Source: a virus
DNA: 44,198 nucleotides
Strand: one strand, 5' to 3'
IMG/VR virus record: IMGVR_UViG_3300042539_000771
Location: 1 to 44,198 of that record
Shown: piece after piece, positions 1 to 44,198 of the stretch
Position numbering within the stretch: the first letter of the stretch is position 1
Layout: every line of letters begins with the position of its first letter
Notes under the pieces: model-generated
What the model saw: the letters and a program-made list of their open reading frames with translations, nothing else
Told to the model about the DNA's origin: nothing
The model's database searches: none
Translations under genes and position numbers: made by a program

Positions 1-227
1 AACGTGCCTGCGGTGAGCGGATTCGCGATTGCCGTCTGCCACGCTTTCGTGACTACGTTGAAGCGGTTGAGGACGGCGTTGCTGGCGAGCTGGTACACGA
101 ATGGGTTGCGCGTCGAGTCGTTGCGATAATCCGCAGAGAGGCTCTGAGCCGCGGTGGCCGCGGTGATCGAAGGCGCGACTTGCGCCCACATGAGTCGGTC
201 GATGACCTTCTTGAAAGTGTTCGCCAT
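1..227 (-). CDS. Virion-associated protein, N-terminal part (gene runs off the left edge)
   Basis: The ATG at 227 opens a frame that stays open to the window edge and gives 75 residues beginning MANTFKKVIDRLMWAQVAP. This opening resembles a small protein often found near the tail genes of contractile-tailed phages; the family has no function that I can name. It starts 1 nt after the stop of the gene at 229-654. No clear Shine-Dalgarno is visible, so translation is probably coupled to that gene. If the window is closed into a circle, the frame continues exactly into the partial frame at 43829-44198 and gives a 198-residue protein. Virion role is inferred from position; confidence that it is a real gene is high. 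Confidence 0.7.
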   Translation of the reverse strand, partial: MANTFKKVIDRLMWAQVAPSITAATAAQSLSADYRNDSTRNPFVYQLASNAVLNRFNVVTKAWQTAIANPLTAGT

Positions 228-228
228 G

Positions 229-654
229 TCAGGTGATCCGCGCTCGGACGCAATCGGCCCACGCCGAAAGGTTTGTCTGGTTGATCAGCATTGCGCCGTT
301 GCGCCCATCGATGTTTGTCAGTCCGGCCACGGTCGTGCACGTGGTCACCGTCGTGACGGTCGTGACGGTGCCGCTTTCGATCACCGCAGTCGAGCGAGCG
401 CGGCGCAGCGTAGAGTCGTATCCAGGCGGGCTTTGCAGCACCGCGAGGATCTGTCTTTGTGGCCCGCTAGCGCCGCCTGTCTCTTGCACGGGAAGCGGAT
501 CGGCGACTGTGACGTCGGTCGCGATCTTCGCATCGTCGGCCCCGGTGAGCACGACGAGGCCGACAGTCTGCGCCTGCGCGGTCTCTCCGCTGTACGAGAC
601 TTCGCGCGTAGTGACTTTCCCAGAGCTCGCGGGCAGTGCGACGTTGTCGGCCAT
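229..654 (-). CDS. Small phage virion-associated protein, function unknown
   Basis: This encodes 141 aa. The start MADNVALPASSG is similar to the opening of a widespread phage protein (MADNV-LPG-type) found beside tail and fibre genes. The start is secure: the strong Shine-Dalgarno GAGGAGGA lies just before the ATG and overlaps the upstream stop region. Residues 85-110 are rich in Thr and Val with an alternating pattern, suggesting beta strands. No signal peptide or membrane segment is seen. It lies between a beta-rich tail-region protein and the gene that crosses the window ends. A structural or accessory role in the virion is inferred from context only. Confidence 0.65.
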   Translation of the reverse strand: MADNVALPASSGKVTTREVSYSGETAQAQTVGLVVLTGADDAKIATDVTVADPLPVQETGGASGPQRQILAVLQSPPGYDSTLRRARSTAVIESGTVTTVTTVTTCTTVAGLTNIDGRNGAMLINQTNLSAWADCVRARIT

Positions 655-663
655 CAGTCCTCC

Positions 664-1101
664 TCAGGACAGCGTGAAGATCCCGGAGGCACTCCACTGA
701 ATCGTCAGAGTAGTCCCCGCGTTGACAACGACGTTCGCCGGGGTGTCGTCGAGAAGGATGTAACCGATCAAGCGATCGGTTCCGCCGTCCGCGTAGAGCA
801 CGAGATATCGCGCCGTGAGACCGGCGCCCGAGGCGGTCCAGGAGACGTCCGCCGCATCGAAAGTCACGGTACCGCCAGAGCGGGTGACGGTGACGCCCGT
901 CAAGGCCGCGCCTCCTGCCGTGTAGCCGTCCGCCGTGGGAAGCTCGCCGGCCAGATCGCTTGTGAGCGCGTGAGTGTTGACGACGGGCGTGTATGCCGAC
1001 GTCAGGAGCATCGCGCGGATCGTCTCGCCGTCGAGATCGATCGTCGCTTTCGCGATCCCTTCTTTCGCAGCCCCGTAGAGCGTGAATGCGCCGACGGCCA
1101 T
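664..1101 (-). CDS. Beta-rich tail-region protein, function unknown
   Basis: This encodes 145 aa. The segment around residues 28-60 (IRAMLLTSAYTPVVNTHALTS, then GYTAGGAALTGVTV) matches in style a phage protein family usually annotated as hypothetical or tail-fibre-associated, with a beta-sandwich-like pattern of short strands and Gly/Thr turns. The start is 3 nt after the stop of the tail tube gene, so it belongs to the same operon. There are no catalytic motifs, signal peptide or membrane segments. Virion localisation is inferred from position between tail tube and other virion genes. Confidence 0.65.
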   Translation of the reverse strand: MAVGAFTLYGAAKEGIAKATIDLDGETIRAMLLTSAYTPVVNTHALTSDLAGELPTADGYTAGGAALTGVTVTRSGGTVTFDAADVSWTASGAGLTARYLVLYADGGTDRLIGYILLDDTPANVVVNAGTTLTIQWSASGIFTLS

Positions 1102-1104
1102 GGA

Positions 1105-1548
1105 TCAGACCGCCGCCGCGGAATCCGCGTTGCTGCCGTGCGTCGCGTCGCCGTCGACGATCTCGAGCTTCCAGGTCCGAGTTCCGGCCTCCACGCCAAG
1201 CTCAAGATCGGGCTCCTGCGTGATGTACGCGACGCCCTCGACGACCGTGGTTCCGTTGCGGTCTTGGAGAAGGAACGAGCCGACGCCCTCGCCCGCCTCC
1301 GCCGCGACGTCGGCCGCAAGGATCGCGGAAAGGCGATCGTTGACCTCGGAGGTCTGCATCGTCGAAAACTCGACCATCCGCCTCGTGTCGTGCCGGCGCG
1401 AGCGCGCGACCTCGCCGTCCACGCCGACCTTGCTCGAGAAGCGCGGAGCGGCCGGCGTGATCTTGATCCAAGTCCCGTCGGCCAGGCCCTTGTTCAGATT
1501 CACTCCCGCGAAAACCGCGGTGTACTTTCGGGGATCGTAGGTTTTCAC
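1105..1548 (-). CDS. Tail tube protein (DUF3277-like)
   Basis: This encodes 147 aa. The opening MKTYDPRKYTAVFAGVNL, followed by an acidic DGEVARSRRHDTRR segment and an MQTSEVNDRLSAI segment, follows the DUF3277 pattern of contractile-phage tube proteins (recognised from memory, not searched). Tube subunits stack as hexameric rings inside the sheath and form the DNA channel. The GTG start overlaps the sheath stop as GTGA, so the two are translationally coupled. The sheath-tube order is the standard one for myoviruses. Length fits the family. Confidence 0.75.
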   Translation of the reverse strand: MKTYDPRKYTAVFAGVNLNKGLADGTWIKITPAAPRFSSKVGVDGEVARSRRHDTRRMVEFSTMQTSEVNDRLSAILAADVAAEAGEGVGSFLLQDRNGTTVVEGVAYITQEPDLELGVEAGTRTWKLEIVDGDATHGSNADSAAAV

Positions 1549-2861
1549 ACTGTCACCGTGCCGACGAGGTTGACGACGTGGATCGCGCCTGCGAGGCGCG
1601 CCGAGAACTCGAGTCCGCGAAGGATGCGAGCCGCGCGATCCGCGGTCGACTGGTCCGCAACGGCGAGATGCGTGATCGTCCAGCCCGAATCAATGATCGA
1701 TCGCCGCTCGGCTTCGCGGAGCACGCCGCGGAGCACGGCCTCGATCTGCCCGATGCCCGCCTCCGTGTAAGGCACCTTCGGCTCGTTCGCGAGGAGCGCG
1801 AAGATCGCTTCCGCCGCTCGAGCCTCGATCCAGGCGATCCCGAGGACGACGTCGATCCACTCTCCGCCGAAGGTCTTCCCAGGTCGCGTGATCGGGACCT
1901 TCGCCTCTTCGGTGTAGTGGTTCGCCTTGCTCGTCGTCGCGATGAAGTTTCGTTGGGTCGACGTGAGAGCATCAGCTCCGACGCCCTCGAGCGACTTGAA
2001 GGCCCACGTCGCAGATCCGGGATCGCGTGGCGCCATCGTCCCGCACCAGGCAGCCTCGATCGCCGACTTGCGCGACTGGAGCGTGAACAGGCCCGCGCAT
2101 GCGTCGTTCGCGAGAAGCGCGGTGTAATCCGCGCCCGAAGTGAACTCACCGGAGACGAAGTCCGTGGGATCGTTGTAACTCAAGCCGGCAAGATAGAACC
2201 TGGAATTTGCGAGCGCCCAGCGCGCGATCTTGTCGATGTTCTTCGGGCTCGCGGTGTCCGTGAGAACGAAGTAGAACTCCGGGTCGATCACGAGCGCCGC
2301 GGTAAGCGCGTCGTCATAGTCCTGGTCCGCCGTGGTCTCGCGAACGAACGCCGTGGGGAACTCGAAATACGCTACGCCGTTTCCGGCGGTCGGTACGGCA
2401 ACCGTCAAAAGCGGGGAGGCCGTCGTCACGCTAGCAGCGCCGATCGCGGCCTCGATCGCGGTGTCGACTGCGGCGAGGGTCGTCGCGATGTTCGTATTCC
2501 ATGCGACGTTGATCGCCGTGACGACCCCGGCGGGGCTCGTGACGGTGCCTGTGATTGCGGATCCCGTAGGATGCGACGCGAAATCTAGGACGACGGTTTG
2601 CAGCGCGGAGGGGGTCGGGAGCTTCCCGATCTTGATCTCGGAGGGGCGGATCTTCTGGCCGAACATCGCTGCCGCGGCTCTATACGGCCACGTGTGCGAA
2701 GCGAAGTCCGTCGCGACTTCGGAGAAGGTGCGGTATGTCCGCACTTCGGAGCCCGCCCAGGCGTTGTGAAGCGCCATGATCAGGGGGACGCCGAACCCCT
2801 TACGCGCGGGGTTGACCGTGCCGGCCTGGATCTGGACGCTGACGATCTCCGAGAGTGCCAT
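1545..2861 (-). CDS. Contractile tail sheath protein (DUF3383-like)
   Basis: This encodes 438 aa. The N-terminus (MALSEIVSVQIQAGTVNPARKGFG) and the central FASHTWPYRAAAAMFGQ region follow the DUF3383 family, the short-form tail sheath of many contractile phages. The C-terminal third (IEAAWCGTMAPRDPGS, GWTITHLAVADQSTADRAARILRGL) also fits sheath proteins. The sheath contracts to drive the tube through the host envelope. The ATG lies 6 nt behind a TGCTATCCT box (2868-2876) and has no Shine-Dalgarno, suggesting a leaderless transcript. It is followed by the tube gene with a 4-nt overlap. Codon and base usage is slightly less GC-rich than its neighbours. Confidence 0.85.
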   Translation of the reverse strand: MALSEIVSVQIQAGTVNPARKGFGVPLIMALHNAWAGSEVRTYRTFSEVATDFASHTWPYRAAAAMFGQKIRPSEIKIGKLPTPSALQTVVLDFASHPTGSAITGTVTSPAGVVTAINVAWNTNIATTLAAVDTAIEAAIGAASVTTASPLLTVAVPTAGNGVAYFEFPTAFVRETTADQDYDDALTAALVIDPEFYFVLTDTASPKNIDKIARWALANSRFYLAGLSYNDPTDFVSGEFTSGADYTALLANDACAGLFTLQSRKSAIEAAWCGTMAPRDPGSATWAFKSLEGVGADALTSTQRNFIATTSKANHYTEEAKVPITRPGKTFGGEWIDVVLGIAWIEARAAEAIFALLANEPKVPYTEAGIGQIEAVLRGVLREAERRSIIDSGWTITHLAVADQSTADRAARILRGLEFSARLAGAIHVVNLVGTVTV

Positions 2862-2865
2862 GGGG

Positions 2866-3384
2866 CTAGGATAGCACGCCGCTTGACACGGGGGCCGATT
2901 GGATCCACTGGACTAGATCCCCTCGGACCTCGCGCGACGTATTGAACGCCAGATCGAAGATCGCGACCGACCGCGTATCGCCCGCGTCGCCGCGCGCCGG
3001 AGCCGTCAAGACCGGCCCGCACGTAGCAGCGGAGAGGTTCTCCGCCTCGAGGAGCGCGCGCACGTCGGAGCGCTCGAGCCCCGCGACGAGACGATCCGCG
3101 AGATCTTCGCTTGCGAACCCGAGATCGTGCGAGTCGCCGTCAACGACGATCTGCAATCGGACGACGCGAACGCCGTGGATAGTCTCGCGGAGATCGCCGG
3201 AGGGATCGCCGTCGTCGCGGACGCGCGGCTCGTCGATCCCGATGCGCCGGATCCCGAGAACGCGGATCGAAACGTTCGCGACGTCCGAGACCCACCGCGA
3301 CGTCCGATCACCGATCCGGACGTCGAGCGCCGGATCGGAAACCGCGAGGCGGAGGATCTCGATCAACGCGCTCGAAAGACTCAC
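2866..3384 (-). CDS. Neck/tail terminator protein (LIC_12616/gp12-like)
   Basis: This encodes 172 aa from a GTG at 3384 that overlaps the upstream stop as GTGA. A longer frame to 3444 exists but would overlap the previous gene by 64 nt, so the GTG is preferred. The pattern (SSALIEILRLAVSDPALDVR, then ANVSIRVLGIRRIG, then a beta-rich C-terminus with LVQWIQSA) resembles the phage neck terminator gp12-like / LIC_12616 family, which caps the tube at the head side and ends tail polymerisation. Its place directly before the sheath supports this. The family call is from pattern memory. Confidence 0.6.
   Translation of the reverse strand: MSLSSALIEILRLAVSDPALDVRIGDRTSRWVSDVANVSIRVLGIRRIGIDEPRVRDDGDPSGDLRETIHGVRVVRLQIVVDGDSHDLGFASEDLADRLVAGLERSDVRALLEAENLSAATCGPVLTAPARGDAGDTRSVAIFDLAFNTSREVRGDLVQWIQSAPVSSGVLS
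2868..2876 (-). promoter_or_regulatory. TGCTAnnnT box before sheath gene
   Basis: TGCTATCCT reads as an extended -10 element and ends 6 nt before the sheath ATG. There is no recognisable -35 and no Shine-Dalgarno. Transcription would begin at or next to the start codon. Confidence 0.45.
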
Positions 3385-4007
3385 GAGGCGCCCCGCGATC
3401 GCACGTTCGGCGCGCGAAGCTCCGGCGCATTCACGTCGAGCCACGCGATCGCCGTCTCGCCCGCATGTGAGACGAAACCTCCGCGCCTCACGGTCGGCGC
3501 CGCGGCAAGCAGGTGCGCGAAGATGTGCTCAACATCCGCGTCGCTCACGCCGTACCCATGCAACGCCTCGGCGCGCGTGCGGGTCCACCATCGCTCGATC
3601 GTTCCGTATCGCCACCAGTGCAATTCCATCGACGTCACAACGGCCGTTGCCTCCGCGTGCGTGCGGTCGGACGTCGAAAATAGATACCCAAGATCGCGCG
3701 CAAGCCCGCCCGCAGTACCGTCGTGGACGTGCTGGCATTCGTGCGCGATCGTCGCGATCTGTTCCCAGGGGGACCAAACTCCGCCCACGCCGAGATCAAA
3801 GGGGACGAAGATTGTTCGGCCCATCGTCGTCACCACGTGCGTCTCCCAGCGTGCGCCGAGACCGAAACCGAAGGCGCGAAGGAACGCGCCCGCCGCTTTC
3901 ATGGCTGCGCTTGACGCCTTCGGCACGATCGTCGCGCCGTACGCGCGCGCCATGTGATCGGCGTACGCGCGGACGATTTCGGGGCGGATCTCGGAGTCCG
4001 GGATCAT
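3381..4007 (-). CDS. Zincin-like putative metallopeptidase in the neck gene cluster
   Basis: This encodes 208 aa. Residues 89-93 read HECQH, a HExxH zinc motif set in ATIAHECQHVHDG, with a Glu at about residue 119 in THAEATAV that could be the third ligand (gluzincin arrangement). The start ATG at 4007 overlaps the upstream lipoprotein stop as ATGA; frame extension upstream overlaps other genes and was rejected. No signal peptide is seen. It sits among head-tail connector genes, where a structural or virion-processing role is possible, but a host-directed protease is equally open. I do not recognise the family. Confidence 0.7.
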   Translation of the reverse strand: MIPDSEIRPEIVRAYADHMARAYGATIVPKASSAAMKAAGAFLRAFGFGLGARWETHVVTTMGRTIFVPFDLGVGGVWSPWEQIATIAHECQHVHDGTAGGLARDLGYLFSTSDRTHAEATAVVTSMELHWWRYGTIERWWTRTRAEALHGYGVSDADVEHIFAHLLAAAPTVRRGGFVSHAGETAIAWLDVNAPELRAPNVRSRGAS

Positions 4008-4240
4008 CGCCCCCCCACCCGAAGACACGCGTTGATCTCGCGCCCGTCCTCGCGCGTCGTTCCACACGTCCACTCGCCGCCGCTCGAGCGCGCGACCTCC
4101 GCGCAGTCGGAGACCGGGCGCCACTGTCCGCGCGCGTCGCACACCTCGACGCGCTCCGAGGTGCAGCGCGTCGCCGTCGTCGGACAAACCGGCGCGGGAC
4201 ACCCGGCGAGCGCGAACGCGAGAAGAAAGATCCGCGTCAT
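4004..4240 (-). CDS. Small phage lipoprotein
   Basis: This encodes 78 aa. The start MTRIFLLAFALAGCPAP is a short lipoprotein signal peptide with a lipobox Leu-Ala-Gly-Cys, lipidation expected at Cys14. The mature part has several cysteines (VCPTTATRC, VEVCDARG, DCAEVA, WTCGTT, NACLRV) that could form disulfides, which points to an exported protein. It overlaps both neighbours by 4 nt (ATGA). Phage lipoproteins inside structural operons can block superinfection or act in lysis; which applies here is not shown by the sequence. Confidence 0.75.
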   Translation of the reverse strand: MTRIFLLAFALAGCPAPVCPTTATRCTSERVEVCDARGQWRPVSDCAEVARSSGGEWTCGTTREDGREINACLRVGGR

Positions 4241-4680
4241 ACAACCCTCGTCGCGATCGAAGATCGAAACTGGCCCTTGTCGATCAAGGGCGTTGACGAT
4301 CCCTTTTTCCGGATCGTTGACTCCGCGTTTTCGGGATCGATCCCGTTCGCGATCCGTTGCTGGATCTGGCCCTGGATCCAGAGTCCGAGCCGGCCCAGCG
4401 CTTGGGCCTTCGTCCGATCGCCCGCGATGATGGCGCGAGACTCGATCTTCGTGCGCTCCGTGAGCGCGGGGCCGTTCGCTTCGATCCAGTCGACCAGCCA
4501 CGATCGGCGCGGCTGTCCGAGACCGAACTCCGCCCACGCCGCGACGTCGGCGACCGTGACGCCCGCGCCTTCCTCGCGCCGCGCCTCCGCGCCGAGGATC
4601 CCGACCTCGACGGCTCGAGCGCGCTCGCGAAGTCGCGCCAGGAGCGCCGTAGCGCCTCGGTCGACCGTTCGGACCGTCAT
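4237..4680 (-). CDS. Tail completion / minor virion protein (gp10-like)
   Basis: This encodes 147 aa. The C-terminal half contains RKKGSSTPLIDKGQFRSSI, a segment seen widely in phage minor virion proteins of the HK97 gp10 / virion morphogenesis type, in which a Gly-Ser-Pro-Leu-Ile-Asp-Gly-x-Leu/Phe pattern precedes the C-terminal strand. The middle (TVADVAAWAEFGLGQPRRSWL) also matches that class. These proteins act at the head-tail joint. It overlaps the DUF4054-like gene (upstream) and the lipoprotein gene (downstream) by 4 nt. Confidence 0.7.
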   Translation of the reverse strand: MTVRTVDRGATALLARLRERARAVEVGILGAEARREEGAGVTVADVAAWAEFGLGQPRRSWLVDWIEANGPALTERTKIESRAIIAGDRTKAQALGRLGLWIQGQIQQRIANGIDPENAESTIRKKGSSTPLIDKGQFRSSIATRVV

Positions 4681-5021
4681 CGGCCCCCCGTCTCCGCGTC
4701 GAGGGCTACATCACCCGCGTACGGCGCCGCGCCGGCCGTTCGGAAGCCGGACGAGACGATCGCCTCGAGGATCTTCCGCTCGCGCGAGTAGGGCGACTCC
4801 CCCGGAGGCTCTCCCTTTCGCATAGCGCGCGCGGGGCTCTCGAGCGCGAGCATGTGCGCGGCGAGGTAGTAGACGCCCGCGTCACGTATCGTCTCGACCG
4901 TCCACACCTCCGCCGGCGTCCGCGCCTCCGCGATCGCGAGACGCGCCGCGATCATCGATTCCGGGGTTCGCGCGAACGTTTCTCCGAAGAACGAGCGGAA
5001 CGCGGAGGCCGTGACCGTCAT
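4677..5021 (-). CDS. Head-tail connector protein (DUF4054-like)
   Basis: This encodes 114 aa, mostly helical. The opening MTVTASAFRSFFGETFA and the AGVYYLAAHMLALES segment match the DUF4054 connector family that sits between capsid and tail-completion genes. It begins the neck group and is separated from the capsid gene by a strong terminator. Its ATG follows a TGCTATCTT box by 8 nt, so the neck-tail block may be transcribed independently of the capsid genes. Confidence 0.65.
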   Translation of the reverse strand: MTVTASAFRSFFGETFARTPESMIAARLAIAEARTPAEVWTVETIRDAGVYYLAAHMLALESPARAMRKGEPPGESPYSRERKILEAIVSSGFRTAGAAPYAGDVALDAETGGR

Positions 5022-5029
5022 ACACGATC

Positions 5030-5038
5030 AAGATAGCA
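5030..5038 (-). promoter_or_regulatory. TGCTAnnnT box after capsid terminator
   Basis: TGCTATCTT ends 8 nt before the connector ATG at 5021. It lies directly behind the hairpin terminator of the capsid gene, which is where a new promoter would be expected. This is the best-placed example of the box. Confidence 0.55.
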
Positions 5039-5048
5039 GACGAAAAGG

Positions 5049-5080
5049 CGAAGCCCGCGCGAGCGATCGCGCGGGCTTCG
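5049..5080 (-). terminator. Intrinsic terminator after major capsid gene
   Basis: A perfect 13-bp stem (5049-5061 with 5068-5080, arm CGAAGCCCGCGCG) has a 6-nt loop. Read leftward it begins 19 nt past the capsid stop and is followed a few nt later by TTTT (5043-5046). Confidence 0.8.
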
Positions 5081-5098
5081 GTGTCGACGTGGATCCGA

Positions 5099-6145
5099 TC
5101 AGGCGTTCGGGAGGCCCGTGAGGTAGCGCATCGAGAGGGGCTGGTAGATCACGAAGCCCGCGATCCTGCCGATCGCCATGATCCTGACGCCCAGACCGAT
5201 CTCCTGCGGCGGGCGGAGCGTGAAGGGCTGGGGGACGACGATCTCGAAGTTCTGATTGCTCGTCGCCATGAGAAGGCCGCGCGACTGATTCGCGGCGGTG
5301 CCGTCCGCCTCCTTCAAGCGATTGAGATCGATCACGCGCCTCACGGAGCCGTTGATCTTGAGGAAGCGCTCAAGCACCGACTCCGGCCGTCCGTCGGTGA
5401 ACATCGTATGTGCGAGACGGAGCCGTGCATACATCGGAAGCGCGAGCGTATCCGGAGCGAAGGTGCCGTCCGAGTCGGACACCTGCGCGGCGACCGCGGT
5501 TAGTAGATTGTCCAGCATCGTCTGCGCGACAAGGCCGCCCGTGGCCCACGCCGCGGAGGTAAGGGCCGTAGATCTGACCTGCGTCGAGCCCGTGCCGACG
5601 GGATGATTACAGACGCCCGAAGCGATGCCGTGGACCGTATCGCCGCGCGCCGCGACGCGGTCCACGAGACGATCGAAGGCCTCGCGTGCCGCCGCGAGCT
5701 TGCGGGCCTGGAGCGGCTTTCCTGCGCGCGCCGCGCGCCGCATCTCGGCCATAGAATAATTCACGGCGACGCCCGCCGTGAAGATCGCTCGAGTTTGCTT
5801 GACCCCCTTGATCTCTACCGATCGCAGATCGTCGCCGAGGGAGTCGTCGGAGATGAAGGCGGCTTCGCCGACTCTGTCGATCTCTTCCCACGCGAAAGAC
5901 TCCGCGTCCGCGTCGACATCCGAGGACATCGGCACGGCGGCGACGGTTTGAAGATTCGAGTATGGGGCCTCATAGACCCGCGCGCGGAGCTGCTCGAGCT
6001 GGAGCGCGAGCATGGCGGTCTCGTCCGCGTCGAGGCGTCGATTGCGGTAGTCGCGATCGATCTCCTCGTCCTCGGCGGTGCGGTTTGCGATCTCGGAGAG
6101 TCGTCGCGCGGCGCGGAGACTCTCGTCGGAGGGCTTGATGTTCAT
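5099..6145 (-). CDS. Major capsid protein (DUF2184-like)
   Basis: This encodes 348 aa. The pattern fits the DUF2184 capsid family: a helical N-terminus, a segment with MSSDVDADAESFAWEEIDRVG, a central VAVNYSMAEMRRAARAGKPLQARK and a C-terminus with PFTLRPPQEIGLGVRIMAIGRIAGFVIYQP. The ATG at 6145 is preceded by AAGGA at about 10 nt. It lies downstream of the decoration protein and the protease/scaffold gene, as expected. No signal of cleavage can be seen, although the upstream protease may trim it. A strong terminator follows. Confidence 0.85.
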   Translation of the reverse strand: MNIKPSDESLRAARRLSEIANRTAEDEEIDRDYRNRRLDADETAMLALQLEQLRARVYEAPYSNLQTVAAVPMSSDVDADAESFAWEEIDRVGEAAFISDDSLGDDLRSVEIKGVKQTRAIFTAGVAVNYSMAEMRRAARAGKPLQARKLAAAREAFDRLVDRVAARGDTVHGIASGVCNHPVGTGSTQVRSTALTSAAWATGGLVAQTMLDNLLTAVAAQVSDSDGTFAPDTLALPMYARLRLAHTMFTDGRPESVLERFLKINGSVRRVIDLNRLKEADGTAANQSRGLLMATSNQNFEIVVPQPFTLRPPQEIGLGVRIMAIGRIAGFVIYQPLSMRYLTGLPNA

Positions 6146-6182
6146 GAGTCGTTGATCCTTGTGAGGCGGGAAGTGGGGGTTT

Positions 6183-6713
6183 TCAGGCGCCGCTGCCGAC
6201 GGTCGCCGCGTCCTGGTTGCCGAAGAGATTGACTTCGACGATCGCGCATCCGGCCGCGCCTGTCGTCTGCGCGATCCGGAGGCCCGGAACGAGAACCTCC
6301 CCTGTCGGGATCGAACCCGCCGCGGTGCCTTGCGCATAGCCCTTCAAGGCCCCGGTAGAGAGGACAATCCCAACACACTCCCCCGCCGTCACGGCCTCGA
6401 CGAATTCCATATACACCGATCCGAGCCGGAGCACGGACGCAGACTTGCCCGCCACGATTCCGGAGCCGCCGATATCCTCCACAGGCCTCGAGGTATCCAG
6501 CAGCACTACGCCGGCGAGCATCGCGACAGTGACCGTGTCCCCAGTCGTGACGGGCGAAATCTGATCGTCCGCGTCCGTGCCGCGCTTCGCGAGGCGCCCC
6601 GCGCTGATAGCCGTCTGCACGGTGAAGGATCGGGCAAATTTCGGCGCCAGGGGCTCCGCAAGTTGTCCGGGGTAGGCGTGCGCGAGATCGGAAACGACCG
6701 AATTGAAAGGCAT
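6183..6713 (-). CDS. Capsid decoration/cement protein (DUF2190/gp24-like)
   Basis: This encodes 176 aa. It starts MPFNSVVSDLAHAYPGQLAEP and carries Gly/Val-rich strand segments (TVAMLAGVVLLD, YMEFVEAVTAGECVGIV), a pattern typical of structural cement proteins placed just before the major capsid gene. Such proteins bind the outside of the expanded capsid and stabilise it. The start has a CGGAG Shine-Dalgarno about 9 nt upstream. Length fits the family. Assigned by pattern and position. Confidence 0.65.
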   Translation of the reverse strand: MPFNSVVSDLAHAYPGQLAEPLAPKFARSFTVQTAISAGRLAKRGTDADDQISPVTTGDTVTVAMLAGVVLLDTSRPVEDIGGSGIVAGKSASVLRLGSVYMEFVEAVTAGECVGIVLSTGALKGYAQGTAAGSIPTGEVLVPGLRIAQTTGAAGCAIVEVNLFGNQDAATVGSGA

Positions 6714-6756
6714 TGTCTAGGCTCCGAGAGGGATGAGGGTTGCGGGTCCGAGCGGA

Positions 6757-7266
6757 TCAAAGACCCGCGAAAACGGCCTTTCGCTGCGCGGCGAGAACGC
6801 GCGCGCGGATGTCCTCGGCGGTCTCCGCCTTCGGATCCTCCGCGCGGTCGGCGCGGATCTTCGCGTAAGCCGCGTCGATCGCGTCGGCTCGAGCGCCCGC
6901 GGCGCCCGCCGCCGGAGCGTCGGGGGATCCGGGCTGCGCCGGCGCCTTCGGCTTCTCGTCGGCGCCCATCTTCGCGAGGGCGATCGCGATCGCGACGGCG
7001 AACGCGCCCGCGACGAAGTCCGGGCTTGCGCTCGAGAGATCGACGTCCGGCGCGATCCGCTTGACGACGTCGATCATGACCGCGTTGTCGTCCGCGTCGG
7101 CGCGCGCCTCGATGCGGGCGGAGCGAACGCGATCGCGGATCAGGACGGAGCGCGCGGCCTTCGCCGATGCCTCGGCCGCGTCGGCGCGAGCGGAGAGGGC
7201 CGCGATCGCGGCCTCGGCCTCGGGGGATCCGGCGGCGTACTCGCGGCCGGCGATCTTGATCTGCAT
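6757..7266 (-). CDS. Nested in-frame scaffolding protein (internal start)
   Basis: The ATG at 7266, codon 194 of the protease gene, is preceded by AAGGAT at 9-10 nt, nearly the same sequence and spacing as before the major capsid gene. Initiation here would give a 169-aa acidic, Ala-rich helical protein beginning MQIKIAGREYAAGSPEAEAA. Protease genes with a nested in-frame scaffold are well known (lambda C/Nu3). That the internal start is used here is inferred from the Shine-Dalgarno and the domain boundary. Confidence 0.6.
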   Translation of the reverse strand: MQIKIAGREYAAGSPEAEAAIAALSARADAAEASAKAARSVLIRDRVRSARIEARADADDNAVMIDVVKRIAPDVDLSSASPDFVAGAFAVAIAIALAKMGADEKPKAPAQPGSPDAPAAGAAGARADAIDAAYAKIRADRAEDPKAETAEDIRARVLAAQRKAVFAGL

Positions 7267-7845
7267 GGGCGGGGGATCCTTAGGGCTGGGGTCGTTGACT
7301 TCGTCGCCCGCCGAATCGAGGCGGAGCGAGACTTCGGAGCCGGCTCGGCCGCGGGGGACGAGCGCAACGTGGTTCGGCCGGATCCGGCGCTGGATCGCGT
7401 CGTACGGCTCGCCTTCGGGCGAAACGCCCGAGGTCATCTCCAGATCGACGTCGTATCCAACGGAGACTTCACGAAGCGCGCCGGAGTCGACGCGAGAGAT
7501 CGCGCCGGCGTCGGAGATCACAACGCTCGCTTCTACGAAGCGCCGATCCTCGCTCGCGCGGACGTCGTCGCCGACATGCCCGATCGCGACCCCGGACCAC
7601 GTTTCCGCCGTCACACGCCGCGCGCCGGAGGTAGGGTGCTCCGCGGTGACGGGAGCGGCGCGGAGCGCCTCGAGGGCGCTCGGAGCGAATACTTCGTCCG
7701 CCGGCCGGTACTCGCGCCGCGTCGATCCGTCCGCCTGTCGATACGCGAACACGCCCGTCCGCGTCAAGCGCGCCGGAACGCGGATCGCGCCGGAGTCAAG
7801 GCGCGTCGCTTTCGAGAGGGGAGATCGGTCGAGCCGGAGGACCAT
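6757..7845 (-). CDS. Head maturation protease (DUF2213-like) with C-terminal scaffold
   Basis: This encodes 362 aa in two parts. Residues 1-190 resemble DUF2213, a herpesvirus-assemblin-like prohead protease: an EHPTSG motif could supply the catalytic His and ALREVSVGYDV the catalytic Ser. Residues 194-362 are Ala/Asp/Glu-rich and helical (a coiled region followed by DEKPKAPAQPGSPDAPAA), as in scaffolding proteins. An internal ATG with its own Shine-Dalgarno marks the boundary. The start at 7845 lies 8 nt behind TGCTACAGT and has no Shine-Dalgarno. It follows the minor head gene and precedes the cement and capsid genes. Confidence 0.8.
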   Translation of the reverse strand: MVLRLDRSPLSKATRLDSGAIRVPARLTRTGVFAYRQADGSTRREYRPADEVFAPSALEALRAAPVTAEHPTSGARRVTAETWSGVAIGHVGDDVRASEDRRFVEASVVISDAGAISRVDSGALREVSVGYDVDLEMTSGVSPEGEPYDAIQRRIRPNHVALVPRGRAGSEVSLRLDSAGDEVNDPSPKDPPPMQIKIAGREYAAGSPEAEAAIAALSARADAAEASAKAARSVLIRDRVRSARIEARADADDNAVMIDVVKRIAPDVDLSSASPDFVAGAFAVAIAIALAKMGADEKPKAPAQPGSPDAPAAGAAGARADAIDAAYAKIRADRAEDPKAETAEDIRARVLAAQRKAVFAGL

Positions 7846-7853
7846 TCCGCTTG

Positions 7854-7862
7854 ACTGTAGCA
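7854..7862 (-). promoter_or_regulatory. TGCTAnnnT box before protease gene
   Basis: TGCTACAGT (-10-like TACAGT) ends 8 nt before the ATG at 7845, in the 26-nt gap after the minor head gene. No Shine-Dalgarno is present. Confidence 0.5.
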
Positions 7863-7871
7863 CGTGGACGG

Positions 7872-8717
7872 CTAGTCTCCGAGGATCGGGATCGCCACGC
7901 ACCGGCATTGGTAGTCGGTCCCGGGGTTCGCGCGGTCGCCCTCGAGGTTCACGATCGGCGGATCCGCGAACGCGAAGATCTTTCCGTCGAGCGCGTAGTG
8001 TAGACCCTTCGGCCATTTCCCCGAAGGGTTCCCGCGGACGCGCTCGTCTCGCGACGTGCTCCACCGATAGTGCGTGATCCCGACCTCGGAGCAGCGCGCG
8101 ACCGTAAGATCCCCGTTCCCTTTCAAGATCTGATCTCGCGCGATCAGATTCGCGCGCGACTGCGAAACGTCGAAACGCTCCCGGATCTGATCCGCGATCG
8201 TCTCGACGCGCGTCCCCTCGCGCGCGCCTGCGCGGACGACGTCGCGCACGTCCCCGTGCAGGCGCTTCGCGATCGAGGTGATCAGGCCTACGTTTTCGCG
8301 ACGCCAGGCCTCAAGAAGTCGGAGGATCGCGGGGGGCTCCGCGTCAATGTCGATCCGGAGAACCGCGGCGAGATCTTCGACGTTCCACTTGTTGATCCGG
8401 CGCCCGAAACGGTCAACGAGATCGAGCGCTCGATCCTTCGCGATCTTCTCGAGCCGGACCCGGAGAAGGCCGAAGTCCAGATCCCCCGCCGCGTCCTCGC
8501 GCGCCTCCGCGCGTTGCTCCTCGCGCCGCGCGTCGAGCCAGGGCCGGACGAAGGCGCGGACCTCCGCCGCTAGATCGCGGTTCAAGCTTCGCAGGGCGCC
8601 CGCGTACGCCTCCGCGACGTCGAGAGGTACCGCGGGCCGCTTCGCGACGCGCTCGCGCTTTGCGAGGGCGGCACGGCGCGCCGCGAGGGCCGCGCGCCTC
8701 GAGGGCTTCGCCGTCAC
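7872..8717 (-). CDS. Minor head / head morphogenesis protein (Mu F / SPP1 gp7-like)
   Basis: This encodes 281 aa from a GTG at 8717 that overlaps the portal stop as GTGA; longer starts would intrude into the portal gene. The N-terminal third is highly basic (repeated RRAALAARR), which suggests DNA or portal contact. The C-terminal part has the family signature: SRANLIARDQILKGNG, then YRWSTSRDERVRGNPSGKWP and a closing NPGTDYQCRCVAIPIL, the Cys-Arg-Cys end typical of Mu F-like proteins. It acts inside the procapsid at the portal vertex. Position after the portal gene is standard. Confidence 0.8.
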   Translation of the reverse strand: MTAKPSRRAALAARRAALAKRERVAKRPAVPLDVAEAYAGALRSLNRDLAAEVRAFVRPWLDARREEQRAEAREDAAGDLDFGLLRVRLEKIAKDRALDLVDRFGRRINKWNVEDLAAVLRIDIDAEPPAILRLLEAWRRENVGLITSIAKRLHGDVRDVVRAGAREGTRVETIADQIRERFDVSQSRANLIARDQILKGNGDLTVARCSEVGITHYRWSTSRDERVRGNPSGKWPKGLHYALDGKIFAFADPPIVNLEGDRANPGTDYQCRCVAIPILGD

Positions 8718-10198
8718 GGGGCCTGGACCTCGACGCGCCGCGCGCGCTCGACGAAGTAGGGCTCCGCCCAAGCGTACTGACGGGCAGGATCCGCGGAGTC
8801 GAGATCGAGAAAGAAGATCCGCCCGTTCGCGACGGCGGTTACCTGTAGCCGGTGCTGATCGCCGGTGTCAATCCAGGTCTCGCCCGAAGCGGGGCGGAGG
8901 ATCTCCGGATCGGCTCCGTCGTCTTCCTCGAGGGCTCCGATCTTCGCAGCCTCAAGGATCTCGTGGTAGCTCGCGCCTCCGAGCCGGATCTCGCGCGCCT
9001 CCGCCGCGTCGATGACTCCGGACGCGATCCGAGCCGCGTCCGTCGTCGCCTCGATCGACTCCTGCGCGGCCTTCTCCGCCGGCGTCGGGGTCCACAATGC
9101 AGGCCACCTAATCTCCCCCGACCATTCGATCGCGTTCGCGCGCGCGACGGTCCGGATCAGGGTCGCGATCTGCGCTTCGTGGCGCTGGCGCTCGACCTCG
9201 ATCCGCTTGTACCAGATCCGGAGATCGCTCTCGCCCGTGGCGTTCATTCCGACCGGCGAGACCCCGAGAAGGCGCGTTGCCGGCATTCCAGCCCACGACG
9301 CCACACGTTGAAGGATCCGGCCCTGTAGCGCGTCGACGCCCGTAAGGTTCGCCGCTCCGACGTGCTCGAATGACTCGCCGTCCGCGTCGAGAACCACGGC
9401 GCGCGAGACGCTCCGCGCGAGATCCACGATCTCCATGCGATCGCGCATGATCGACGCCTGGCCGTTCGCGATCATCGTGACGAGATCCTTGATCTTAAAA
9501 ACCGCTTGACTCAGATCTTGGAACGCGGAGATCACGGCCGCGTTGCTTGACCCTTCGTCTCGGAGCGCGTCGTAAGGGCGTTGTAGGACCGAGAGATCCT
9601 TTCCGGAGCGGTTGATCTTCGTTCGCGCGGGAGTCAGGGCCCCACCGAAGAAAACGAAGCGGCTCGCGTGGATCTCCTGACCCACGCGCGCGCCCGAGAT
9701 CCAGTAGTGCGAGGGGCGCCCATAGCTCGCGCTCGCGCGCGATTCCTCGAAGCGCGAGGGGGTCAAGTCGATCCCGTCGACGGCCTCGAGGAAGGTCAGA
9801 TCCCCGGGCTGGATCGCCTCGAGGGCGACCGGGGCCGACTGGGGGCCGAGCCGGTCCGAAAGGCCGATGTAGACGGCCCCTCGCCCGTACGCGCGGCCCC
9901 AGCGCCAGGCCTCGCCCGCGCGGTCGATCGCGCCGGTGCGTCGGAGCGCTTGATCGAGCGCCTCCGAGCCGGTGCCGATCCCGGTTCCGATCGCGTCGTC
10001 CGGGACCGCGTCGACGATGGTTCCGGCGAGCCCGTTTCCGAGGTAAAGGGCCTCGATCGTGACATCGTCGATCGCGACGAAGATCGGGCGTACCGACGTC
10101 GAGCGATCGCGCGCACCTCCGAGGCCCGTCACCAGCGAAAACCAGCCGTCCTCGCGGAGCTGATCCTTGAACCACGCTGTCAGATCTCGAAGCGCCAT
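8714..10198 (-). CDS. Portal protein (DUF1073 family)
   Basis: This encodes 494 aa. The N-terminal LYLGNGLAGTIVDAVPDDAIGTGI, central RFVFFGGALTP and RVASWAGMPATRLLGVSPVGMNATGESDLRIWYKRIEVERQRH are the landmarks of the DUF1073 portal family. The last of these is the strongly conserved stem/wing region. Portals form the dodecameric DNA gate that binds terminase and the neck. Some databases label this family anti-CBASS Acb1-like; length and position show a portal. The start is 7 nt behind GGCTACACT (10206-10214), with no Shine-Dalgarno. Confidence 0.85.
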   Translation of the reverse strand: MALRDLTAWFKDQLREDGWFSLVTGLGGARDRSTSVRPIFVAIDDVTIEALYLGNGLAGTIVDAVPDDAIGTGIGTGSEALDQALRRTGAIDRAGEAWRWGRAYGRGAVYIGLSDRLGPQSAPVALEAIQPGDLTFLEAVDGIDLTPSRFEESRASASYGRPSHYWISGARVGQEIHASRFVFFGGALTPARTKINRSGKDLSVLQRPYDALRDEGSSNAAVISAFQDLSQAVFKIKDLVTMIANGQASIMRDRMEIVDLARSVSRAVVLDADGESFEHVGAANLTGVDALQGRILQRVASWAGMPATRLLGVSPVGMNATGESDLRIWYKRIEVERQRHEAQIATLIRTVARANAIEWSGEIRWPALWTPTPAEKAAQESIEATTDAARIASGVIDAAEAREIRLGGASYHEILEAAKIGALEEDDGADPEILRPASGETWIDTGDQHRLQVTAVANGRIFFLDLDSADPARQYAWAEPYFVERARRVEVQAP

Positions 10199-10205
10199 GC
10201 GCGGA

Positions 10206-10214
10206 AGTGTAGCC
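10206..10214 (-). promoter_or_regulatory. GGCTACACT box before portal gene
   Basis: This is a one-mismatch version of the TGCTAnnnT box. It overlaps the last base of the large terminase stop codon and ends 7 nt before the portal ATG. Confidence 0.4.
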
Positions 10215-11722
10215 TACTCCCGCGAGGCTCCGCCGCGCGCGTCCTCTGCCATTTTCGCGACGGCCTCCGCGTAGGATCGGGCGGAGCGCGAGTCGAGGAT
10301 CAGAAGGGCCATGGTCGTTGCGTCGACGTCGTCATCGTGTTTCGCCAGAGGAAAGCGCTGCAACGTCGCGGCGTAGTCTGCCACCCAAGGCGCCACGGAA
10401 TCGGGCGGAACGAGCGCGCGCCCGGTTTCGAATAGGTACGCCTTCGCTTCGGCGCGCGAATACTTTGACGCTTGACCCGGATCCCACGGAGTCAAGCCCA
10501 CAAGCTCCGCCTTGAAAAAGTCGACGATCGCCGTGCCATTCGCCTTGTCCTCGATATAGATCGCCGCGCCGGGGAAGCGTGCCGCCATGGCGAAAAGGGC
10601 GCGGACGGTCTCGCTCGCAGACATGCGGCGGGTGTCTCGAGCGAGGAGCAGGAACGCGCCGGCGACGGGCCCGCGCCACGCCTGGATCGCGACTAGGTCG
10701 CTCGACTTCGTATCTTTGAACGTAGCGTCGCACGTGATGATCGTGCGCCCGCCGACGGGAGGTTCACCCGTCAACGGATCGGGCTTCCATCGATGATCCA
10801 AGACGCGCTTGAATAGCATCCCGTCGGGCGGGGTCGGATCCTGATTGTTTTGCGCGGCGTGCCCTTGGGGCCCGAGCGCGACGCGATCGGCTTCGATCAC
10901 TTCCGCCGGGAAGCGGTCCGGACACAAAAGCTCGCCGTCAACGGTGCGCGGATCACGGAATCCGGTTTCGCGAACGACGCACGCGGAGCGGCTCGAGAAT
11001 TCCGCCGGAAGGATCAAGGCCGTATACCCCGCCTCGATCGCGCGCCCGGGGGTGTCGTCGTGGTGCAAGCGCTGGCCGATGAGAACGCGCCGCGTGGTGC
11101 GCGCGTCCGCGCGGCGGGTGTGTAGCGTGCTGAACCAAAACCGATTGGCGCGCTCGAGCGCGATCGGATCGAGCGCCGCGCGTCCGTCCGCGTCCTGCGC
11201 TTTCGCGAGATCGTCCCCCACGAGAATGTCGGCGTGATAGCCCGTGACGGTCCCGCCCACGGACGTCGAGAAGCGCCAGCCCTTCGACCGGACGCGAAAC
11301 ATGCGGATCCGATCCTCAACGTCGGAATCAAGCGCCAGCGCGGGCCAGCGCGCGCGCCACCATTCGGTCTCGAGAAGCCCGCGGAGGATCCGCGCAGACT
11401 TCTCGGAGAGATCCTGCGCGTAGGTCGCGGAGATCGTGCGGCGCGTCGGATCGACCGCCAGCCAATCCCACGCGTTCCACAGGGTCACGAGAAGCGACTT
11501 GGAGTGTCCGGGGGGAACGGCGATCACGAGATCGCGGATCTGGCCTCGAGAGACCGCCTCGAGGTGTTCACAGATCGCGCCCATATGCCACGACCATCGA
11601 CACGGAGACGGCTCGACGTAAGGCCAGGCGAGGCGCGCGAACGCGGAGAAGGCGCGCCGCGACTGCTCTCTGTCGAGCGCGACGATCGTCTCGGCGATCT
11701 TCTGTCGGTCCTCGGAGATCAC
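10214..11722 (-). CDS. terL: Terminase large subunit
   Basis: This encodes 502 aa and packages DNA at the portal. The N-terminal ATPase has Walker A VPPGHSKS (residues 69-76) and Walker B ILVGDD (166-171). The C-terminal RNase H-like nuclease shows Asp332 in TCDATFKD, Glu391 in IYIEDKANG and the acidic KHDDDVDATT near 461-470. These are all the motifs expected of an active enzyme. Length is normal. The ATG overlaps the metallophosphoesterase stop as ATGA. The small subunit is unusually far away (16353-16952), separated by small genes. Confidence 0.95.
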   Translation of the reverse strand: MISEDRQKIAETIVALDREQSRRAFSAFARLAWPYVEPSPCRWSWHMGAICEHLEAVSRGQIRDLVIAVPPGHSKSLLVTLWNAWDWLAVDPTRRTISATYAQDLSEKSARILRGLLETEWWRARWPALALDSDVEDRIRMFRVRSKGWRFSTSVGGTVTGYHADILVGDDLAKAQDADGRAALDPIALERANRFWFSTLHTRRADARTTRRVLIGQRLHHDDTPGRAIEAGYTALILPAEFSSRSACVVRETGFRDPRTVDGELLCPDRFPAEVIEADRVALGPQGHAAQNNQDPTPPDGMLFKRVLDHRWKPDPLTGEPPVGGRTIITCDATFKDTKSSDLVAIQAWRGPVAGAFLLLARDTRRMSASETVRALFAMAARFPGAAIYIEDKANGTAIVDFFKAELVGLTPWDPGQASKYSRAEAKAYLFETGRALVPPDSVAPWVADYAATLQRFPLAKHDDDVDATTMALLILDSRSARSYAEAVAKMAEDARGGASRE

Positions 11723-12927
11723 TCGACGCGCGCGGCTCGCTCGAGATAGTCGATCCCCGCGGTCGCCCGCTCAATCTCCCCGTAGGATCGATGATAGACG
11801 ATCCGCTTGAGATCGCGCTGCGCGGTGTAGCCTTGCGCGGCGTGCCACGAATCCCGCGCGGCGAGGGTGCGGAACGTCTCGATCGTCACCCCACGAAGCT
11901 CCTTGACTTGGCTATGGTGCACGTGCCCGCAAAGCCAGTGCCTGTGTTTCGCATGGCCCCATTCCGCCGGTCGTTCCGCCGCCATGATCGCGCCGAGATC
12001 CTCAACGCGCCCGCGGTCTCCGTGCGTCGTCCCGATCAGGACACGACCGTGGATCCAGTAGTGGCGAGACGCCGGATCGATCGGGACGTCGACGCGAGGC
12101 TCCGATCGGTAGTACTGTCGGAGCGCGAGCGCGAGCATGATCGCGGTGTATCGATCGTGGTTGCCGGCGACGCAATCCACGACGACGAGATCGTGGTGCT
12201 CTAGCGCCGCGTCGATCATCGCGACGAAGATCCGGAGCCCGATCTCGAGAACGCGCGCCGTCCGCCCGTCGACGTCGAGCGAGTGATCGCCGTGCGTGGT
12301 GCGCTGGTGCTCGTTGTCGAAATGGAAGAAGTCACCGAGATTGACGATCAAGGCTCCGGAGGCGCGCGGACCTCGGAGCACGAGATCGCGCACGGCTCCG
12401 ACGAGGAGCCGCTCCGCGATCTCGAGATCGAAGTTGGCCCCCGACTCGCGACCCCAGGCGAGCATCCCCACGTGTGGATCTCCGAGGGGGTACACCGCGA
12501 GGAGATCGGGATCGCGCTCGAGCGCCGGGAGGGGAATCGAGCCGGAGCGCGTCGGGACGATCGCGGGGAGCTTCGCAGTCATGCGCGCGATCTGATCCTC
12601 GATCGGTTCGCCTACCAGGCGCGTCTTGACCCACTGGCCTTTGACCTGGCCTGCGGCGTCGACGTAGGTCGAGACGCCCTTGATTGCGTGCCCGTCCGGG
12701 ATCGCGTCGACGGGCGGAGCCTCGCGCCGGCCTCCGCTCGCAAGTTCCCGCGCCGGTCCGTAGAAGCGTTGGGCGTAGCTCGGAGCGGCTCCGATCGCAT
12801 CGTAATACTCGGAGCGCCGGAGGGCGCCAGGGTCGATCCCTCGCTCGGCCGCAACGCGCGCGATGTCTTCCGATAGGGCGCGGAGCTTGCGATCGTGTTC
12901 CTCGAGGTCGACGGGGCTACGCGGCAT
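11719..12927 (-). CDS. Calcineurin-like metallophosphoesterase with helical N-terminal region
   Basis: This encodes 402 aa. All metal-binding motifs are present: GDPHVG (about 149-154), GDFFHFD (about 198-204), GNHD, THGD and GHVHH. These coordinate two metals for phosphodiester hydrolysis. About 110 residues precede the catalytic core and include a helical segment (GIDPGALRRSEYYDAIGAAPSYAQRF) that resembles the HTH-like N-terminus of phage members of this family. The start at 12927 lies 5 nt behind TGCTAGCGT. Coupling to the large terminase by ATGA suggests a role in DNA processing or packaging, but the substrate is not known. Confidence 0.8.
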   Translation of the reverse strand: MPRSPVDLEEHDRKLRALSEDIARVAAERGIDPGALRRSEYYDAIGAAPSYAQRFYGPARELASGGRREAPPVDAIPDGHAIKGVSTYVDAAGQVKGQWVKTRLVGEPIEDQIARMTAKLPAIVPTRSGSIPLPALERDPDLLAVYPLGDPHVGMLAWGRESGANFDLEIAERLLVGAVRDLVLRGPRASGALIVNLGDFFHFDNEHQRTTHGDHSLDVDGRTARVLEIGLRIFVAMIDAALEHHDLVVVDCVAGNHDRYTAIMLALALRQYYRSEPRVDVPIDPASRHYWIHGRVLIGTTHGDRGRVEDLGAIMAAERPAEWGHAKHRHWLCGHVHHSQVKELRGVTIETFRTLAARDSWHAAQGYTAQRDLKRIVYHRSYGEIERATAGIDYLERAARVE

Positions 12928-12932
12928 CCACG

Positions 12933-12941
12933 ACGCTAGCA
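12933..12941 (-). promoter_or_regulatory. TGCTAnnnT box before metallophosphoesterase
   Basis: TGCTAGCGT overlaps the stop codon of the SprT-like gene and ends 5 nt before the ATG at 12927. Confidence 0.4.
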
Positions 12942-13292
12942 CGCTCCGTCGTCGTCGGAGTCGAGCGTGCGATCGAGATCGCGCCGCGCCGCGCGGTACT
13001 CCGGACCGTGATCGGTGATCTCGTGCCCGTGCCGGTGCCACGCGAGCAGGTGCGCGATCTCGTGCCGTATCGTGTCCTCGCGCTCCGCCGCGCTAGAGCG
13101 CTCGAAAACATCCTCGTCGAGGACCACGATGGCGTGCTCGCCACACGAAAAGGCCACGGCATGGACCTCCTCGCCCTCCGCTCCCGCTAGAGGGTGCGTC
13201 GTCCATGCGATCGACAGACTGACGCGCGGGAGTAGGGCCCCCGCGACGGCTAGAGCGTGCGCCTCGACGCGCCGGCGCGCGCGGGCTCTCAC
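12936..13292 (-). CDS. SprT-like zinc metallopeptidase domain protein
   Basis: This encodes 118 aa. The motif TIRHEIAHLLAW (HExxH, His77-Glu78-His81) is followed 14 residues later by DHGPEYR, whose His95 is a plausible third zinc ligand as in SprT/Spartan-like domains. Spartan-type proteases act on DNA-protein crosslinks; many phage and bacterial SprT-like proteins have unknown targets. No signal peptide is present, so it should be cytoplasmic. It overlaps the preceding 67-aa gene by 4 nt. Confidence 0.7.
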   Translation of the reverse strand: MRARARRRVEAHALAVAGALLPRVSLSIAWTTHPLAGAEGEEVHAVAFSCGEHAIVVLDEDVFERSSAAEREDTIRHEIAHLLAWHRHGHEITDHGPEYRAARRDLDRTLDSDDDGAC

Positions 13293-13492
13293 GCCCCGCG
13301 AAGCTCCGCCCGCCAGCGCTCGACCCCGCGCTTCGCCGGATCGGTCGGCACGGCCTCGAGGGCAACTCGCGCGCGATCGAGCGCCTTCTCGTCGGAGTCG
13401 GCTCCGGAGAACGCGGCGAGGAACCCAGGGGCCGCGCGGGAGACGATCTCGAGCGCGGCGATCACGATCCGGACGATCTCGGTTTCGGGCAT
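13289..13492 (-). CDS. Small helical protein, function unknown
   Basis: This encodes 67 aa, predicted helical, beginning MPETEIVRIVIAALEIVSRAAPGFLAAF. No motif was recognised. Its regulation is the point of interest: the start codon lies in one arm of a perfect 12-bp inverted repeat (13489-13519), the -10-like TACGCT straddles the arm-loop boundary, and a parS-like palindrome covers the -35 position (13517-13532). It overlaps the SprT-like gene by 4 nt. Confidence 0.6.
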   Translation of the reverse strand: MPETEIVRIVIAALEIVSRAAPGFLAAFSGADSDEKALDRARVALEAVPTDPAKRGVERWRAELRGA

Positions 13493-13519
13493 CCCGGAGC
13501 GTAGCAGGCTCCGGGATGC
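13489..13519. repeat. 12-bp inverted repeat around a start codon and -10 box
   Basis: Arms GCATCCCGGAGC (13489-13500) and GCTCCGGGATGC (13508-13519) are perfect complements with a 7-nt loop. Read leftward, the 3' arm contains the ATG of the 67-aa gene, and the loop with the adjoining arm contains TGCTACGCT. It could be an operator, or an RNA hairpin hiding the start codon. Confidence 0.75.
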
Positions 13520-13532
13520 TTCACGTGAAACG
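13517..13532. promoter_or_regulatory. parS-like palindrome
   Basis: TGCTTCACGTGAAACG matches the bacterial parS consensus TGTTTCACGTGAAACA at 14 of 16 positions, including the whole TTCACGTGAAAC core. It lies in a 42-nt gap between genes, at the expected -35 position of the 67-aa gene. No ParB gene is seen in the window, so host ParB/Spo0J is the likely ligand if it is functional. Confidence 0.55.
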
Positions 13533-13534
13533 GA

Positions 13535-13798
13535 TCAGTCCGCCAGCCAGGCCTCTAGAGCGTCATCCTCCGCGCGGCGCTCCGCGCTCCGGGTGTCGGG
13601 CCGGGTTGCGTGATTCGCGACGCACATAGCATGAGCGTTCTTGCGCGCCTTGGGTGTCCGGGGCGCCGCGTCGTTGTAGGTTCCGGCCACGTCCGCCCTG
13701 TAGCAGGCGACGTGCGCGTACGTATCATCCAACCCCGGAACGAGGAACGACGCGCGAGCGCCCTTGCAGTACATGCAGCGATTCTTGGTATTCGTCAT
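13535..13798 (-). CDS. Small cysteine-rich protein (cassette gene 1)
   Basis: This encodes 87 aa beginning MTNTKNRCMYCKGARASFLV, with CxxC (residues 8-11), then HVACYRAD and a further Cys/His pair (MCVANHA). This pattern suggests a small zinc-binding fold, possibly HNH-like or treble-clef-like, but no catalytic HNH pattern is clear. It is expressed from promoter-leader module R1 and shares the MTNT start with other cassette genes. Function unknown; a host-interaction protein is inferred from context. Confidence 0.7.
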   Translation of the reverse strand: MTNTKNRCMYCKGARASFLVPGLDDTYAHVACYRADVAGTYNDAAPRTPKARKNAHAMCVANHATRPDTRSAERRAEDDALEAWLAD

Positions 13799-13892
13799 CG
13801 TGATCTCGCTTTCTTTCTCGCCGTCGCCCTTGCTGACTCAGTGAAACTAGCATCGGCTCCGGAGAAGCGCAACCCCCGCGCCGATCTTTTTT
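13799..13892 (-). promoter_or_regulatory. Promoter-leader module R1
   Basis: The -35 is TTGCGC (13867-13872), the spacer exactly 17 bp and the -10 TAGTTT (13844-13849), preceded by TGC. An ATCGGC/GCCGAT inverted repeat (13852-13857 with 13880-13885) encloses the -35. On the plus strand it is followed by CTTTTTT. The leader carries GAGTCAGCAAGGGCGAC and a purine-rich GAAAGAAAG before the ATG at 13798. Confidence 0.8.
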
Positions 13893-13909
13893 CGATCTTT
13901 CTTTCAAGC

Positions 13910-13927
13910 GCCCGATCTTGCTCGGGA
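13910..13927. repeat. 18-bp repeat, copy 1 (GCCCGATCTTGCTCGGGA)
   Basis: The same 18 bases recur at 18781-18798. Each folds as CCCGA-TCTTGC-TCGGG. This copy lies upstream of module R1; the other lies in the candidate origin. A shared operator or small hairpin is possible. Confidence 0.6.
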
Positions 13928-13947
13928 ATCGGGTGGCGGAAATAGGC

Positions 13948-14019
13948 GCGCCCGCCGGGAAAGGGACCGGCGGGCGCTAGGACGAACGAAAGAGGAGCCG
14001 GACGAACGAGAACCGGACG
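13948..14019 (-). ncRNA. Possible small RNA ending in a strong hairpin
   Basis: A TGCTAGGGT box (14026-14034) has no start codon behind it. Instead it is followed by a pyrimidine-rich stretch with repeated CGTTCGTCC units and then a perfect 11-bp hairpin (13948-13958 with 13967-13977, loop 8 nt). The predicted RNA is about 72 nt. There is no long U-run, so the hairpin could simply be the end of the lipoprotein transcript. Confidence 0.25.
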
Positions 14020-14039
14020 AGACCTACCCTAGCACGGAT

Positions 14040-14471
14040 TCAGAAGGCCGGGAGATCGGGAAGCGGGAGCCCGAGCCTCGCCGCGACGGCGCGGAGGTCC
14101 GCGTAGCTCGCGGCGAAGGCTCGAGCGAAGGCGAGCGCGGCGCCCAGCAAGCCCTCGGAGTCACCGGAGCGGCTCGCCGCGACCGTCGACGCGTACCAGG
14201 CGCCGAGGGCCAGGCGGGCGCCGGAGAAGGCGAGGTCGACGGGAGCCCAGCGATCCGAGACCGTGGCGAGGCACGCGTCCGGCTCCGACGCGCCTCGGGG
14301 GCAGGATGCCCGCGCGTCGGTCTCGGAGGCGAGCGAGATCGCGTCCCCCGCCGTCGACGTCGCGAGCGCGGCGACCTCGAGCGCGTGCGCGGAGGTGCGT
14401 ACCGGGCTCGAGCCGCAACCCGCGGCTAGGATCAGGAAGGCGAGGGGTAGCAGGCTCCGGAGCTTGATCAT
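14040..14471 (-). CDS. Phage lipoprotein
   Basis: This encodes 143 aa. The start MIKLRSLLPLAFLILAAGC is a complete lipoprotein signal peptide with lipobox Leu-Ala-Ala-Gly-Cys, lipidation at Cys19. The mature part is Ala-rich and helical with one Cys pair (ASCPRGASEPDAC). The start at 14471 follows TGCTAGGCT by 7 nt. It differs from the lipoprotein at 4004-4240 in sequence and length. Possible roles are receptor masking, superinfection exclusion or an outer spanin; no proline-rich or spanin-like partner is adjacent, so the last is unlikely. Confidence 0.75.
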   Translation of the reverse strand: MIKLRSLLPLAFLILAAGCGSSPVRTSAHALEVAALATSTAGDAISLASETDARASCPRGASEPDACLATVSDRWAPVDLAFSGARLALGAWYASTVAASRSGDSEGLLGAALAFARAFAASYADLRAVAARLGLPLPDLPAF

Positions 14472-14478
14472 GCTCCGG

Positions 14479-14487
14479 AGCCTAGCA
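14479..14487 (-). promoter_or_regulatory. TGCTAnnnT box before lipoprotein gene
   Basis: TGCTAGGCT ends 7 nt before the ATG at 14471 in a 23-nt intergenic gap. No Shine-Dalgarno other than CCGGAG inside the same 7 nt is visible. Confidence 0.5.
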
Positions 14488-14494
14488 CGGGGGG

Positions 14495-14713
14495 TCAGGC
14501 CCAGAGTCGGGCGGGGTACGCGGGGATCCGTCCGAGGCGCTCCCGCTTCGCATTGACGGCGCGGAGGGCCGCTCGAGCGGCCTCGATCCCGTGACTCTCG
14601 ATCATGCGCCCGAAGATCCATTCGATGACGATCGGGTCGCAGGTGAGCGCGTTGACGCCGTAGGTCGTTTCGCAGTCGAGGATCATCGCGTCGCGTGCGT
14701 TCGTGTTCGTCAT
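14495..14713 (-). CDS. Small unknown protein (cassette gene 2)
   Basis: This encodes 72 aa starting MTNTNARDAMILDCETTYGV. The C-terminal half is basic and helical (GIEAARAALRAVNAKRERLGRI). No family is recognised. The ATG at 14713 is set by module R2, and its first codons copy those of the other cassette genes. It lies between two separately promoted units, so it can be expressed independently. A role in host takeover is inferred only from the array it belongs to. Confidence 0.65.
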   Translation of the reverse strand: MTNTNARDAMILDCETTYGVNALTCDPIVIEWIFGRMIESHGIEAARAALRAVNAKRERLGRIPAYPARLWA

Positions 14714-14813
14714 GGTCTTTTTCTTCGCTTTCTTTTCGGTCGCCCTTGCCGACTCGGTAACAATGGATCGGAGCCGGACCGGGCGCAAGATCTTTCTCTC
14801 GCGCCTCGGTCGA
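14714..14813 (-). promoter_or_regulatory. Promoter-leader module R2
   Basis: The -35 is TTGCGC (14783-14788), the spacer 17 bp and the -10 CATTGT (14760-14765). A left arm TCGACCGAGGCGC (minus strand, 14801-14813) pairs imperfectly across the -35. The leader contains GAGTCGGCAAGGGCGAC and a purine-rich stretch before the ATG. Confidence 0.75.
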
Positions 14814-14869
14814 TTCTCGTCAATCCGCCACGCCTTCGGCCTTTTCCTCCGGAGCCTAGCACGCGAGGA

Positions 14870-15100
14870 TCAGAAACACGGATCCAGGATCGTCTCGCTC
14901 TTTCCGAGCGCGAGCCGGAAGTTTCCGGACCTCCACGATCCGAAGCGGTTGAGGCGAAAGATCATAGGCTTCTCGTCCTCGCGGGCGATCTTCGCCGTCA
15001 CGGTGAAGGGAGTTACCCGGAGGATCTTCGCGGCGTATTGATCCGATCCGATGCAGATAGAGGCGGGGGTCTCGGTCGTGATCTCGTTCGTCTTCGTCAT
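14870..15100 (-). CDS. Small unknown protein (cassette gene 3)
   Basis: This encodes 76 aa beginning MTKTNEITTETPASICIG, with alternating hydrophobic and charged residues (AAKILRVTPFTVTAKIARED, MIFRLNRFGSW) that suggest a small beta-barrel. A similar architecture occurs in many short phage proteins of unknown role. Start chosen because module R3 leads directly to it. About 55 nt separate its stop from the left arm of module R2, and I see no gene there. Confidence 0.65.
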   Translation of the reverse strand: MTKTNEITTETPASICIGSDQYAAKILRVTPFTVTAKIAREDEKPMIFRLNRFGSWRSGNFRLALGKSETILDPCF

Positions 15101-15194
15101 GGTGTTTCTTCGCTTTCTTTCTCGGTCGCCCTTGCTGACTCCGAGACTATAGATCGGAATCTGGCGGAGCGCAAGGCCCCGCCCGATCTTTTTC
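15101..15194 (-). promoter_or_regulatory. Promoter-leader module R3
   Basis: The -35 is TTGCGC (15169-15174), the spacer 17 bp and the -10 TATAGT (15146-15151), the best -10 of the set. GATCGG and CCGATC arms flank the -35, and the plus strand carries GATCTTTTT after the hairpin. The leader has GAGTCAGCAAGGGCGAC followed by GAGAAAGAAAG. Confidence 0.8.
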
Positions 15195-15467
15195 TCAATC
15201 CGACACGCCCTCAGCCTTTTCCTGCTCGGGCGTCATCGTCCGCGCGTACCAGGACGGGCCGACCTTGACGATCCGGCGGTAGGTAGACCCCCTCCCGCGA
15301 CCTCCGGCCGGAGGAGCACCCTCGAGGCCCAGCGCGCCGCGCTCGAGCGCCTCCCGCTCGAGCGTCGAGAGGCGCCCGACGGCGATCCGGCGCGCGCTCC
15401 GATGGCTCCCCCACCCGTCCACGACTCGATCGGCGTCGATCCAGATCTCGATCTTCGCGGAGGTCAC
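15195..15467 (-). CDS. Small unknown protein coupled to cassette gene 4
   Basis: This encodes 90 aa from a GTG at 15467 that overlaps the preceding stop as GTGA, so it is the second gene of a two-gene cassette. The N-terminus TSAKIEIWIDADRVVDGWGS suggests a beta-alpha fold, followed by a basic helical segment and a C-terminal YRRIVKVGPSWYARTMTPEQ. No family is recognised. It has no module of its own and depends on module R4. Confidence 0.55.
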   Translation of the reverse strand: MTSAKIEIWIDADRVVDGWGSHRSARRIAVGRLSTLEREALERGALGLEGAPPAGGRGRGSTYRRIVKVGPSWYARTMTPEQEKAEGVSD

Positions 15468-15685
15468 AGGGCCTCGATCGCGTTGAAAGGGACAACCACC
15501 ATCGGGAGCTTCCGAATGCCTCCGCCGATCACGATCGCCGGGAGGAAGATCCGCGCCATTCCGCTCGGGGCGCGCCCGTCGAATTCGACGGCGACGCCTG
15601 CGGGGATCTCGATCGAGGCGCCCGACGCCTGCGGGCGATCGTCGAAGTATCGAACGGGGGTCGTGAGATAATGCGTGGGGGTCAT
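15464..15685 (-). CDS. Small unknown protein (cassette gene 4)
   Basis: This encodes 73 aa starting MTPTHYLTTPVRYFDDRP, beta-rich, with ARIFLPAIVIGGGIRKLPMVVV near the C-terminus. The hydrophobic stretch is short and broken by glycines, so it is more likely a buried strand pair than a membrane helix. Start set by module R4. The first residues MT-T resemble the other cassette products. Function unknown. Confidence 0.6.
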   Translation of the reverse strand: MTPTHYLTTPVRYFDDRPQASGASIEIPAGVAVEFDGRAPSGMARIFLPAIVIGGGIRKLPMVVVPFNAIEAL

Positions 15686-15776
15686 GTTCGCTCTCTTTCT
15701 TTCTCGGTCGCCCTTGCGACTTGGTGAACCTAGCATCGGCTCCGGAGCCCGTCAAGGCTCCGGAGCGATTTTCTTT
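15686..15776 (-). promoter_or_regulatory. Promoter-leader module R4, with -35 in a hairpin loop
   Basis: The -35 is TTGACG (15750-15755), the spacer 17 bp and the -10 TAGGTT (15727-15732). The -35 is exactly the 6-nt loop of a perfect 11-bp inverted repeat (15739-15749 with 15756-15766, core CTCCGGAG). On the plus strand the hairpin is followed by GATTTTCTTTT, a good intrinsic terminator. Confidence 0.85.
15739..15776 (+). terminator. Plus-strand intrinsic terminator overlapping module R4
   Basis: The 11-bp GC-rich stem GCTCCGGAGCC with a 6-nt loop is followed by a T-rich tract on the plus strand. It would stop rightward (antisense) transcription at the point where the leftward promoter sits. 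Confidence 0.7.
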
Positions 15777-16229
15777 TCAGACCCCGTATGTTCCGCCCAT
15801 GCACGCGGTCGAGGCGATCTCGATCTTCGTGAAAGGCTTGCGCCCGATCTTGATCACGCTCTTTCGCTGGTAGGGGGCAAGCACGATCCCGTCGTAGGAT
15901 CGCCCGTTGTGATCGCAGGATCCCGCGTGGGTCTGATCGAGGTAGCAATAGCCGGAGCCGTCGAACGCCCGGATCCGCCCGCACACCAGCGTACCGAAGT
16001 AATCCGCGACGACGACGTCGCCGATCCGGAGGGTCGTCGCGCTGGGTCCGTGGGGTCCGGATTCGAGCTTGCGACGCGCGAGGGCTAGATACCCCTCGAC
16101 CGCGGCGAGGCGCCCCCAGGGGCGAACCAGCGCCCCCACGGAGATCCCGAGACTCTTAGCGACGGCGCGGAGCGCGACTCGAGCGGCCTTGCGGTTCTTT
16201 TCGTTCGTGATCGTGGGGATGTTGGTCAT
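15777..16229 (-). CDS. Unknown protein (cassette gene 5)
   Basis: This encodes 150 aa starting MTNIPTITNEKNRKAARVAL, the longest product driven by a module. The N-terminal 60 residues are helical and basic (KAARVALRAVAKSLGISVGALVRPWGRLAAVEGYLALARRKL) and could form an HTH. The C-terminal half is beta-rich (LRIGDVVVADYFGTLVCGRIRAF) and has the look of a small barrel, with Cys and His in CYLDQTHAGSCDHNG. DNA binding is possible but not shown. Start set by module R5. Confidence 0.65.
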   Translation of the reverse strand: MTNIPTITNEKNRKAARVALRAVAKSLGISVGALVRPWGRLAAVEGYLALARRKLESGPHGPSATTLRIGDVVVADYFGTLVCGRIRAFDGSGYCYLDQTHAGSCDHNGRSYDGIVLAPYQRKSVIKIGRKPFTKIEIASTACMGGTYGV

Positions 16230-16335
16230 GGTCTTTGCTCTCTTTCTTTCGTGTCGCCCTTGCTGACTCAGTGAAACTAGCATCGGCTCCCGAGAAGCGC
16301 AAGCCCCCGCCCGATCTTTTTTCGATCTTTTTCTC
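16230..16335 (-). promoter_or_regulatory. Promoter-leader module R5
   Basis: The -35 is TTGCGC (16297-16302), the spacer 17 bp and the -10 TAGTTT (16274-16279), almost the same sequence as R1. ATCGG/CCGAT arms enclose the -35, with CTTTTTT following on the plus strand. The leader has GAGTCAGCAAGGGCGAC. Confidence 0.8.
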
Positions 16336-16352
16336 GCGCCCTACGGATCGCC

Positions 16353-16952
16353 CTAGTTTGCTTGGGGATCCGGCTCCCGCTCCGGCGCTCGAGCGGGATC
16401 CGTCACGGCCTCGAGGGTAGCGCGGAGCTTGGCTAGCGCGTCGTCCGGGACGTGCGAGAGATCGATCGCCGTGCGGGCCGTAGGCTCGCCGCTCGCGAGC
16501 CGCTCTAGCTCGATCGCGGCTTTCATCGCCGCAACGGCCGTGCGAGCGTCTAGAAGCTCCCCGGCGGCGGAGCGGGCGAGGATTGACTCAGTCGCCCAAG
16601 CGAGCGCGGCGGACGTCGCTCGAGCGTGCGCGGCGCCCTGCTCTCGCGCCTCGCGGACGGCTCCGGAGATCCGGGCGTCGTGTAAGTGGGCCTCGAGGGC
16701 CGCGCGCCTCGCACGCCAGCGCCAGCGAGCCGCGAGGGCCGCCAGCGCCGGCGCGCCGCTCGAGCCTTCGGCCCGCGCGAACGCCGCGATCGTCGGGGCC
16801 TCCGACATGACGAAGCGAGAGAAAAGGGCCCAAGCTAGATCCGGCTCCCCGGGTTGACGGGACCACGGATCCAGCGCGGCGGGCGGGCCCTCGAGGGGCT
16901 CCGCGCCGTCGCTTTCGTCGTCGTCCCGTCGAGCGTGGGATCTGCGGGTCAC
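16353..16952 (-). CDS. terS: Terminase small subunit-like protein
   Basis: This encodes 199 aa from a GTG at 16952 that overlaps the previous stop as GTGA. The middle segment WALFSRFVMSEAPTIAAFARAEG followed by AARWRWRARRAALEAHL matches phage small terminase-like proteins: an HTH region followed by a WxWRxRAxAWExHL helix. The C-terminus is a long Ala-rich helix (oligomerisation) and a short tail. The small subunit recognises the packaging site and loads the large subunit. It lies 4.6 kb upstream of terL, with small genes between, which is unusual. Confidence 0.7.
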   Translation of the reverse strand: MTRRSHARRDDDESDGAEPLEGPPAALDPWSRQPGEPDLAWALFSRFVMSEAPTIAAFARAEGSSGAPALAALAARWRWRARRAALEAHLHDARISGAVREAREQGAAHARATSAALAWATESILARSAAGELLDARTAVAAMKAAIELERLASGEPTARTAIDLSHVPDDALAKLRATLEAVTDPARAPEREPDPQAN

Positions 16953-17191
16953 TCCGTCACGGTAGCACGGGGAACCACGGGGCCCCAATCCCCCGGACAT
17001 CGCGGACACCTCGGGGCGCGCCGCTCGAGCGGGCCGACCGCGTCCGATCCGATGTCCGTTGTCAGGATGTCGAACACGCGCGCGGAGGACGCGGGCGCGA
17101 GCGTCGGTTGACACGCGGTTGTCGTCGTCACGCGCCAGGACATTCGCGAGACGTGCCAGACACCCTCGATCAACGCGTACACGCGGATCAC
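16949..17191 (-). CDS. Small unknown protein before the small terminase gene
   Basis: This encodes 80 aa from a GTG at 17191 (GTGA overlap with the previous gene), starting as MIRVYALIEGVWHVSRMSWRV. The C-terminus has RCPRCPGDWG, a CxxC that could bind zinc. It ends with a GTGA overlap into terS, so it is translationally placed between cassette gene 6 and terS. Function unknown; the overlaps on both sides support it being real. Confidence 0.6.
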   Translation of the reverse strand: MIRVYALIEGVWHVSRMSWRVTTTTACQPTLAPASSARVFDILTTDIGSDAVGPLERRAPRCPRCPGDWGPVVPRATVTE

Positions 17192-17415
17192 GCGGACACC
17201 TCGAGGGTCACGCACGGGTGGCCCATGGTGCCCGAAAACGTGTTCCAACACGTCACGAAGCGGCGCCCGTAGCTATTCGTCCAACCCTCGGAGAAGTCGA
17301 ATCCAGCGCCCGAGATCAAGGCGCGCGCGCCCTCGAACGTGCGAGCCTCCGGCGCGAGGGCCTCCCAAGCGCTCCGGACCTTGCGCGCCGCGTCGATCTT
17401 CTGCTCGTTCGTCAT
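17188..17415 (-). CDS. Small unknown protein (cassette gene 6)
   Basis: This encodes 75 aa, MTNEQKIDAARKVRSAWEAL at the start. An N-terminal helical region is followed by SGAGFDFSEGWTNSYGRRFVTCWNTFSGTMG, rich in aromatic residues. No family is recognised. Driven by module R6. It heads a three-gene unit (this gene, the 80-aa gene, terS) joined by GTGA overlaps, so module R6 may also serve the small terminase gene. Confidence 0.65.
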   Translation of the reverse strand: MTNEQKIDAARKVRSAWEALAPEARTFEGARALISGAGFDFSEGWTNSYGRRFVTCWNTFSGTMGHPCVTLEVSA

Positions 17416-17507
17416 GGTGTTTCTTCTCTTTCTTTCTCGTTCGCCCTTGCGACTCAGTGAACCTAGCACCGGCTCCGGAGCCTGTCAACTCCGGAGCCGA
17501 TCTTTTT
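17416..17507 (-). promoter_or_regulatory. Promoter-leader module R6, with -35 in a hairpin loop
   Basis: The -35 is a perfect TTGACA (17483-17488), the spacer 17 bp and the -10 TAGGTT (17460-17465), preceded by TGC. The -35 lies in the 8-nt loop of an 11-bp perfect inverted repeat (17470-17480 with 17489-17499). The leader has GAGTCGCAAGGGCGA, then purine-rich sequence to the ATG at 17415. Confidence 0.9.
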
Positions 17508-17508
17508 T
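17470..17508 (+). terminator. Plus-strand intrinsic terminator overlapping module R6
   Basis: The stem CGGCTCCGGAG with an 8-nt loop is followed after 3 nt by TTTTTT on the plus strand, a textbook intrinsic terminator. It overlaps the leftward promoter completely. Confidence 0.8.
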
Positions 17509-17795
17509 CAGCGGGCCCATTCCGTGAGGATCTCGTGAGCCAGCGCGAGAGCATCGAAGCTCGCGATCGGGAGCTTGATCGTCTCGCGATGCTCCGGAAC
17601 CGTGTAGCCAAGGCCTTCGCCCGCGCGGCACGCTCGAGCAGGGAGCCGGCGCGAGAGGGTGACGGTGTTAGCGTTAGGGCGGACCACGATCCCGCCGACG
17701 GGGCGGAGCCCGCGACCGTCGCGCGAAGGCGCGTAGATCATCCCGAAGTTCTCGCCGGTCATGCTGATCTCGTAGGTTGCGGTGGCGTTCGTCAT
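17508..17795 (-). CDS. Small unknown protein (cassette gene 7)
   Basis: This encodes 95 aa starting MTNATATYEISMTGENFGMI, beta-rich in the first half (GIVVRPNANTVTLSRRL) and helical at the C-terminus (IASFDALALAHEILTEWAR). No family is recognised. Start set by module R7. Its stop overlaps the T-tract of the R6 terminator on the other strand. Confidence 0.65.
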   Translation of the reverse strand: MTNATATYEISMTGENFGMIYAPSRDGRGLRPVGGIVVRPNANTVTLSRRLPARACRAGEGLGYTVPEHRETIKLPIASFDALALAHEILTEWAR

Positions 17796-17889
17796 CGTTT
17801 CCTTCTTCTTTCGTTGTCGCCCTTGCGACTTGGTAAGAATGGATCGAAGTCGACCGAGGCGCAAGATCTTTTTTCGGCGCCTCGGTCGA
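17796..17889 (-). promoter_or_regulatory. Promoter-leader module R7
   Basis: The -35 is TTGCGC (17859-17864), the spacer 17 bp and the -10 CATTCT (17836-17841). A perfect 13-bp inverted repeat TCGACCGAGGCGC (17850-17862 with 17877-17889, loop 14 nt) covers the -35. Here the T-run lies in the loop, so it is an operator-like rather than a terminator-like repeat. Confidence 0.8.
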
Positions 17890-17894
17890 TTGTC

Positions 17895-18122
17895 TCAGAT
17901 CGCCGGGATTCGCTCGGATCGCGGCGCCGGATCCCGACCCCAGGAGAACGCGATCGGGGTCTCACACCCGGCCGCGCGCATCTTCGCGCGCCATTCGTCC
18001 GCCAGCGCTCGAGCCTCGAGGCGCCCCGCGGCGCGAGCGCGGACGCTCGAGCGGGCGCTAGCCCGGAGCGGGCGCCCGACCGTGTAGACGGGCGCCCCGG
18101 CGGAGTAGATCCACCATCGCAT
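17895..18122 (-). CDS. Small unknown protein coupled to cassette gene 8
   Basis: This encodes 75 aa starting MRWWIYSAGAPVYTVGRPLR, then a basic helical stretch (SARSSVRARAAGRLEARALADEW) and CETPIAFSWGRDP. The ATG is 2 nt after the stop of cassette gene 8, so the two should be cotranslated. No family recognised and no own promoter module. Confidence 0.5.
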   Translation of the reverse strand: MRWWIYSAGAPVYTVGRPLRASARSSVRARAAGRLEARALADEWRAKMRAAGCETPIAFSWGRDPAPRSERIPAI

Positions 18123-18124
18123 GA

Positions 18125-18316
18125 TCAGATCGCCCCGCGGCGGAGAAGCTCGGCCGCGATCGCGGCGCCTTCGTCGCGGTACTTTCCGGCCCGATCGCCT
18201 CCGTTGACGTCGGCGCGGTCGATCGAGTCCATGGCCTTCGCCGCCTCCGCGCAGTCCTGGCGCGCGTAGAAAAGCTCGGCGGTCGTCATCGTGCGGATCT
18301 TGTCGGTGTTCGTCAT
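18125..18316 (-). CDS. Small unknown protein (cassette gene 8)
   Basis: This encodes 63 aa starting MTNTDKIRTMTTAELFYARQ, entirely helical and charged. It may be a two- or three-helix bundle. The start follows module R8. The first four codons are again the MTNT type, suggesting that the leader and early coding region were copied as one unit. Function unknown. Confidence 0.65.
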   Translation of the reverse strand: MTNTDKIRTMTTAELFYARQDCAEAAKAMDSIDRADVNGGDRAGKYRDEGAAIAAELLRRGAI

Positions 18317-18410
18317 GTTCGCTCGCTTTCTTTGTTGTCGCCCTTGCGACTCGGTAAGAATGGATCGGAGTCGACCGAGGCGCAAGATCTATTTTCGGGG
18401 TCTCGGTCGA
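18317..18410 (-). promoter_or_regulatory. Promoter-leader module R8
   Basis: The -35 is TTGCGC (18380-18385), the spacer 17 bp and the -10 CATTCT (18357-18362). TCGACCGAG (minus strand, 18402-18410) and CTCGGTCGA flank the -35, a weaker version of the R7 repeat. The leader holds GAGTCGCAAGGGCGAC. Confidence 0.8.
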
Positions 18411-18417
18411 TTTCAGT

Positions 18418-18648
18418 CTAGGCGCCCTTCCCTCGGGCCGCCGCGGCCTTCGCCCCGTTGCGTAGGACCCGCGCCGCGCTCGCGCTCGCCATCGCCTCCA
18501 GGACGCCCGCGGAGCGTCCCGGAGCGGCGCCGGTAGCCTCGAGGCGCGCGGAGGGCGCCAGCGGGGCGCCGCGGGGCGCGGGAGCCGGCTCGAGCGCGGG
18601 AGCCTCGAGGTGCGGATCAAGCGAGGTGCGGATCTTTCGGTGCTTCAT
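18418..18648 (-). CDS. Small basic Ala/Pro-rich protein, first leftward gene
   Basis: This encodes 76 aa, MKHRKIRTSLDPHLEAPALEP at the start, with a disordered Pro/Ala middle and a basic Ala-rich C-terminus (ARVLRNGAKAAAARGKGA). It resembles small nucleic-acid-binding tails but has no recognisable domain. The ATG has a GAAAGGG Shine-Dalgarno, and a TGCTATACT box lies 20 nt upstream. It is the gene nearest the candidate origin on the leftward side. Confidence 0.55.
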   Translation of the reverse strand: MKHRKIRTSLDPHLEAPALEPAPAPRGAPLAPSARLEATGAAPGRSAGVLEAMASASAARVLRNGAKAAAARGKGA

Positions 18649-18668
18649 GCTTCGCCCTTTCGGCGGCG

Positions 18669-18677
18669 AGTATAGCA
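18669..18677 (-). promoter_or_regulatory. Extended -10 promoter for first leftward gene
   Basis: TGCTATACT is an almost ideal extended -10 (TGn-TATACT). There is no clear -35 at 17 bp. It gives a leader of about 13-14 nt with a Shine-Dalgarno, unlike the other TGCTAnnnT boxes. Confidence 0.6.
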
Positions 18678-18725
18678 GGTTCCGGAGCGGGCGCGGGCAC
18701 GGGAGCCGTTGTCCCGCGTGGCCCG

Positions 18726-18747
18726 ACCTTGGCCCGACCTTGGCCCG
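18726..18747. repeat. Tandem 11-bp repeat ACCTTGGCCCG x2
   Basis: Two perfect head-to-tail copies follow copy A directly, one helical turn each, as expected for adjacent binding of one protein. Confidence 0.6.
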
Positions 18748-18780
18748 CCGGGTGTGCGTTTCCTCACAAGCGGGCGAAGT

Positions 18781-18798
18781 GCCCGATCTTGCTCGGGA
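18781..18798. repeat. 18-bp repeat, copy 2 (GCCCGATCTTGCTCGGGA)
   Basis: This is identical to 13910-13927 and has the same small hairpin potential. It lies between iteron-like copies A and B. Confidence 0.6.
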
Positions 18799-19115
18799 TT
18801 TTCGGGCGTCGAAGGGCCTCGGACCTCAGTTGTCCCGCCTGGCCCGCCGATTTTCCTATTTTCGCTGGCGCGGGGAGTCAAGAGTCTATCTGCAATCCAA
18901 TTGCAATAGCTATCTAAACTCTGTGATCTTGTTGTGACGGTAGATCTGGCGGGCCACGCGGGACAAAAACCAAAAAACCCAGGCGGCGCATGACTTTAGC
19001 TCGGGTCGATCGAGGCGGGCCGAGGTCGGGCCGGGCCCGGGACAAATCTAGGCCGTTCGTCCGGTTTTCGCCATTTTGTCAATTATGCGGCAACCGCGCT
19101 AGCCTGTACGACATA

Positions 19116-19183
19116 CGTGAGATCCCGCACACGACCCCCGCCGGAGCCGGCGCCTCGCCCCTAGTCGTGTGCGCTAACTCACG
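19116..19183. repeat. Long interrupted palindrome upstream of primase promoter
   Basis: CGTGAG, 4 nt, CGCACACGAC (19116-19135) is mirrored by GTCGTGTGCG, 4 nt, CTCACG (19164-19183), with a 28-nt GC-rich centre. The 16 paired bases match perfectly and the 4-nt internal loops are placed symmetrically. It could extrude as a cruciform, fold as RNA, or bind a dimeric protein. Confidence 0.75.
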
Positions 19184-19219
19184 GATGAAGGCTATCCCGC
19201 CGCGGGCGCCGATAGGCGC

Positions 19220-19256
19220 TTGACACCTCGCCGGCTCCGATCCATGCTCCGGGCCG
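19220..19256 (+). promoter_or_regulatory. Rightward promoter R9 (leaderless)
   Basis: TTGACA (19220-19225), a 17-bp spacer and CATGCT (19243-19248) lie only 8 nt before the ATG at 19257, so the transcript should begin at or very near the start codon. The spacer shares GGCTCCGATC with module R2, so the same sigma factor or regulator may read both directions. Confidence 0.75.
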
Positions 19257-19748
19257 ATGACGAACGCGCTCGAGCCCCTCCCCGACTCCTGGGATCGTGA
19301 CGAATACCGCCGGTTCCGGGAGATCCTCGCCGCCGCCGGGATCGCGCTGGTATCGACGGTCCCCGTCAAGCCGGGGACGAAGATCCCGGCGATCCGCTGG
19401 GCCGACTTCGCTCCGGGCGAGGAAGGCCCGCACTACGCCGAAACGCAGGCGCGCCTATTGCTGACGGGCCGCCGCTCGAGCGGCCTCTCCGTGATCGACG
19501 TCGACACGAAGGGCGGAGGCTTCGACGCCCTAGAGCGCATCGAGGCGATGCACGGCGCCATCCCCCGCACCCTCTCCGTACGCTCGCCCACTGGCGGCCT
19601 GCATCTCTACGTGCTACCGTCAAGGCCTCTCCGCACGGTCGCCGGCGTCCCCGCCCGCGGGATCGATATCCGCGGAGAAGGCGGGGTCTGCATGGTCCCG
19701 GGCTCCGTTCACCCGCGAGGCGGGATCTACCGGATCGAGGATCAGTGA
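19257..19748 (+). CDS. Primase-polymerase (archaeo-eukaryotic primase fold)
   Basis: This encodes 163 aa, just the catalytic domain of the bifunctional DNA primase/polymerase family. Visible motifs are VIDVDTKGGG (Asp81, Asp83; metal ligands), GGLHLY (His116) and GIDIRGEGGVCMVPGS (Asp137), in the usual order. It would synthesise primers at the fork. The helicase normally fused behind this domain is a separate frame here, starting 4 nt before this one ends (GTGA). The start is fixed by promoter R9, with no Shine-Dalgarno. Confidence 0.85.
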   Translation: MTNALEPLPDSWDRDEYRRFREILAAAGIALVSTVPVKPGTKIPAIRWADFAPGEEGPHYAETQARLLLTGRRSSGLSVIDVDTKGGGFDALERIEAMHGAIPRTLSVRSPTGGLHLYVLPSRPLRTVAGVPARGIDIRGEGGVCMVPGSVHPRGGIYRIEDQ

Positions 19749-21535
19749 TCGCGACGCTCCCGGATTCTTGGCTCGCCTTGATCCCTCCGCCCGGCCTCGA
19801 CGCGGAGCGCACGCCCGTTGCTTATGACGGGGACGCGGACCTCCCGACCCTCCGCCAGCGGATCGCGGATCTCGCCGCGGGGAAGCGCGGGGACGAATGG
19901 GGCGTGATCCGCCGGCTCGCGCTCGGGGAGCGCCTCTTTCGGATCGAGGGCGGCCCCGGCTCGAGCGATCTCCCTCTCGTCGTGGGCGTCGACGAATTCC
20001 TCTCAAAGCGCGTGATCTGGACGCTCGCCGCGGAGCTTCCCACGGCTCCGCCGGACGCGATCTCCGCGATCTTCGCGCCCTCTCTTTCGATCCTTCGGGA
20101 CGACGTCGCGGGCCTCGGGGGCGCGTCCTCGCGCTGGACCGAGGAGCACGTCCGAGAGAAGTGGATCCGCGCCTCCGAGAAGATCGAGACCGAGAACGCC
20201 GGAGCGCGCGCGTTCACGGATCGGCTCCTCGCCTCGACCGCGGAGGGCGCCGAGAAGCGCGCGACCTCGCTCCCGCTCGTCGCGCAGTTTGACGATCGGT
20301 ATTTCGTTCTCGACGATCGCGCCGAGGACCGCGCGCGCTACGAAGGACCCATGAAGGGCGTGGCCTTGCGGTCGATGGCTCGAGCGCTTTGGGGAGAGTC
20401 CCGCGTCCTGGATCAGACGACCGCGAAAGGTGCAGCCCGACCTATGAGCCCCGCGGAGATCGTCGACGCCTACGGGGTTGCGATCTCGACGATCGCGACC
20501 GAATACAGCGCGCTCGCGCCGCGCGTGGACGGCTTGACCTTGACGCTACCTCCGCCCGTCGGCGACATCCCGGAGCCCCAAGAGGATCGCGACGTCGCGG
20601 CCTGGCTAGAGATCCTCGATCCCTCCGGAGGGGTGCTCGATTGGATCGCCTACGCGCGCCGCGATCGCTTGACGTCGACGGCTCCGGCGCTCGCTCTGAT
20701 CGGAGGGGCCCAGGTGGGGAAAAGCCTACTCGCGGACGCGGTCGCGCGCACCTTCGGGGCGCGCCGCGCGACGCCGCTCCGGCGCGTTCTCGGCCAGTTT
20801 GCCGCGATGTTGGCGGCCTGCCCGGTCCTATTCGCAGACGAAGGGATCCCGCGCGACCCCCGCACGGGCGTCCCCCTCACGGAGGAATTTCGCGCGCTCG
20901 TTACGTCGATGGACCACGTCATCGAGGCGAAGGGGACGGATAGGTCCGTCTACGTCCGCGGAGGCGTTCGCGTCGTCCTCGCCGCGAACCGGCTTGATCG
21001 CCTTTTCGCATCGAGGGGAGCCTACGGAGCCCACGATATCGCCGCGTTGGCCCGGCGCCTTTTCGTCGTGGAGATCACAGATCCGGGGCGCGTCGAGGCC
21101 GCGCGATCGGTCTCGGTAGGCCTCGGATCTTTCGAGGGCGATCCCGTTCGCTTGGGTCGCGTCGCGCGACACCTCTCCTGGATCCAGCGCGAGCGCGACG
21201 CGAAGCCCCCGACGCCCCGCGCCGCGTTGGTCGAGCGCGAGCTACGGATCGGCTCCGACGTCGCGAGGGAGGCCCTCGACGCCCTCGAGGATTCGTATCC
21301 GGTCCCGTGGATTGCGCTTGACGGGGCTACGGTTTGGGTTCAGGTTACGCCGTGGGTGCAGCGGACGACCGCCGGATCGCTCGCCCCGCTCGCCCGGGCC
21401 CTCGGCGCCTACATCACGCACCCGAGCGAGAAGCGCCGCACGCACCCGACCACGAAGGTCCCCGATCCCTCGCGCTCGCGCTGGATCGGGCTCGATAGGG
21501 TCCGCCTCGCGGTGGACGGAGTAACACTCGAATGA
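19745..21535 (+). CDS. Superfamily 3-type replicative helicase
   Basis: This encodes 596 aa. The C-terminal half has Walker A LIGGAQVGKS (318-327), Walker B VLFADEG (361-367) and a motif C region VVLAANRLD (410-418), the order of SF3 / D5-like phage helicases. The N-terminal 300 residues are helical with a beta-rich section (YFVLDDRAEDRARYE) and correspond to the region between primase and ATPase in fused proteins. It should unwind DNA at the origin with the primase. Start GTG at 19745 overlaps the primase stop. Confidence 0.85.
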   Translation: MIATLPDSWLALIPPPGLDAERTPVAYDGDADLPTLRQRIADLAAGKRGDEWGVIRRLALGERLFRIEGGPGSSDLPLVVGVDEFLSKRVIWTLAAELPTAPPDAISAIFAPSLSILRDDVAGLGGASSRWTEEHVREKWIRASEKIETENAGARAFTDRLLASTAEGAEKRATSLPLVAQFDDRYFVLDDRAEDRARYEGPMKGVALRSMARALWGESRVLDQTTAKGAARPMSPAEIVDAYGVAISTIATEYSALAPRVDGLTLTLPPPVGDIPEPQEDRDVAAWLEILDPSGGVLDWIAYARRDRLTSTAPALALIGGAQVGKSLLADAVARTFGARRATPLRRVLGQFAAMLAACPVLFADEGIPRDPRTGVPLTEEFRALVTSMDHVIEAKGTDRSVYVRGGVRVVLAANRLDRLFASRGAYGAHDIAALARRLFVVEITDPGRVEAARSVSVGLGSFEGDPVRLGRVARHLSWIQRERDAKPPTPRAALVERELRIGSDVAREALDALEDSYPVPWIALDGATVWVQVTPWVQRTTAGSLAPLARALGAYITHPSEKRRTHPTTKVPDPSRSRWIGLDRVRLAVDGVTLE

Positions 21536-21726
21536 ACCCCCGCCCCGCCCGCCGCACGCCCTCCGCGCCCTCTCGACCGCTCGAGCCGGCGGAGCACCCC
21601 GACCGGATCGAAGCCCTCGACTCGGTCCCCGACGACGACGATCACGATCTCGCGATCGAGAGGCTCGAGAGGGTCGATCACTTTTCGAGCGCCGGATCGT
21701 TCGATTGGATTGGGCCGGAGGATTGA
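21532..21726 (+). CDS. Small acidic protein, function unknown
   Basis: This encodes 64 aa with a basic Pro-rich N-terminus (MNPRPARRTPSAPSRPLEPA) and an acidic C-terminal part (SVPDDDDHDLAIERLERVDHF). It overlaps the helicase stop as ATGA and ends directly before the nuclease start. Acidic phage peptides here may bind a replication protein or mimic DNA; nothing more can be said. Confidence 0.55.
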   Translation: MNPRPARRTPSAPSRPLEPAEHPDRIEALDSVPDDDDHDLAIERLERVDHFSSAGSFDWIGPED

Positions 21727-23433
21727 ATGCGGATCAGTCCAAGCATGATCGGGCGCCTGCATACGTGCGCCCGGATCCCGTCGTGGATCCTCGTTCGAAA
21801 CGTCCGGTTCGGGGACGACGTCCAGAAGGGCGCGAACGCCCTCGGAACGCGGTGCCATTCCCTCGTGGAATCCTACCTACGCACCGGCGCGCTTCCGGCC
21901 CTCGATGAAACGCTCGATGTCCAGCGCGGCGAAGCGACCGAGATCGCATACCCCGGCGCCATCGTGGCGGAAGCGCTGCACACGCTCCCCGCTCCGGGTT
22001 ACGCGGAGATCGAGATCGGGGCCCAGATCCAGCGCGAAGGCCTGATCTTTTTCTCGAAAGCGGACTATCGGATCCGGACCGAGACCGGCTCCCGGATCGG
22101 CGATCACAAATTCGTTCGCGATCTCGGCTCCGCCCTCTCCGCGACGCCCGGATCGACGAATAGCTACGGGGAGCCCAACTACCTCGGGGCGAACGTCCAG
22201 GCATTGATCCTCGCCGCGTGCGAGCTTGACGCGCGCCCCGAGATCGACGCGGTCGATCTCGCCTGGCACTACACCCAAACCCGCCCCTCGCGAGGGCGCT
22301 ACCCTACGCGCGTCGTTTCGCTCCGGCTAGATCGCGAGGCCGTCGAGCGCGGGATTGCGGCGCACGTCCTTAGCCCCGGGCGTCAGATCCTCGAGATCAA
22401 GCGCTTGCGCGTTCTCCCGGAAATGCTACCAGTCCGCGCGGAGTCGTGCCGAACCTTCGGCCGAACCTGCGAATACTCCGAACATTGCGCACTGACAGAC
22501 GAACAGAGAGGAATCCAAGCCATGACAACGCCCGATCAAAGCCCCGCCGCGCTCGCTTCCACGCTCGACAGACTCCGCGCTCTCGCCGCGTCGCAGACGA
22601 TCGGCGCCCCGCCTCCGCCCGCGCCTCCGCCTCCGCCCGCGCCTCCGCCCGCGCCTCCGCCCGCGCCTCCGCCCGCGCCTCCGCCCGCGCCTCCGCCTCC
22701 GCCTCCGCCCGCGCCTCCGCCTCCGCCCGCGCCTCCGCCAGTTGACCCCCGGTTCTCGGTCGGCGCCCGCTGGAAATGTCACGGGCGCGAATTCGAGATC
22801 GTCTCCGTCGAGGGCGACGCGGTCCGCGGCCGCGTTCTCTCGGACCTCGCCAGCCTCGACACGACGATCCGGAGCCTCGAGGCGTACCCGGACGCATTCG
22901 CGTTCGTCGGAGCCCCCGCCGCCCCCTCGGTCGCCCTCGAGGGCCCCGACCCGATCAACCCGCCGGAGGCCGCGGGGGCACCGAACGACGGCACGCAGGG
23001 CCCGCCGGCGCCTCCGAAGCGGGACGACACCCCGCCGTCGTCCGGACGCTACGCGGCCCTCACGCGCGACGAAGCCAAGACCGAAGCGGTCCGCCGCGGG
23101 CTCCTGACTGCGTCGTCGCGACACGGGCTCCCGGCGATCGTCGCCATGCTCGAGAAGTACGATCACGAGCACCCCGAGGGCCCGCCGACGGTCTCGATCG
23201 TCGCGACGTCGGAGATCCCGGCCGGGGCGCTCGTGACGATGACGGGGGAGCCCGCCGCACCATTCACCCCCGAGGACGTCGTCGCCGGGTTCCGCATGAT
23301 CCCGGAGACGGAGGGGCGCGTCGAACCCGCAATCGATGCCGCCGCGATCCGCTCCGCGCTCGATCGGCTCGGTCGCGCCGTCGAGGAGATCCACGCCGCC
23401 GGTGACGCCCTCCGCGCCTTGATCGGCGCGTAG
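21727..23433 (+). CDS. PD-(D/E)XK nuclease with Fe-S cysteines, proline-rich arm and C-terminal domain
   Basis: This encodes 568 aa. Residues 1-265 look like a Cas4/AddB-type nuclease: RCHSLVESYL (Glu49), KADYRIR (Asp113) and GDHKF (Asp126, Lys128) form the active site, and Cys14 with Cys241, Cys248 and Cys254 gives the one-plus-three cysteine layout of a 4Fe-4S staple. Residues 294-338 are a Pro/Ala arm encoded by near-perfect 12-bp repeats. The C-terminal 230 residues hold a small beta domain (VGARWKCHGREFEIVSVEG) and a helical region. An ATG with GAGAGGAA at 22522 may start the arm and C-terminal domain separately. Confidence 0.8.
   Translation: MRISPSMIGRLHTCARIPSWILVRNVRFGDDVQKGANALGTRCHSLVESYLRTGALPALDETLDVQRGEATEIAYPGAIVAEALHTLPAPGYAEIEIGAQIQREGLIFFSKADYRIRTETGSRIGDHKFVRDLGSALSATPGSTNSYGEPNYLGANVQALILAACELDARPEIDAVDLAWHYTQTRPSRGRYPTRVVSLRLDREAVERGIAAHVLSPGRQILEIKRLRVLPEMLPVRAESCRTFGRTCEYSEHCALTDEQRGIQAMTTPDQSPAALASTLDRLRALAASQTIGAPPPPAPPPPPAPPPAPPPAPPPAPPPAPPPPPPPAPPPPPAPPPVDPRFSVGARWKCHGREFEIVSVEGDAVRGRVLSDLASLDTTIRSLEAYPDAFAFVGAPAAPSVALEGPDPINPPEAAGAPNDGTQGPPAPPKRDDTPPSSGRYAALTRDEAKTEAVRRGLLTASSRHGLPAIVAMLEKYDHEHPEGPPTVSIVATSEIPAGALVTMTGEPAAPFTPEDVVAGFRMIPETEGRVEPAIDAAAIRSALDRLGRAVEEIHAAGDALRALIGA
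22522..23433 (+). CDS. Possible separate product from internal start (proline arm plus C-terminal domain)
   Basis: The ATG at codon 266 of the nuclease frame follows GAGAGGAA with good spacing, exactly at the end of the nuclease domain. Initiation here would give 303 aa: a short helix, the proline-rich arm, a small beta domain and a helical C-terminus. Either a fusion or two overlapping products is possible. Assigned from the Shine-Dalgarno and domain boundary only. Confidence 0.35.
   Translation: MTTPDQSPAALASTLDRLRALAASQTIGAPPPPAPPPPPAPPPAPPPAPPPAPPPAPPPPPPPAPPPPPAPPPVDPRFSVGARWKCHGREFEIVSVEGDAVRGRVLSDLASLDTTIRSLEAYPDAFAFVGAPAAPSVALEGPDPINPPEAAGAPNDGTQGPPAPPKRDDTPPSSGRYAALTRDEAKTEAVRRGLLTASSRHGLPAIVAMLEKYDHEHPEGPPTVSIVATSEIPAGALVTMTGEPAAPFTPEDVVAGFRMIPETEGRVEPAIDAAAIRSALDRLGRAVEEIHAAGDALRALIGA
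22609..22740 (+). repeat. 12-bp coding repeats for a Pro/Ala arm
   Basis: GCGCCTCCGCCC-type units repeat in frame and encode Ala-Pro-Pro-Pro. Unit lengths vary by whole codons, so slippage changes arm length without breaking the frame. Confidence 0.8.
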
Positions 23434-23434
23434 C

Positions 23435-25162
23435 GTGGCGGGCGGAGTCCAACCCTCCGCCGATCTTGAGCGTATCCTCTCGGTCCCGCGGCGTTCGTGG
23501 GGCCTCGAGGATGCGCGCGGGGTCGCGCGCGATCTGACCGCGGCGCTCCGGACCCCGGCGGGGACGCAGACCCTCCTGGAGCACCAAGCCCTAGCGCTTC
23601 TCGAGATCGGGATCTACGGGGGAGCCTATCTCCCGCTCCCCGTCGGAGCCGGAAAGACCCTGATCTCCCTTCTCGCCTCGAGAATGCGTCCGGAGATCGT
23701 CCGGCCCCTGATCTTGACCCGCGCGAGCTTAGTCGAAAAGACGAAGATCGAAGAGATCGAGTATCGGAAAAACTGGATCCTCCCGTCGTTCTTTCGCGTC
23801 GAGTCGTTCGAGCGTATGTCTCGCGTCGGAGCCGCGGGATTCCTCGAGGCGTACGCGCCCGATCTGATCATCGTCGACGAAGCGCACGCGTTGAAAAACA
23901 GGTCCGCCGCCGTCACGCGCCGCGTGTTCCGGTACCTCCGCCAGAATCCCCGCGTGCTTCTCGTCGCGATGACGGGATCATCTATCGGCACCTCGATCCG
24001 CGACGTCGCGCATATCATGGGCCGGTGTCTCGGGGCGCGCTCCCCGCTCCCGCACCACCACCACGACGTCGAGGAATGGGCCGCGGCCCTCGACGTAGGC
24101 GGGCGCGCGCGCCGGCTCGAGCCCGGGGCCCTGCTCCGCCTCGCGAACCCCGGCGAGGACGCGCGCGCCGCGGTCTGTCGTCGGATCCTCGAGACCCCCG
24201 GGATCGTTGCGATGCGGGGGACGACTATCGACACCCCGATCCAGATCCGATCGCACGTCGCAGATCACGACGACGCGCAGACCGCCGCGCTCGCCGCGCT
24301 CCGGACGACGGGCGAGACCCCGGACGGCGAACTAGCCGAGGACGCGATCGCGATCTGGCGCCACGCGCGCGAGATCTCGCTCGGGTTCTATAGCGTGTGG
24401 GATCCGCCGGCGCCGCTCGAATGGAAGCACGCACGCCGGGAATGGCACTCGCATTGTAGGGACATTCTCGAGAGCAACCGACGCGATCTCGACTCCGCGG
24501 ATCAACTCGCGCGCCACCTCCGCGCGCACCCCGATCACTACCCCGAGGCCGCCGCGTCGCTCGAACGCTGGCGCGTCGTCGAGCCCTATTTCAGGCCCAA
24601 TCCGCGCGCGCGCTGGATCTCCGGATCGGCGATCGATTGGGTCGCGCGCTACCTCGCGAAAGACAAGCGCCCCGCGATCGTATGGACCGATCGGCCCGTC
24701 GTCGGCGAAGCCCTCCGCGCTCTCCTCGGGATCCCCTACTACGGCGAGGAAGGGGTAGACCTTGCGACGGGCGCCTACATCGGACACGCGCGCGGACAGA
24801 CGATCGCGACGTCGAGCCGCGCCGGCGCGACCGGCCACAACCTGCAAGCGTTCTCCCGGAATCTCTGCCTTGACATTCCGCGGAGCCCGATCGCATGGGA
24901 ACAGCGGATCGGACGCACGCACCGGCCCGGACAGACGGCGGATCTGATCTCGGTCGATCTCCTTTTCGGCGTTCGCGAGGACGTTTCTGCGTTCGCCGCC
25001 GCCCAAGAGTACGCAGCGAACGTAGAAGCATTGACAGGCGCCCCGCAAAAGCTATGCTCCGCCGACTGTACCGAAGTCCTAGCCCCCGACGAGATCGAAG
25101 GAAAGAAGGAACCACGATGGCAAAAACCGAAGTTCAGTCTCTCACGTTCCCAGGATGGGTGA
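23435..25162 (+). CDS. SNF2/SF2-type DNA-dependent ATPase
   Basis: This encodes 575 aa. Motifs in order are: HQALALLEIG, Walker A PVGAGKT (69-75), DEAH (148-151), MTGSS (motif III), and WEQRIGRTHRPGQT near the C-terminus (motif VI of SNF2 proteins). Members remodel or translocate on DNA without strand separation and are common in phage replication clusters. Start GTG at 23435, two codons after the nuclease stop. The C-terminus overlaps the next gene by 46 nt. Confidence 0.85.
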   Translation: MAGGVQPSADLERILSVPRRSWGLEDARGVARDLTAALRTPAGTQTLLEHQALALLEIGIYGGAYLPLPVGAGKTLISLLASRMRPEIVRPLILTRASLVEKTKIEEIEYRKNWILPSFFRVESFERMSRVGAAGFLEAYAPDLIIVDEAHALKNRSAAVTRRVFRYLRQNPRVLLVAMTGSSIGTSIRDVAHIMGRCLGARSPLPHHHHDVEEWAAALDVGGRARRLEPGALLRLANPGEDARAAVCRRILETPGIVAMRGTTIDTPIQIRSHVADHDDAQTAALAALRTTGETPDGELAEDAIAIWRHAREISLGFYSVWDPPAPLEWKHARREWHSHCRDILESNRRDLDSADQLARHLRAHPDHYPEAAASLERWRVVEPYFRPNPRARWISGSAIDWVARYLAKDKRPAIVWTDRPVVGEALRALLGIPYYGEEGVDLATGAYIGHARGQTIATSSRAGATGHNLQAFSRNLCLDIPRSPIAWEQRIGRTHRPGQTADLISVDLLFGVREDVSAFAAAQEYAANVEALTGAPQKLCSADCTEVLAPDEIEGKKEPRWQKPKFSLSRSQDG

Positions 25163-25491
25163 CTTTCGCCGCGGGGATCCGCGGGACCGTCCGCGCCTCG
25201 CTTTGCGAAGCCGGGATCCAGATCGAGATCCCGACCCCGCGCCGATCGACGATCCGTGTCGTCATGACTCCGGAGCGCTTCGTCGCGTTCGAGCCGCGCC
25301 AGGCCTCGCACGCCGAGGCCCTGATCGCCGTCGCCGGCCTTCTCGACCATGAGACGATCGAGAAAGCGCTTGCGCTCGTTCTCGAGACGTGCGAGGATGC
25401 GGCGGAGGCATTCGATAGCGACGAGACCCGCGACCGCTCCGACGCCCTCCGTTTCCTCGCCGCGCTCGTTCGCGGCGTCGAGTCCGCCTGA
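25117..25491 (+). CDS. Unknown protein in the replication cluster
   Basis: This encodes 124 aa. A beta-rich N-terminal half (VTFAAGIRGTVRASLCEAGIQIEIP) is followed by a helical acidic C-terminus. The ATG at 25117 follows GAAGGAA and lies within the end of the SNF2-like gene. No family recognised. Context suggests a helper of DNA replication or recombination. Confidence 0.6.
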   Translation: MAKTEVQSLTFPGWVTFAAGIRGTVRASLCEAGIQIEIPTPRRSTIRVVMTPERFVAFEPRQASHAEALIAVAGLLDHETIEKALALVLETCEDAAEAFDSDETRDRSDALRFLAALVRGVESA

Positions 25492-25531
25492 TCCGAAACC
25501 CGAAACGCAACCAAGAAAGAAGAGATTCACC

Positions 25532-26179
25532 ATGACCGACACCTCGCTTCCCCAGATCCCAGGCCTCGACGATTCGACGGGCCTTGACACTCGACTTCCC
25601 TCCCCCGACCTCGGCGCACAGGACGTCCGGATCGACTTGATCCGGTTCCACCGATCAAGCTTCGGCAATCTCGACGGCGTCATGGTCGAGGTCACGGACC
25701 ACGACGGCAACGGGCGCGCCTGGCGGATCAACCTCGGCGGGAAATTCCCTAAATTTGGCGCGACCGACTGTAAGCGACTTGCGGCAGCGATCCGCGGCCT
25801 CGCGTTCGACGATCCGCGCGCCGCGGCCCTCTCGCCCGCGGAGGTCGCGAGCATGTACGGCCCGACCAACCCGTTCAAGGGTGCCAAGATTCGGATCGAG
25901 GCGTTCGAGTCCGACAAGGCCAACCCGAAGACGGGCCGGCGCTACGTGAACGCGCGCGTTCTCGGGCCCGCGACCGGCGCCCCCGCCGTGACGCACGCCC
26001 CCACGGCGGCCCCCGCGCCGGCCTTCCAGGCGCCCGCCGCGCCTCCGCCCCCTCCGGCCGCTCCGCCGGCGCCCGCCGCCGTCCAGGGCCCGCCCGCAGG
26101 CTGGTACGCCTTCCCCGTCGGCGACCCGCGCCACGGGACGCACTACTATGACGCGAGCGGAGCGATCCGGCCCGTCTGA
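25532..26179 (+). CDS. Putative ssDNA-binding / recombination-type protein with Pro/Ala linker
   Basis: This encodes 215 aa. Residues 28-150 are beta-rich (DGVMVEVTDHDGNGRAWRIN, GAKIRIEAFESDKANPKTGRRYVNARVL) and resemble an OB-fold, followed by a Pro/Ala-rich arm and a short C-terminal WYAFPVGDPRHGTHYYDASG. Such a layout is common in phage ssDNA-binding proteins, but an acidic C-terminal tip is lacking. The leader AAGAAAGAAGAGATTCACC before the ATG resembles those of the small-gene modules. A terminator follows. Functional call is tentative. Confidence 0.45.
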   Translation: MTDTSLPQIPGLDDSTGLDTRLPSPDLGAQDVRIDLIRFHRSSFGNLDGVMVEVTDHDGNGRAWRINLGGKFPKFGATDCKRLAAAIRGLAFDDPRAAALSPAEVASMYGPTNPFKGAKIRIEAFESDKANPKTGRRYVNARVLGPATGAPAVTHAPTAAPAPAFQAPAAPPPPPAAPPAPAAVQGPPAGWYAFPVGDPRHGTHYYDASGAIRPV

Positions 26180-26186
26180 TCTCCTG

Positions 26187-26225
26187 ACCCGGGCCCGATC
26201 GAGGGATGGCCCCGCGGGCCCGGGT
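26187..26225 (+). terminator. Intrinsic terminator before polymerase operon
   Basis: The 10-bp perfect stem ACCCGGGCCC/GGGCCCGGGT (26187-26196 with 26216-26225), 19-nt loop, is followed by TTGGTTCT. It splits the rightward unit into primase-to-OB genes and the polymerase group. Confidence 0.65.
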
Positions 26226-26256
26226 TTGGTTCTACTTTCTCCGGAGGATCGGATCG

Positions 26257-26550
26257 ATGCGCGCAACGACGGAACACGCCTGGATCGAGGGCCCGCGGTG
26301 GTCTCAATGCTCCCGATGCAGCGCGCGCGCGCACTGGATCGACGCCTCGCAGGCGTGCCCGGGGGCGCCGAAGAAAGACGACGAGATCGGGATCGAGATC
26401 GCGATCGCGCGGATCCGATCTGACCTCGACGTGTTCCGTTTTTGGTGGCTCGGACGGGTCGATCTCGGAACGACGCGCCCGAGCCTCGCCGAATGGCGCG
26501 CGGAGTTTCTCGAATGGTCGCGCGCGAACGGCGCGAGCGCGGCGCCGTGA
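26257..26550 (+). CDS. Small Cys-rich protein before DNA polymerase
   Basis: This encodes 97 aa. The N-terminal third has CSRCSARAHWIDASQACPG, a CxxC plus Cys/His pattern that probably binds zinc. The rest is helical with several Trp residues (FRFWWLGRVDLG, LAEWRAEFLEW). The ATG at 26257 was chosen over an earlier one because GGAGGA lies 8 nt before it. Overlaps the polymerase start as GTGA. Confidence 0.65.
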   Translation: MRATTEHAWIEGPRWSQCSRCSARAHWIDASQACPGAPKKDDEIGIEIAIARIRSDLDVFRFWWLGRVDLGTTRPSLAEWRAEFLEWSRANGASAAP

Positions 26551-28649
26551 AGATCTTCGGCCTGGATACCGAGACGTATCCGATCAAGCCCGCCCGCCAG
26601 GCGCCGCGCGTCGTTTGTGTCCAAACCCGCGACGAGACCGGGAGCCGCGTCGAGTTACGCGATCCCGGGCTCGATCGCCTCGAGTCCGCGCTAGCGGATC
26701 GCGCGGTCCTGATCGTGGGTCACGACGTCGGATACGACGCCCTCGCCTCGATCGCGACGCGCCCGCGCTTGCTCCTTCCATGGCTCGACGCGTACGAAGC
26801 CGATCGCGTTGTCTGCACCCACGTCCGGGAGAGCCTCGCGCGGATCGCCGAGGGCTCGAGCGATCGACACCGCGATCGCTCGCTCCTGGGGTGCGTCGAG
26901 CGGTACAAGATCCCGCACGCTTTCGAGACCGGAGACAAAGACAAGGGCTCCGTGCGGACCCGGTTTCACGAAGTCGACGGGATCCCCGTCTCCGCCTGGC
27001 CCGAGGGTTTCGAGCGGTACGCGCTGGCGGACCTCGTCGCCGTCGACGTTTTCGAGGCCCAGCGCGCCGCGTTCTCGCCCGCGTGGTTTCAGGATCAGTA
27101 TCGCCGCTCGCGCGCGGATTTTTGGCTGCGCGTCACCTCCGCCCACGGGATGCGAGTCGACGCTCGAGCCGTTGCTCGCTTCGCCGCGCTTGTCGAGGAG
27201 GAGCACCGGACGTGCCTTGCGATCCTCGCGGACGCGAACGAGGCCGCGCTGGCGCGCTTCGCGGACGATCACGATCTCGAGCGCGTCGACGCGGTCCCGC
27301 CGGTCCGCGGTCTCGTCCGCTACGAAGGGACGCGCGACCTCAAAGCCGCGCGCGCCCGCATGGAGTCCGTGTGCCTCGCTCGAGCGCTCCCCGTGCCCGT
27401 CACGGCGACCGGAAAAGAGAAGGGGCTCGACGTTGGGGCCGGCGCTTACGTCGCCTTGGACGCGGACGCCTGCGCCGCTTCGGGCGATCTCCAGCTTCGC
27501 GCCTATGCTCGCTTCACCTCGATCGGGACGCTCCGGAGCCGGGCCGATCGCCTCGCCCTCGCCGCGCGTCTCGGGGTCCCCGTACAACCCCGCTTCGATC
27601 CGCTGAAAAAGACGGGCCGGACCTCATGTAGCAAGGGAGAATCCGCACCCGGCGAGCCGCTAAACGCGGTCGGGGACCAGACTCAGAACCTCAACCGCGA
27701 GCCGGGCCTGCGCGAATGCTACGTCGCGCGCCCGGGGTGCGTGATCCTCTCGGGCGACTGGAAAGCCGCGGAGCTTCACACGCTCGCCCAGACTTGCGCG
27801 GATTGGGGCCTTGACTCCAACCTCGCGCGGGTTCTCCGGGAAAAGGACGCGCACGTTTGGTTCGGCGCGATCTCGCAGGGCTGGACGTACGAATACGCGA
27901 TCGAGGCCCTCCGCGGGGATCACGGGCCCGAGGCGAAAAAGAAGGCGAAAGCCGCGCGCCAAGGCGCGAAGGCCTGCAATTTCGGATTCCCGGGAGGGCT
28001 CGGGATCGCGAAGTTTCGAGCTTGGGCCGCGAAAACGTACGGAGTGATCTGGAGCGAGGCGGAGGCCTCGAGGCGCAAGGCCCAATGGCTCGACGCTTTC
28101 CCGGAAATGTTCGGATACTTCCGGATCGTCGATCGGATCGTCAACTCCGGCGCGCCGCTCGAGCATCCCCGCTCGGGTCGGTTCCGCGGGGATCTGACGT
28201 TCACGAGCGCCGCGAATTCGCCTTTCCAGGGCCGGTGCGCGGACATGCTCGTTGACGCGGGCTGGAGATCGATGGCCTGGATCTACCGCAACGGAATCCC
28301 GGCGCGGACGTGGAACGAGGCGCATGACGAGATCCTTTTCGAGATCCGAGAGGATCAGGCGCACGAGATCGCGACCGAGATCACGAAGATCATGGACGAC
28401 GTCGGCCGCGAATGGTGCCCGATCGCTCCGTGTCGCGCGGAGCCCGCGCTACAACGACACTGGCGGAAGGGCGCGGAGCCTGCGTACCGCGCGAGGCGCC
28501 TGATCCCGCACGAGGATCGGGACCTCGGCCCGGAGGATCTCGAGTCGATCCGAAAGGCTCTAGCGTCGGGCGAAGACGCCTTGCGCGTCTCTTGGACCTA
28601 TGGTATCGAGGAGTCGCGAGCGATCGCGATCGAAAGGGGCGGACGATGA
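26547..28649 (+). CDS. Family A DNA polymerase with 3'-5' exonuclease
   Basis: This encodes 700 aa from a GTG at 26547 (GTGA overlap). The exonuclease motifs are FGLDTET (Asp7, Glu9), VGHDVGYDA and a YALADLVAVDVF region (Exo III). The polymerase motifs are A (SGDWKAAELHTLAQ, Asp404), B (QGAKACNFGFPGG, Asn478) and C (NEAHDEILFE, His593-Asp594-Glu595). All key residues are in place. Its size fits T7-like and phage PolA enzymes. It leads a chain of genes with overlaps of only a few nt (usually 4) to 33032, so it is coexpressed with the ligase and nucleotide enzymes. Confidence 0.9.
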   Translation: MKIFGLDTETYPIKPARQAPRVVCVQTRDETGSRVELRDPGLDRLESALADRAVLIVGHDVGYDALASIATRPRLLLPWLDAYEADRVVCTHVRESLARIAEGSSDRHRDRSLLGCVERYKIPHAFETGDKDKGSVRTRFHEVDGIPVSAWPEGFERYALADLVAVDVFEAQRAAFSPAWFQDQYRRSRADFWLRVTSAHGMRVDARAVARFAALVEEEHRTCLAILADANEAALARFADDHDLERVDAVPPVRGLVRYEGTRDLKAARARMESVCLARALPVPVTATGKEKGLDVGAGAYVALDADACAASGDLQLRAYARFTSIGTLRSRADRLALAARLGVPVQPRFDPLKKTGRTSCSKGESAPGEPLNAVGDQTQNLNREPGLRECYVARPGCVILSGDWKAAELHTLAQTCADWGLDSNLARVLREKDAHVWFGAISQGWTYEYAIEALRGDHGPEAKKKAKAARQGAKACNFGFPGGLGIAKFRAWAAKTYGVIWSEAEASRRKAQWLDAFPEMFGYFRIVDRIVNSGAPLEHPRSGRFRGDLTFTSAANSPFQGRCADMLVDAGWRSMAWIYRNGIPARTWNEAHDEILFEIREDQAHEIATEITKIMDDVGREWCPIAPCRAEPALQRHWRKGAEPAYRARRLIPHEDRDLGPEDLESIRKALASGEDALRVSWTYGIEESRAIAIERGGR

Positions 28650-29209
28650 CGGACGCAGATACGAACGAGGGCGAGCGGTTCCCGGCATTCCCGAAGATCC
28701 CCCGCCTCCGGCGGCGGGTCGTGGTGACGGAGAAGATCGACGGCACGAACGCGCTGGTTTCGATCTCCGCGGACGGCACGATTCGCGCGGGCTCGCGCTC
28801 GCGCTGGATCACGCCGGGGGACGATAACTTCGGCTTCGCGCGCTGGGTCTCGGAGCACGCCGCAGACCTCGCGAAGCTCGGGCCGGGCCTCCACTATGGC
28901 GAATGGTACGGGGCCGGGATTCAGCGACGCTACGGGCTCGATCACAAGCGCTTCGCGCTTTTCAACGCAGGTCGATGGTCCGATCCGGAGTCGCGCCCCG
29001 CGTGCGTCGGATGCGTCCCGATCCTCGCAGACGGGATCGGCGAGACCGTGATCGAGGGCGCGATCGAGCGCCTCCGCGCGGAGGGCTCGATCGCCGTCCC
29101 GGGGTTCATGCGTCCGGAGGGGGTCGTGGTCTGGCACTCCGCTTCCGGATCTCTCTATAAGGTCCTCCTCGAGGGCGACGAGACCCCGAAGGGCGAGGGC
29201 GGACGATGA
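28646..29209 (+). CDS. Nucleic acid ligase (RNA ligase / ATP-dependent ligase family)
   Basis: This encodes 187 aa. Nucleotidyltransferase motifs are all visible: motif I TEKIDGTN (Lys30 as the adenylated residue), motif III HYGEWYGAG (Glu86), RFALFN (IIIa), motif IV RPEGVVVWH (Glu158) and motif V SLYKVLL (Lys172). The short length and motif style fit the phage RNA ligase family (Rnl2-like) rather than a full replicative DNA ligase. It may repair tRNA or RNA nicks made by host defences, or seal DNA. ATG overlaps the polymerase stop. Confidence 0.8.
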   Translation: MTDADTNEGERFPAFPKIPRLRRRVVVTEKIDGTNALVSISADGTIRAGSRSRWITPGDDNFGFARWVSEHAADLAKLGPGLHYGEWYGAGIQRRYGLDHKRFALFNAGRWSDPESRPACVGCVPILADGIGETVIEGAIERLRAEGSIAVPGFMRPEGVVVWHSASGSLYKVLLEGDETPKGEGGR

Positions 29210-29748
29210 CGAAATGGCTACAGACGGCGAGCGAGCGAGCCTACGATCTCGATCGGGATCCGGCTCCGGAGTCGATCTCGATCCGAGACATCGCTTACGC
29301 GCTCGCGCACCTCAACCGCTACAACGGCCACGCGGGAGGCTACTCGGTCGCGCAGCATTCGGTCTTCGCCCTCTCCGTCGCGGAGGCCATGGGGCTTCCG
29401 CGCGTAACGTGCGCGCTGGCGCTCATGCACGACGCCCACGAAGCCTATACGGGCGACGTCCCGAGCCCGATCAAGCGAGTTTTGGGGCCGACGTGGCGAG
29501 CGTTCGAGCGCCGGCACGAGATCGCCGTGCGGGGCCGGTTCGGGTTGCCGATCGACCTCCCTCCGATCGTGACCTCGATCGATCTCCGGCTTCTCGTGAC
29601 GGAGCGGCGCGATCTCCTCGCAGACGTCGAGGCGCGCCCCTGGGAGATCGACGCGGAGCCGTATCCGGATCTCCGGATCGTGCGATGGTCCGCGGAGACC
29701 GCGAGGCGCGAATTCCTCGCCGCGTGCGAAAGGTACGGGATCGAATGA
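29206..29748 (+). CDS. HD-domain phosphohydrolase (YfbR/DatZ-like)
   Basis: This encodes 180 aa. Metal ligands fit the HD family: His51 in SVAQHSVF, His75-Asp76 in LMHDAHEAYTGD, and Asp126 in SIDLRLL. The N-terminal LQTASERAYDLDRDPAPESISIRDIAYALAHLNRYNGHAGGY follows a phage HD family that includes deoxynucleotidases and the dATPase DatZ of cyanophage S-2L. It should act on dNTPs or dNMPs. It overlaps the ligase gene and the next small gene by 4 nt. Confidence 0.8.
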   Translation: MTKWLQTASERAYDLDRDPAPESISIRDIAYALAHLNRYNGHAGGYSVAQHSVFALSVAEAMGLPRVTCALALMHDAHEAYTGDVPSPIKRVLGPTWRAFERRHEIAVRGRFGLPIDLPPIVTSIDLRLLVTERRDLLADVEARPWEIDAEPYPDLRIVRWSAETARREFLAACERYGIE

Positions 29749-29948
29749 GGCCCAAGCGCTACACGGTCCACCTCTCGCACGGAAGAGGCGCCGAGGTCCG
29801 AGACGAGACGCGCGGAGGGCTCCTCGTGGCCTGGTGCGGGAACGCGTCCAGCGTTTACGGCTCGTTCCGCGTCGACGGTGCCAAGGAGGCGGAGCGGATC
29901 GCTTTCCTTTTGAACGAAGCGGACAAGCCCGCGAGGGGCTCCGAATGA
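29745..29948 (+). CDS. Small beta-rich protein, function unknown
   Basis: This encodes 67 aa, MRPKRYTVHLSHGRGAEVRD at the start, alternating strands followed by a helix (KEAERIAFLLNEADK). The shape resembles many small phage proteins of unknown role. It overlaps both neighbours by 4 nt (ATGA), which supports the chosen start. No family recognised. Confidence 0.6.
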   Translation: MRPKRYTVHLSHGRGAEVRDETRGGLLVAWCGNASSVYGSFRVDGAKEAERIAFLLNEADKPARGSE

Positions 29949-30448
29949 ACCTCGCGATCGACCCAGGAACGCGCGCGCTCGGGTTTGCGATCTGGAATCC
30001 GGACGAGCCCCAGATCGTCGCGTGCGGGGTCTCGCGATCGGAGACTGCTAGCCCGACGGAGCACGCGGATACGATCCTGCGCGCCGCGCTCTACCGCCCG
30101 ATCCCGCGCGCGGATGTCGAGTCGATGCGATGGCGCCCGCGCGACGCGCGGAGCCAGCCCAACGACTTGATCGACGTGCAGACGGTCGGGGTCCTCACGG
30201 CGCACTACGTCGGCGCCCGCGCGATCGTCATGCGCCCGCCCCAGGAATGGAAGCGGAATCTGCCGAAAGCGATCCATCACGCGCGGATCTTCGCCGCGCT
30301 CCGCGCCGATCTCGGGGAGCCGGCGATCGTCGAGCGCGCCTACGAGGCCGCCGGAGCGCACGCGAAGGAAGTTCTTGACGCGGTCGGGATCGCGTTGTAC
30401 GTAGCGGGACGGATCGACGAATCCGGAAAGAGAAGGGACGAACGATGA
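29945..30448 (+). CDS. RuvC-like nuclease (RNase H fold)
   Basis: This encodes 167 aa. The start MNLAIDPGTRALGFAIWN is the RuvC-type first strand with catalytic Asp6; Glu59 in DVESMRWRP and Asp145 in KEVLDAVGIALYV fit the other acidic sites. RuvC-like phage proteins resolve branched DNA before packaging. The ATG at 29945 overlaps the previous stop. Length is normal for phage resolvases. Confidence 0.75.
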   Translation: MNLAIDPGTRALGFAIWNPDEPQIVACGVSRSETASPTEHADTILRAALYRPIPRADVESMRWRPRDARSQPNDLIDVQTVGVLTAHYVGARAIVMRPPQEWKRNLPKAIHHARIFAALRADLGEPAIVERAYEAAGAHAKEVLDAVGIALYVAGRIDESGKRRDER

Positions 30449-31089
30449 CGAATGAGATCGAGATCGGACAGTGGCGCGCGGAGAGCGGGAGCCCCTATCG
30501 AGTCGAGGAGATCGACGACGAGAGAGGCCGCGCGCGGATCCGCTTCCCGGACGGCCCCGCGAGCGGCGCGTGGTTCTCGATCTTGGATATCCGGCGGGAT
30601 CCTGTCGTCGACGCGCCTCCCGACGCGCCCACGCCCGCGCCGGCTCCTGCCGCCTCCGAGGATCGGAAGCCCCGCGGAGTCAAGCCCCCGCTCGCGCTGA
30701 TCCCGTGGTCGGTCGTTCCGGCGCGCTGGCGCCCGAACGTGATCGACCTCGCGATCGACATTCCGGAGCCGGAGGGTCCGGAGTGGTTCGCCGCGCGCGT
30801 GATTCGGATCCTTCTCGAGACCGAAGGCGACGATCTCATGTTCGAGATCGCGCGCGTTATGGGTCACGGAGCGGCGAAGTACGGGATCGGCAACTGGCAG
30901 ACGGCGGAGTGGAACGAGCGCGCCCGCGTCGAATACGAAAGCGCGATGCTCCGGCACCTGTACGCCGACGCGATCGGCGAGGCGACGGATCCCGACTCCG
31001 GGCTCGCTCACAAGGCGCACGCCGCGGCAAGCGCGATGATCGTCGAATGGCACGATCGGCGCGCCGCGCGCGCCTCGGGGGACGCGTGA
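30445..31089 (+). CDS. dATP/dGTP diphosphohydrolase-like protein (MazZ/DUF5664-like)
   Basis: This encodes 214 aa. A beta-rich N-terminal 50 residues and a Pro/Ala linker precede the family core: KPPLALIPWSVV (80-91), VMGHGAAKYGIGNWQ (138-152), a YESAMLRHLYAD helix and DPDSGLAHKAHAAASAM (182-198). This is the MazG-like all-helical pyrophosphohydrolase pattern of the DUF5664 family that includes MazZ from 2-aminoadenine phages. It should cleave dNTPs to dNMPs. No PurZ-like gene was found. ATG overlap with the RuvC-like gene. Confidence 0.7.
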   Translation: MTNEIEIGQWRAESGSPYRVEEIDDERGRARIRFPDGPASGAWFSILDIRRDPVVDAPPDAPTPAPAPAASEDRKPRGVKPPLALIPWSVVPARWRPNVIDLAIDIPEPEGPEWFAARVIRILLETEGDDLMFEIARVMGHGAAKYGIGNWQTAEWNERARVEYESAMLRHLYADAIGEATDPDSGLAHKAHAAASAMIVEWHDRRAARASGDA

Positions 31090-31706
31090 CCTCCGCCCTC
31101 GCACTACGCCCCGCCTCCGTCGCCGTCCTGGACCACGCGCGCGCGGTAGGTGCCGCGTTGGTCGATGTCGTGGATCTCCGTTTCGACGGCGCCGGCGCGG
31201 AGATCCAGGCCGGCGAGATCCTCCGCGTGATCGAGACTGCGAGCCGCGATCTGGAGCGCGAGCGCAAGGCCGAGAAGGCTCCGCACCTCGAGGCCGGGCG
31301 CGAGATCGATCGCCGCTTCGCCGAAGCCGGCGATCCCCTCGCGCGCGTCGCGGGCGTCATCCGCTCGCGCCTGGCGGAGGCCGCGCGCGCCCGGGAAGAA
31401 GCTCGGCGCCTCGCCGTAGCTACCGCGAGCCGCGCCGCCCTCTCGGGCGACCTCGAGACCGCGAACGCGGCGATCGTCCTCGGAGCCGATCCGGTTTTCG
31501 CTCCCGTCGTCGCGGAGGGAATCGCGGAGTCCTACTCCTGGGAAGCCGTCGCCTTCGATGTCGTCAAGATGCCCCGGGAGTATCTCGCGCCAGACATCAC
31601 GAAGATCCGCGCGACCCTGCGCGCGACCCCCGCCGGAGTCGTTCCGGCGATCCCCGGAGTCACGATCGAGCGCAAGATCACGCATGTAGTGAGGTCGATC
31701 CGATGA
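31086..31706 (+). CDS. Coiled-coil phage protein, function unknown
   Basis: This encodes 206 aa from a GTG at 31086 (GTGA overlap). The middle is a long charged helix (RDLERERKAEKAPHLEAGREIDRRFAEAG, then RSRLAEAARAREEARRLA). The C-terminus EYLAPDITKIRATLRATPAG-VVPAIPGVTIERKI is a segment found in many phage recombination-region proteins of unknown role (Gp157-like in appearance). A part in recombination or DNA repair is possible. It overlaps the methyltransferase gene by 4 nt. Confidence 0.55.
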   Translation: MTSALALRPASVAVLDHARAVGAALVDVVDLRFDGAGAEIQAGEILRVIETASRDLERERKAEKAPHLEAGREIDRRFAEAGDPLARVAGVIRSRLAEAARAREEARRLAVATASRAALSGDLETANAAIVLGADPVFAPVVAEGIAESYSWEAVAFDVVKMPREYLAPDITKIRATLRATPAGVVPAIPGVTIERKITHVVRSIR

Positions 31707-32563
31707 CGCTTCACGGAGAGCACGGGGCCGGATGGTCCCTCTACCGGTGCGGGTACGCGGAGATCGCGGATCTCCTCGCCTCCGCCGGCGTCCGCGTCGA
31801 CGCCTTGATCGTCGACGCGCCGTATTCCGAGAAGACGCACAAGGGACACGACGCGGGCGCCGCCGCCGGGATGGACAAGCGAGGCGCGGACTATCGGGCA
31901 CGGGTCGAAAAGCCGACCGGGGGCACGGGCCCAAGGCGAAAGATCTCCTATGCGGCTTGGGGTCCGGACGACGTCTCCGATTTCGTCCGGACGCTGGCGC
32001 CCGTCGTCGCGGGGTGGTGGGCCTCGATCACGGATCACGGCCTCGTTCCGATATGGTCCGGAGCCCTCGAGGATGTCGGGTTGTACCCGTTCGCGCCGAT
32101 CCCCTGCGTCGAGTCCGGCGCTACGGTCCGCATGACGGGCGACGGTCCGCCGAATTGGACGACGCGCCTTGTCGCGGCGGGACCCGAATCGGCCGGGCTC
32201 GCCCCGGAGGCGGACCGCACCTCGGACGTCGTCGTCGCGCGCCCGAAGGGGCCGCCGTGGTCCCGCTGGGCTGTCCGAGTCGATCGCGAGAAGCGCGAGG
32301 CGCGCCCGCTCCCTGGGTACTACCTCGGGAAGCGCGAGATCAAGCCCGTCGTGGGGGGCAAGCCTCTTTGGCTGATGCGCGACATCGTGCGTGACTACAG
32401 CGCGCCCGGGGCGACGATCCTCGACCCGTGCGCCGGCGGAGGGACTACGCTACTTGCCGCGATCTCCCTCGGCCGCATCGCCCTCGGGTGCGAGCCCGAC
32501 CCCGAAACGTTCGCAACCGCAGTAGCGCGGCTCCGCGCCGCAGAGAAGGAGATCGTTCGATGA
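31703..32563 (+). CDS. DNA methyltransferase (N6-adenine / N4-cytosine, beta-class order)
   Basis: This encodes 286 aa. The catalytic motif IV reads VDAPYS (37-42), and motif I (ATILDPCAGGGTTLLAAISLG) lies near the C-terminus, giving the IV-then-I order of beta-class enzymes. The AdoMet pocket and a motif X-like GGKPLWLMRDIV are also present. It probably protects the phage genome or marks it; the target is not shown. The genome is very rich in GATC, which may be related. Overlap ATGA on both sides. Confidence 0.85.
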   Translation: MTLHGEHGAGWSLYRCGYAEIADLLASAGVRVDALIVDAPYSEKTHKGHDAGAAAGMDKRGADYRARVEKPTGGTGPRRKISYAAWGPDDVSDFVRTLAPVVAGWWASITDHGLVPIWSGALEDVGLYPFAPIPCVESGATVRMTGDGPPNWTTRLVAAGPESAGLAPEADRTSDVVVARPKGPPWSRWAVRVDREKREARPLPGYYLGKREIKPVVGGKPLWLMRDIVRDYSAPGATILDPCAGGGTTLLAAISLGRIALGCEPDPETFATAVARLRAAEKEIVR

Positions 32564-32823
32564 GCAGACTAGGAGCCAAGATCCAGCGCCAGCGAGCCCA
32601 AGAAGCCCGCGTAGCGCGGCGCCTGATCCGGGAGCTACTACCCCCGCCGCCGCCCTCGGCCGAGCCCGCTCCGGAGCGCCTCGGAGGCGCGGAGCCCCAC
32701 GCGGCCGTCGAGATCGCGCCGGTGTCTCGGGTGTCGCAACCGTTCGAGCCGGCGCTATTCGTCCTTTTCTCGCTACTCCTCGCCGCCGCGTTCGGGGCGA
32801 TCTCGGGGCTCGACGGATGCTGA
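32560..32823 (+). CDS. Small membrane protein with C-terminal anchor
   Basis: This encodes 87 aa. A basic N-terminus (LGAKIQRQRAQEARVARRLI) and a Pro/Glu-rich centre lead to one membrane segment, ALFVLFSLLLAAAFGAISGL (about 64-83), close to the C-terminus. It could be a tail-anchored membrane protein. Overlaps the methyltransferase by 4 nt and the next gene by 7 nt. Function unknown. Confidence 0.6.
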   Translation: MSRLGAKIQRQRAQEARVARRLIRELLPPPPPSAEPAPERLGGAEPHAAVEIAPVSRVSQPFEPALFVLFSLLLAAAFGAISGLDGC

Positions 32824-33032
32824 CGAATTCGGATCTGGCGTCCGTCGTCGGGCTTCTATCGAACGAGGCGGAGCGGCTCCGGCGCCGACCCTCGACGCCG
32901 CAATCGCCGGAGCGTGCGAGCGCTTTCGAGCGCGCCGCGGCGATCCTCGCCGCGCACGTCGTCGGACCCCCGGAACCTCCGCCGTGCGGCATATGCGGGG
33001 AGCGCTTCTCGCGCTGCCCGAGGTGCGACTAG
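32817..33032 (+). CDS. Small zinc-ribbon-like protein, last rightward gene
   Basis: This encodes 71 aa. The C-terminal CGICGERFSRCPRCD holds two CxxC pairs, a typical zinc ribbon. The N-terminal part is a helix (SDLASVVGLLSNEAERLRRRP). It ends in a TAG that overlaps the stop of the convergent endolysin-like gene inside CTAG. Confidence 0.65.
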   Translation: MLTNSDLASVVGLLSNEAERLRRRPSTPQSPERASAFERAAAILAAHVVGPPEPPPCGICGERFSRCPRCD

Positions 33033-33697
33033 CCCTCTCGGACCGCCCATCGACGGAGCGCGGCGCCCTCGCCCGCGCTTGTCGTAGCGAGCGCCCAAAC
33101 GCCGATCGTCTTTGGGGAGACCGTCGACGCGTTTGCGAGGTCTCCCGCAACGCGCGCGTCATCCTGAAACGTCCCGATACAAGCGATGATCTCGCGCCCG
33201 GGGAAGATCGCGACGGCGCGCGCTAGTTCCTCCAAGTCGCGAACGCGCGTGTAGACCTGGAGGTACATCGGCCCGGGCGGGAAGCGAACCGCACCCCATC
33301 GGCGACGATAAAACGTAGTCCACGCGAGATCGAGACCCGCCGCGCGGACGATCCCCGCCATGCTCGAGATCGCGCCCTCCGTCCAGTCGGCGCCGCGGAA
33401 CGGCTCGACGTCGAGGATCACGCGCGCGATCTGCGCATGGATCGCCGCCTCGCAGGCGTAGCGCGCGCCCGCGTCGCCAGCGTGCGGCGCGGGGAACGTG
33501 TAGAGGACGGGCGTGATGTCCTTCGCGCGGAGCGCGTCGCAGGCCGCCTTGATTCGTTCGAACGTTTGCCGGCGCCCGTCGACACTCTCCACGAGGACCG
33601 CGCACCACGACGCGCCGAAACCTGCCGCGCGCGTCGCAGACTTCTCGGGGTCGAGCATGTCGCGGGAGGTGTAGAAGAACCCGAGACCGTCTCTCAT
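33029..33697 (-). CDS. Putative endolysin / glycoside-hydrolase-like TIM-barrel protein
   Basis: This encodes 222 aa. The pattern GLGFFYTSRDML, ITPVLYTFPAPHAG, ARVILDVEPFRGADW, LAWTTFYRRRWG and MYLQVYTR alternates strands and helices like a TIM barrel; the Asp-Val-Glu on a central strand is a plausible catalytic pair, as in GH25 or Rv2525c-like domains. It lies downstream of two small membrane proteins, matching a lysis cassette. It has no signal peptide, so it would need a holin. Start M at 33697 overlaps the tail-fibre gene stop as ATGA. Confidence 0.6.
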   Translation of the reverse strand: MRDGLGFFYTSRDMLDPEKSATRAAGFGASWCAVLVESVDGRRQTFERIKAACDALRAKDITPVLYTFPAPHAGDAGARYACEAAIHAQIARVILDVEPFRGADWTEGAISSMAGIVRAAGLDLAWTTFYRRRWGAVRFPPGPMYLQVYTRVRDLEELARAVAIFPGREIIACIGTFQDDARVAGDLANASTVSPKTIGVWALATTSAGEGAALRRWAVREG

Positions 33698-34419
33698 GCG
33701 TTCCTCGGTCCGCCGTCGGTGAACGTAACGCGAACGGCAATCAATTCGTCGGTATCCACCAGGGAGCCCGTGGGCCCGGTGACTAGGACGTGCGCTGTGT
33801 ACTCCGCGATCCGGAGAAACGGGGTCAGGTTCCCGACCGAGATCACGGCGTATCCGATCGCGCCTCCGCCTTCGGTCGAGGATCCCTGCTGCGTTGCCGT
33901 TGCGGCCGCGGGGGACGCCCACGGGGCCGACATTTCAAACGCTCGCACGGTCCACCGGTTCGATCCTGTGCGGACCGCCGAGGAGCGTACAAGGACCTCG
34001 ACGGCCGTGATCGTCGAGCCCGAGGGAACCACGACGGGGAACGTCGCGGTCGCCGCCGCAACACGCGGCACCAGGGTCGGGACATTGGTCGACACGTTCG
34101 GGTACCAGTCGGGCGTACCGCTGCTCGCCGCGACCGCAAGCGCTTGGTTCGCGGAGAGAACGAGCCGGCGGGTCTTCGTCGTCGGGTAAACGAATTCCTC
34201 CGTGGTCGTGTTCAGGTACGTTTTGAGGTAGTTGACCCACGCCGTGATCGCGTTGAGAACGAAGTTGAGCCAAGCCGCCGGAAGCAGATCCGGCTCGAAT
34301 CCTTCGGCGATCCGACCCGCTCCGGGATCGACTTTCGTAGGGTCTCCGGACCACGGATCGCCGTCCGCCGCGAAGGCGGCGTCTGTGGCGATCGTGGCAA
34401 TCGCGGTCGGGGCCGGCAT
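33694..34419 (-). CDS. Tail fibre or virion structural protein
   Basis: This encodes 241 aa. The N-terminus DGDPWSGDPTKVDPGAGRIAEGFEPDLLPAAWLNFVLNAITAWVNYL matches the shared N-terminal region of many phage tail fibre / baseplate-attached proteins. The remainder is Thr/Val-rich beta structure with small-residue turns. The start is preceded by GGAGGG. It sits between the holin-like gene and the endolysin-like gene. Receptor binding is possible but not proven. Confidence 0.6.
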   Translation of the reverse strand: MPAPTAIATIATDAAFAADGDPWSGDPTKVDPGAGRIAEGFEPDLLPAAWLNFVLNAITAWVNYLKTYLNTTTEEFVYPTTKTRRLVLSANQALAVAASSGTPDWYPNVSTNVPTLVPRVAAATATFPVVVPSGSTITAVEVLVRSSAVRTGSNRWTVRAFEMSAPWASPAAATATQQGSSTEGGGAIGYAVISVGNLTPFLRIAEYTAHVLVTGPTGSLVDTDELIAVRVTFTDGGPRNA

Positions 34420-34422
34420 ATG

Positions 34423-34626
34423 CTACGCCCTCCCTGAGAAGCGGGCGATCGCCGGGAGCAGCGAGAGGACCAGCGCGCCGATCGCTCCGACGATCGCGAG
34501 GATCTCCGCCTGCTCTCGGCCCGAGACGACGATCAACGTCGCAACGATCGAGGCGAGGACGAGCGCGAGCGCCGCGATCGGCGTCGCGCGGATCTGGATT
34601 TTCTTTTCACTTGACACGGCTGCCAC
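34423..34626 (-). CDS. Holin-like protein with two membrane segments
   Basis: This encodes 67 aa with two hydrophobic segments (TPIAALALVLASIVATLIVV and ILAIVGAIGALVLSLLPAI), a short charged turn (SGREQAE) and a basic C-terminus, as in class II holins. It overlaps the next upstream gene by 20 nt. Together with the endolysin-like gene it gives a compact lysis cassette. Confidence 0.65.
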   Translation of the reverse strand: MAAVSSEKKIQIRATPIAALALVLASIVATLIVVSGREQAEILAIVGAIGALVLSLLPAIARFSGRA

Positions 34627-34837
34627 TCCGGAGCGCGTCTAGGACCGCGTCAAGCTTGCCTTCGATGCGCGCGAAGTCCTCGCGCGTCGCGAATTTCCCC
34701 GCAATCAAGATCCGCTCTTTCTCGATCGCCCGGTCCACCATCTCCGAGACCTCTGCGGCCATGATCCTCCGGATCGCCCACCCCGCGAGGGCCGCGCCTC
34801 CGCTACCGGACAAAAGTGCGACGAAAGCAGGATCCAT
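34607..34837 (-). CDS. Small membrane-associated protein, lysis cassette
   Basis: This encodes 76 aa. A weak N-terminal membrane helix (PAFVALLSGSGGAALAGWAI) is followed by a charged coiled segment (AEVSEMVDRAIEKERILIAGKFATREDFARIEGKLDAVLDALRS). The layout resembles small phage lysis or antiholin proteins (XhlA-like in shape). The start is one base past the baseplate stop (TGATG), and a TGCTATCCT box lies in the baseplate coding end. Confidence 0.6.
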   Translation of the reverse strand: MDPAFVALLSGSGGAALAGWAIRRIMAAEVSEMVDRAIEKERILIAGKFATREDFARIEGKLDAVLDALRSGSRVK

Positions 34838-35523
34838 CACGTCGAGGATAGCACGGAGGCGAGGGCACCCCCGCGCGATAGATCGACCTCGGCCAGCCCG
34901 ACAAGGGATTTCGCGCCGGCCGCCGCCACGGCGCAAAGCCGGAACGCGTCCGCGCGGTCCGCCCCGAGCGGGATCGAAACGGTCTGGAGCCGGACGCCCG
35001 CCGCTACGGCTTCGGATAGGTATCCGTGGGGCCAGGACGGGAGCCCCGCCGCCTCGCCGTCGATGTAGACCACGACGCTCCCGGGACCCTCGCGCCGCAC
35101 GCGGACGACCGCCTCCGCGTCAAGCTCCTCGTGCAGCCGCGCGATCCGTGCAAGCTCCGCCGGCGTCCCGCTCGAGCGGTTCACGAGAACGCGAACGCGG
35201 AGCCCGCGCCGGTGTTCGTAGTCTCCGCGCCCGCGTCGCGGCTCTCCGACGATGCGCCCGAGATTGTCGAGCCACACACCCGGCGCGCGCTCGACATCTA
35301 GCGCGTCCTCGTACGCGTCGACGATCGCCGCGTCCAGCGCCGTCCCGCGGTCGAGATACGCTCCGAGCCACGACAGCAATCGGGGGCTTTCGACGTACTG
35401 CGAGAGGATCAGATCGAGCGCCTCCGCGCGCGACTCCGCCGCGGGAGCGAGCGAGCCCGGAATGCGCGCCGGCGGAGGAGGTCCCGGGAGGTAAGACGGG
35501 AGCGTGTAGGGTAGGCCGCTCAC
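34837..35523 (-). CDS. Baseplate protein (DUF2612-like)
   Basis: This encodes 228 aa from a GTG at 35523 that overlaps the fibre stop as GTGA. Segments LILSQYVESPRLLSWLGAYLD, GVWLDNLGRIVGEPR, GDYEHRRGLRVRVLVNRSSGTPAEL are the hallmark of DUF2612, a baseplate component near the tail fibre attachment in contractile phages. A longer frame exists but would invade the fibre gene. Function at the baseplate periphery is inferred from family and position. Confidence 0.75.
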   Translation of the reverse strand: MSGLPYTLPSYLPGPPPPARIPGSLAPAAESRAEALDLILSQYVESPRLLSWLGAYLDRGTALDAAIVDAYEDALDVERAPGVWLDNLGRIVGEPRRGRGDYEHRRGLRVRVLVNRSSGTPAELARIARLHEELDAEAVVRVRREGPGSVVVYIDGEAAGLPSWPHGYLSEAVAAGVRLQTVSIPLGADRADAFRLCAVAAAGAKSLVGLAEVDLSRGGALASVLSST

Positions 35524-36446
35524 AAGCGGAAGACCTGGATTCGCGTCAGGACCATACTTCCCGTGCCCGATCCGAATCGGTAGATGCCGAGGCCCAAAGT
35601 GGGCCTCGCTTGCCCATCCCACGCGGTAACCGCGTCCGCAGCGCCGCTCACGCCCGCAACGGTTGTCTGGACAACGCCGAGGGCGGCAGTGTTAGAAGCG
35701 AACCCAGCGACCCGCCAACGGGCCGGCGTCTGCGGGCCATCGGCCACGACTTCGTAGCGGATCTTGTTGAGCGATCGATTCAGATTCGGCGTGGTCGGGA
35801 ATGCGTAGTTCATGTTCCAGGCACCCTGCACGGTTCCCGTGTTTGGCGCAGGCCCCGCGAGATCGACCAGATTCGACTGGATCGTCGACTGGTTGTCAAA
35901 ATGGCGCATGCTGAAGCCGGTTACGTTGCCGGCGGCGAACCGGGCGATCGGCATCACCACGACTTCGATCCCAGAATCCTGGGCTCCGATGTCCACCTCG
36001 ATCGCGACGCCGCCGGCGGGAATGGAGTTCAACCCCGACAGTGGGTAGACCCAACCGCCCGCGATAGTCGCCGACAGAGTGAACTGAAGACCCGTCTGCG
36101 ATGGATAGGACGGCACAGAAACGCCGGCAGTGAGCGTCGGAATGCCCAGGCCATCCCACGTAGTAAAGCCGCCTGGACGACGTACAAACGTGGGCGTCCC
36201 GAGCTGCGCCGCCGCCGCGGTCGCGTTGGTCGTACTGACATCCAGGAGCACACCGCCCGCAGCCGCCGCCCACAGGGACCCTCCCGTCGAGCCGTCCGGA
36301 TTGCCGATCTCGGTCGCAAGATCGATGATCCAATCTTTCATATTTTCGACGTGAACCGCCGAAAGCTCATTTGCGAGAGGCGCGCGGATGTTCGTCAATG
36401 CGGGCCCGAGATCGAGCGCGCCGCGAGTAGGTAGGGGGTTCGGCAT
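35520..36446 (-). CDS. Tail fibre / receptor-binding candidate
   Basis: This encodes 308 aa, almost entirely beta-rich with Gly/Ser/Thr turns. The N-terminus MPNPLPTRGALDLGPALTNI resembles fibre-attachment starts. The C-terminal part (WRVAGFASNTAALGVVQTTVAG, TLGLGIYRFGSGTGSMVLTRIQVFRL) reads like a lectin-type sandwich. Its DNA is visibly lower in G+C than the neighbours, a common sign of receptor-binding gene exchange. GAGGT precedes the ATG at 36446. Confidence 0.6.
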   Translation of the reverse strand: MPNPLPTRGALDLGPALTNIRAPLANELSAVHVENMKDWIIDLATEIGNPDGSTGGSLWAAAAGGVLLDVSTTNATAAAAQLGTPTFVRRPGGFTTWDGLGIPTLTAGVSVPSYPSQTGLQFTLSATIAGGWVYPLSGLNSIPAGGVAIEVDIGAQDSGIEVVVMPIARFAAGNVTGFSMRHFDNQSTIQSNLVDLAGPAPNTGTVQGAWNMNYAFPTTPNLNRSLNKIRYEVVADGPQTPARWRVAGFASNTAALGVVQTTVAGVSGAADAVTAWDGQARPTLGLGIYRFGSGTGSMVLTRIQVFRL

Positions 36447-36466
36447 CTAGGTACCTCGAGGGCGGA

Positions 36467-37627
36467 TCAGGGGGTAGCGACGGAGCTTGAAACCGTCGTC
36501 GTGCCGGTCTCGAAAACCGCGATCTGTCGAGTCGTGATCGCGACGTCGACGAAGGCGCCCGCGCCGAGATTGACAGTCGAGACGCGGAGAACGCCGGGGA
36601 CGGACTGCGCCGCTGCAACAACGGCGGACCACGACGCGTCGAGCCCGGGACGCACGCGCGAGAGGGCGGCGATCGCGGCCTTGACTGCGTCGTCTCCGGC
36701 GTACCCGGAAGCGGAGCGTACGAGCGTGATCGCGACCGTGATCGGTACGTCGGTCGGTCGCGTGAAAGAGATCGAATGCGCGATCCCCTCGTCGTCGTAA
36801 ACGGTTCGGGTTGTGTTCCCGTACGTCCCGATCCCCGCCGCGATCGACGAAAAGAGAGAGGCCGCCACCTCGTCATTGTCCGCCGCCGTCGGGCTCGCCG
36901 GCCCGTAAACGATCGCCTCGACCGAATGCGGGGGAATGGAGTCGACCGTTGCGTCCGTCGCGTTCGCGATGATCTGGACGGTCTCGATCGCCTCGATCGA
37001 GCGCGTGAGATCCGCCGTGATCCCGTTGACGCTGGCGGAGCCCGGCGAGGCGACCTCCGCCGCGCGCCGGAGCCGGAGCGCCGCTTCGCTTTCGATCGCG
37101 GATCCTGGGGTCGCGTCGGGGTGCGACGTGATCGAATTGAAACCGGCCGATGCGACGGGAACGAGCGTGCTGGCGTTCGCGGCGATCGGGCCTGTATTCT
37201 CCGCGTCGAAGATCACGGCTACAGGCCCGCCCGGAGCCGTGATCGGCTCCGCGTTGACGAAACGGTCCTCCGGGCGCCCGGCAGGGTAGCAAGCGAGCGA
37301 GCCCGGCGCATATGTCCCGGCGTCGAGGTCGCACGTCACGACGACGCGCGACGCCGTCGCCGGCTCCCGATAGGTCCCCGTAAGGGCGCAGAGTCGGAGG
37401 AGCGCGTCACCCGTCGCGGTGTCCGGATCGATGCCCGCAAAGAGAGCCGCTAGGGCTTCCTCGAGGAGCCGGAGCCGGCGCGCCACGATCCGATTGATCT
37501 GCCCGATCGGGCTCGACGTCGAGAGATCGAGCCCCGCGTCGATCTCCGCGATCTCCGCCGCCTCGATCTCCGTGAGGATCTCGGCTTGCGTCGCAATCGT
37601 CAAACCGCTTACGTCGAAGGTCGCCAC
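36467..37627 (-). CDS. Baseplate J-like protein
   Basis: This encodes 386 aa. LRRAAEVASPGSASVNGITADLTRSIEAIETVQIIANATD is the conserved core of gpJ-like baseplate wedge proteins, and the N-terminal LTEIEAAEIAEIDAGLDLSTSSPIGQINRIVARRLRLLEEALAALFAGIDPDTATGDALLRLCALTG matches the family opening. It forms the wedge ring. The GTG start at 37627 lies 7 nt behind a TGCTACCCT box that overlaps a mirror-image box for the plus-strand gene at 37646. Confidence 0.85.
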   Translation of the reverse strand: MATFDVSGLTIATQAEILTEIEAAEIAEIDAGLDLSTSSPIGQINRIVARRLRLLEEALAALFAGIDPDTATGDALLRLCALTGTYREPATASRVVVTCDLDAGTYAPGSLACYPAGRPEDRFVNAEPITAPGGPVAVIFDAENTGPIAANASTLVPVASAGFNSITSHPDATPGSAIESEAALRLRRAAEVASPGSASVNGITADLTRSIEAIETVQIIANATDATVDSIPPHSVEAIVYGPASPTAADNDEVAASLFSSIAAGIGTYGNTTRTVYDDEGIAHSISFTRPTDVPITVAITLVRSASGYAGDDAVKAAIAALSRVRPGLDASWSAVVAAAQSVPGVLRVSTVNLGAGAFVDVAITTRQIAVFETGTTTVSSSVATP

Positions 37628-37631
37628 GGGC

Positions 37632-37643
37632 TACAGGGTAGCA
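37632..37643. promoter_or_regulatory. Overlapping divergent boxes between baseplate J and a plus-strand gene
   Basis: GGGCTACAGGGTAGCA holds TGCTACCCT on the minus strand (37635-37643, 7 nt from the GTG at 37627) and GGCTACAGG on the plus strand (8 nt from the ATG at 37646). One short sequence may start both genes. Confidence 0.45.
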
Positions 37644-37645
37644 CG

Positions 37646-38296
37646 ATGACGATCACGCTCCGGAGCCTGCGCGCGACCCTGAAAGCCGCTGATCCCTACG
37701 ATAAAACGCCCCGCGCCCGGGTCGCGAAGGCGCGGGAGGGGCTCGATCGCGCGACAGGCGGAGCCCGGTCCTTCTGGACGAAGCGTCTAGCCTCCGCCGA
37801 GGAGCGCGCGCGCCTGATCGACGCGGCACGGAACCGGGCCTGGATGCTGGTAGAAGATGCCATGGGCGAGATCGCCGCGCTTTTCGACGTCGACGCCGCG
37901 ACGATGGTTCGGAAGATCGAGGGCCTCACGTACGCGGAGGGTGCGGACGAAGCGGAGATCCAGCGGACGATCCTCGCCGCGCTTCTCGCGTCGGTCGAGA
38001 AGCGGATCGAGTCGTCGACGCCCGCTCCGCCAACGATCGGGGACGCGTTGATCGTCGCGCGCGCTTTCCTCGAGGCGCCCGGCGTCGAGACCCTCCGCGC
38101 CCTGGCGGAGACCGCGCACGCCGCGGGGGCGCCCGGCGCCGCTTGGGGAAAGATCCGGGATCTGCTCGCGAGGATCCCCCGCGAGGCCGGGCCGGTCCTG
38201 GTGTGTACGCCTCCGTACGGAATCGAGATCGCTTGGCCTGGCGCCCGCTACCGCTTCGGAACGGGACACGCGGACGATCTCTTCGGGATCGGCTAG
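37646..38296 (+). CDS. Moron-like protein of unknown function in the tail operon
   Basis: This encodes 216 aa and is on the opposite strand to all its neighbours. The N-terminal 140 residues are helical and charged; the C-terminal part has PVLVCTPPYGIEIAWPGARYRFG, which looks like two or three strands. The start was placed at the ATG after the GGCTACAGG box. It ends in a TAG overlapping the stop of the gp25-like gene (CTAG). Insertion between two baseplate genes with its own promoter marks it as a moron. No family recognised. Confidence 0.65.
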   Translation: MTITLRSLRATLKAADPYDKTPRARVAKAREGLDRATGGARSFWTKRLASAEERARLIDAARNRAWMLVEDAMGEIAALFDVDAATMVRKIEGLTYAEGADEAEIQRTILAALLASVEKRIESSTPAPPTIGDALIVARAFLEAPGVETLRALAETAHAAGAPGAAWGKIRDLLARIPREAGPVLVCTPPYGIEIAWPGARYRFGTGHADDLFGIG

Positions 38297-38676
38297 GCCG
38301 CCGGGATCGTCAGGGGCGGAAAGTCGGCCGAAGAGATCCGCCGGCCGGTGTTGGTTCGCGCTTCCCAAGTGATCGACGCCGCGCGCGTCGCGCGGTCCAC
38401 TTCGACCTCGACGATCGGGACGTCGACGATCGCCGGAACCGACGCGATCGCTGCGCGGATGATCGCGCGGACGCGCCCGGGGTCCCCGCCCTTGACTAGG
38501 ATCTCTTCGTAGAACGGGATCCCCTCGGCCTGATCGGTGAACGACTCCGATCGGAAAAAGAGGAGCCGCGTCCGGATCTCCTGCGCGGTCGCGTCGTCGC
38601 CGTCGATCGTCTCGAGGCGCCCGCCGGCGTCTTTCGAAAGATCGTGCGTGAGAGGGTCGAGCTTGACTCCGCGCAT
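38293..38676 (-). CDS. Baseplate wedge protein (T4 gp25-like)
   Basis: This encodes 127 aa. The opening VKLDPLTHDLSKDAGGRLETIDGDDATAQEIRTRLLFFRSE, then EGIPFYEEILVKGGDPGRVRAIIRAAIASVPAIVDV is typical of the gp25-like / W-type wedge protein that sits by the spike and gpJ genes. Its N-terminal segment initiates sheath contraction in T4. A longer start was rejected because it would overlap the spike gene. Starts one base after the spike stop. Confidence 0.75.
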   Translation of the reverse strand: MRGVKLDPLTHDLSKDAGGRLETIDGDDATAQEIRTRLLFFRSESFTDQAEGIPFYEEILVKGGDPGRVRAIIRAAIASVPAIVDVPIVEVEVDRATRAASITWEARTNTGRRISSADFPPLTIPAA

Positions 38677-38677
38677 T

Positions 38678-39325
38678 TCAGGTCCCCTTCGTGATCGTCG
38701 TGTCGATCGGTGCGGTCGACAGAACCGTCGCATAGACGTACGTCGAGGCGCCCCCGCCGGCGACCGCGGTTAGGGCCGACTCGATCGCCTGGAGGTGGGC
38801 GCGGACGTCCGCCGCTTCTGCGAGCGCCGCGGAGCCTCCCGCGCGGACCTCGGAGGCCGTGATCTTGACGTCGGGCCCGCCGTCGCGCCCGATGACGATC
38901 CCGTCCGTCGGAGCGCTCGAGATCCGTCCGCCTCGGAACCCGAGCCCGGGGATCGCGATCGCGCCGTCGATTCCGTGGCGCGTCGGGAGCGCCGGATCCG
39001 CCGCGTCGCCGGAGTCGAGCCAGCGATCGATCGACGACTCCGGGAAGATCACGAGGACGCCGTCGCCAGCCGTGAGGGGCGCATGGAGCCGATACCCTCC
39101 GCCTCGAGGCCATACGACCGGGACCGAGACGAGCACGGGAAGATCCTCCGCCGTGTCCTCGGTCGTGTCCTCGTCGGTCGCGGGGACGACGCGCCGCGCC
39201 CCGAGCGTGACGTCCGCGGTTTGCGTCGCCGCGTCATACGACCGGACGCGCCCGGGGAGGGCCGTGTGGACGTCCAGAAGGGCCGCGTCGATCGTGCGGC
39301 GTAGGACGTCGGCTTGACGGGTCAT
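38678..39325 (-). CDS. Baseplate spike protein (Gp138 N-terminal domain-like)
   Basis: This encodes 215 aa. ADVLRRTIDAALLDVHTALPGRVRSYDAATQTADVTLGARR is the N-terminal OB-like domain of Gp138 family spikes, followed by repeats of short strands (GFRGGRISSAPTDGIVIGRDGGPDVKITASEV) that can form a triple-stranded needle. It would be the membrane-piercing tip of the tail. ATGA overlap with the hub gene. Confidence 0.75.
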   Translation of the reverse strand: MTRQADVLRRTIDAALLDVHTALPGRVRSYDAATQTADVTLGARRVVPATDEDTTEDTAEDLPVLVSVPVVWPRGGGYRLHAPLTAGDGVLVIFPESSIDRWLDSGDAADPALPTRHGIDGAIAIPGLGFRGGRISSAPTDGIVIGRDGGPDVKITASEVRAGGSAALAEAADVRAHLQAIESALTAVAGGGASTYVYATVLSTAPIDTTITKGT

Positions 39326-40131
39326 AGCGGCCTAAGTGTAGCAACGGCGAACCAATCCGCGCCGGCGGTGTCTCCGGTCCACGTCACGCCGCGGATCTCG
39401 AAATCCCCGACGACGTCCGCCGACTCGACGCGGACGCGCGACCCCGGATCCAGCCCCGGCCGGATCAGGGCCTTGATCGTGAGGGACGCGCGGCGCTCAT
39501 CCCACGTCGGGACCTCAAGAAGCCCGGTTTCCGGCGAGAGGATCTCCCCCCTGCCCTCGAGGGGGCGCCCGCGCCGGAGAACCTGTAGCGCCCCATGCTG
39601 GACGCTCCAACGGTACCCGGCGCCCGCCAGGACGTCCGAGAGAACGCGCCGCGCCGGCGCGTGCGCGGCGTAGCCCGAGGCGAACGTGGACGCACCGTTT
39701 CGGAGCCGGAGCGGGAGCGCGTCCCGCAAGTTGCCTTCGCCGACCCCGAGGGCCGCGACCGCGTCCCGCGCGATCGTGTCGACCGTCGTCCCCGGCGCGT
39801 AGGCCCTCGAGAGGATCGCGCGATCGAGGTAGGCCCCGCCGCCGTCCCGGCCCGTGATCGTGAGGGTCCTAGAGTCGCCCTCGCGCCCTCCGCGCGCGTC
39901 TCGGATCTCCCCCGAGAAGAGGAGCGCGAGCGTTTCGCCGTGGCCCGCCGAAAGCCGGATCTGCGCCCCCGCTACCGCCGCGGAGCGCGTCGCCGGCGCC
40001 GGATTCCGCACGACGATCGACGCGATCCCCGGAGCGCCACGGGTTTTCCTCTCGACCGAGAACGACAGATCGAGCGCGGACAGATCGCGGTTCCCGATCG
40101 TCAAGCGCCACGCGCGAGGGAAAAGACGCAC
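39322..40131 (-). CDS. Baseplate hub protein (gp27/gpD-like)
   Basis: This encodes 269 aa, mostly beta. The layout (N-terminal WRLTIGNRDLSALDLSFSVERKTRGAP, central TVDTIARDAVAALGVGEGNLRDALP, then ARRVLSDVLAGAGYRWSVQHGALQVLRRG) fits the gp27-like hub that links tube and spike. It starts at GTG 40131, 5 nt behind a TGCTACGCT box, and divergently faces a small plus-strand gene. It overlaps the spike start by 4 nt. Confidence 0.7.
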   Translation of the reverse strand: MRLFPRAWRLTIGNRDLSALDLSFSVERKTRGAPGIASIVVRNPAPATRSAAVAGAQIRLSAGHGETLALLFSGEIRDARGGREGDSRTLTITGRDGGGAYLDRAILSRAYAPGTTVDTIARDAVAALGVGEGNLRDALPLRLRNGASTFASGYAAHAPARRVLSDVLAGAGYRWSVQHGALQVLRRGRPLEGRGEILSPETGLLEVPTWDERRASLTIKALIRPGLDPGSRVRVESADVVGDFEIRGVTWTGDTAGADWFAVATLRPL

Positions 40132-40136
40132 GGCCT

Positions 40137-40164
40137 AGCGTAGCAGGGGCGGGCGTGCTATCTC
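40137..40164. promoter_or_regulatory. Divergent TGCTA boxes for hub gene and plus-strand HTH gene
   Basis: TGCTACGCT (minus, 40137-40145) lies 5 nt from the hub GTG; TGCTATCTC (plus, 40156-40164) lies 6 nt from the ATG at 40171. Both would give leaderless transcripts, facing away from each other. Confidence 0.5.
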
Positions 40165-40170
40165 GGGAGC

Positions 40171-40473
40171 ATGACCCCGACCCCGATCACGCTCCCCGAC
40201 GGTCGATCCTGGCCCTCGCTCCGCGCGCTCGCGCGGGAGGCCGGGATCTCTCCCGAGGGAATGCGCCGGCGCCTCCGTGCCGGGCTCGAGCCGTTCGGAC
40301 CTCGGAGGGTATCGGGCGGAACGCGGAAGCGCTATACGGACCCGCAGGGGCGCGCGTGGGCGTCGCTTCGCGCCATGGCGGACGCGTACGGCCTCGGGGT
40401 CGAAACGGTCCGGCTCCGGCTCGCGCGCGGCTCGAGCCTCCGCGTTGCGCTCGCGCCGGTCAGACGCTCGTGA
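40171..40473 (+). CDS. Two-repeat HTH-like protein, moron in the tail operon
   Basis: This encodes 100 aa made of two related halves: LPDGRSWPSLRALAREAGIS-EGMRRRLRAG and DPQGRAWASLRAMADAYGLG-ETVRLRLARG. Each half has the DGR-x-W-x-SL-x-x-A-x-x-x-G-x-S/G-x-x-x-R-x-R-L pattern of NUMOD1-type helix-turn-helix repeats, usually found beside homing endonucleases. Here it is free-standing and probably binds DNA. Opposite strand to the tail genes, with its own TGCTATCTC box. Its end overlaps the stop of the plug gene by 14 nt. Confidence 0.7.
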   Translation: MTPTPITLPDGRSWPSLRALAREAGISPEGMRRRLRAGLEPFGPRRVSGGTRKRYTDPQGRAWASLRAMADAYGLGVETVRLRLARGSSLRVALAPVRRS

Positions 40474-40789
40474 GGTAGATCAGCGCGTGCCCGTCCGCGC
40501 GCCCGAGCGTCTCTAGATCCGGCTCCCGATCGAGACCGGCGAGATCGATGCAGGCGAGGACGCCCGGCGGGACGTCGTCCCGGTGCCGATGCTGGCGGAG
40601 TAGGTCCGCGCGCGTCGCGAGGATGCGCGATCCCCAAACGACCGATCCGCCGTCGAGCGCGAACGAGATCGACCACCGACGGATCCGCCCGATCCAGTCG
40701 AGATCGACGCGGTAGCGCCGGCCCTCGAGGATGACGGCGAACCGCTGCGCCGCGACTCCGGTACGCACGGGGAGGGCGAGGACGGTCAT
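40460..40789 (-). CDS. Baseplate plug protein (Pam3 gp18-like)
   Basis: This encodes 109 aa. The opening VLALPVRTGVAAQRFAVILEGRRYRVDLDWIGRIRRWSISFALDGGSVVWGSRIL matches the small beta-rich plug protein of contractile phages (cyanophage Pam3 gp18-like). It lies between the hub and the Dit-like baseplate gene as expected. The start is 4 bases after the upstream stop. Confidence 0.65.
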   Translation of the reverse strand: MTVLALPVRTGVAAQRFAVILEGRRYRVDLDWIGRIRRWSISFALDGGSVVWGSRILATRADLLRQHRHRDDVPPGVLACIDLAGLDREPDLETLGRADGHALIYLTSV

Positions 40790-41454
40790 AGGCCTACACT
40801 CTCCCGAAGCGAGTCGAGCCCGCGCGCTAGAACCGACTCCGGCGGGGCCTCGACCTCGGCCGTCGCTTGCGTCCCCGCGCTCGCGCGGTCCTGCCCTCGA
40901 GGCTCGCGCGGGCGCGGGACGTCGACGCGGAGGGCCTCGGCGATCCGGACCTGACGCGCCTCGATCGTGAAGCGGAGGGAGTCGCCGTCTTCCGCGCTCC
41001 GGGGCGCGGAGACGGAGACGATCTGGCAAGCCTCGTACGTGCGGACGCGCGTCGAGATCGTCACCGTGATCGCCGTCGTCGCGAGGAGATCGAGCGTGTC
41101 GAGCGCGTCCGTCATGCGATCGAATCGAGCCGTGAAAACGCGAACGGTCGCGCCCGCCGCTTCGCTCTTTCGCTCCGAGAAGTCGACCGGCGAGGGCCCG
41201 AATCCGGAAAGCGGAGGCGTACCGATCGGCGTGTTCGTCACGATCGCCTCGATCGTGATCTTGCGTTGGTTCGGGCGCTTGTGGTCCGAGATCGGCGCGC
41301 CGCTTTCTACCGCGTGCTCCGTGAGAGTCGATCCGGTCTCGTGCGTCTCGGTCGTGACGGCGTCGAAGGCGAGGACGTGCTCAACGCTCGTCGTCGTGAT
41401 CGCCTCGCCTGCCGCGGTCTCCTCGGCGCTATTCCAGGAGATCGTAAGGGTCAT
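40786..41454 (-). CDS. Dit-like baseplate / tail protein
   Basis: This encodes 222 aa. TEHAVESGAPISDHKRPNQRKITIEAIVTNTPIG is the Dit-like N-terminal domain pattern, and VRTYEACQIVSVSAPRSAEDGDSLRFTIEARQVRIA is the matching second strand set. The C-terminus is a disordered Arg/Ala segment. It should form the ring at the tube end to which the hub attaches. Overlaps the tape measure stop by ATGA. Confidence 0.7.
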   Translation of the reverse strand: MTLTISWNSAEETAAGEAITTTSVEHVLAFDAVTTETHETGSTLTEHAVESGAPISDHKRPNQRKITIEAIVTNTPIGTPPLSGFGPSPVDFSERKSEAAGATVRVFTARFDRMTDALDTLDLLATTAITVTISTRVRTYEACQIVSVSAPRSAEDGDSLRFTIEARQVRIAEALRVDVPRPREPRGQDRASAGTQATAEVEAPPESVLARGLDSLRESVGL

Positions 41455-42875
41455 TCGACGGCCCCACGCGCGAGGGTGTCGAGCGAGTCCGAGGCCTGCC
41501 GATCAAGCTCCGCGCGCACGGCCGACTGCACGGCGCGCGTCGCCTGCGCCTCCGTGAGGCCCGACGCGTCGATCCGCTGGATCGTGATCGACCGATCGAT
41601 CGTCGTGGTCGTTGCGGGGGCGCTCGCCCGCGCCGAGGTCGGAGCGAGCGCGGCGATCGAGGCTCTAGCTTCTGCGCGCATGTCTGCCTCGGAGCGACCG
41701 GAGACGAGATTGCGACTGCGGATCGCGCGATAGGCGCTCTCTTCCGCTGATATCGCAGTCGATTGATCCAGGCCCCGCGTGCCCGCGCGGACCTCCCCTC
41801 CTGCCGTCATCTCCCCCACGTCCGTGGGGCCTCCGACGAGATCGACCGTGAAATCTCGCACGTCGCGGAGCACCCCGACCACGTCGAGCCACGCCGCGCG
41901 AAGGGCTTCGACGAATTCGATCTGCGTTCCGTCTCCGCCGAGGAGATCCATCGCATCGCCGATGACGGAATGACCCCCCTGAAATAGCGTGATCAGATCA
42001 TCCACGACGAGAGCAACCGCGATGATCGGTAGAAGCGCTCGAGCGGCCCCGAGCGCGAGCGGGCCCCACGTCGCCGCGGTCGATGCGGCCAGTTGAAGCG
42101 AGGCGAGACCGAGCGCGACGAGAACGCCCTCGAGCAGATTGCTATTGTTCGTCAGAGTCGCGACCCCGCGAGATAGCCATTCAAGCGCGGGAAGAAGCAG
42201 AGTCGCGAGGCGCGATCGGAGCGAGAGGGAGATCACATCGAGCCGATCCCACGCGTCCCCCAGATCTGCGGACGCCTGGATCGCCTCGGCGGACATGCCC
42301 CCGCCGAGCGCCGCAAGCTCCGCGCGGACCTCCGCGATCCCCGCGCTCCCGCGCGAGAAGAGAGGTCCGAGGCGCGCGCCGGATCGCCCAAGGAGATCCA
42401 TCAGGACCCCGGTCCGCTCCTCCGCCGATCCGATCGCCGCGATCGGATCGGCGAGATCGGAAAGGACATCCGAGGCGTTCCTAAGCTCGCCGTTCGCGTC
42501 GCGAATGTCGACGCCCAGGCGCCGGAACACTTCCGCGCCGGCTCCGCCTTGCGCCATGCGGTTTTGGAGCCGCACGAACGACGACGTAAACTCCCCGACC
42601 TCCGCGCCCGAGAGGCGCGCTACGTGCTGCCACTGCTGCAATTCCTGGGAAGTGATCCCCAAGATCTGGCGCGTGTCGTCCAGCGCGCTTCCCATGTCGA
42701 CCGTGGTTCGGACAAAATCGCGCGCTTGCTGGAAAGCGAAGGCACCCGCGATTGTCGACGCCATCCCGCGGAGACTCTCGATCGTTGATTCGACTTGAGC
42801 GTTTCCGCGCGTGAGTGCGCCCTCACGATCGAAATCGATTCCGAAAGAGGCGAACACTTCGCGGAGCGCGGTCAA
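41451..42875 (-). CDS. Tape measure protein
   Basis: This encodes 474 aa, helical throughout, with Ala/Leu-rich hydrophobic stretches in the middle (GVLVALGLASLQLAASTAATWGPLALGAARALLPIIAVALVVDDLI) that may be membrane-interacting during injection. By the usual 0.15 nm per residue, this length predicts a tail of about 70 nm. The start is TTG at 42875, 9 nt behind a CGCTAGACT box; no ATG fits the family opening better. It directly follows the frameshifted chaperone gene. Confidence 0.8.
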   Translation of the reverse strand: MTALREVFASFGIDFDREGALTRGNAQVESTIESLRGMASTIAGAFAFQQARDFVRTTVDMGSALDDTRQILGITSQELQQWQHVARLSGAEVGEFTSSFVRLQNRMAQGGAGAEVFRRLGVDIRDANGELRNASDVLSDLADPIAAIGSAEERTGVLMDLLGRSGARLGPLFSRGSAGIAEVRAELAALGGGMSAEAIQASADLGDAWDRLDVISLSLRSRLATLLLPALEWLSRGVATLTNNSNLLEGVLVALGLASLQLAASTAATWGPLALGAARALLPIIAVALVVDDLITLFQGGHSVIGDAMDLLGGDGTQIEFVEALRAAWLDVVGVLRDVRDFTVDLVGGPTDVGEMTAGGEVRAGTRGLDQSTAISAEESAYRAIRSRNLVSGRSEADMRAEARASIAALAPTSARASAPATTTTIDRSITIQRIDASGLTEAQATRAVQSAVRAELDRQASDSLDTLARGAVE

Positions 42876-42887
42876 AGTGCGATCAGT

Positions 42888-43534
42888 CTAGCGCGGTTCG
42901 GAGAGGGCTTCAGAGATCGCGATCTCGACATCCTCCGCGACGTCGAGCGCGAGGTGCGCCGCCGCGACGTCCTCCAGTGTCCATTGAGTCTGGATCTCGA
43001 TCAGGCCTGAGGAGATCCGCGGCGAGAGAACGAGGCGCCAGAGCATCGTGTCAATCTCCGGGAGATCGATCCCCTCGATCGCGCGCCTTACTCGGCCGGC
43101 GTCTCGCCCTTGTGGGCGGGCGCGATCTGCGCGCCCAGCGATGCGAAAAAAGGGCCGTAATTGACCTCAACGCACGCGCGAAGCCAGAGAAAGAACCGCG
43201 CGAAATGGGGGCCTCCGAAAGCCTCTTCGCGCGCCGCGGGCTCCGAGAGGAAGGGCGCCCGCTTCGGCGCGAACATCGCGCGGGACGACTCCCCGAAAGC
43301 CTCGGTCAAGGCCTCAAGGGTCGCATCGTCGACGCGCTCGATCGCGGAGAGGGCCGCGCGCCGGAGCGCGTCCGACCCCATCGCGTCGATTGACTTCGCG
43401 CCCGCGAGCGCCTCCACGAGCGCCGGCCCAAGGGCTTTCGCGAGGACGACGAACGCGCGCCGTTGCGCCTCGAATCCGAGGGGGGTGATCTCGATCGTCA
43501 AGCCGGCGATCTCGCGCCGTTCGGGGGTTCTCAT
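42888..43534 (-). CDS. Tail assembly chaperone, -1 frameshift product (G-T type)
   Basis: Ribosomes slipping back one base at CCCTTTTTTC (43145-43154) leave the 148-aa frame after Pro128-Phe129 and read an open -1 frame to a TAG at 42888-42890, giving about 215 aa. The added part contains LPEIDTMLWRLVLSPRISSGLIE, QTQWTLEDVAAAHLALDVAEDV, which looks like a genuine tail chaperone T domain. The heptamers C CCT TTT and T TTT TTC both fit the X XXY YYZ rule. The product is expected to guide tube formation on the tape measure, like lambda gpGT. Confidence 0.75.
43088..43534 (-). CDS. Tail assembly chaperone (G type)
   Basis: This encodes 148 aa. RREIAGLTIEITPLGFEAQRRAFVVLAKALGPALVEALAG is the opening of phage tail assembly chaperones, followed by a helical body. 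The ATG at 43534 overlaps the previous stop as ATGA. This is the major product; a fraction extends by -1 slippage. Position directly before the tape measure is standard. Confidence 0.75.
   Translation of the reverse strand: MRTPERREIAGLTIEITPLGFEAQRRAFVVLAKALGPALVEALAGAKSIDAMGSDALRRAALSAIERVDDATLEALTEAFGESSRAMFAPKRAPFLSEPAAREEAFGGPHFARFFLWLRACVEVNYGPFFASLGAQIAPAHKGETPAE
43145..43154 (-). promoter_or_regulatory. -1 ribosomal frameshift slippery site
   Basis: Read on the minus strand, GGC CCT TTT TTC contains C CCT TTT and T TTT TTC in the zero frame, two overlapping canonical slippery heptamers. The -1 frame is open from here to 42888. Confidence 0.75.
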
Positions 43535-43860
43535 TCGTCCGAGCGTAGCAGGATCCTCGCGTACTCTCGGAGAATGTGCCCGTGCGATGTCGTGATCTGG
43601 ACAATCACGGTATCGTCTGCGCCGTCCACCGCGGCTACCCCGCGCGCGTCCACCCACGCTACGGTGCGCGTGCCCCCATAGACACCCGGAGCCGGGCTCG
43701 CCGCGATCGAGACCTCCGCGCCGCCGGTCCATGCCGCGCTAGAGATCGTCACGGTCCCCGAAGCAAGCCCAAGATCCCGATCCAGGCCTGCGAGGACGCG
43801 CCGCCAATCGATCGAGATCGGGGAAAGTTCACCCGGACGGAACGTGAACGACGACGGCAC
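43531..43860 (-). CDS. Small virion protein with Ig-like beta pattern
   Basis: This encodes 109 aa from a GTG at 43860, 6 nt behind TGCTAGACT. PGELSPISIDWRRVLAGLDRDLGLASGTVTISSAAWTGG matches a small phage family whose members start with a PDxxLDYxxDW-like region and an Ig-type beta sandwich, often located next to the tail chaperones. The start overlaps the preceding (edge-crossing) gene by 32 nt. Virion role inferred from family and position. Confidence 0.65.
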   Translation of the reverse strand: MPSSFTFRPGELSPISIDWRRVLAGLDRDLGLASGTVTISSAAWTGGAEVSIAASPAPGVYGGTRTVAWVDARGVAAVDGADDTVIVQITTSHGHILREYARILLRSDE

Positions 43861-44198
43861 CCGAAGAGTCTAGCACCGCGGCGCGGGACATCGGTCGGAG
43901 GACGCTCGATGAAATCCGCTCCGACGCGTCGACGCCCCTCGGCCAGCCCACGCGAATCGCGACAAAGCGCACGATGAGAGCAGGCGCCACTCCGGCGATC
44001 GTAAGGACGCCCGCGCCGGGCTCGATGCTCCGAGTAGCGGCGAAAATCAGCGCCGGCGCCAGGCCGGAGACCGCTACGGCGCCGGAGGGCGGCGCGAGAG
44101 CGGCGCGGAGCGCCGGCGCCAGGCCGGAGGTCGCTACGGCGCCGGAGGGCGGCGCGAGAGCGGCGCGGAGCGCCGGCGCCAGGCCGGAGGTCGCTACG
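43829..44198 (-). CDS. Repeat-bearing virion protein, C-terminal part (gene runs off the right edge)
   Basis: This is an open frame of 122 codons and the stop, continuing to the right edge. It holds 20-residue repeats (GLAPALRAALAPPSGAVATS-type) encoded by a perfect 60-bp DNA repeat, then SIEPGAGVLTIAGVAPALIV, a motif typical of Gly/Ala-Leu-Thr-Ile repeats in phage virion proteins. The window ends join in frame to the start at 227, giving 198 aa; the match of frame and operon order supports it being one gene. Stop at 43829-43831. Confidence 0.65.
   Translation of the reverse strand, partial: VATSGLAPALRAALAPPSGAVATSGLAPALRAALAPPSGAVAVSGLAPALIFAATRSIEPGAGVLTIAGVAPALIVRFVAIRVGWPRGVDASERISSSVLRPMSRAAVLDSSGAVVVHVPSG
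44051..44198. repeat. 60-bp tandem repeat at the right edge
   Basis: The unit repeats exactly every 60 bp: 44111-44160 repeats 44051-44100 with two changes near 44080, and 44161-44198 repeats 44101-44138 exactly. About 2.5 units are visible and the array runs to the edge. Sixty bases are 20 codons, so copies add or remove whole protein repeats. Confidence 0.85.

Follow-up and report, generated by a model that had tools for sequence, protein, structure and literature searches.

The minus strand of the 44,198-nucleotide stretch of DNA analysed here (the window), from an uncultured bacterial virus, carries eight promoter-leader modules of ~100 bases each between positions 13799 and 18410. As a preliminary description of the sequence had claimed, all eight possess a -35 box, a -10 box, and a leader, with the two boxes separated by exactly 17 bp in 8/8 modules; the pattern AGTC[N]GCAAGGGCGA matches eight times in 44 kb, always on the minus strand and between 13824 and 18351, and the reversed control pattern gives no match. 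The -35 box is TTGCGC in six modules, TTGACA in one, and TTGACG in one, and the -10 boxes are TAGTTT, TAGGTT, and CATTCT (two modules each), CATTGT, and TATAGT (one each). Fourteen matches to the promoter grammar TTG[AC][CG]N-N16-18-[TC]AnnnT occur in the whole window, eight of them being the modules. A consensus scan tuned to E. coli detected none of the module promoters, which are thus called from their repetition and fixed spacing and not from a consensus match. A profile built from the eight modules, which match it by construction, found no other convincing match in the window; a module-like match at 28579–28652 on the plus strand falls within the end of the gene for a DNA polymerase and was rejected. 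A related promoter (TTGACA, 17 bp, CATGCT) is present on the plus strand at 19220–19256 before a primase-like operon, with an ATG ~9 nt past its -10 box, a start of ATGACGAAC, and no hairpin leader.

Each module precedes a small ORF on the same strand. M1 (13799–13894; -35 TTGCGC at 13872, -10 TAGTTT) comprises an A-tract, a candidate hairpin GTCaGC-AAGG-GCGAC at 13823–13837, and a purine run, and is followed by an 87-aa ORF with a CxxC/HxxC pattern (13535–13798), in place of which a close relative, contig B, has an unrelated 62-aa ORF. M2 (14714–14810; TTGCGC at 14788, CATTGT; hairpin region 14739–14753), with an inverted repeat over the -35 box (z -4.1), precedes a 72-aa ORF without database match (14495–14713), and M3 (15101–15196; TTGCGC at 15174, TATAGT; hairpin 15125–15139; inverted repeat z -2.7) a 76-aa ORF (14870–15100); both ORFs are identical in contig B, and a third phage, L131, lacks both together with their modules. 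M4 (15686–15777; TTGACG at 15755, TAGGTT; hairpin 15707–15720), with the inverted repeat GCTCCGGAGC around its -35 box (z -4.2), is followed by an ORF that differs in the three phages, encoding 73 aa in the window (15464–15685), 63 aa in contig B, and 205 aa in L131. The 150-aa ORF behind M5 (16230–16324; TTGCGC at 16302, TAGTTT; hairpin 16253–16267) lies at 15777–16229 and has no database match. M6 (17416–17510; TTGACA at 17488, TAGGTT) has a shorter hairpin at 17441–17452 and the inverted repeat CGGCTCCGGAG (z -4.4), and its 75-aa ORF (17188–17415) is replaced in contig B by an unrelated 72-aa ORF, as are the next ~265 nt. M7 (17796–17886; TTGCGC at 17864, CATTCT; hairpin 17816–17829; inverted repeat CGACCGAGGCGC, z -5.2) and M8 (18317–18407; TTGCGC at 18385, CATTCT; hairpin 18337–18350; inverted repeat z -2.0) precede ORFs of 95 aa (17508–17795) and 63 aa (18125–18316), with amino acid sequences that are the same in contig B.

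The eight slot proteins show no similarity to one another, which bears out the earlier statement that the genes behind the modules are unrelated. Their ORFs are coding-like, with GC3 of 0.82–0.90 compared with GC2 of 0.49–0.57, as in TerL. Several units hold a second, module-less gene after the first, so that "one promoter, one gene" is approximate. Scans of ten cassette proteins (eight from the window, two from contig B) against Pfam, PHROG, and a defence library returned no convincing match, and neither the slot-2 and slot-5 proteins nor the DNA of the module region matched cultured phages. An Rfam search gave no match.

Leader, start region, and inverted repeats

From the -10 box towards the gene, the modules run through the leader GTC(N)GC-AAGG-GCGAC and a purine run to ATG-AC. 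The leader GAGTCrGCAAGGGCGA of the preliminary description is exact in four copies, with the remaining four lacking the base r; five leaders have GAAAGAAAG exactly, and M2, M7, and M8 carry variants of it. The purine run before the ATG likewise stands as described, but the repeat does not stop at the ATG and ends at codon 2–3. The window has seven minus-strand occurrences of the motif ATGACnAA[CGT], every one at a module start, and the slot ORFs have the first codons MTN in common. These first codons, a possible leader hairpin, inverted repeats at the -35 box, and an A-tract are features that the preliminary description had not included. Mutual likeness of the modules is 60–92%, with M1 and M5 being 92% identical over 83 nt, including spacer letters without evident function. 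The A-tract ends ~12 bp before the -35 box in class A modules, which carry TGn ahead of the -10 box, and 2–4 bp before it in class B.

The candidate hairpin GTC(n)GC-AAGG-GCGAC begins 7 nt past the -10 box, at the predicted mRNA 5' end. Its energies are modest, bulged copies do not fall below shuffles, and pair counting on the module alignment gave no two-sided changes in the stem; the letters of both loop and stem are conserved, beyond what pairing alone would require. Position, together with an extra G-C pair in the distant relative L135, weakly suggests that a leader hairpin is possible.

The inverted repeats over the -35 box range in strength: M2, M4, M6, and M7 have strong ones, those of M3 and M8 are moderate, and M1 and M5 have weak ones. 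Their sequences also vary between modules (CGACCGAG, CTCCGGAG, GGCGGGG). CTCCGGAG is a common word in this genome. No U-tract follows the repeats in the sense direction, which makes them unlikely to be intrinsic terminators of the classical type, and a sense-strand terminator reading was dropped. On the opposite strand, two 11-pair stems have a T-tract, with a total site count not above that of shuffles.

Gene replacement behind retained modules

Contig B is 96–98% identical to the window and contains 8/8 modules, with slots M1, M4, and M6 holding small ORFs unrelated to those of the window. Behind M1 and M4 the replacement spans start codon to stop codon, and the replaced segments, with intact, coding-like ORFs, run back at the stop codon into the unique flank that both contigs share. 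All three gene replacements in the ~30 kb common to both begin behind a module, and no module repeat is found at their 3' junctions. The exceptions to the 96–98% alignment of the rest of contig B are a missing gene, an insert between genes, and a single diverged intergenic stretch; the absence (window 29206–29748) and the ORF-bearing insert (near 19200) both occur without modules. With uniform breakpoints, the probability of three falling ≤10 nt from eight start codons is near 1e-7, an estimate, (160/31,500) cubed, to be read with the boundaries of the M1 and M6 replacements being blurred.

The gene behind M5 is retained in contig B (97% aa identity), with the promoter core being TTGCGCTCCGCCGGATCCCGATCTATAGTCTC and M3-like, which suggests an exchange between module copies. 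The incoming slot-1 and slot-6 cassettes of contig B have a GCGACAAC leader, as does L131. A second, independent contig, 99.5% identical to the window, retains the window's arrangement; it and contig B are the close comparators with full modules, and all relatives are metagenomic assemblies.

More distant relatives

L131 has ~83–85% identity to the window. Its slot 4 holds yet another gene, the 3' junction lying at the stop codon in an identical place in all three phages, and cassettes M1 and M2+M3 are missing as units, module and gene together. Relatives that kept the genes without the modules had been named beforehand as evidence against a cassette system; where L131 lacks modules, it lacks their genes also. 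The proposal of a gene-cassette system is thus strengthened by the three slot replacements at 96–98% identity, the third slot-4 gene, the absence of M1–M3 from L131, and the apparent exchange of the M5 core.

L135, a distant relative (TerL ~50%), has its own family of three 130-nt modules with the same layout, sharing 69–94% mutual identity and standing before unrelated genes, also with ATGACGAAC. Their leader, GTCGGC-AAACA-GCCGAC or a G-U variant, also begins 7 nt past the -10 box. L133 has two weak repeats, and L279 has promoter-like repeats that lie on the other strand and lack a hairpin leader; neither set was accepted as this module.

Searches of viral contigs with the 14-base leader and purine-run-plus-start patterns gave many single matches, and profile scoring revealed no modules beyond the known relatives. 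With a 199-aa ORF (16356–16952) and a DUF5906-like protein as queries, only two near-identical contigs matched. The best cultured TerL match (37.6%) belongs to an Aeromonas phage whose genome measures 43.6 kb, TerL against bacterial genomes gave distant matches only, and TerL, portal, and pol A match families other than T4-type, with the carrier thus not being a T4-type phage.

Discussion

We consider it probable that the eight repeats serve a tailed phage as composite modules for expression and as exchange sites. Read from the upstream gene, the A-tract would act as an UP element and form the first part of the module, with the inverted repeat over the -35 box in most copies, directly after the upstream stop codon, helping to separate neighbouring units. 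A host sigma-70-type promoter with its fixed 17-bp spacer would then allow host RNA polymerase to transcribe every small gene separately and early, a hairpin at the mRNA 5' end may slow decay, and a purine-rich ribosome-binding region followed by ATG and first codons would close the module. Because the copies are alike, they may serve as 5' homology for recombination, both between co-infecting relatives and between copies within one genome. A new gene could then take the place of the one behind a module, or an entire cassette could come or go, with the expression of its neighbours undisturbed; promoter activity, timing, insulation, hairpin function, and homologous recombination as the route are what we infer here, from repeated modules of fixed geometry, genes replaced behind retained modules, cassettes present or absent as units, and an M5 core matching M3. 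Only tentatively do we suggest that the modules are a dedicated exchange platform, their likeness having been selected since it lets members of the group swap small early genes through homologous recombination, each gene being assured of a promoter, an mRNA-protecting hairpin, and a start region, and their layout having been kept in the diverged L135 with concerted sequence change.

The modules may instead be shared control sites, at which a phage or host protein acting on the leader hairpin or the -35 inverted repeat (a repressor, translational regulator, or antiterminator) co-regulates all the genes, with swapping being incidental. The conservation of loop and stem letters beyond pairing and the overlap of most -35 boxes by inverted repeats are consistent with this, as is a regulator proposed to act at the ESAS inverted repeats of mycobacteriophage Adephagia (PMC11373665). 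However, the inverted repeats differ in sequence among modules, so that a single protein would not recognise all of them, the plus-strand primase promoter has the same core type without the leader, and no regulator was identified; we regard this reading as unlikely. A similarly low probability attaches to the view that like promoters and leaders arose or were kept by function alone, with ordinary illegitimate recombination and selection exchanging the genes and the modules providing no homology. Gene gain and loss away from modules, and 3' junctions without a module repeat, are as expected from it, whereas the functionless-looking spacer letters common to copies, the M3-like core of M5 in contig B beside its own retained gene, which fits copy-to-copy exchange, and the position of 3/3 replacements behind modules argue against it.

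Duplication of one ancestral promoter-gene unit, with the coding parts having diverged past recognition and no plug-in exchange, would account for the 60–92% likeness of the modules and the shared MTN codons. It is nonetheless very improbable, with phages 96–98% identical having unrelated ORFs of unequal length in the same slot and unchanged adjacent DNA, three unrelated genes occupying slot 4, and the slot proteins having no residual similarity. Repeats of ~100 nt are usual spots for assembly errors, and the replacements could in principle be strains misjoined at repeats in metagenomic assemblies. We regard this too as very improbable, with the same unique flank being regained at the stop codon, the incoming ORFs being intact, the independent 99.5% identical contig keeping the window's arrangement, and L131 differing from the window independently.

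Read as expression and exchange modules, the locus resembles a naturally occurring plug-in system through which small viral genes are swapped, and bears on how phages gain and lose their many small unknown genes and express them on arrival. With the exchanged genes lying behind a defined unit in near-identical genomes, exchange can be read base by base. Genes behind such modules would be candidates for host-takeover or counter-defence functions. Beside the T4 PeSLs and cluster K ESAS, the modules would be an example from a further, unrelated phage lineage, which would point to a common solution.

PeSLs, the promoter-early stem-loop elements of T4-type phages, also termed "mobile regulatory cassettes" and "composite conserved promoter-terminator motifs", were reportedly described by Arbiol et al. 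in 2010 and Comeau et al. in 2014. They are repeated elements with an early promoter and a stem-loop between small genes that mediate gene shuffling among close relatives (PMC4503421). Gene shuffling among close relatives is associated with the present modules also, which have a promoter-like core in 8/8 copies and inverted repeats that range from strong to weak. In contrast to PeSLs, the modules belong to an unrelated phage that is not T4-type, have GC-rich promoters, carry a proposed hairpin that would lie at the start of the new transcript too, include the start codon and first codons, and have a -35 stem-loop without a sense-direction U-tract.

Cluster K mycobacteriophages carry SAS/ESAS repeats, described in PMC3203893 (Pope et al. 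2011) and PMC11373665 (Adephagia). The ESAS is a 46–47 bp unit with SigA-like -35 and -10 boxes 17–18 bp apart and a 15–17 bp imperfect inverted repeat (PMC11373665), and the preliminary view that only the present modules include the whole promoter is not supported. Both systems have a repeated intergenic unit, before genes of different families, in which a SigA-like promoter (spacing of 17 bp in 8/8 modules here) is accompanied by an inverted repeat and by another conserved sequence near the start codon. The SAS itself, GGGATAGGAGCCC, is absent from all eight leaders, each scanned in full, and lies 3–9 bp from the start, whereas the conserved leader here is placed at the predicted 5' end, ~20–30 nt ahead of the start. 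Within a subcluster, ESAS repeats follow a single consensus, in contrast to the inverted repeats here, which vary between modules, and gene replacement of the kind seen behind the modules was not found for ESAS in the available parts of the two papers.

The early promoters of T4 (UP/-35/TGn/-10) offer another parallel: they are a numerous set of strong promoters used by the host polymerase, stand before early genes, and have A/T-rich elements upstream and, as in class A modules, TGn before the -10 box (PMC2988021). In the present modules, unlike T4, a long leader is repeated along with the promoter. Stabilisers of the ompA/papA type were reportedly described by Emory, Bouvet and Belasco (1992) and Bricker and Belasco (1999). 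These 5'-terminal stem-loops, which stabilise mRNA (cited in PMC3997798), resemble the candidate hairpin in its location at or adjoining the predicted mRNA 5' end, ~7 nt past the -10 box, but the hairpin here is short, with modest energies and a start site that is predicted only. Finally, phage morons, and mosaic boundaries located at short conserved sequences (PMC3029335), also involve small genes that have a promoter of their own and come and go among relatives, whereas here a standard unit of expression is repeated and the gene is replaced inside that unit.

Results and Discussion

Eight promoter-leader units on the minus strand of the window (M1–M8, 13799-18410) are repeated with fixed geometry ahead of different genes, and comparison with close relatives shows these genes to be replaced, gained or lost, with the modules staying or moving along. 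A pattern search of the window for the leader word AGTC[N]GCAAGGGCGA gave eight matches, all on the minus strand at 13824-18351, and none for the reversed control. The geometry is common to all eight copies, bearing out the preliminary description in its count of modules and in its −35 element and exact spacer, with TTGCGC in six modules, TTGACA or TTGACG in the others, and 17 bp in every case. The −10 varies (TAGTTT, TAGGTT, CATTCT, CATTGT or TATAGT) and is followed by the leader, the first G of its hairpin lying 6 nt away in 8/8 modules; the exact leader first described, with its variable purine, is found in four copies and not in the other four. The module also extends past the start codon, with all seven minus-strand occurrences of ATGACnAA[CGT] located at module starts.

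The window, a single virus record of 44,198 bases (68% GC), places the modules between a minus-strand capsid/terminase block (major capsid protein, 5099-6337; portal, 8714-10198; large terminase, 10214-11722; an exonuclease-like gene, 11719-about 12930) and a plus-strand block from 19257, comprising primase-like, helicase, pol A, RNA ligase and nucleotide-metabolism genes. The proteins encoded behind the modules do not resemble one another, as first described, and have no convincing family match; their ORFs show the codon-position GC pattern typical of real genes in this phage. In slots 4, 6 and 8 (numbered by module), further ORFs without modules follow the slot gene, so one promoter does not always equal one gene. 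The palindrome CTCCGGAG is dense at 12354-17489, which holds 11 of its 19 copies in the window, and a weak module-like match (28579-28652, plus strand; TTGCGC, GAGTCGCGAGCGATCGCGA) lies in the final part of pol A, ahead of the RNA ligase gene.

The relatives compared were few and all metagenomic. Across 20.9 kb, contig A (3300042515_002274) shares 99.5% identity with the window and has an unchanged arrangement; for contig B (3300042475_002790, 30.6 kb), which retains all eight modules, identity is 96-98%. The contig B alignment breaks just inside three start codons, at window 17407 behind M6 (picked up again at 16923), 15680 behind M4 (again from 15463) and 13791 behind M1 (again from 13538). 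The M4 and M1 spans cover the window gene from its start codon to its stop, and in all three spans contig B carries intact, small ORFs of 72 (M6), 63 (M4) and 62 aa (M1), unrelated to those of the window. We estimate the chance of three random breakpoints in 31.5 kb all falling within 10 nt of any of the eight start codons to be near 1e-7. Assembly error is an unlikely source of these replacements, since the ORFs in the replaced segments are intact, each segment leads back to the same unique flanking sequence, and contig A, which is independent, matches the window.

At M4 contig B has an almost unaltered module, with exchanged sequence from the start codon on. Since the module sequences at M1 and M6 differ as well, the true upstream crossovers of these two are placed a little way into the modules, with the exchange starting at the −35 in M1 and just before it in M6; the two incoming leaders belong to the GCGACAACGAAAG type, and the near-identical GCGACAACGAAG occurs in L131, a relative at ~83–85% identity (3300043398_000170). 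The M5 gene is retained in contig B (97% aa) behind an M3-like core, TATAGT with CTCCGCC replacing TAGTTT with CTTCTCGG, a trace that would be expected from exchange between module copies. In L131, slot 4 holds a third gene (205 aa), whose downstream junction is again at the stop codon, and M2+M3 and M1 are each missing as a whole unit.

Other gene changes between the window and contig B are the absence of the gene at 29206-29748 and an ORF-bearing insert within the divergent intergenic region near 19200. The missing gene (plus strand) is 5'-deoxynucleotidase-like (phrog_318, E 1e-48), and its absence from this near-identical contig is clean. The insert (~320 nt, contig B 11775-12097; window about 19183-19216) precedes the primase operon and may encode a short DNA-binding protein on one strand; the intergenic DNA beside it is just 72% alike.

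The L131 slot-4 gene has two relatives (45-49% over 55 aa) in L135, a distant relative (TerL about 50%), and genes of this region are therefore shared within the wider group. L135 has its own 130-nt module in three copies (69-94% alike) ahead of three unrelated genes, all starting ATGACGAAC; its layout is common to the window modules and its sequence different, with copies more alike within than between genomes. Gene-segment copies at L135 6204-6412 and 9089-9297 are 85% identical, their product resembling the L131 slot-4 protein; a Methanomicrobiales-associated virus (BK063670) encodes a protein 33% like that of L131.

We propose that the modules act as early promoters read by host RNA polymerase, with the leader hairpin protecting the transcript and the inverted repeat keeping neighbouring units separate; module likeness may steer recombination on the 5' side, and the conserved neighbour gene would supply homology on the 3' side. 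The conserved leader is able to form a GTC(n)GC-AAGG-GCGAC stem-loop, starting 7 nt past the −10, which puts the hairpin at or next to the predicted mRNA 5' end. Fold energies are about −8 kcal/mol unbulged and −3 to −5 kcal/mol bulged, with unremarkable z-scores for the window copies, and a pair count on the alignment found no two-sided changes. The L135 leader (GTCGGC-AAACA-GCCGAC or GCCGGC) has an additional G-C pair and lies equally far from the −10. The hairpin is likely as a structure, and transcript protection is its putative role.

Upstream, an A-tract ends 12-13 bp before the −35 in M1, M3, M4, M5 and M6, and 2-4 bp before it in M2, M7 and M8, an offset of about 10 bp, or one helical turn, that would fit an UP element on the same face. 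Most modules have an inverted repeat around the −35, its sequence varying from module to module, with folding energy z-scores against dinucleotide shuffles of −5.2 (M7), −4.4 (M6), −4.2 (M4), −4.1 (M2), −2.7 (M3), −2.0 (M8), −1.5 (M5) and −1.0 (M1). In most copies the repeat closely follows the stop codon of the preceding gene, the expected site of a 3' stem-loop, and no U-tract accompanies these repeats in the sense direction. On the opposite strand of M4 and M6, an 11-pair stem followed by a T-tract forms a possible antisense terminator; stem and T-tract sites across the module region do not exceed the count expected by chance.

Two known systems work similarly, as far as the sources describe them. 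The promoter-early stem-loop elements (PeSLs) of T4-type phages are promoter and stem-loop cassettes linked to gene shuffling, according to a citing paper (PMC4503421). In the start-associated repeats of cluster K mycobacteriophages (ESAS/SAS), a SigA-like promoter stands together with an inverted repeat and a start-associated sequence, ahead of genes from different families (PMC3203893, PMC11373665); the preliminary description was wrong, in the case of ESAS, to set these repeats apart as lacking the promoter, which the ESAS unit includes (PMC11373665). In contrast to PeSLs, compared here through titles and the citing paper, and to ESAS/SAS, the window modules occur in a different phage group; they also lack the SAS sequence, and their inverted repeats are module-specific. 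For these reasons, on the descriptions drawn upon, the window element belongs to neither.

Other minus-strand genes (window 13492, 14473 and 14852; L131 near 955 and 1490) have predicted promoters of the module type whose leaders are very short, as in TTGACG-17-TACGCT-6 nt-ATG of L131. The sequences suggest two transcript classes, with and without the hairpin leader. In L279, a relative with TerL 51%, repeated TTGACG-TAGGTT/TAAGTT promoters lie on the opposite strand at 5730-5900 and 6230-6400, with the ATG 6-7 nt past the −10, and their transcripts are possibly leaderless.

Follow-up and report, generated by a model that had tools for sequence, protein, structure and literature searches.

The 44,198-nucleotide stretch of DNA analysed here, designated the window, is IMG/VR record IMGVR_UViG_3300042539_000771 and derives from an uncultivated tailed phage. 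Within it, a region of about 340 bases (18709-19045) carries short repeats in both orientations and has divergent gene blocks on either side. The original prediction, made from the sequence alone, regarded this region as a probable replication origin or master control region, which raises the question of the function that the repeats serve. The analysis of the repeats, of a close relative and of other viral contigs suggests that the region is in all likelihood the replication origin of the phage, with an organization of the iteron type.

Gene Organization around the Repeat Region

Codon statistics selected no gene in the interval 18648-19257. As had been predicted, this region separates two divergent units, with minus-strand genes to the left and plus-strand replication genes to the right. 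Left of the array, small minus-strand genes are followed by head and packaging genes, including those for terminase and portal, and the tail genes, also on the minus strand, are located at both outer ends of the window. The expected primase and helicase neighbours were identified to the right of the array, all on the plus strand. They comprise a Prim-Pol primase/polymerase domain protein of 163 aa (19257-19748; PF09250, E 2.3e-21) and an SF3-type helicase of 596 aa, the candidate initiator (19745-21535), whose match to DUF5906 is borderline, with 27.5 bits just below the cut-off of 27.6. Further downstream, an SF2/SNF2-like helicase of 575 aa (23435-25162; phrog_62, E 1.7e-18) and a family A DNA polymerase (26442-28649; PF00476, E 2.5e-13; phrog_17, E 1.7e-34) are encoded. 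For the 596-aa protein, the Walker A motif GGAQVGKS, the Walker B motif FADEG and the motif C LAAN were read off the translation.

Two other repeats were observed in the window. At 22604-22739, a codon-scale tandem repeat codes for a proline/alanine-rich linker in a 568-aa open reading frame, and its length varies among relatives. At the extreme end of the record, a 60-bp unit is repeated 2.5 times (44049-44198), which may be a genuine end feature or an effect of the assembly. GC skew was also considered as an origin marker. The cumulative G-C minimum is located at 27,733 and the detrended maximum at 19,052, at the switch of gene direction; since skew is confounded with transcription and gene direction, it was uninformative and was dropped.

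The Repeat Unit and Its Arrangement

The 17-bp repeat TTGTCCCGCSTGGCCCG is present in three exact copies, at 18709-18725 and 18830-18846 on the plus strand and at 18950-18966 on the minus strand, with the start spacings of 121 and 120 bp that had been predicted. No further site was found in the whole window when up to three mismatches were allowed. At this tolerance, three matches were reached in 8 of 100 shuffles, so that the 17-mer is marginal by this measure, while the three real copies are perfect.

The basic unit is a heptamer, TG[T/G]CCCG, with a phasing of 9-11 bp, rather than the 17-mer. The array contains nine exact heptamers and two CGGCCCG variants, giving 11 units in four clusters. 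Cluster 1 (18709-18747, plus strand) consists of exact matches phased by 9-11 bp, namely TGTCCCG at 18710 and TGGCCCG at 18719, 18730 and 18741, and cluster 2 (18830-18847, plus strand) contains TGTCCCG at 18831 and TGGCCCG at 18840. Cluster 3 (18950-18966, minus strand) is inverted, with TGGCCCG at 18950 and TGTCCCG at 18959. Cluster 4 is likewise inverted, with 11-bp phasing, and contains TGTCCCG at 19038 and CGGCCCG at 19027 and 19016. It corresponds to the degraded fourth copy of the original prediction, which exists on the minus strand as TTGTCCCGGGCCCGGCCCGACCTCGGCCCG but extends over 19016-19045, somewhat wider than the position 19032 given for it. Clusters 1 and 2 (4+2 units) on the plus strand and clusters 3 and 4 (2+3 units) on the minus strand thus form two sets which converge.

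TG[GT]CCCG occurs 20 times genome-wide, with nine copies in the 335 bp of the array and 11 in the remaining 44 kb. The scan p-value of 1.5e-12 represents the strongest clustering among all heptamers with one two-fold position; in 20 Markov-simulated genomes, used as the null, the best value was 4e-7. Rfam, tRNA and promoter/terminator consensus scans gave no result.

The AT-richer stretch predicted between the second and third copies was identified between clusters 2 and 3 (18848-18949). This spacer of 102 bp, the presumed melting region (DUE), has an AT content of 55%, compared to 32% for the genome (68% GC). According to nearest-neighbour energies, the lowest stability of any 100-bp segment in the 44,198 bp is found at 18849-18948, and that of any 60-bp segment in the one starting at 18875.

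Conservation in a Related Contig

Contig IMGVR_UViG_3300042475_002790, designated L003, is the sole informative relative found; a search for further relatives with the SF2 helicase and the family A polymerase gave the same three contigs and no others, and one of these begins downstream of the probable origin. The flanks of L003 are about 96-99% identical to the window on both sides, and for the Prim-Pol and SF3 proteins the identity is 98-99%. Clusters 1, 2 and 4 show identities of 95%, 94% and 93%, respectively, and the 4-2-2-3 units are kept together with their strands. In cluster 3 of L003, the heptamer pair occurs in swapped order, and in cluster 4 all three units are TG[TG]CCCG. The absence of copies at the same place in related phages had been named as evidence against an origin; L003 carries the element at this place.

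The spacers are conserved to a different degree. Between clusters 1 and 2 (82 bp in the window versus 48 bp in L003) and in the AT-rich core (102 versus 122 bp), the alignment of window and L003 gave scores that fall inside the range obtained with 200 shuffles. Conservation was moderate (74-75%) in the spacer separating clusters 3 and 4 and in the 145 bp that follow cluster 4. In L003, the least stable segment occupies the same position as in the window, and its sequence is not conserved. Since L003 keeps the units, their strands and the unstable segment despite diverged spacers, the constraint appears to act mainly on the heptamers and melting, and not on spacing. A regular spacing of about 120 bp had been taken as a feature of the region; L003 differs in this respect, with 87/140/87 bp between its TGTCCCG heptamers versus 121/128/79 bp in the window, and as it is not conserved, the 121/120-bp regularity looks incidental.

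Two differences were noted between the array and the Prim-Pol gene. L003 contains about 280 extra bp there (L003:4190-4480) which are absent from the window, with an open reading frame that by eye resembles a MerR-type helix-turn-helix protein. In the window, an imperfect 24-bp inverted repeat (GCACACGAC...GTCGTGTGC; 19112-19135/19164-19187) precedes the Prim-Pol promoter, and it is less perfect in L003.

The Heptamer in Other Viral Contigs

Public viral contigs were scanned for three consecutive copies of TG[GT]CCCG, a test that covers association with replication genes and not function, and at least 120 loci were identified. Dense arrays, with at least six copies in 400 bp on both strands, were present at 55 of the 120 listed loci versus 1 of 120 for a permuted word. 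A member of a RepA-type helicase family was located at most 300 bp away at 50 of the 120 listed loci and an O-like initiator family at 17, with one or the other at 67, versus 0 of 120 in the permuted-word control in each case; both family models derive from proteins encoded at the test loci, and the argument therefore rests on the control and not on the raw count. Among 45 scanned members of the helicase family, 33 match AAA_25 and 11 Prim-Pol, while the O-like assignment is based on matches to phrog_345 and related families in one member only. At the listed loci, the array is usually found at the 3' end of the RepA-type helicase gene. In 22 of 55 cases, the 80-bp segment of lowest stability at the locus lies near the array, with 5.1 expected.

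A convergent layout like that of the window was identified at locus L088, with five copies, an AT-rich stretch of 204 bp and four copies; here, a DUF5906 helicase is encoded 2.8 kb from the array. Pairwise BLAST between the SF3 proteins of the window, L088 and L062 was not significant.

Related primase-helicase genes of other phages carry different words in the same place, right behind the gene, with 13 GTGACA in phage 16-3 (L138:5875) and 11 CTACAA in CRP-823 (L149:4097). Such arrays thus appear to be a general origin-like feature, for which TGTCCCG would be one common word. A further dense hexamer array, with 12 copies of GTTGAA, was observed directly behind or inside a phage primase-helicase gene (L139:4484). 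Among the sequence relatives of the window's Prim-Pol (L009-L017 and named phages), none carries an array of this kind, so the heptamer is not tied to this Prim-Pol lineage. The 17-mer was found in other collections in 10 viral and 106 genome stretches, mostly as isolated copies near chance level, and in the few stretches with at least five heptamers neither initiator family was present. The limited literature set searched contained no relevant paper on TGTCCC iterons or Prim-Pol phage origins.

Comparison to Known Origins

The Rep proteins of phage-inducible chromosomal islands (PICIs) are of the SF3 type. Fillol-Salom et al. described a pair of iteron sets on either side of an AT-rich region as typical for PICIs and not known from other bacterial replicons, and showed by cloning that PICI replication depends on rep and ori (PMC6092414). 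The window shares this layout, with 4+2 units, an AT-rich region and 2+3 units. However, PICI/SaPI origins lie immediately 3' of rep, whereas the array is located upstream (5') of the Prim-Pol and SF3-type genes, and a PICI is a helper-dependent island, whereas genes for terminase, portal, tail sheath, baseplate and tape measure are all present in the window. Since position and gene content differ, the window is not a PICI, although its array would resemble a PICI origin in its working.

The TG[T/G]CCCG arrays at RepA-type helicase genes (AAA_25, some with Prim-Pol) have the heptamer, the phasing of about one turn, the presence on both strands and the replication neighbour in common with the window. 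They differ in their location at the 3' end of the helicase gene and in being nearly all TGTCCCG, while the window array is upstream, mixes TGT and TGG units and neighbours an SF3-type helicase. AAA_25 was not detected in the ten replication-block proteins of the window that were scanned, and nothing in the window matched the C-terminal domain shared by the RepA-type family.

In lambda-type origins, the iterons are located within the gene for the O-like initiator. The same was described for TP901-1 and Tuc2009, with iterons inside the initiator gene (PMC8965321). The window resembles these systems in having a probable iteron-based origin beside replication genes, but its array is intergenic; in comparison to L003, two spacers differ in length by 34 and 20 bp, and a reading frame is therefore not kept across the array. 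No O-like or DnaD-like initiator was found among the window proteins scanned. Origins with DnaA boxes likewise have an AT-rich melting region beside arrays of binding sites; a DnaA-dependent origin was rejected, as no TTATNCACA box was found in the 44 kb.

Alternative Roles of the Array

Instead of iterons, the heptamers might be operators, at which a cooperative phage regulator controls the divergent promoters, leftward for the small genes and rightward for the replication operon. The array lies in a divergent intergenic region, cluster 1 is about 35 bp from the TATACT box of the leftward 76-aa gene, and initiators bound to iterons often autoregulate as well. A promoter-like module, TTGACA-N17-CATGCT, was read from the sequence in front of the Prim-Pol gene (19220-19248, plus strand); it aligns unchanged in L003 and was not reported by a generic sigma-70 scan. 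This module lies 175 bp away from cluster 4, which holds the nearest iteron, and is one of five related ones, the others being located at 14773, 15159, 17849 and 18370 on the minus strand. All stand before small early genes and Prim-Pol and share TTGCGC or TTGACA, N17, a CATTCT-like hexamer and a common spacer ending in TCCGATC; they probably form a common early promoter set. With the Prim-Pol module at this distance and part of a series whose related modules lack heptamers, the transcriptional master control role of the original prediction found no support. Operators would also not need a least stable segment between inverted sets, and the identical word is present at replication genes of other phages. 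A purely regulatory array is thus unlikely, but the array may have a dual role, as origin and in autoregulating the leftward promoter close to cluster 1.

Arrays resembling iterons are also used as par sites by plasmids, and a tailed phage requires a start site for packaging. A partition (centromere-like) or packaging site is, however, very improbable here: no ParA/ParB match was obtained among the proteins scanned, the large terminase and portal genes are located at 8.7-11.7 kb, 7 kb from the array, and a melting core is expected for neither function. That the repeats represent composition noise in a GC-rich intergenic region, as the shuffles of the 17-mer could suggest, is the least probable explanation and is strongly disfavoured by the heptamer scan against its null and by the selective conservation in L003. 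The operator, partition and packaging explanations are weaker because they account for fewer features, whereas an iteron origin accounts for the phasing, the opposed sets, the melting core, the selective conservation and the adjoining replication operon.

A Model for Initiation and Its Implications

The origin reading of the original prediction is supported by the convergent iterons, the unstable core, the iteron conservation in L003 and the database-wide tie between the word and initiator genes. For an iteron origin, it is proposed that an initiator would bind the TG[T/G]CCCG heptamers, about one helical turn apart and on the same face of the DNA, in two facing sets. Loading of both sets would strain and open the AT-rich 100 bp between them, and the initiator, or a helicase recruited by it, could then be loaded at the core in two opposite directions. 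Prim-Pol would lay primers, to be extended by the family A polymerase of the phage.

The SF3-type protein of 596 aa is a natural candidate for the initiator, since the Rep proteins of PICIs pair with a primase likewise (PMC6092414). Given an origin, the chances that it acts as the initiator are put at about even. No DNA-binding domain could be assigned in this protein, including by C-terminal domain match, no PDB sequence match was obtained, and its structure prediction was unusable (pLDDT 34).

A broader and more tentative proposal, regarded as possible and rather doubtful, is that TGTCCCG marks origins in many tailed phages with non-homologous replication proteins (RepA-type, O-like and SF3-type), the window included. 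If true, one origin word would imply a shared, as yet unnamed recognition factor, from host or phage, or strong convergence. The wider scan provides a means of finding origins in uncultivated phages by searching for a word, and with it comes the question of what protein recognizes TGTCCCG in replication systems that are unrelated to one another. The matches found include no close cultivated relative of this phage group, for which the region offers a short testable stretch of DNA together with a candidate initiator. A full-size phage would thereby have an origin layout that has been described as restricted to phage satellites.
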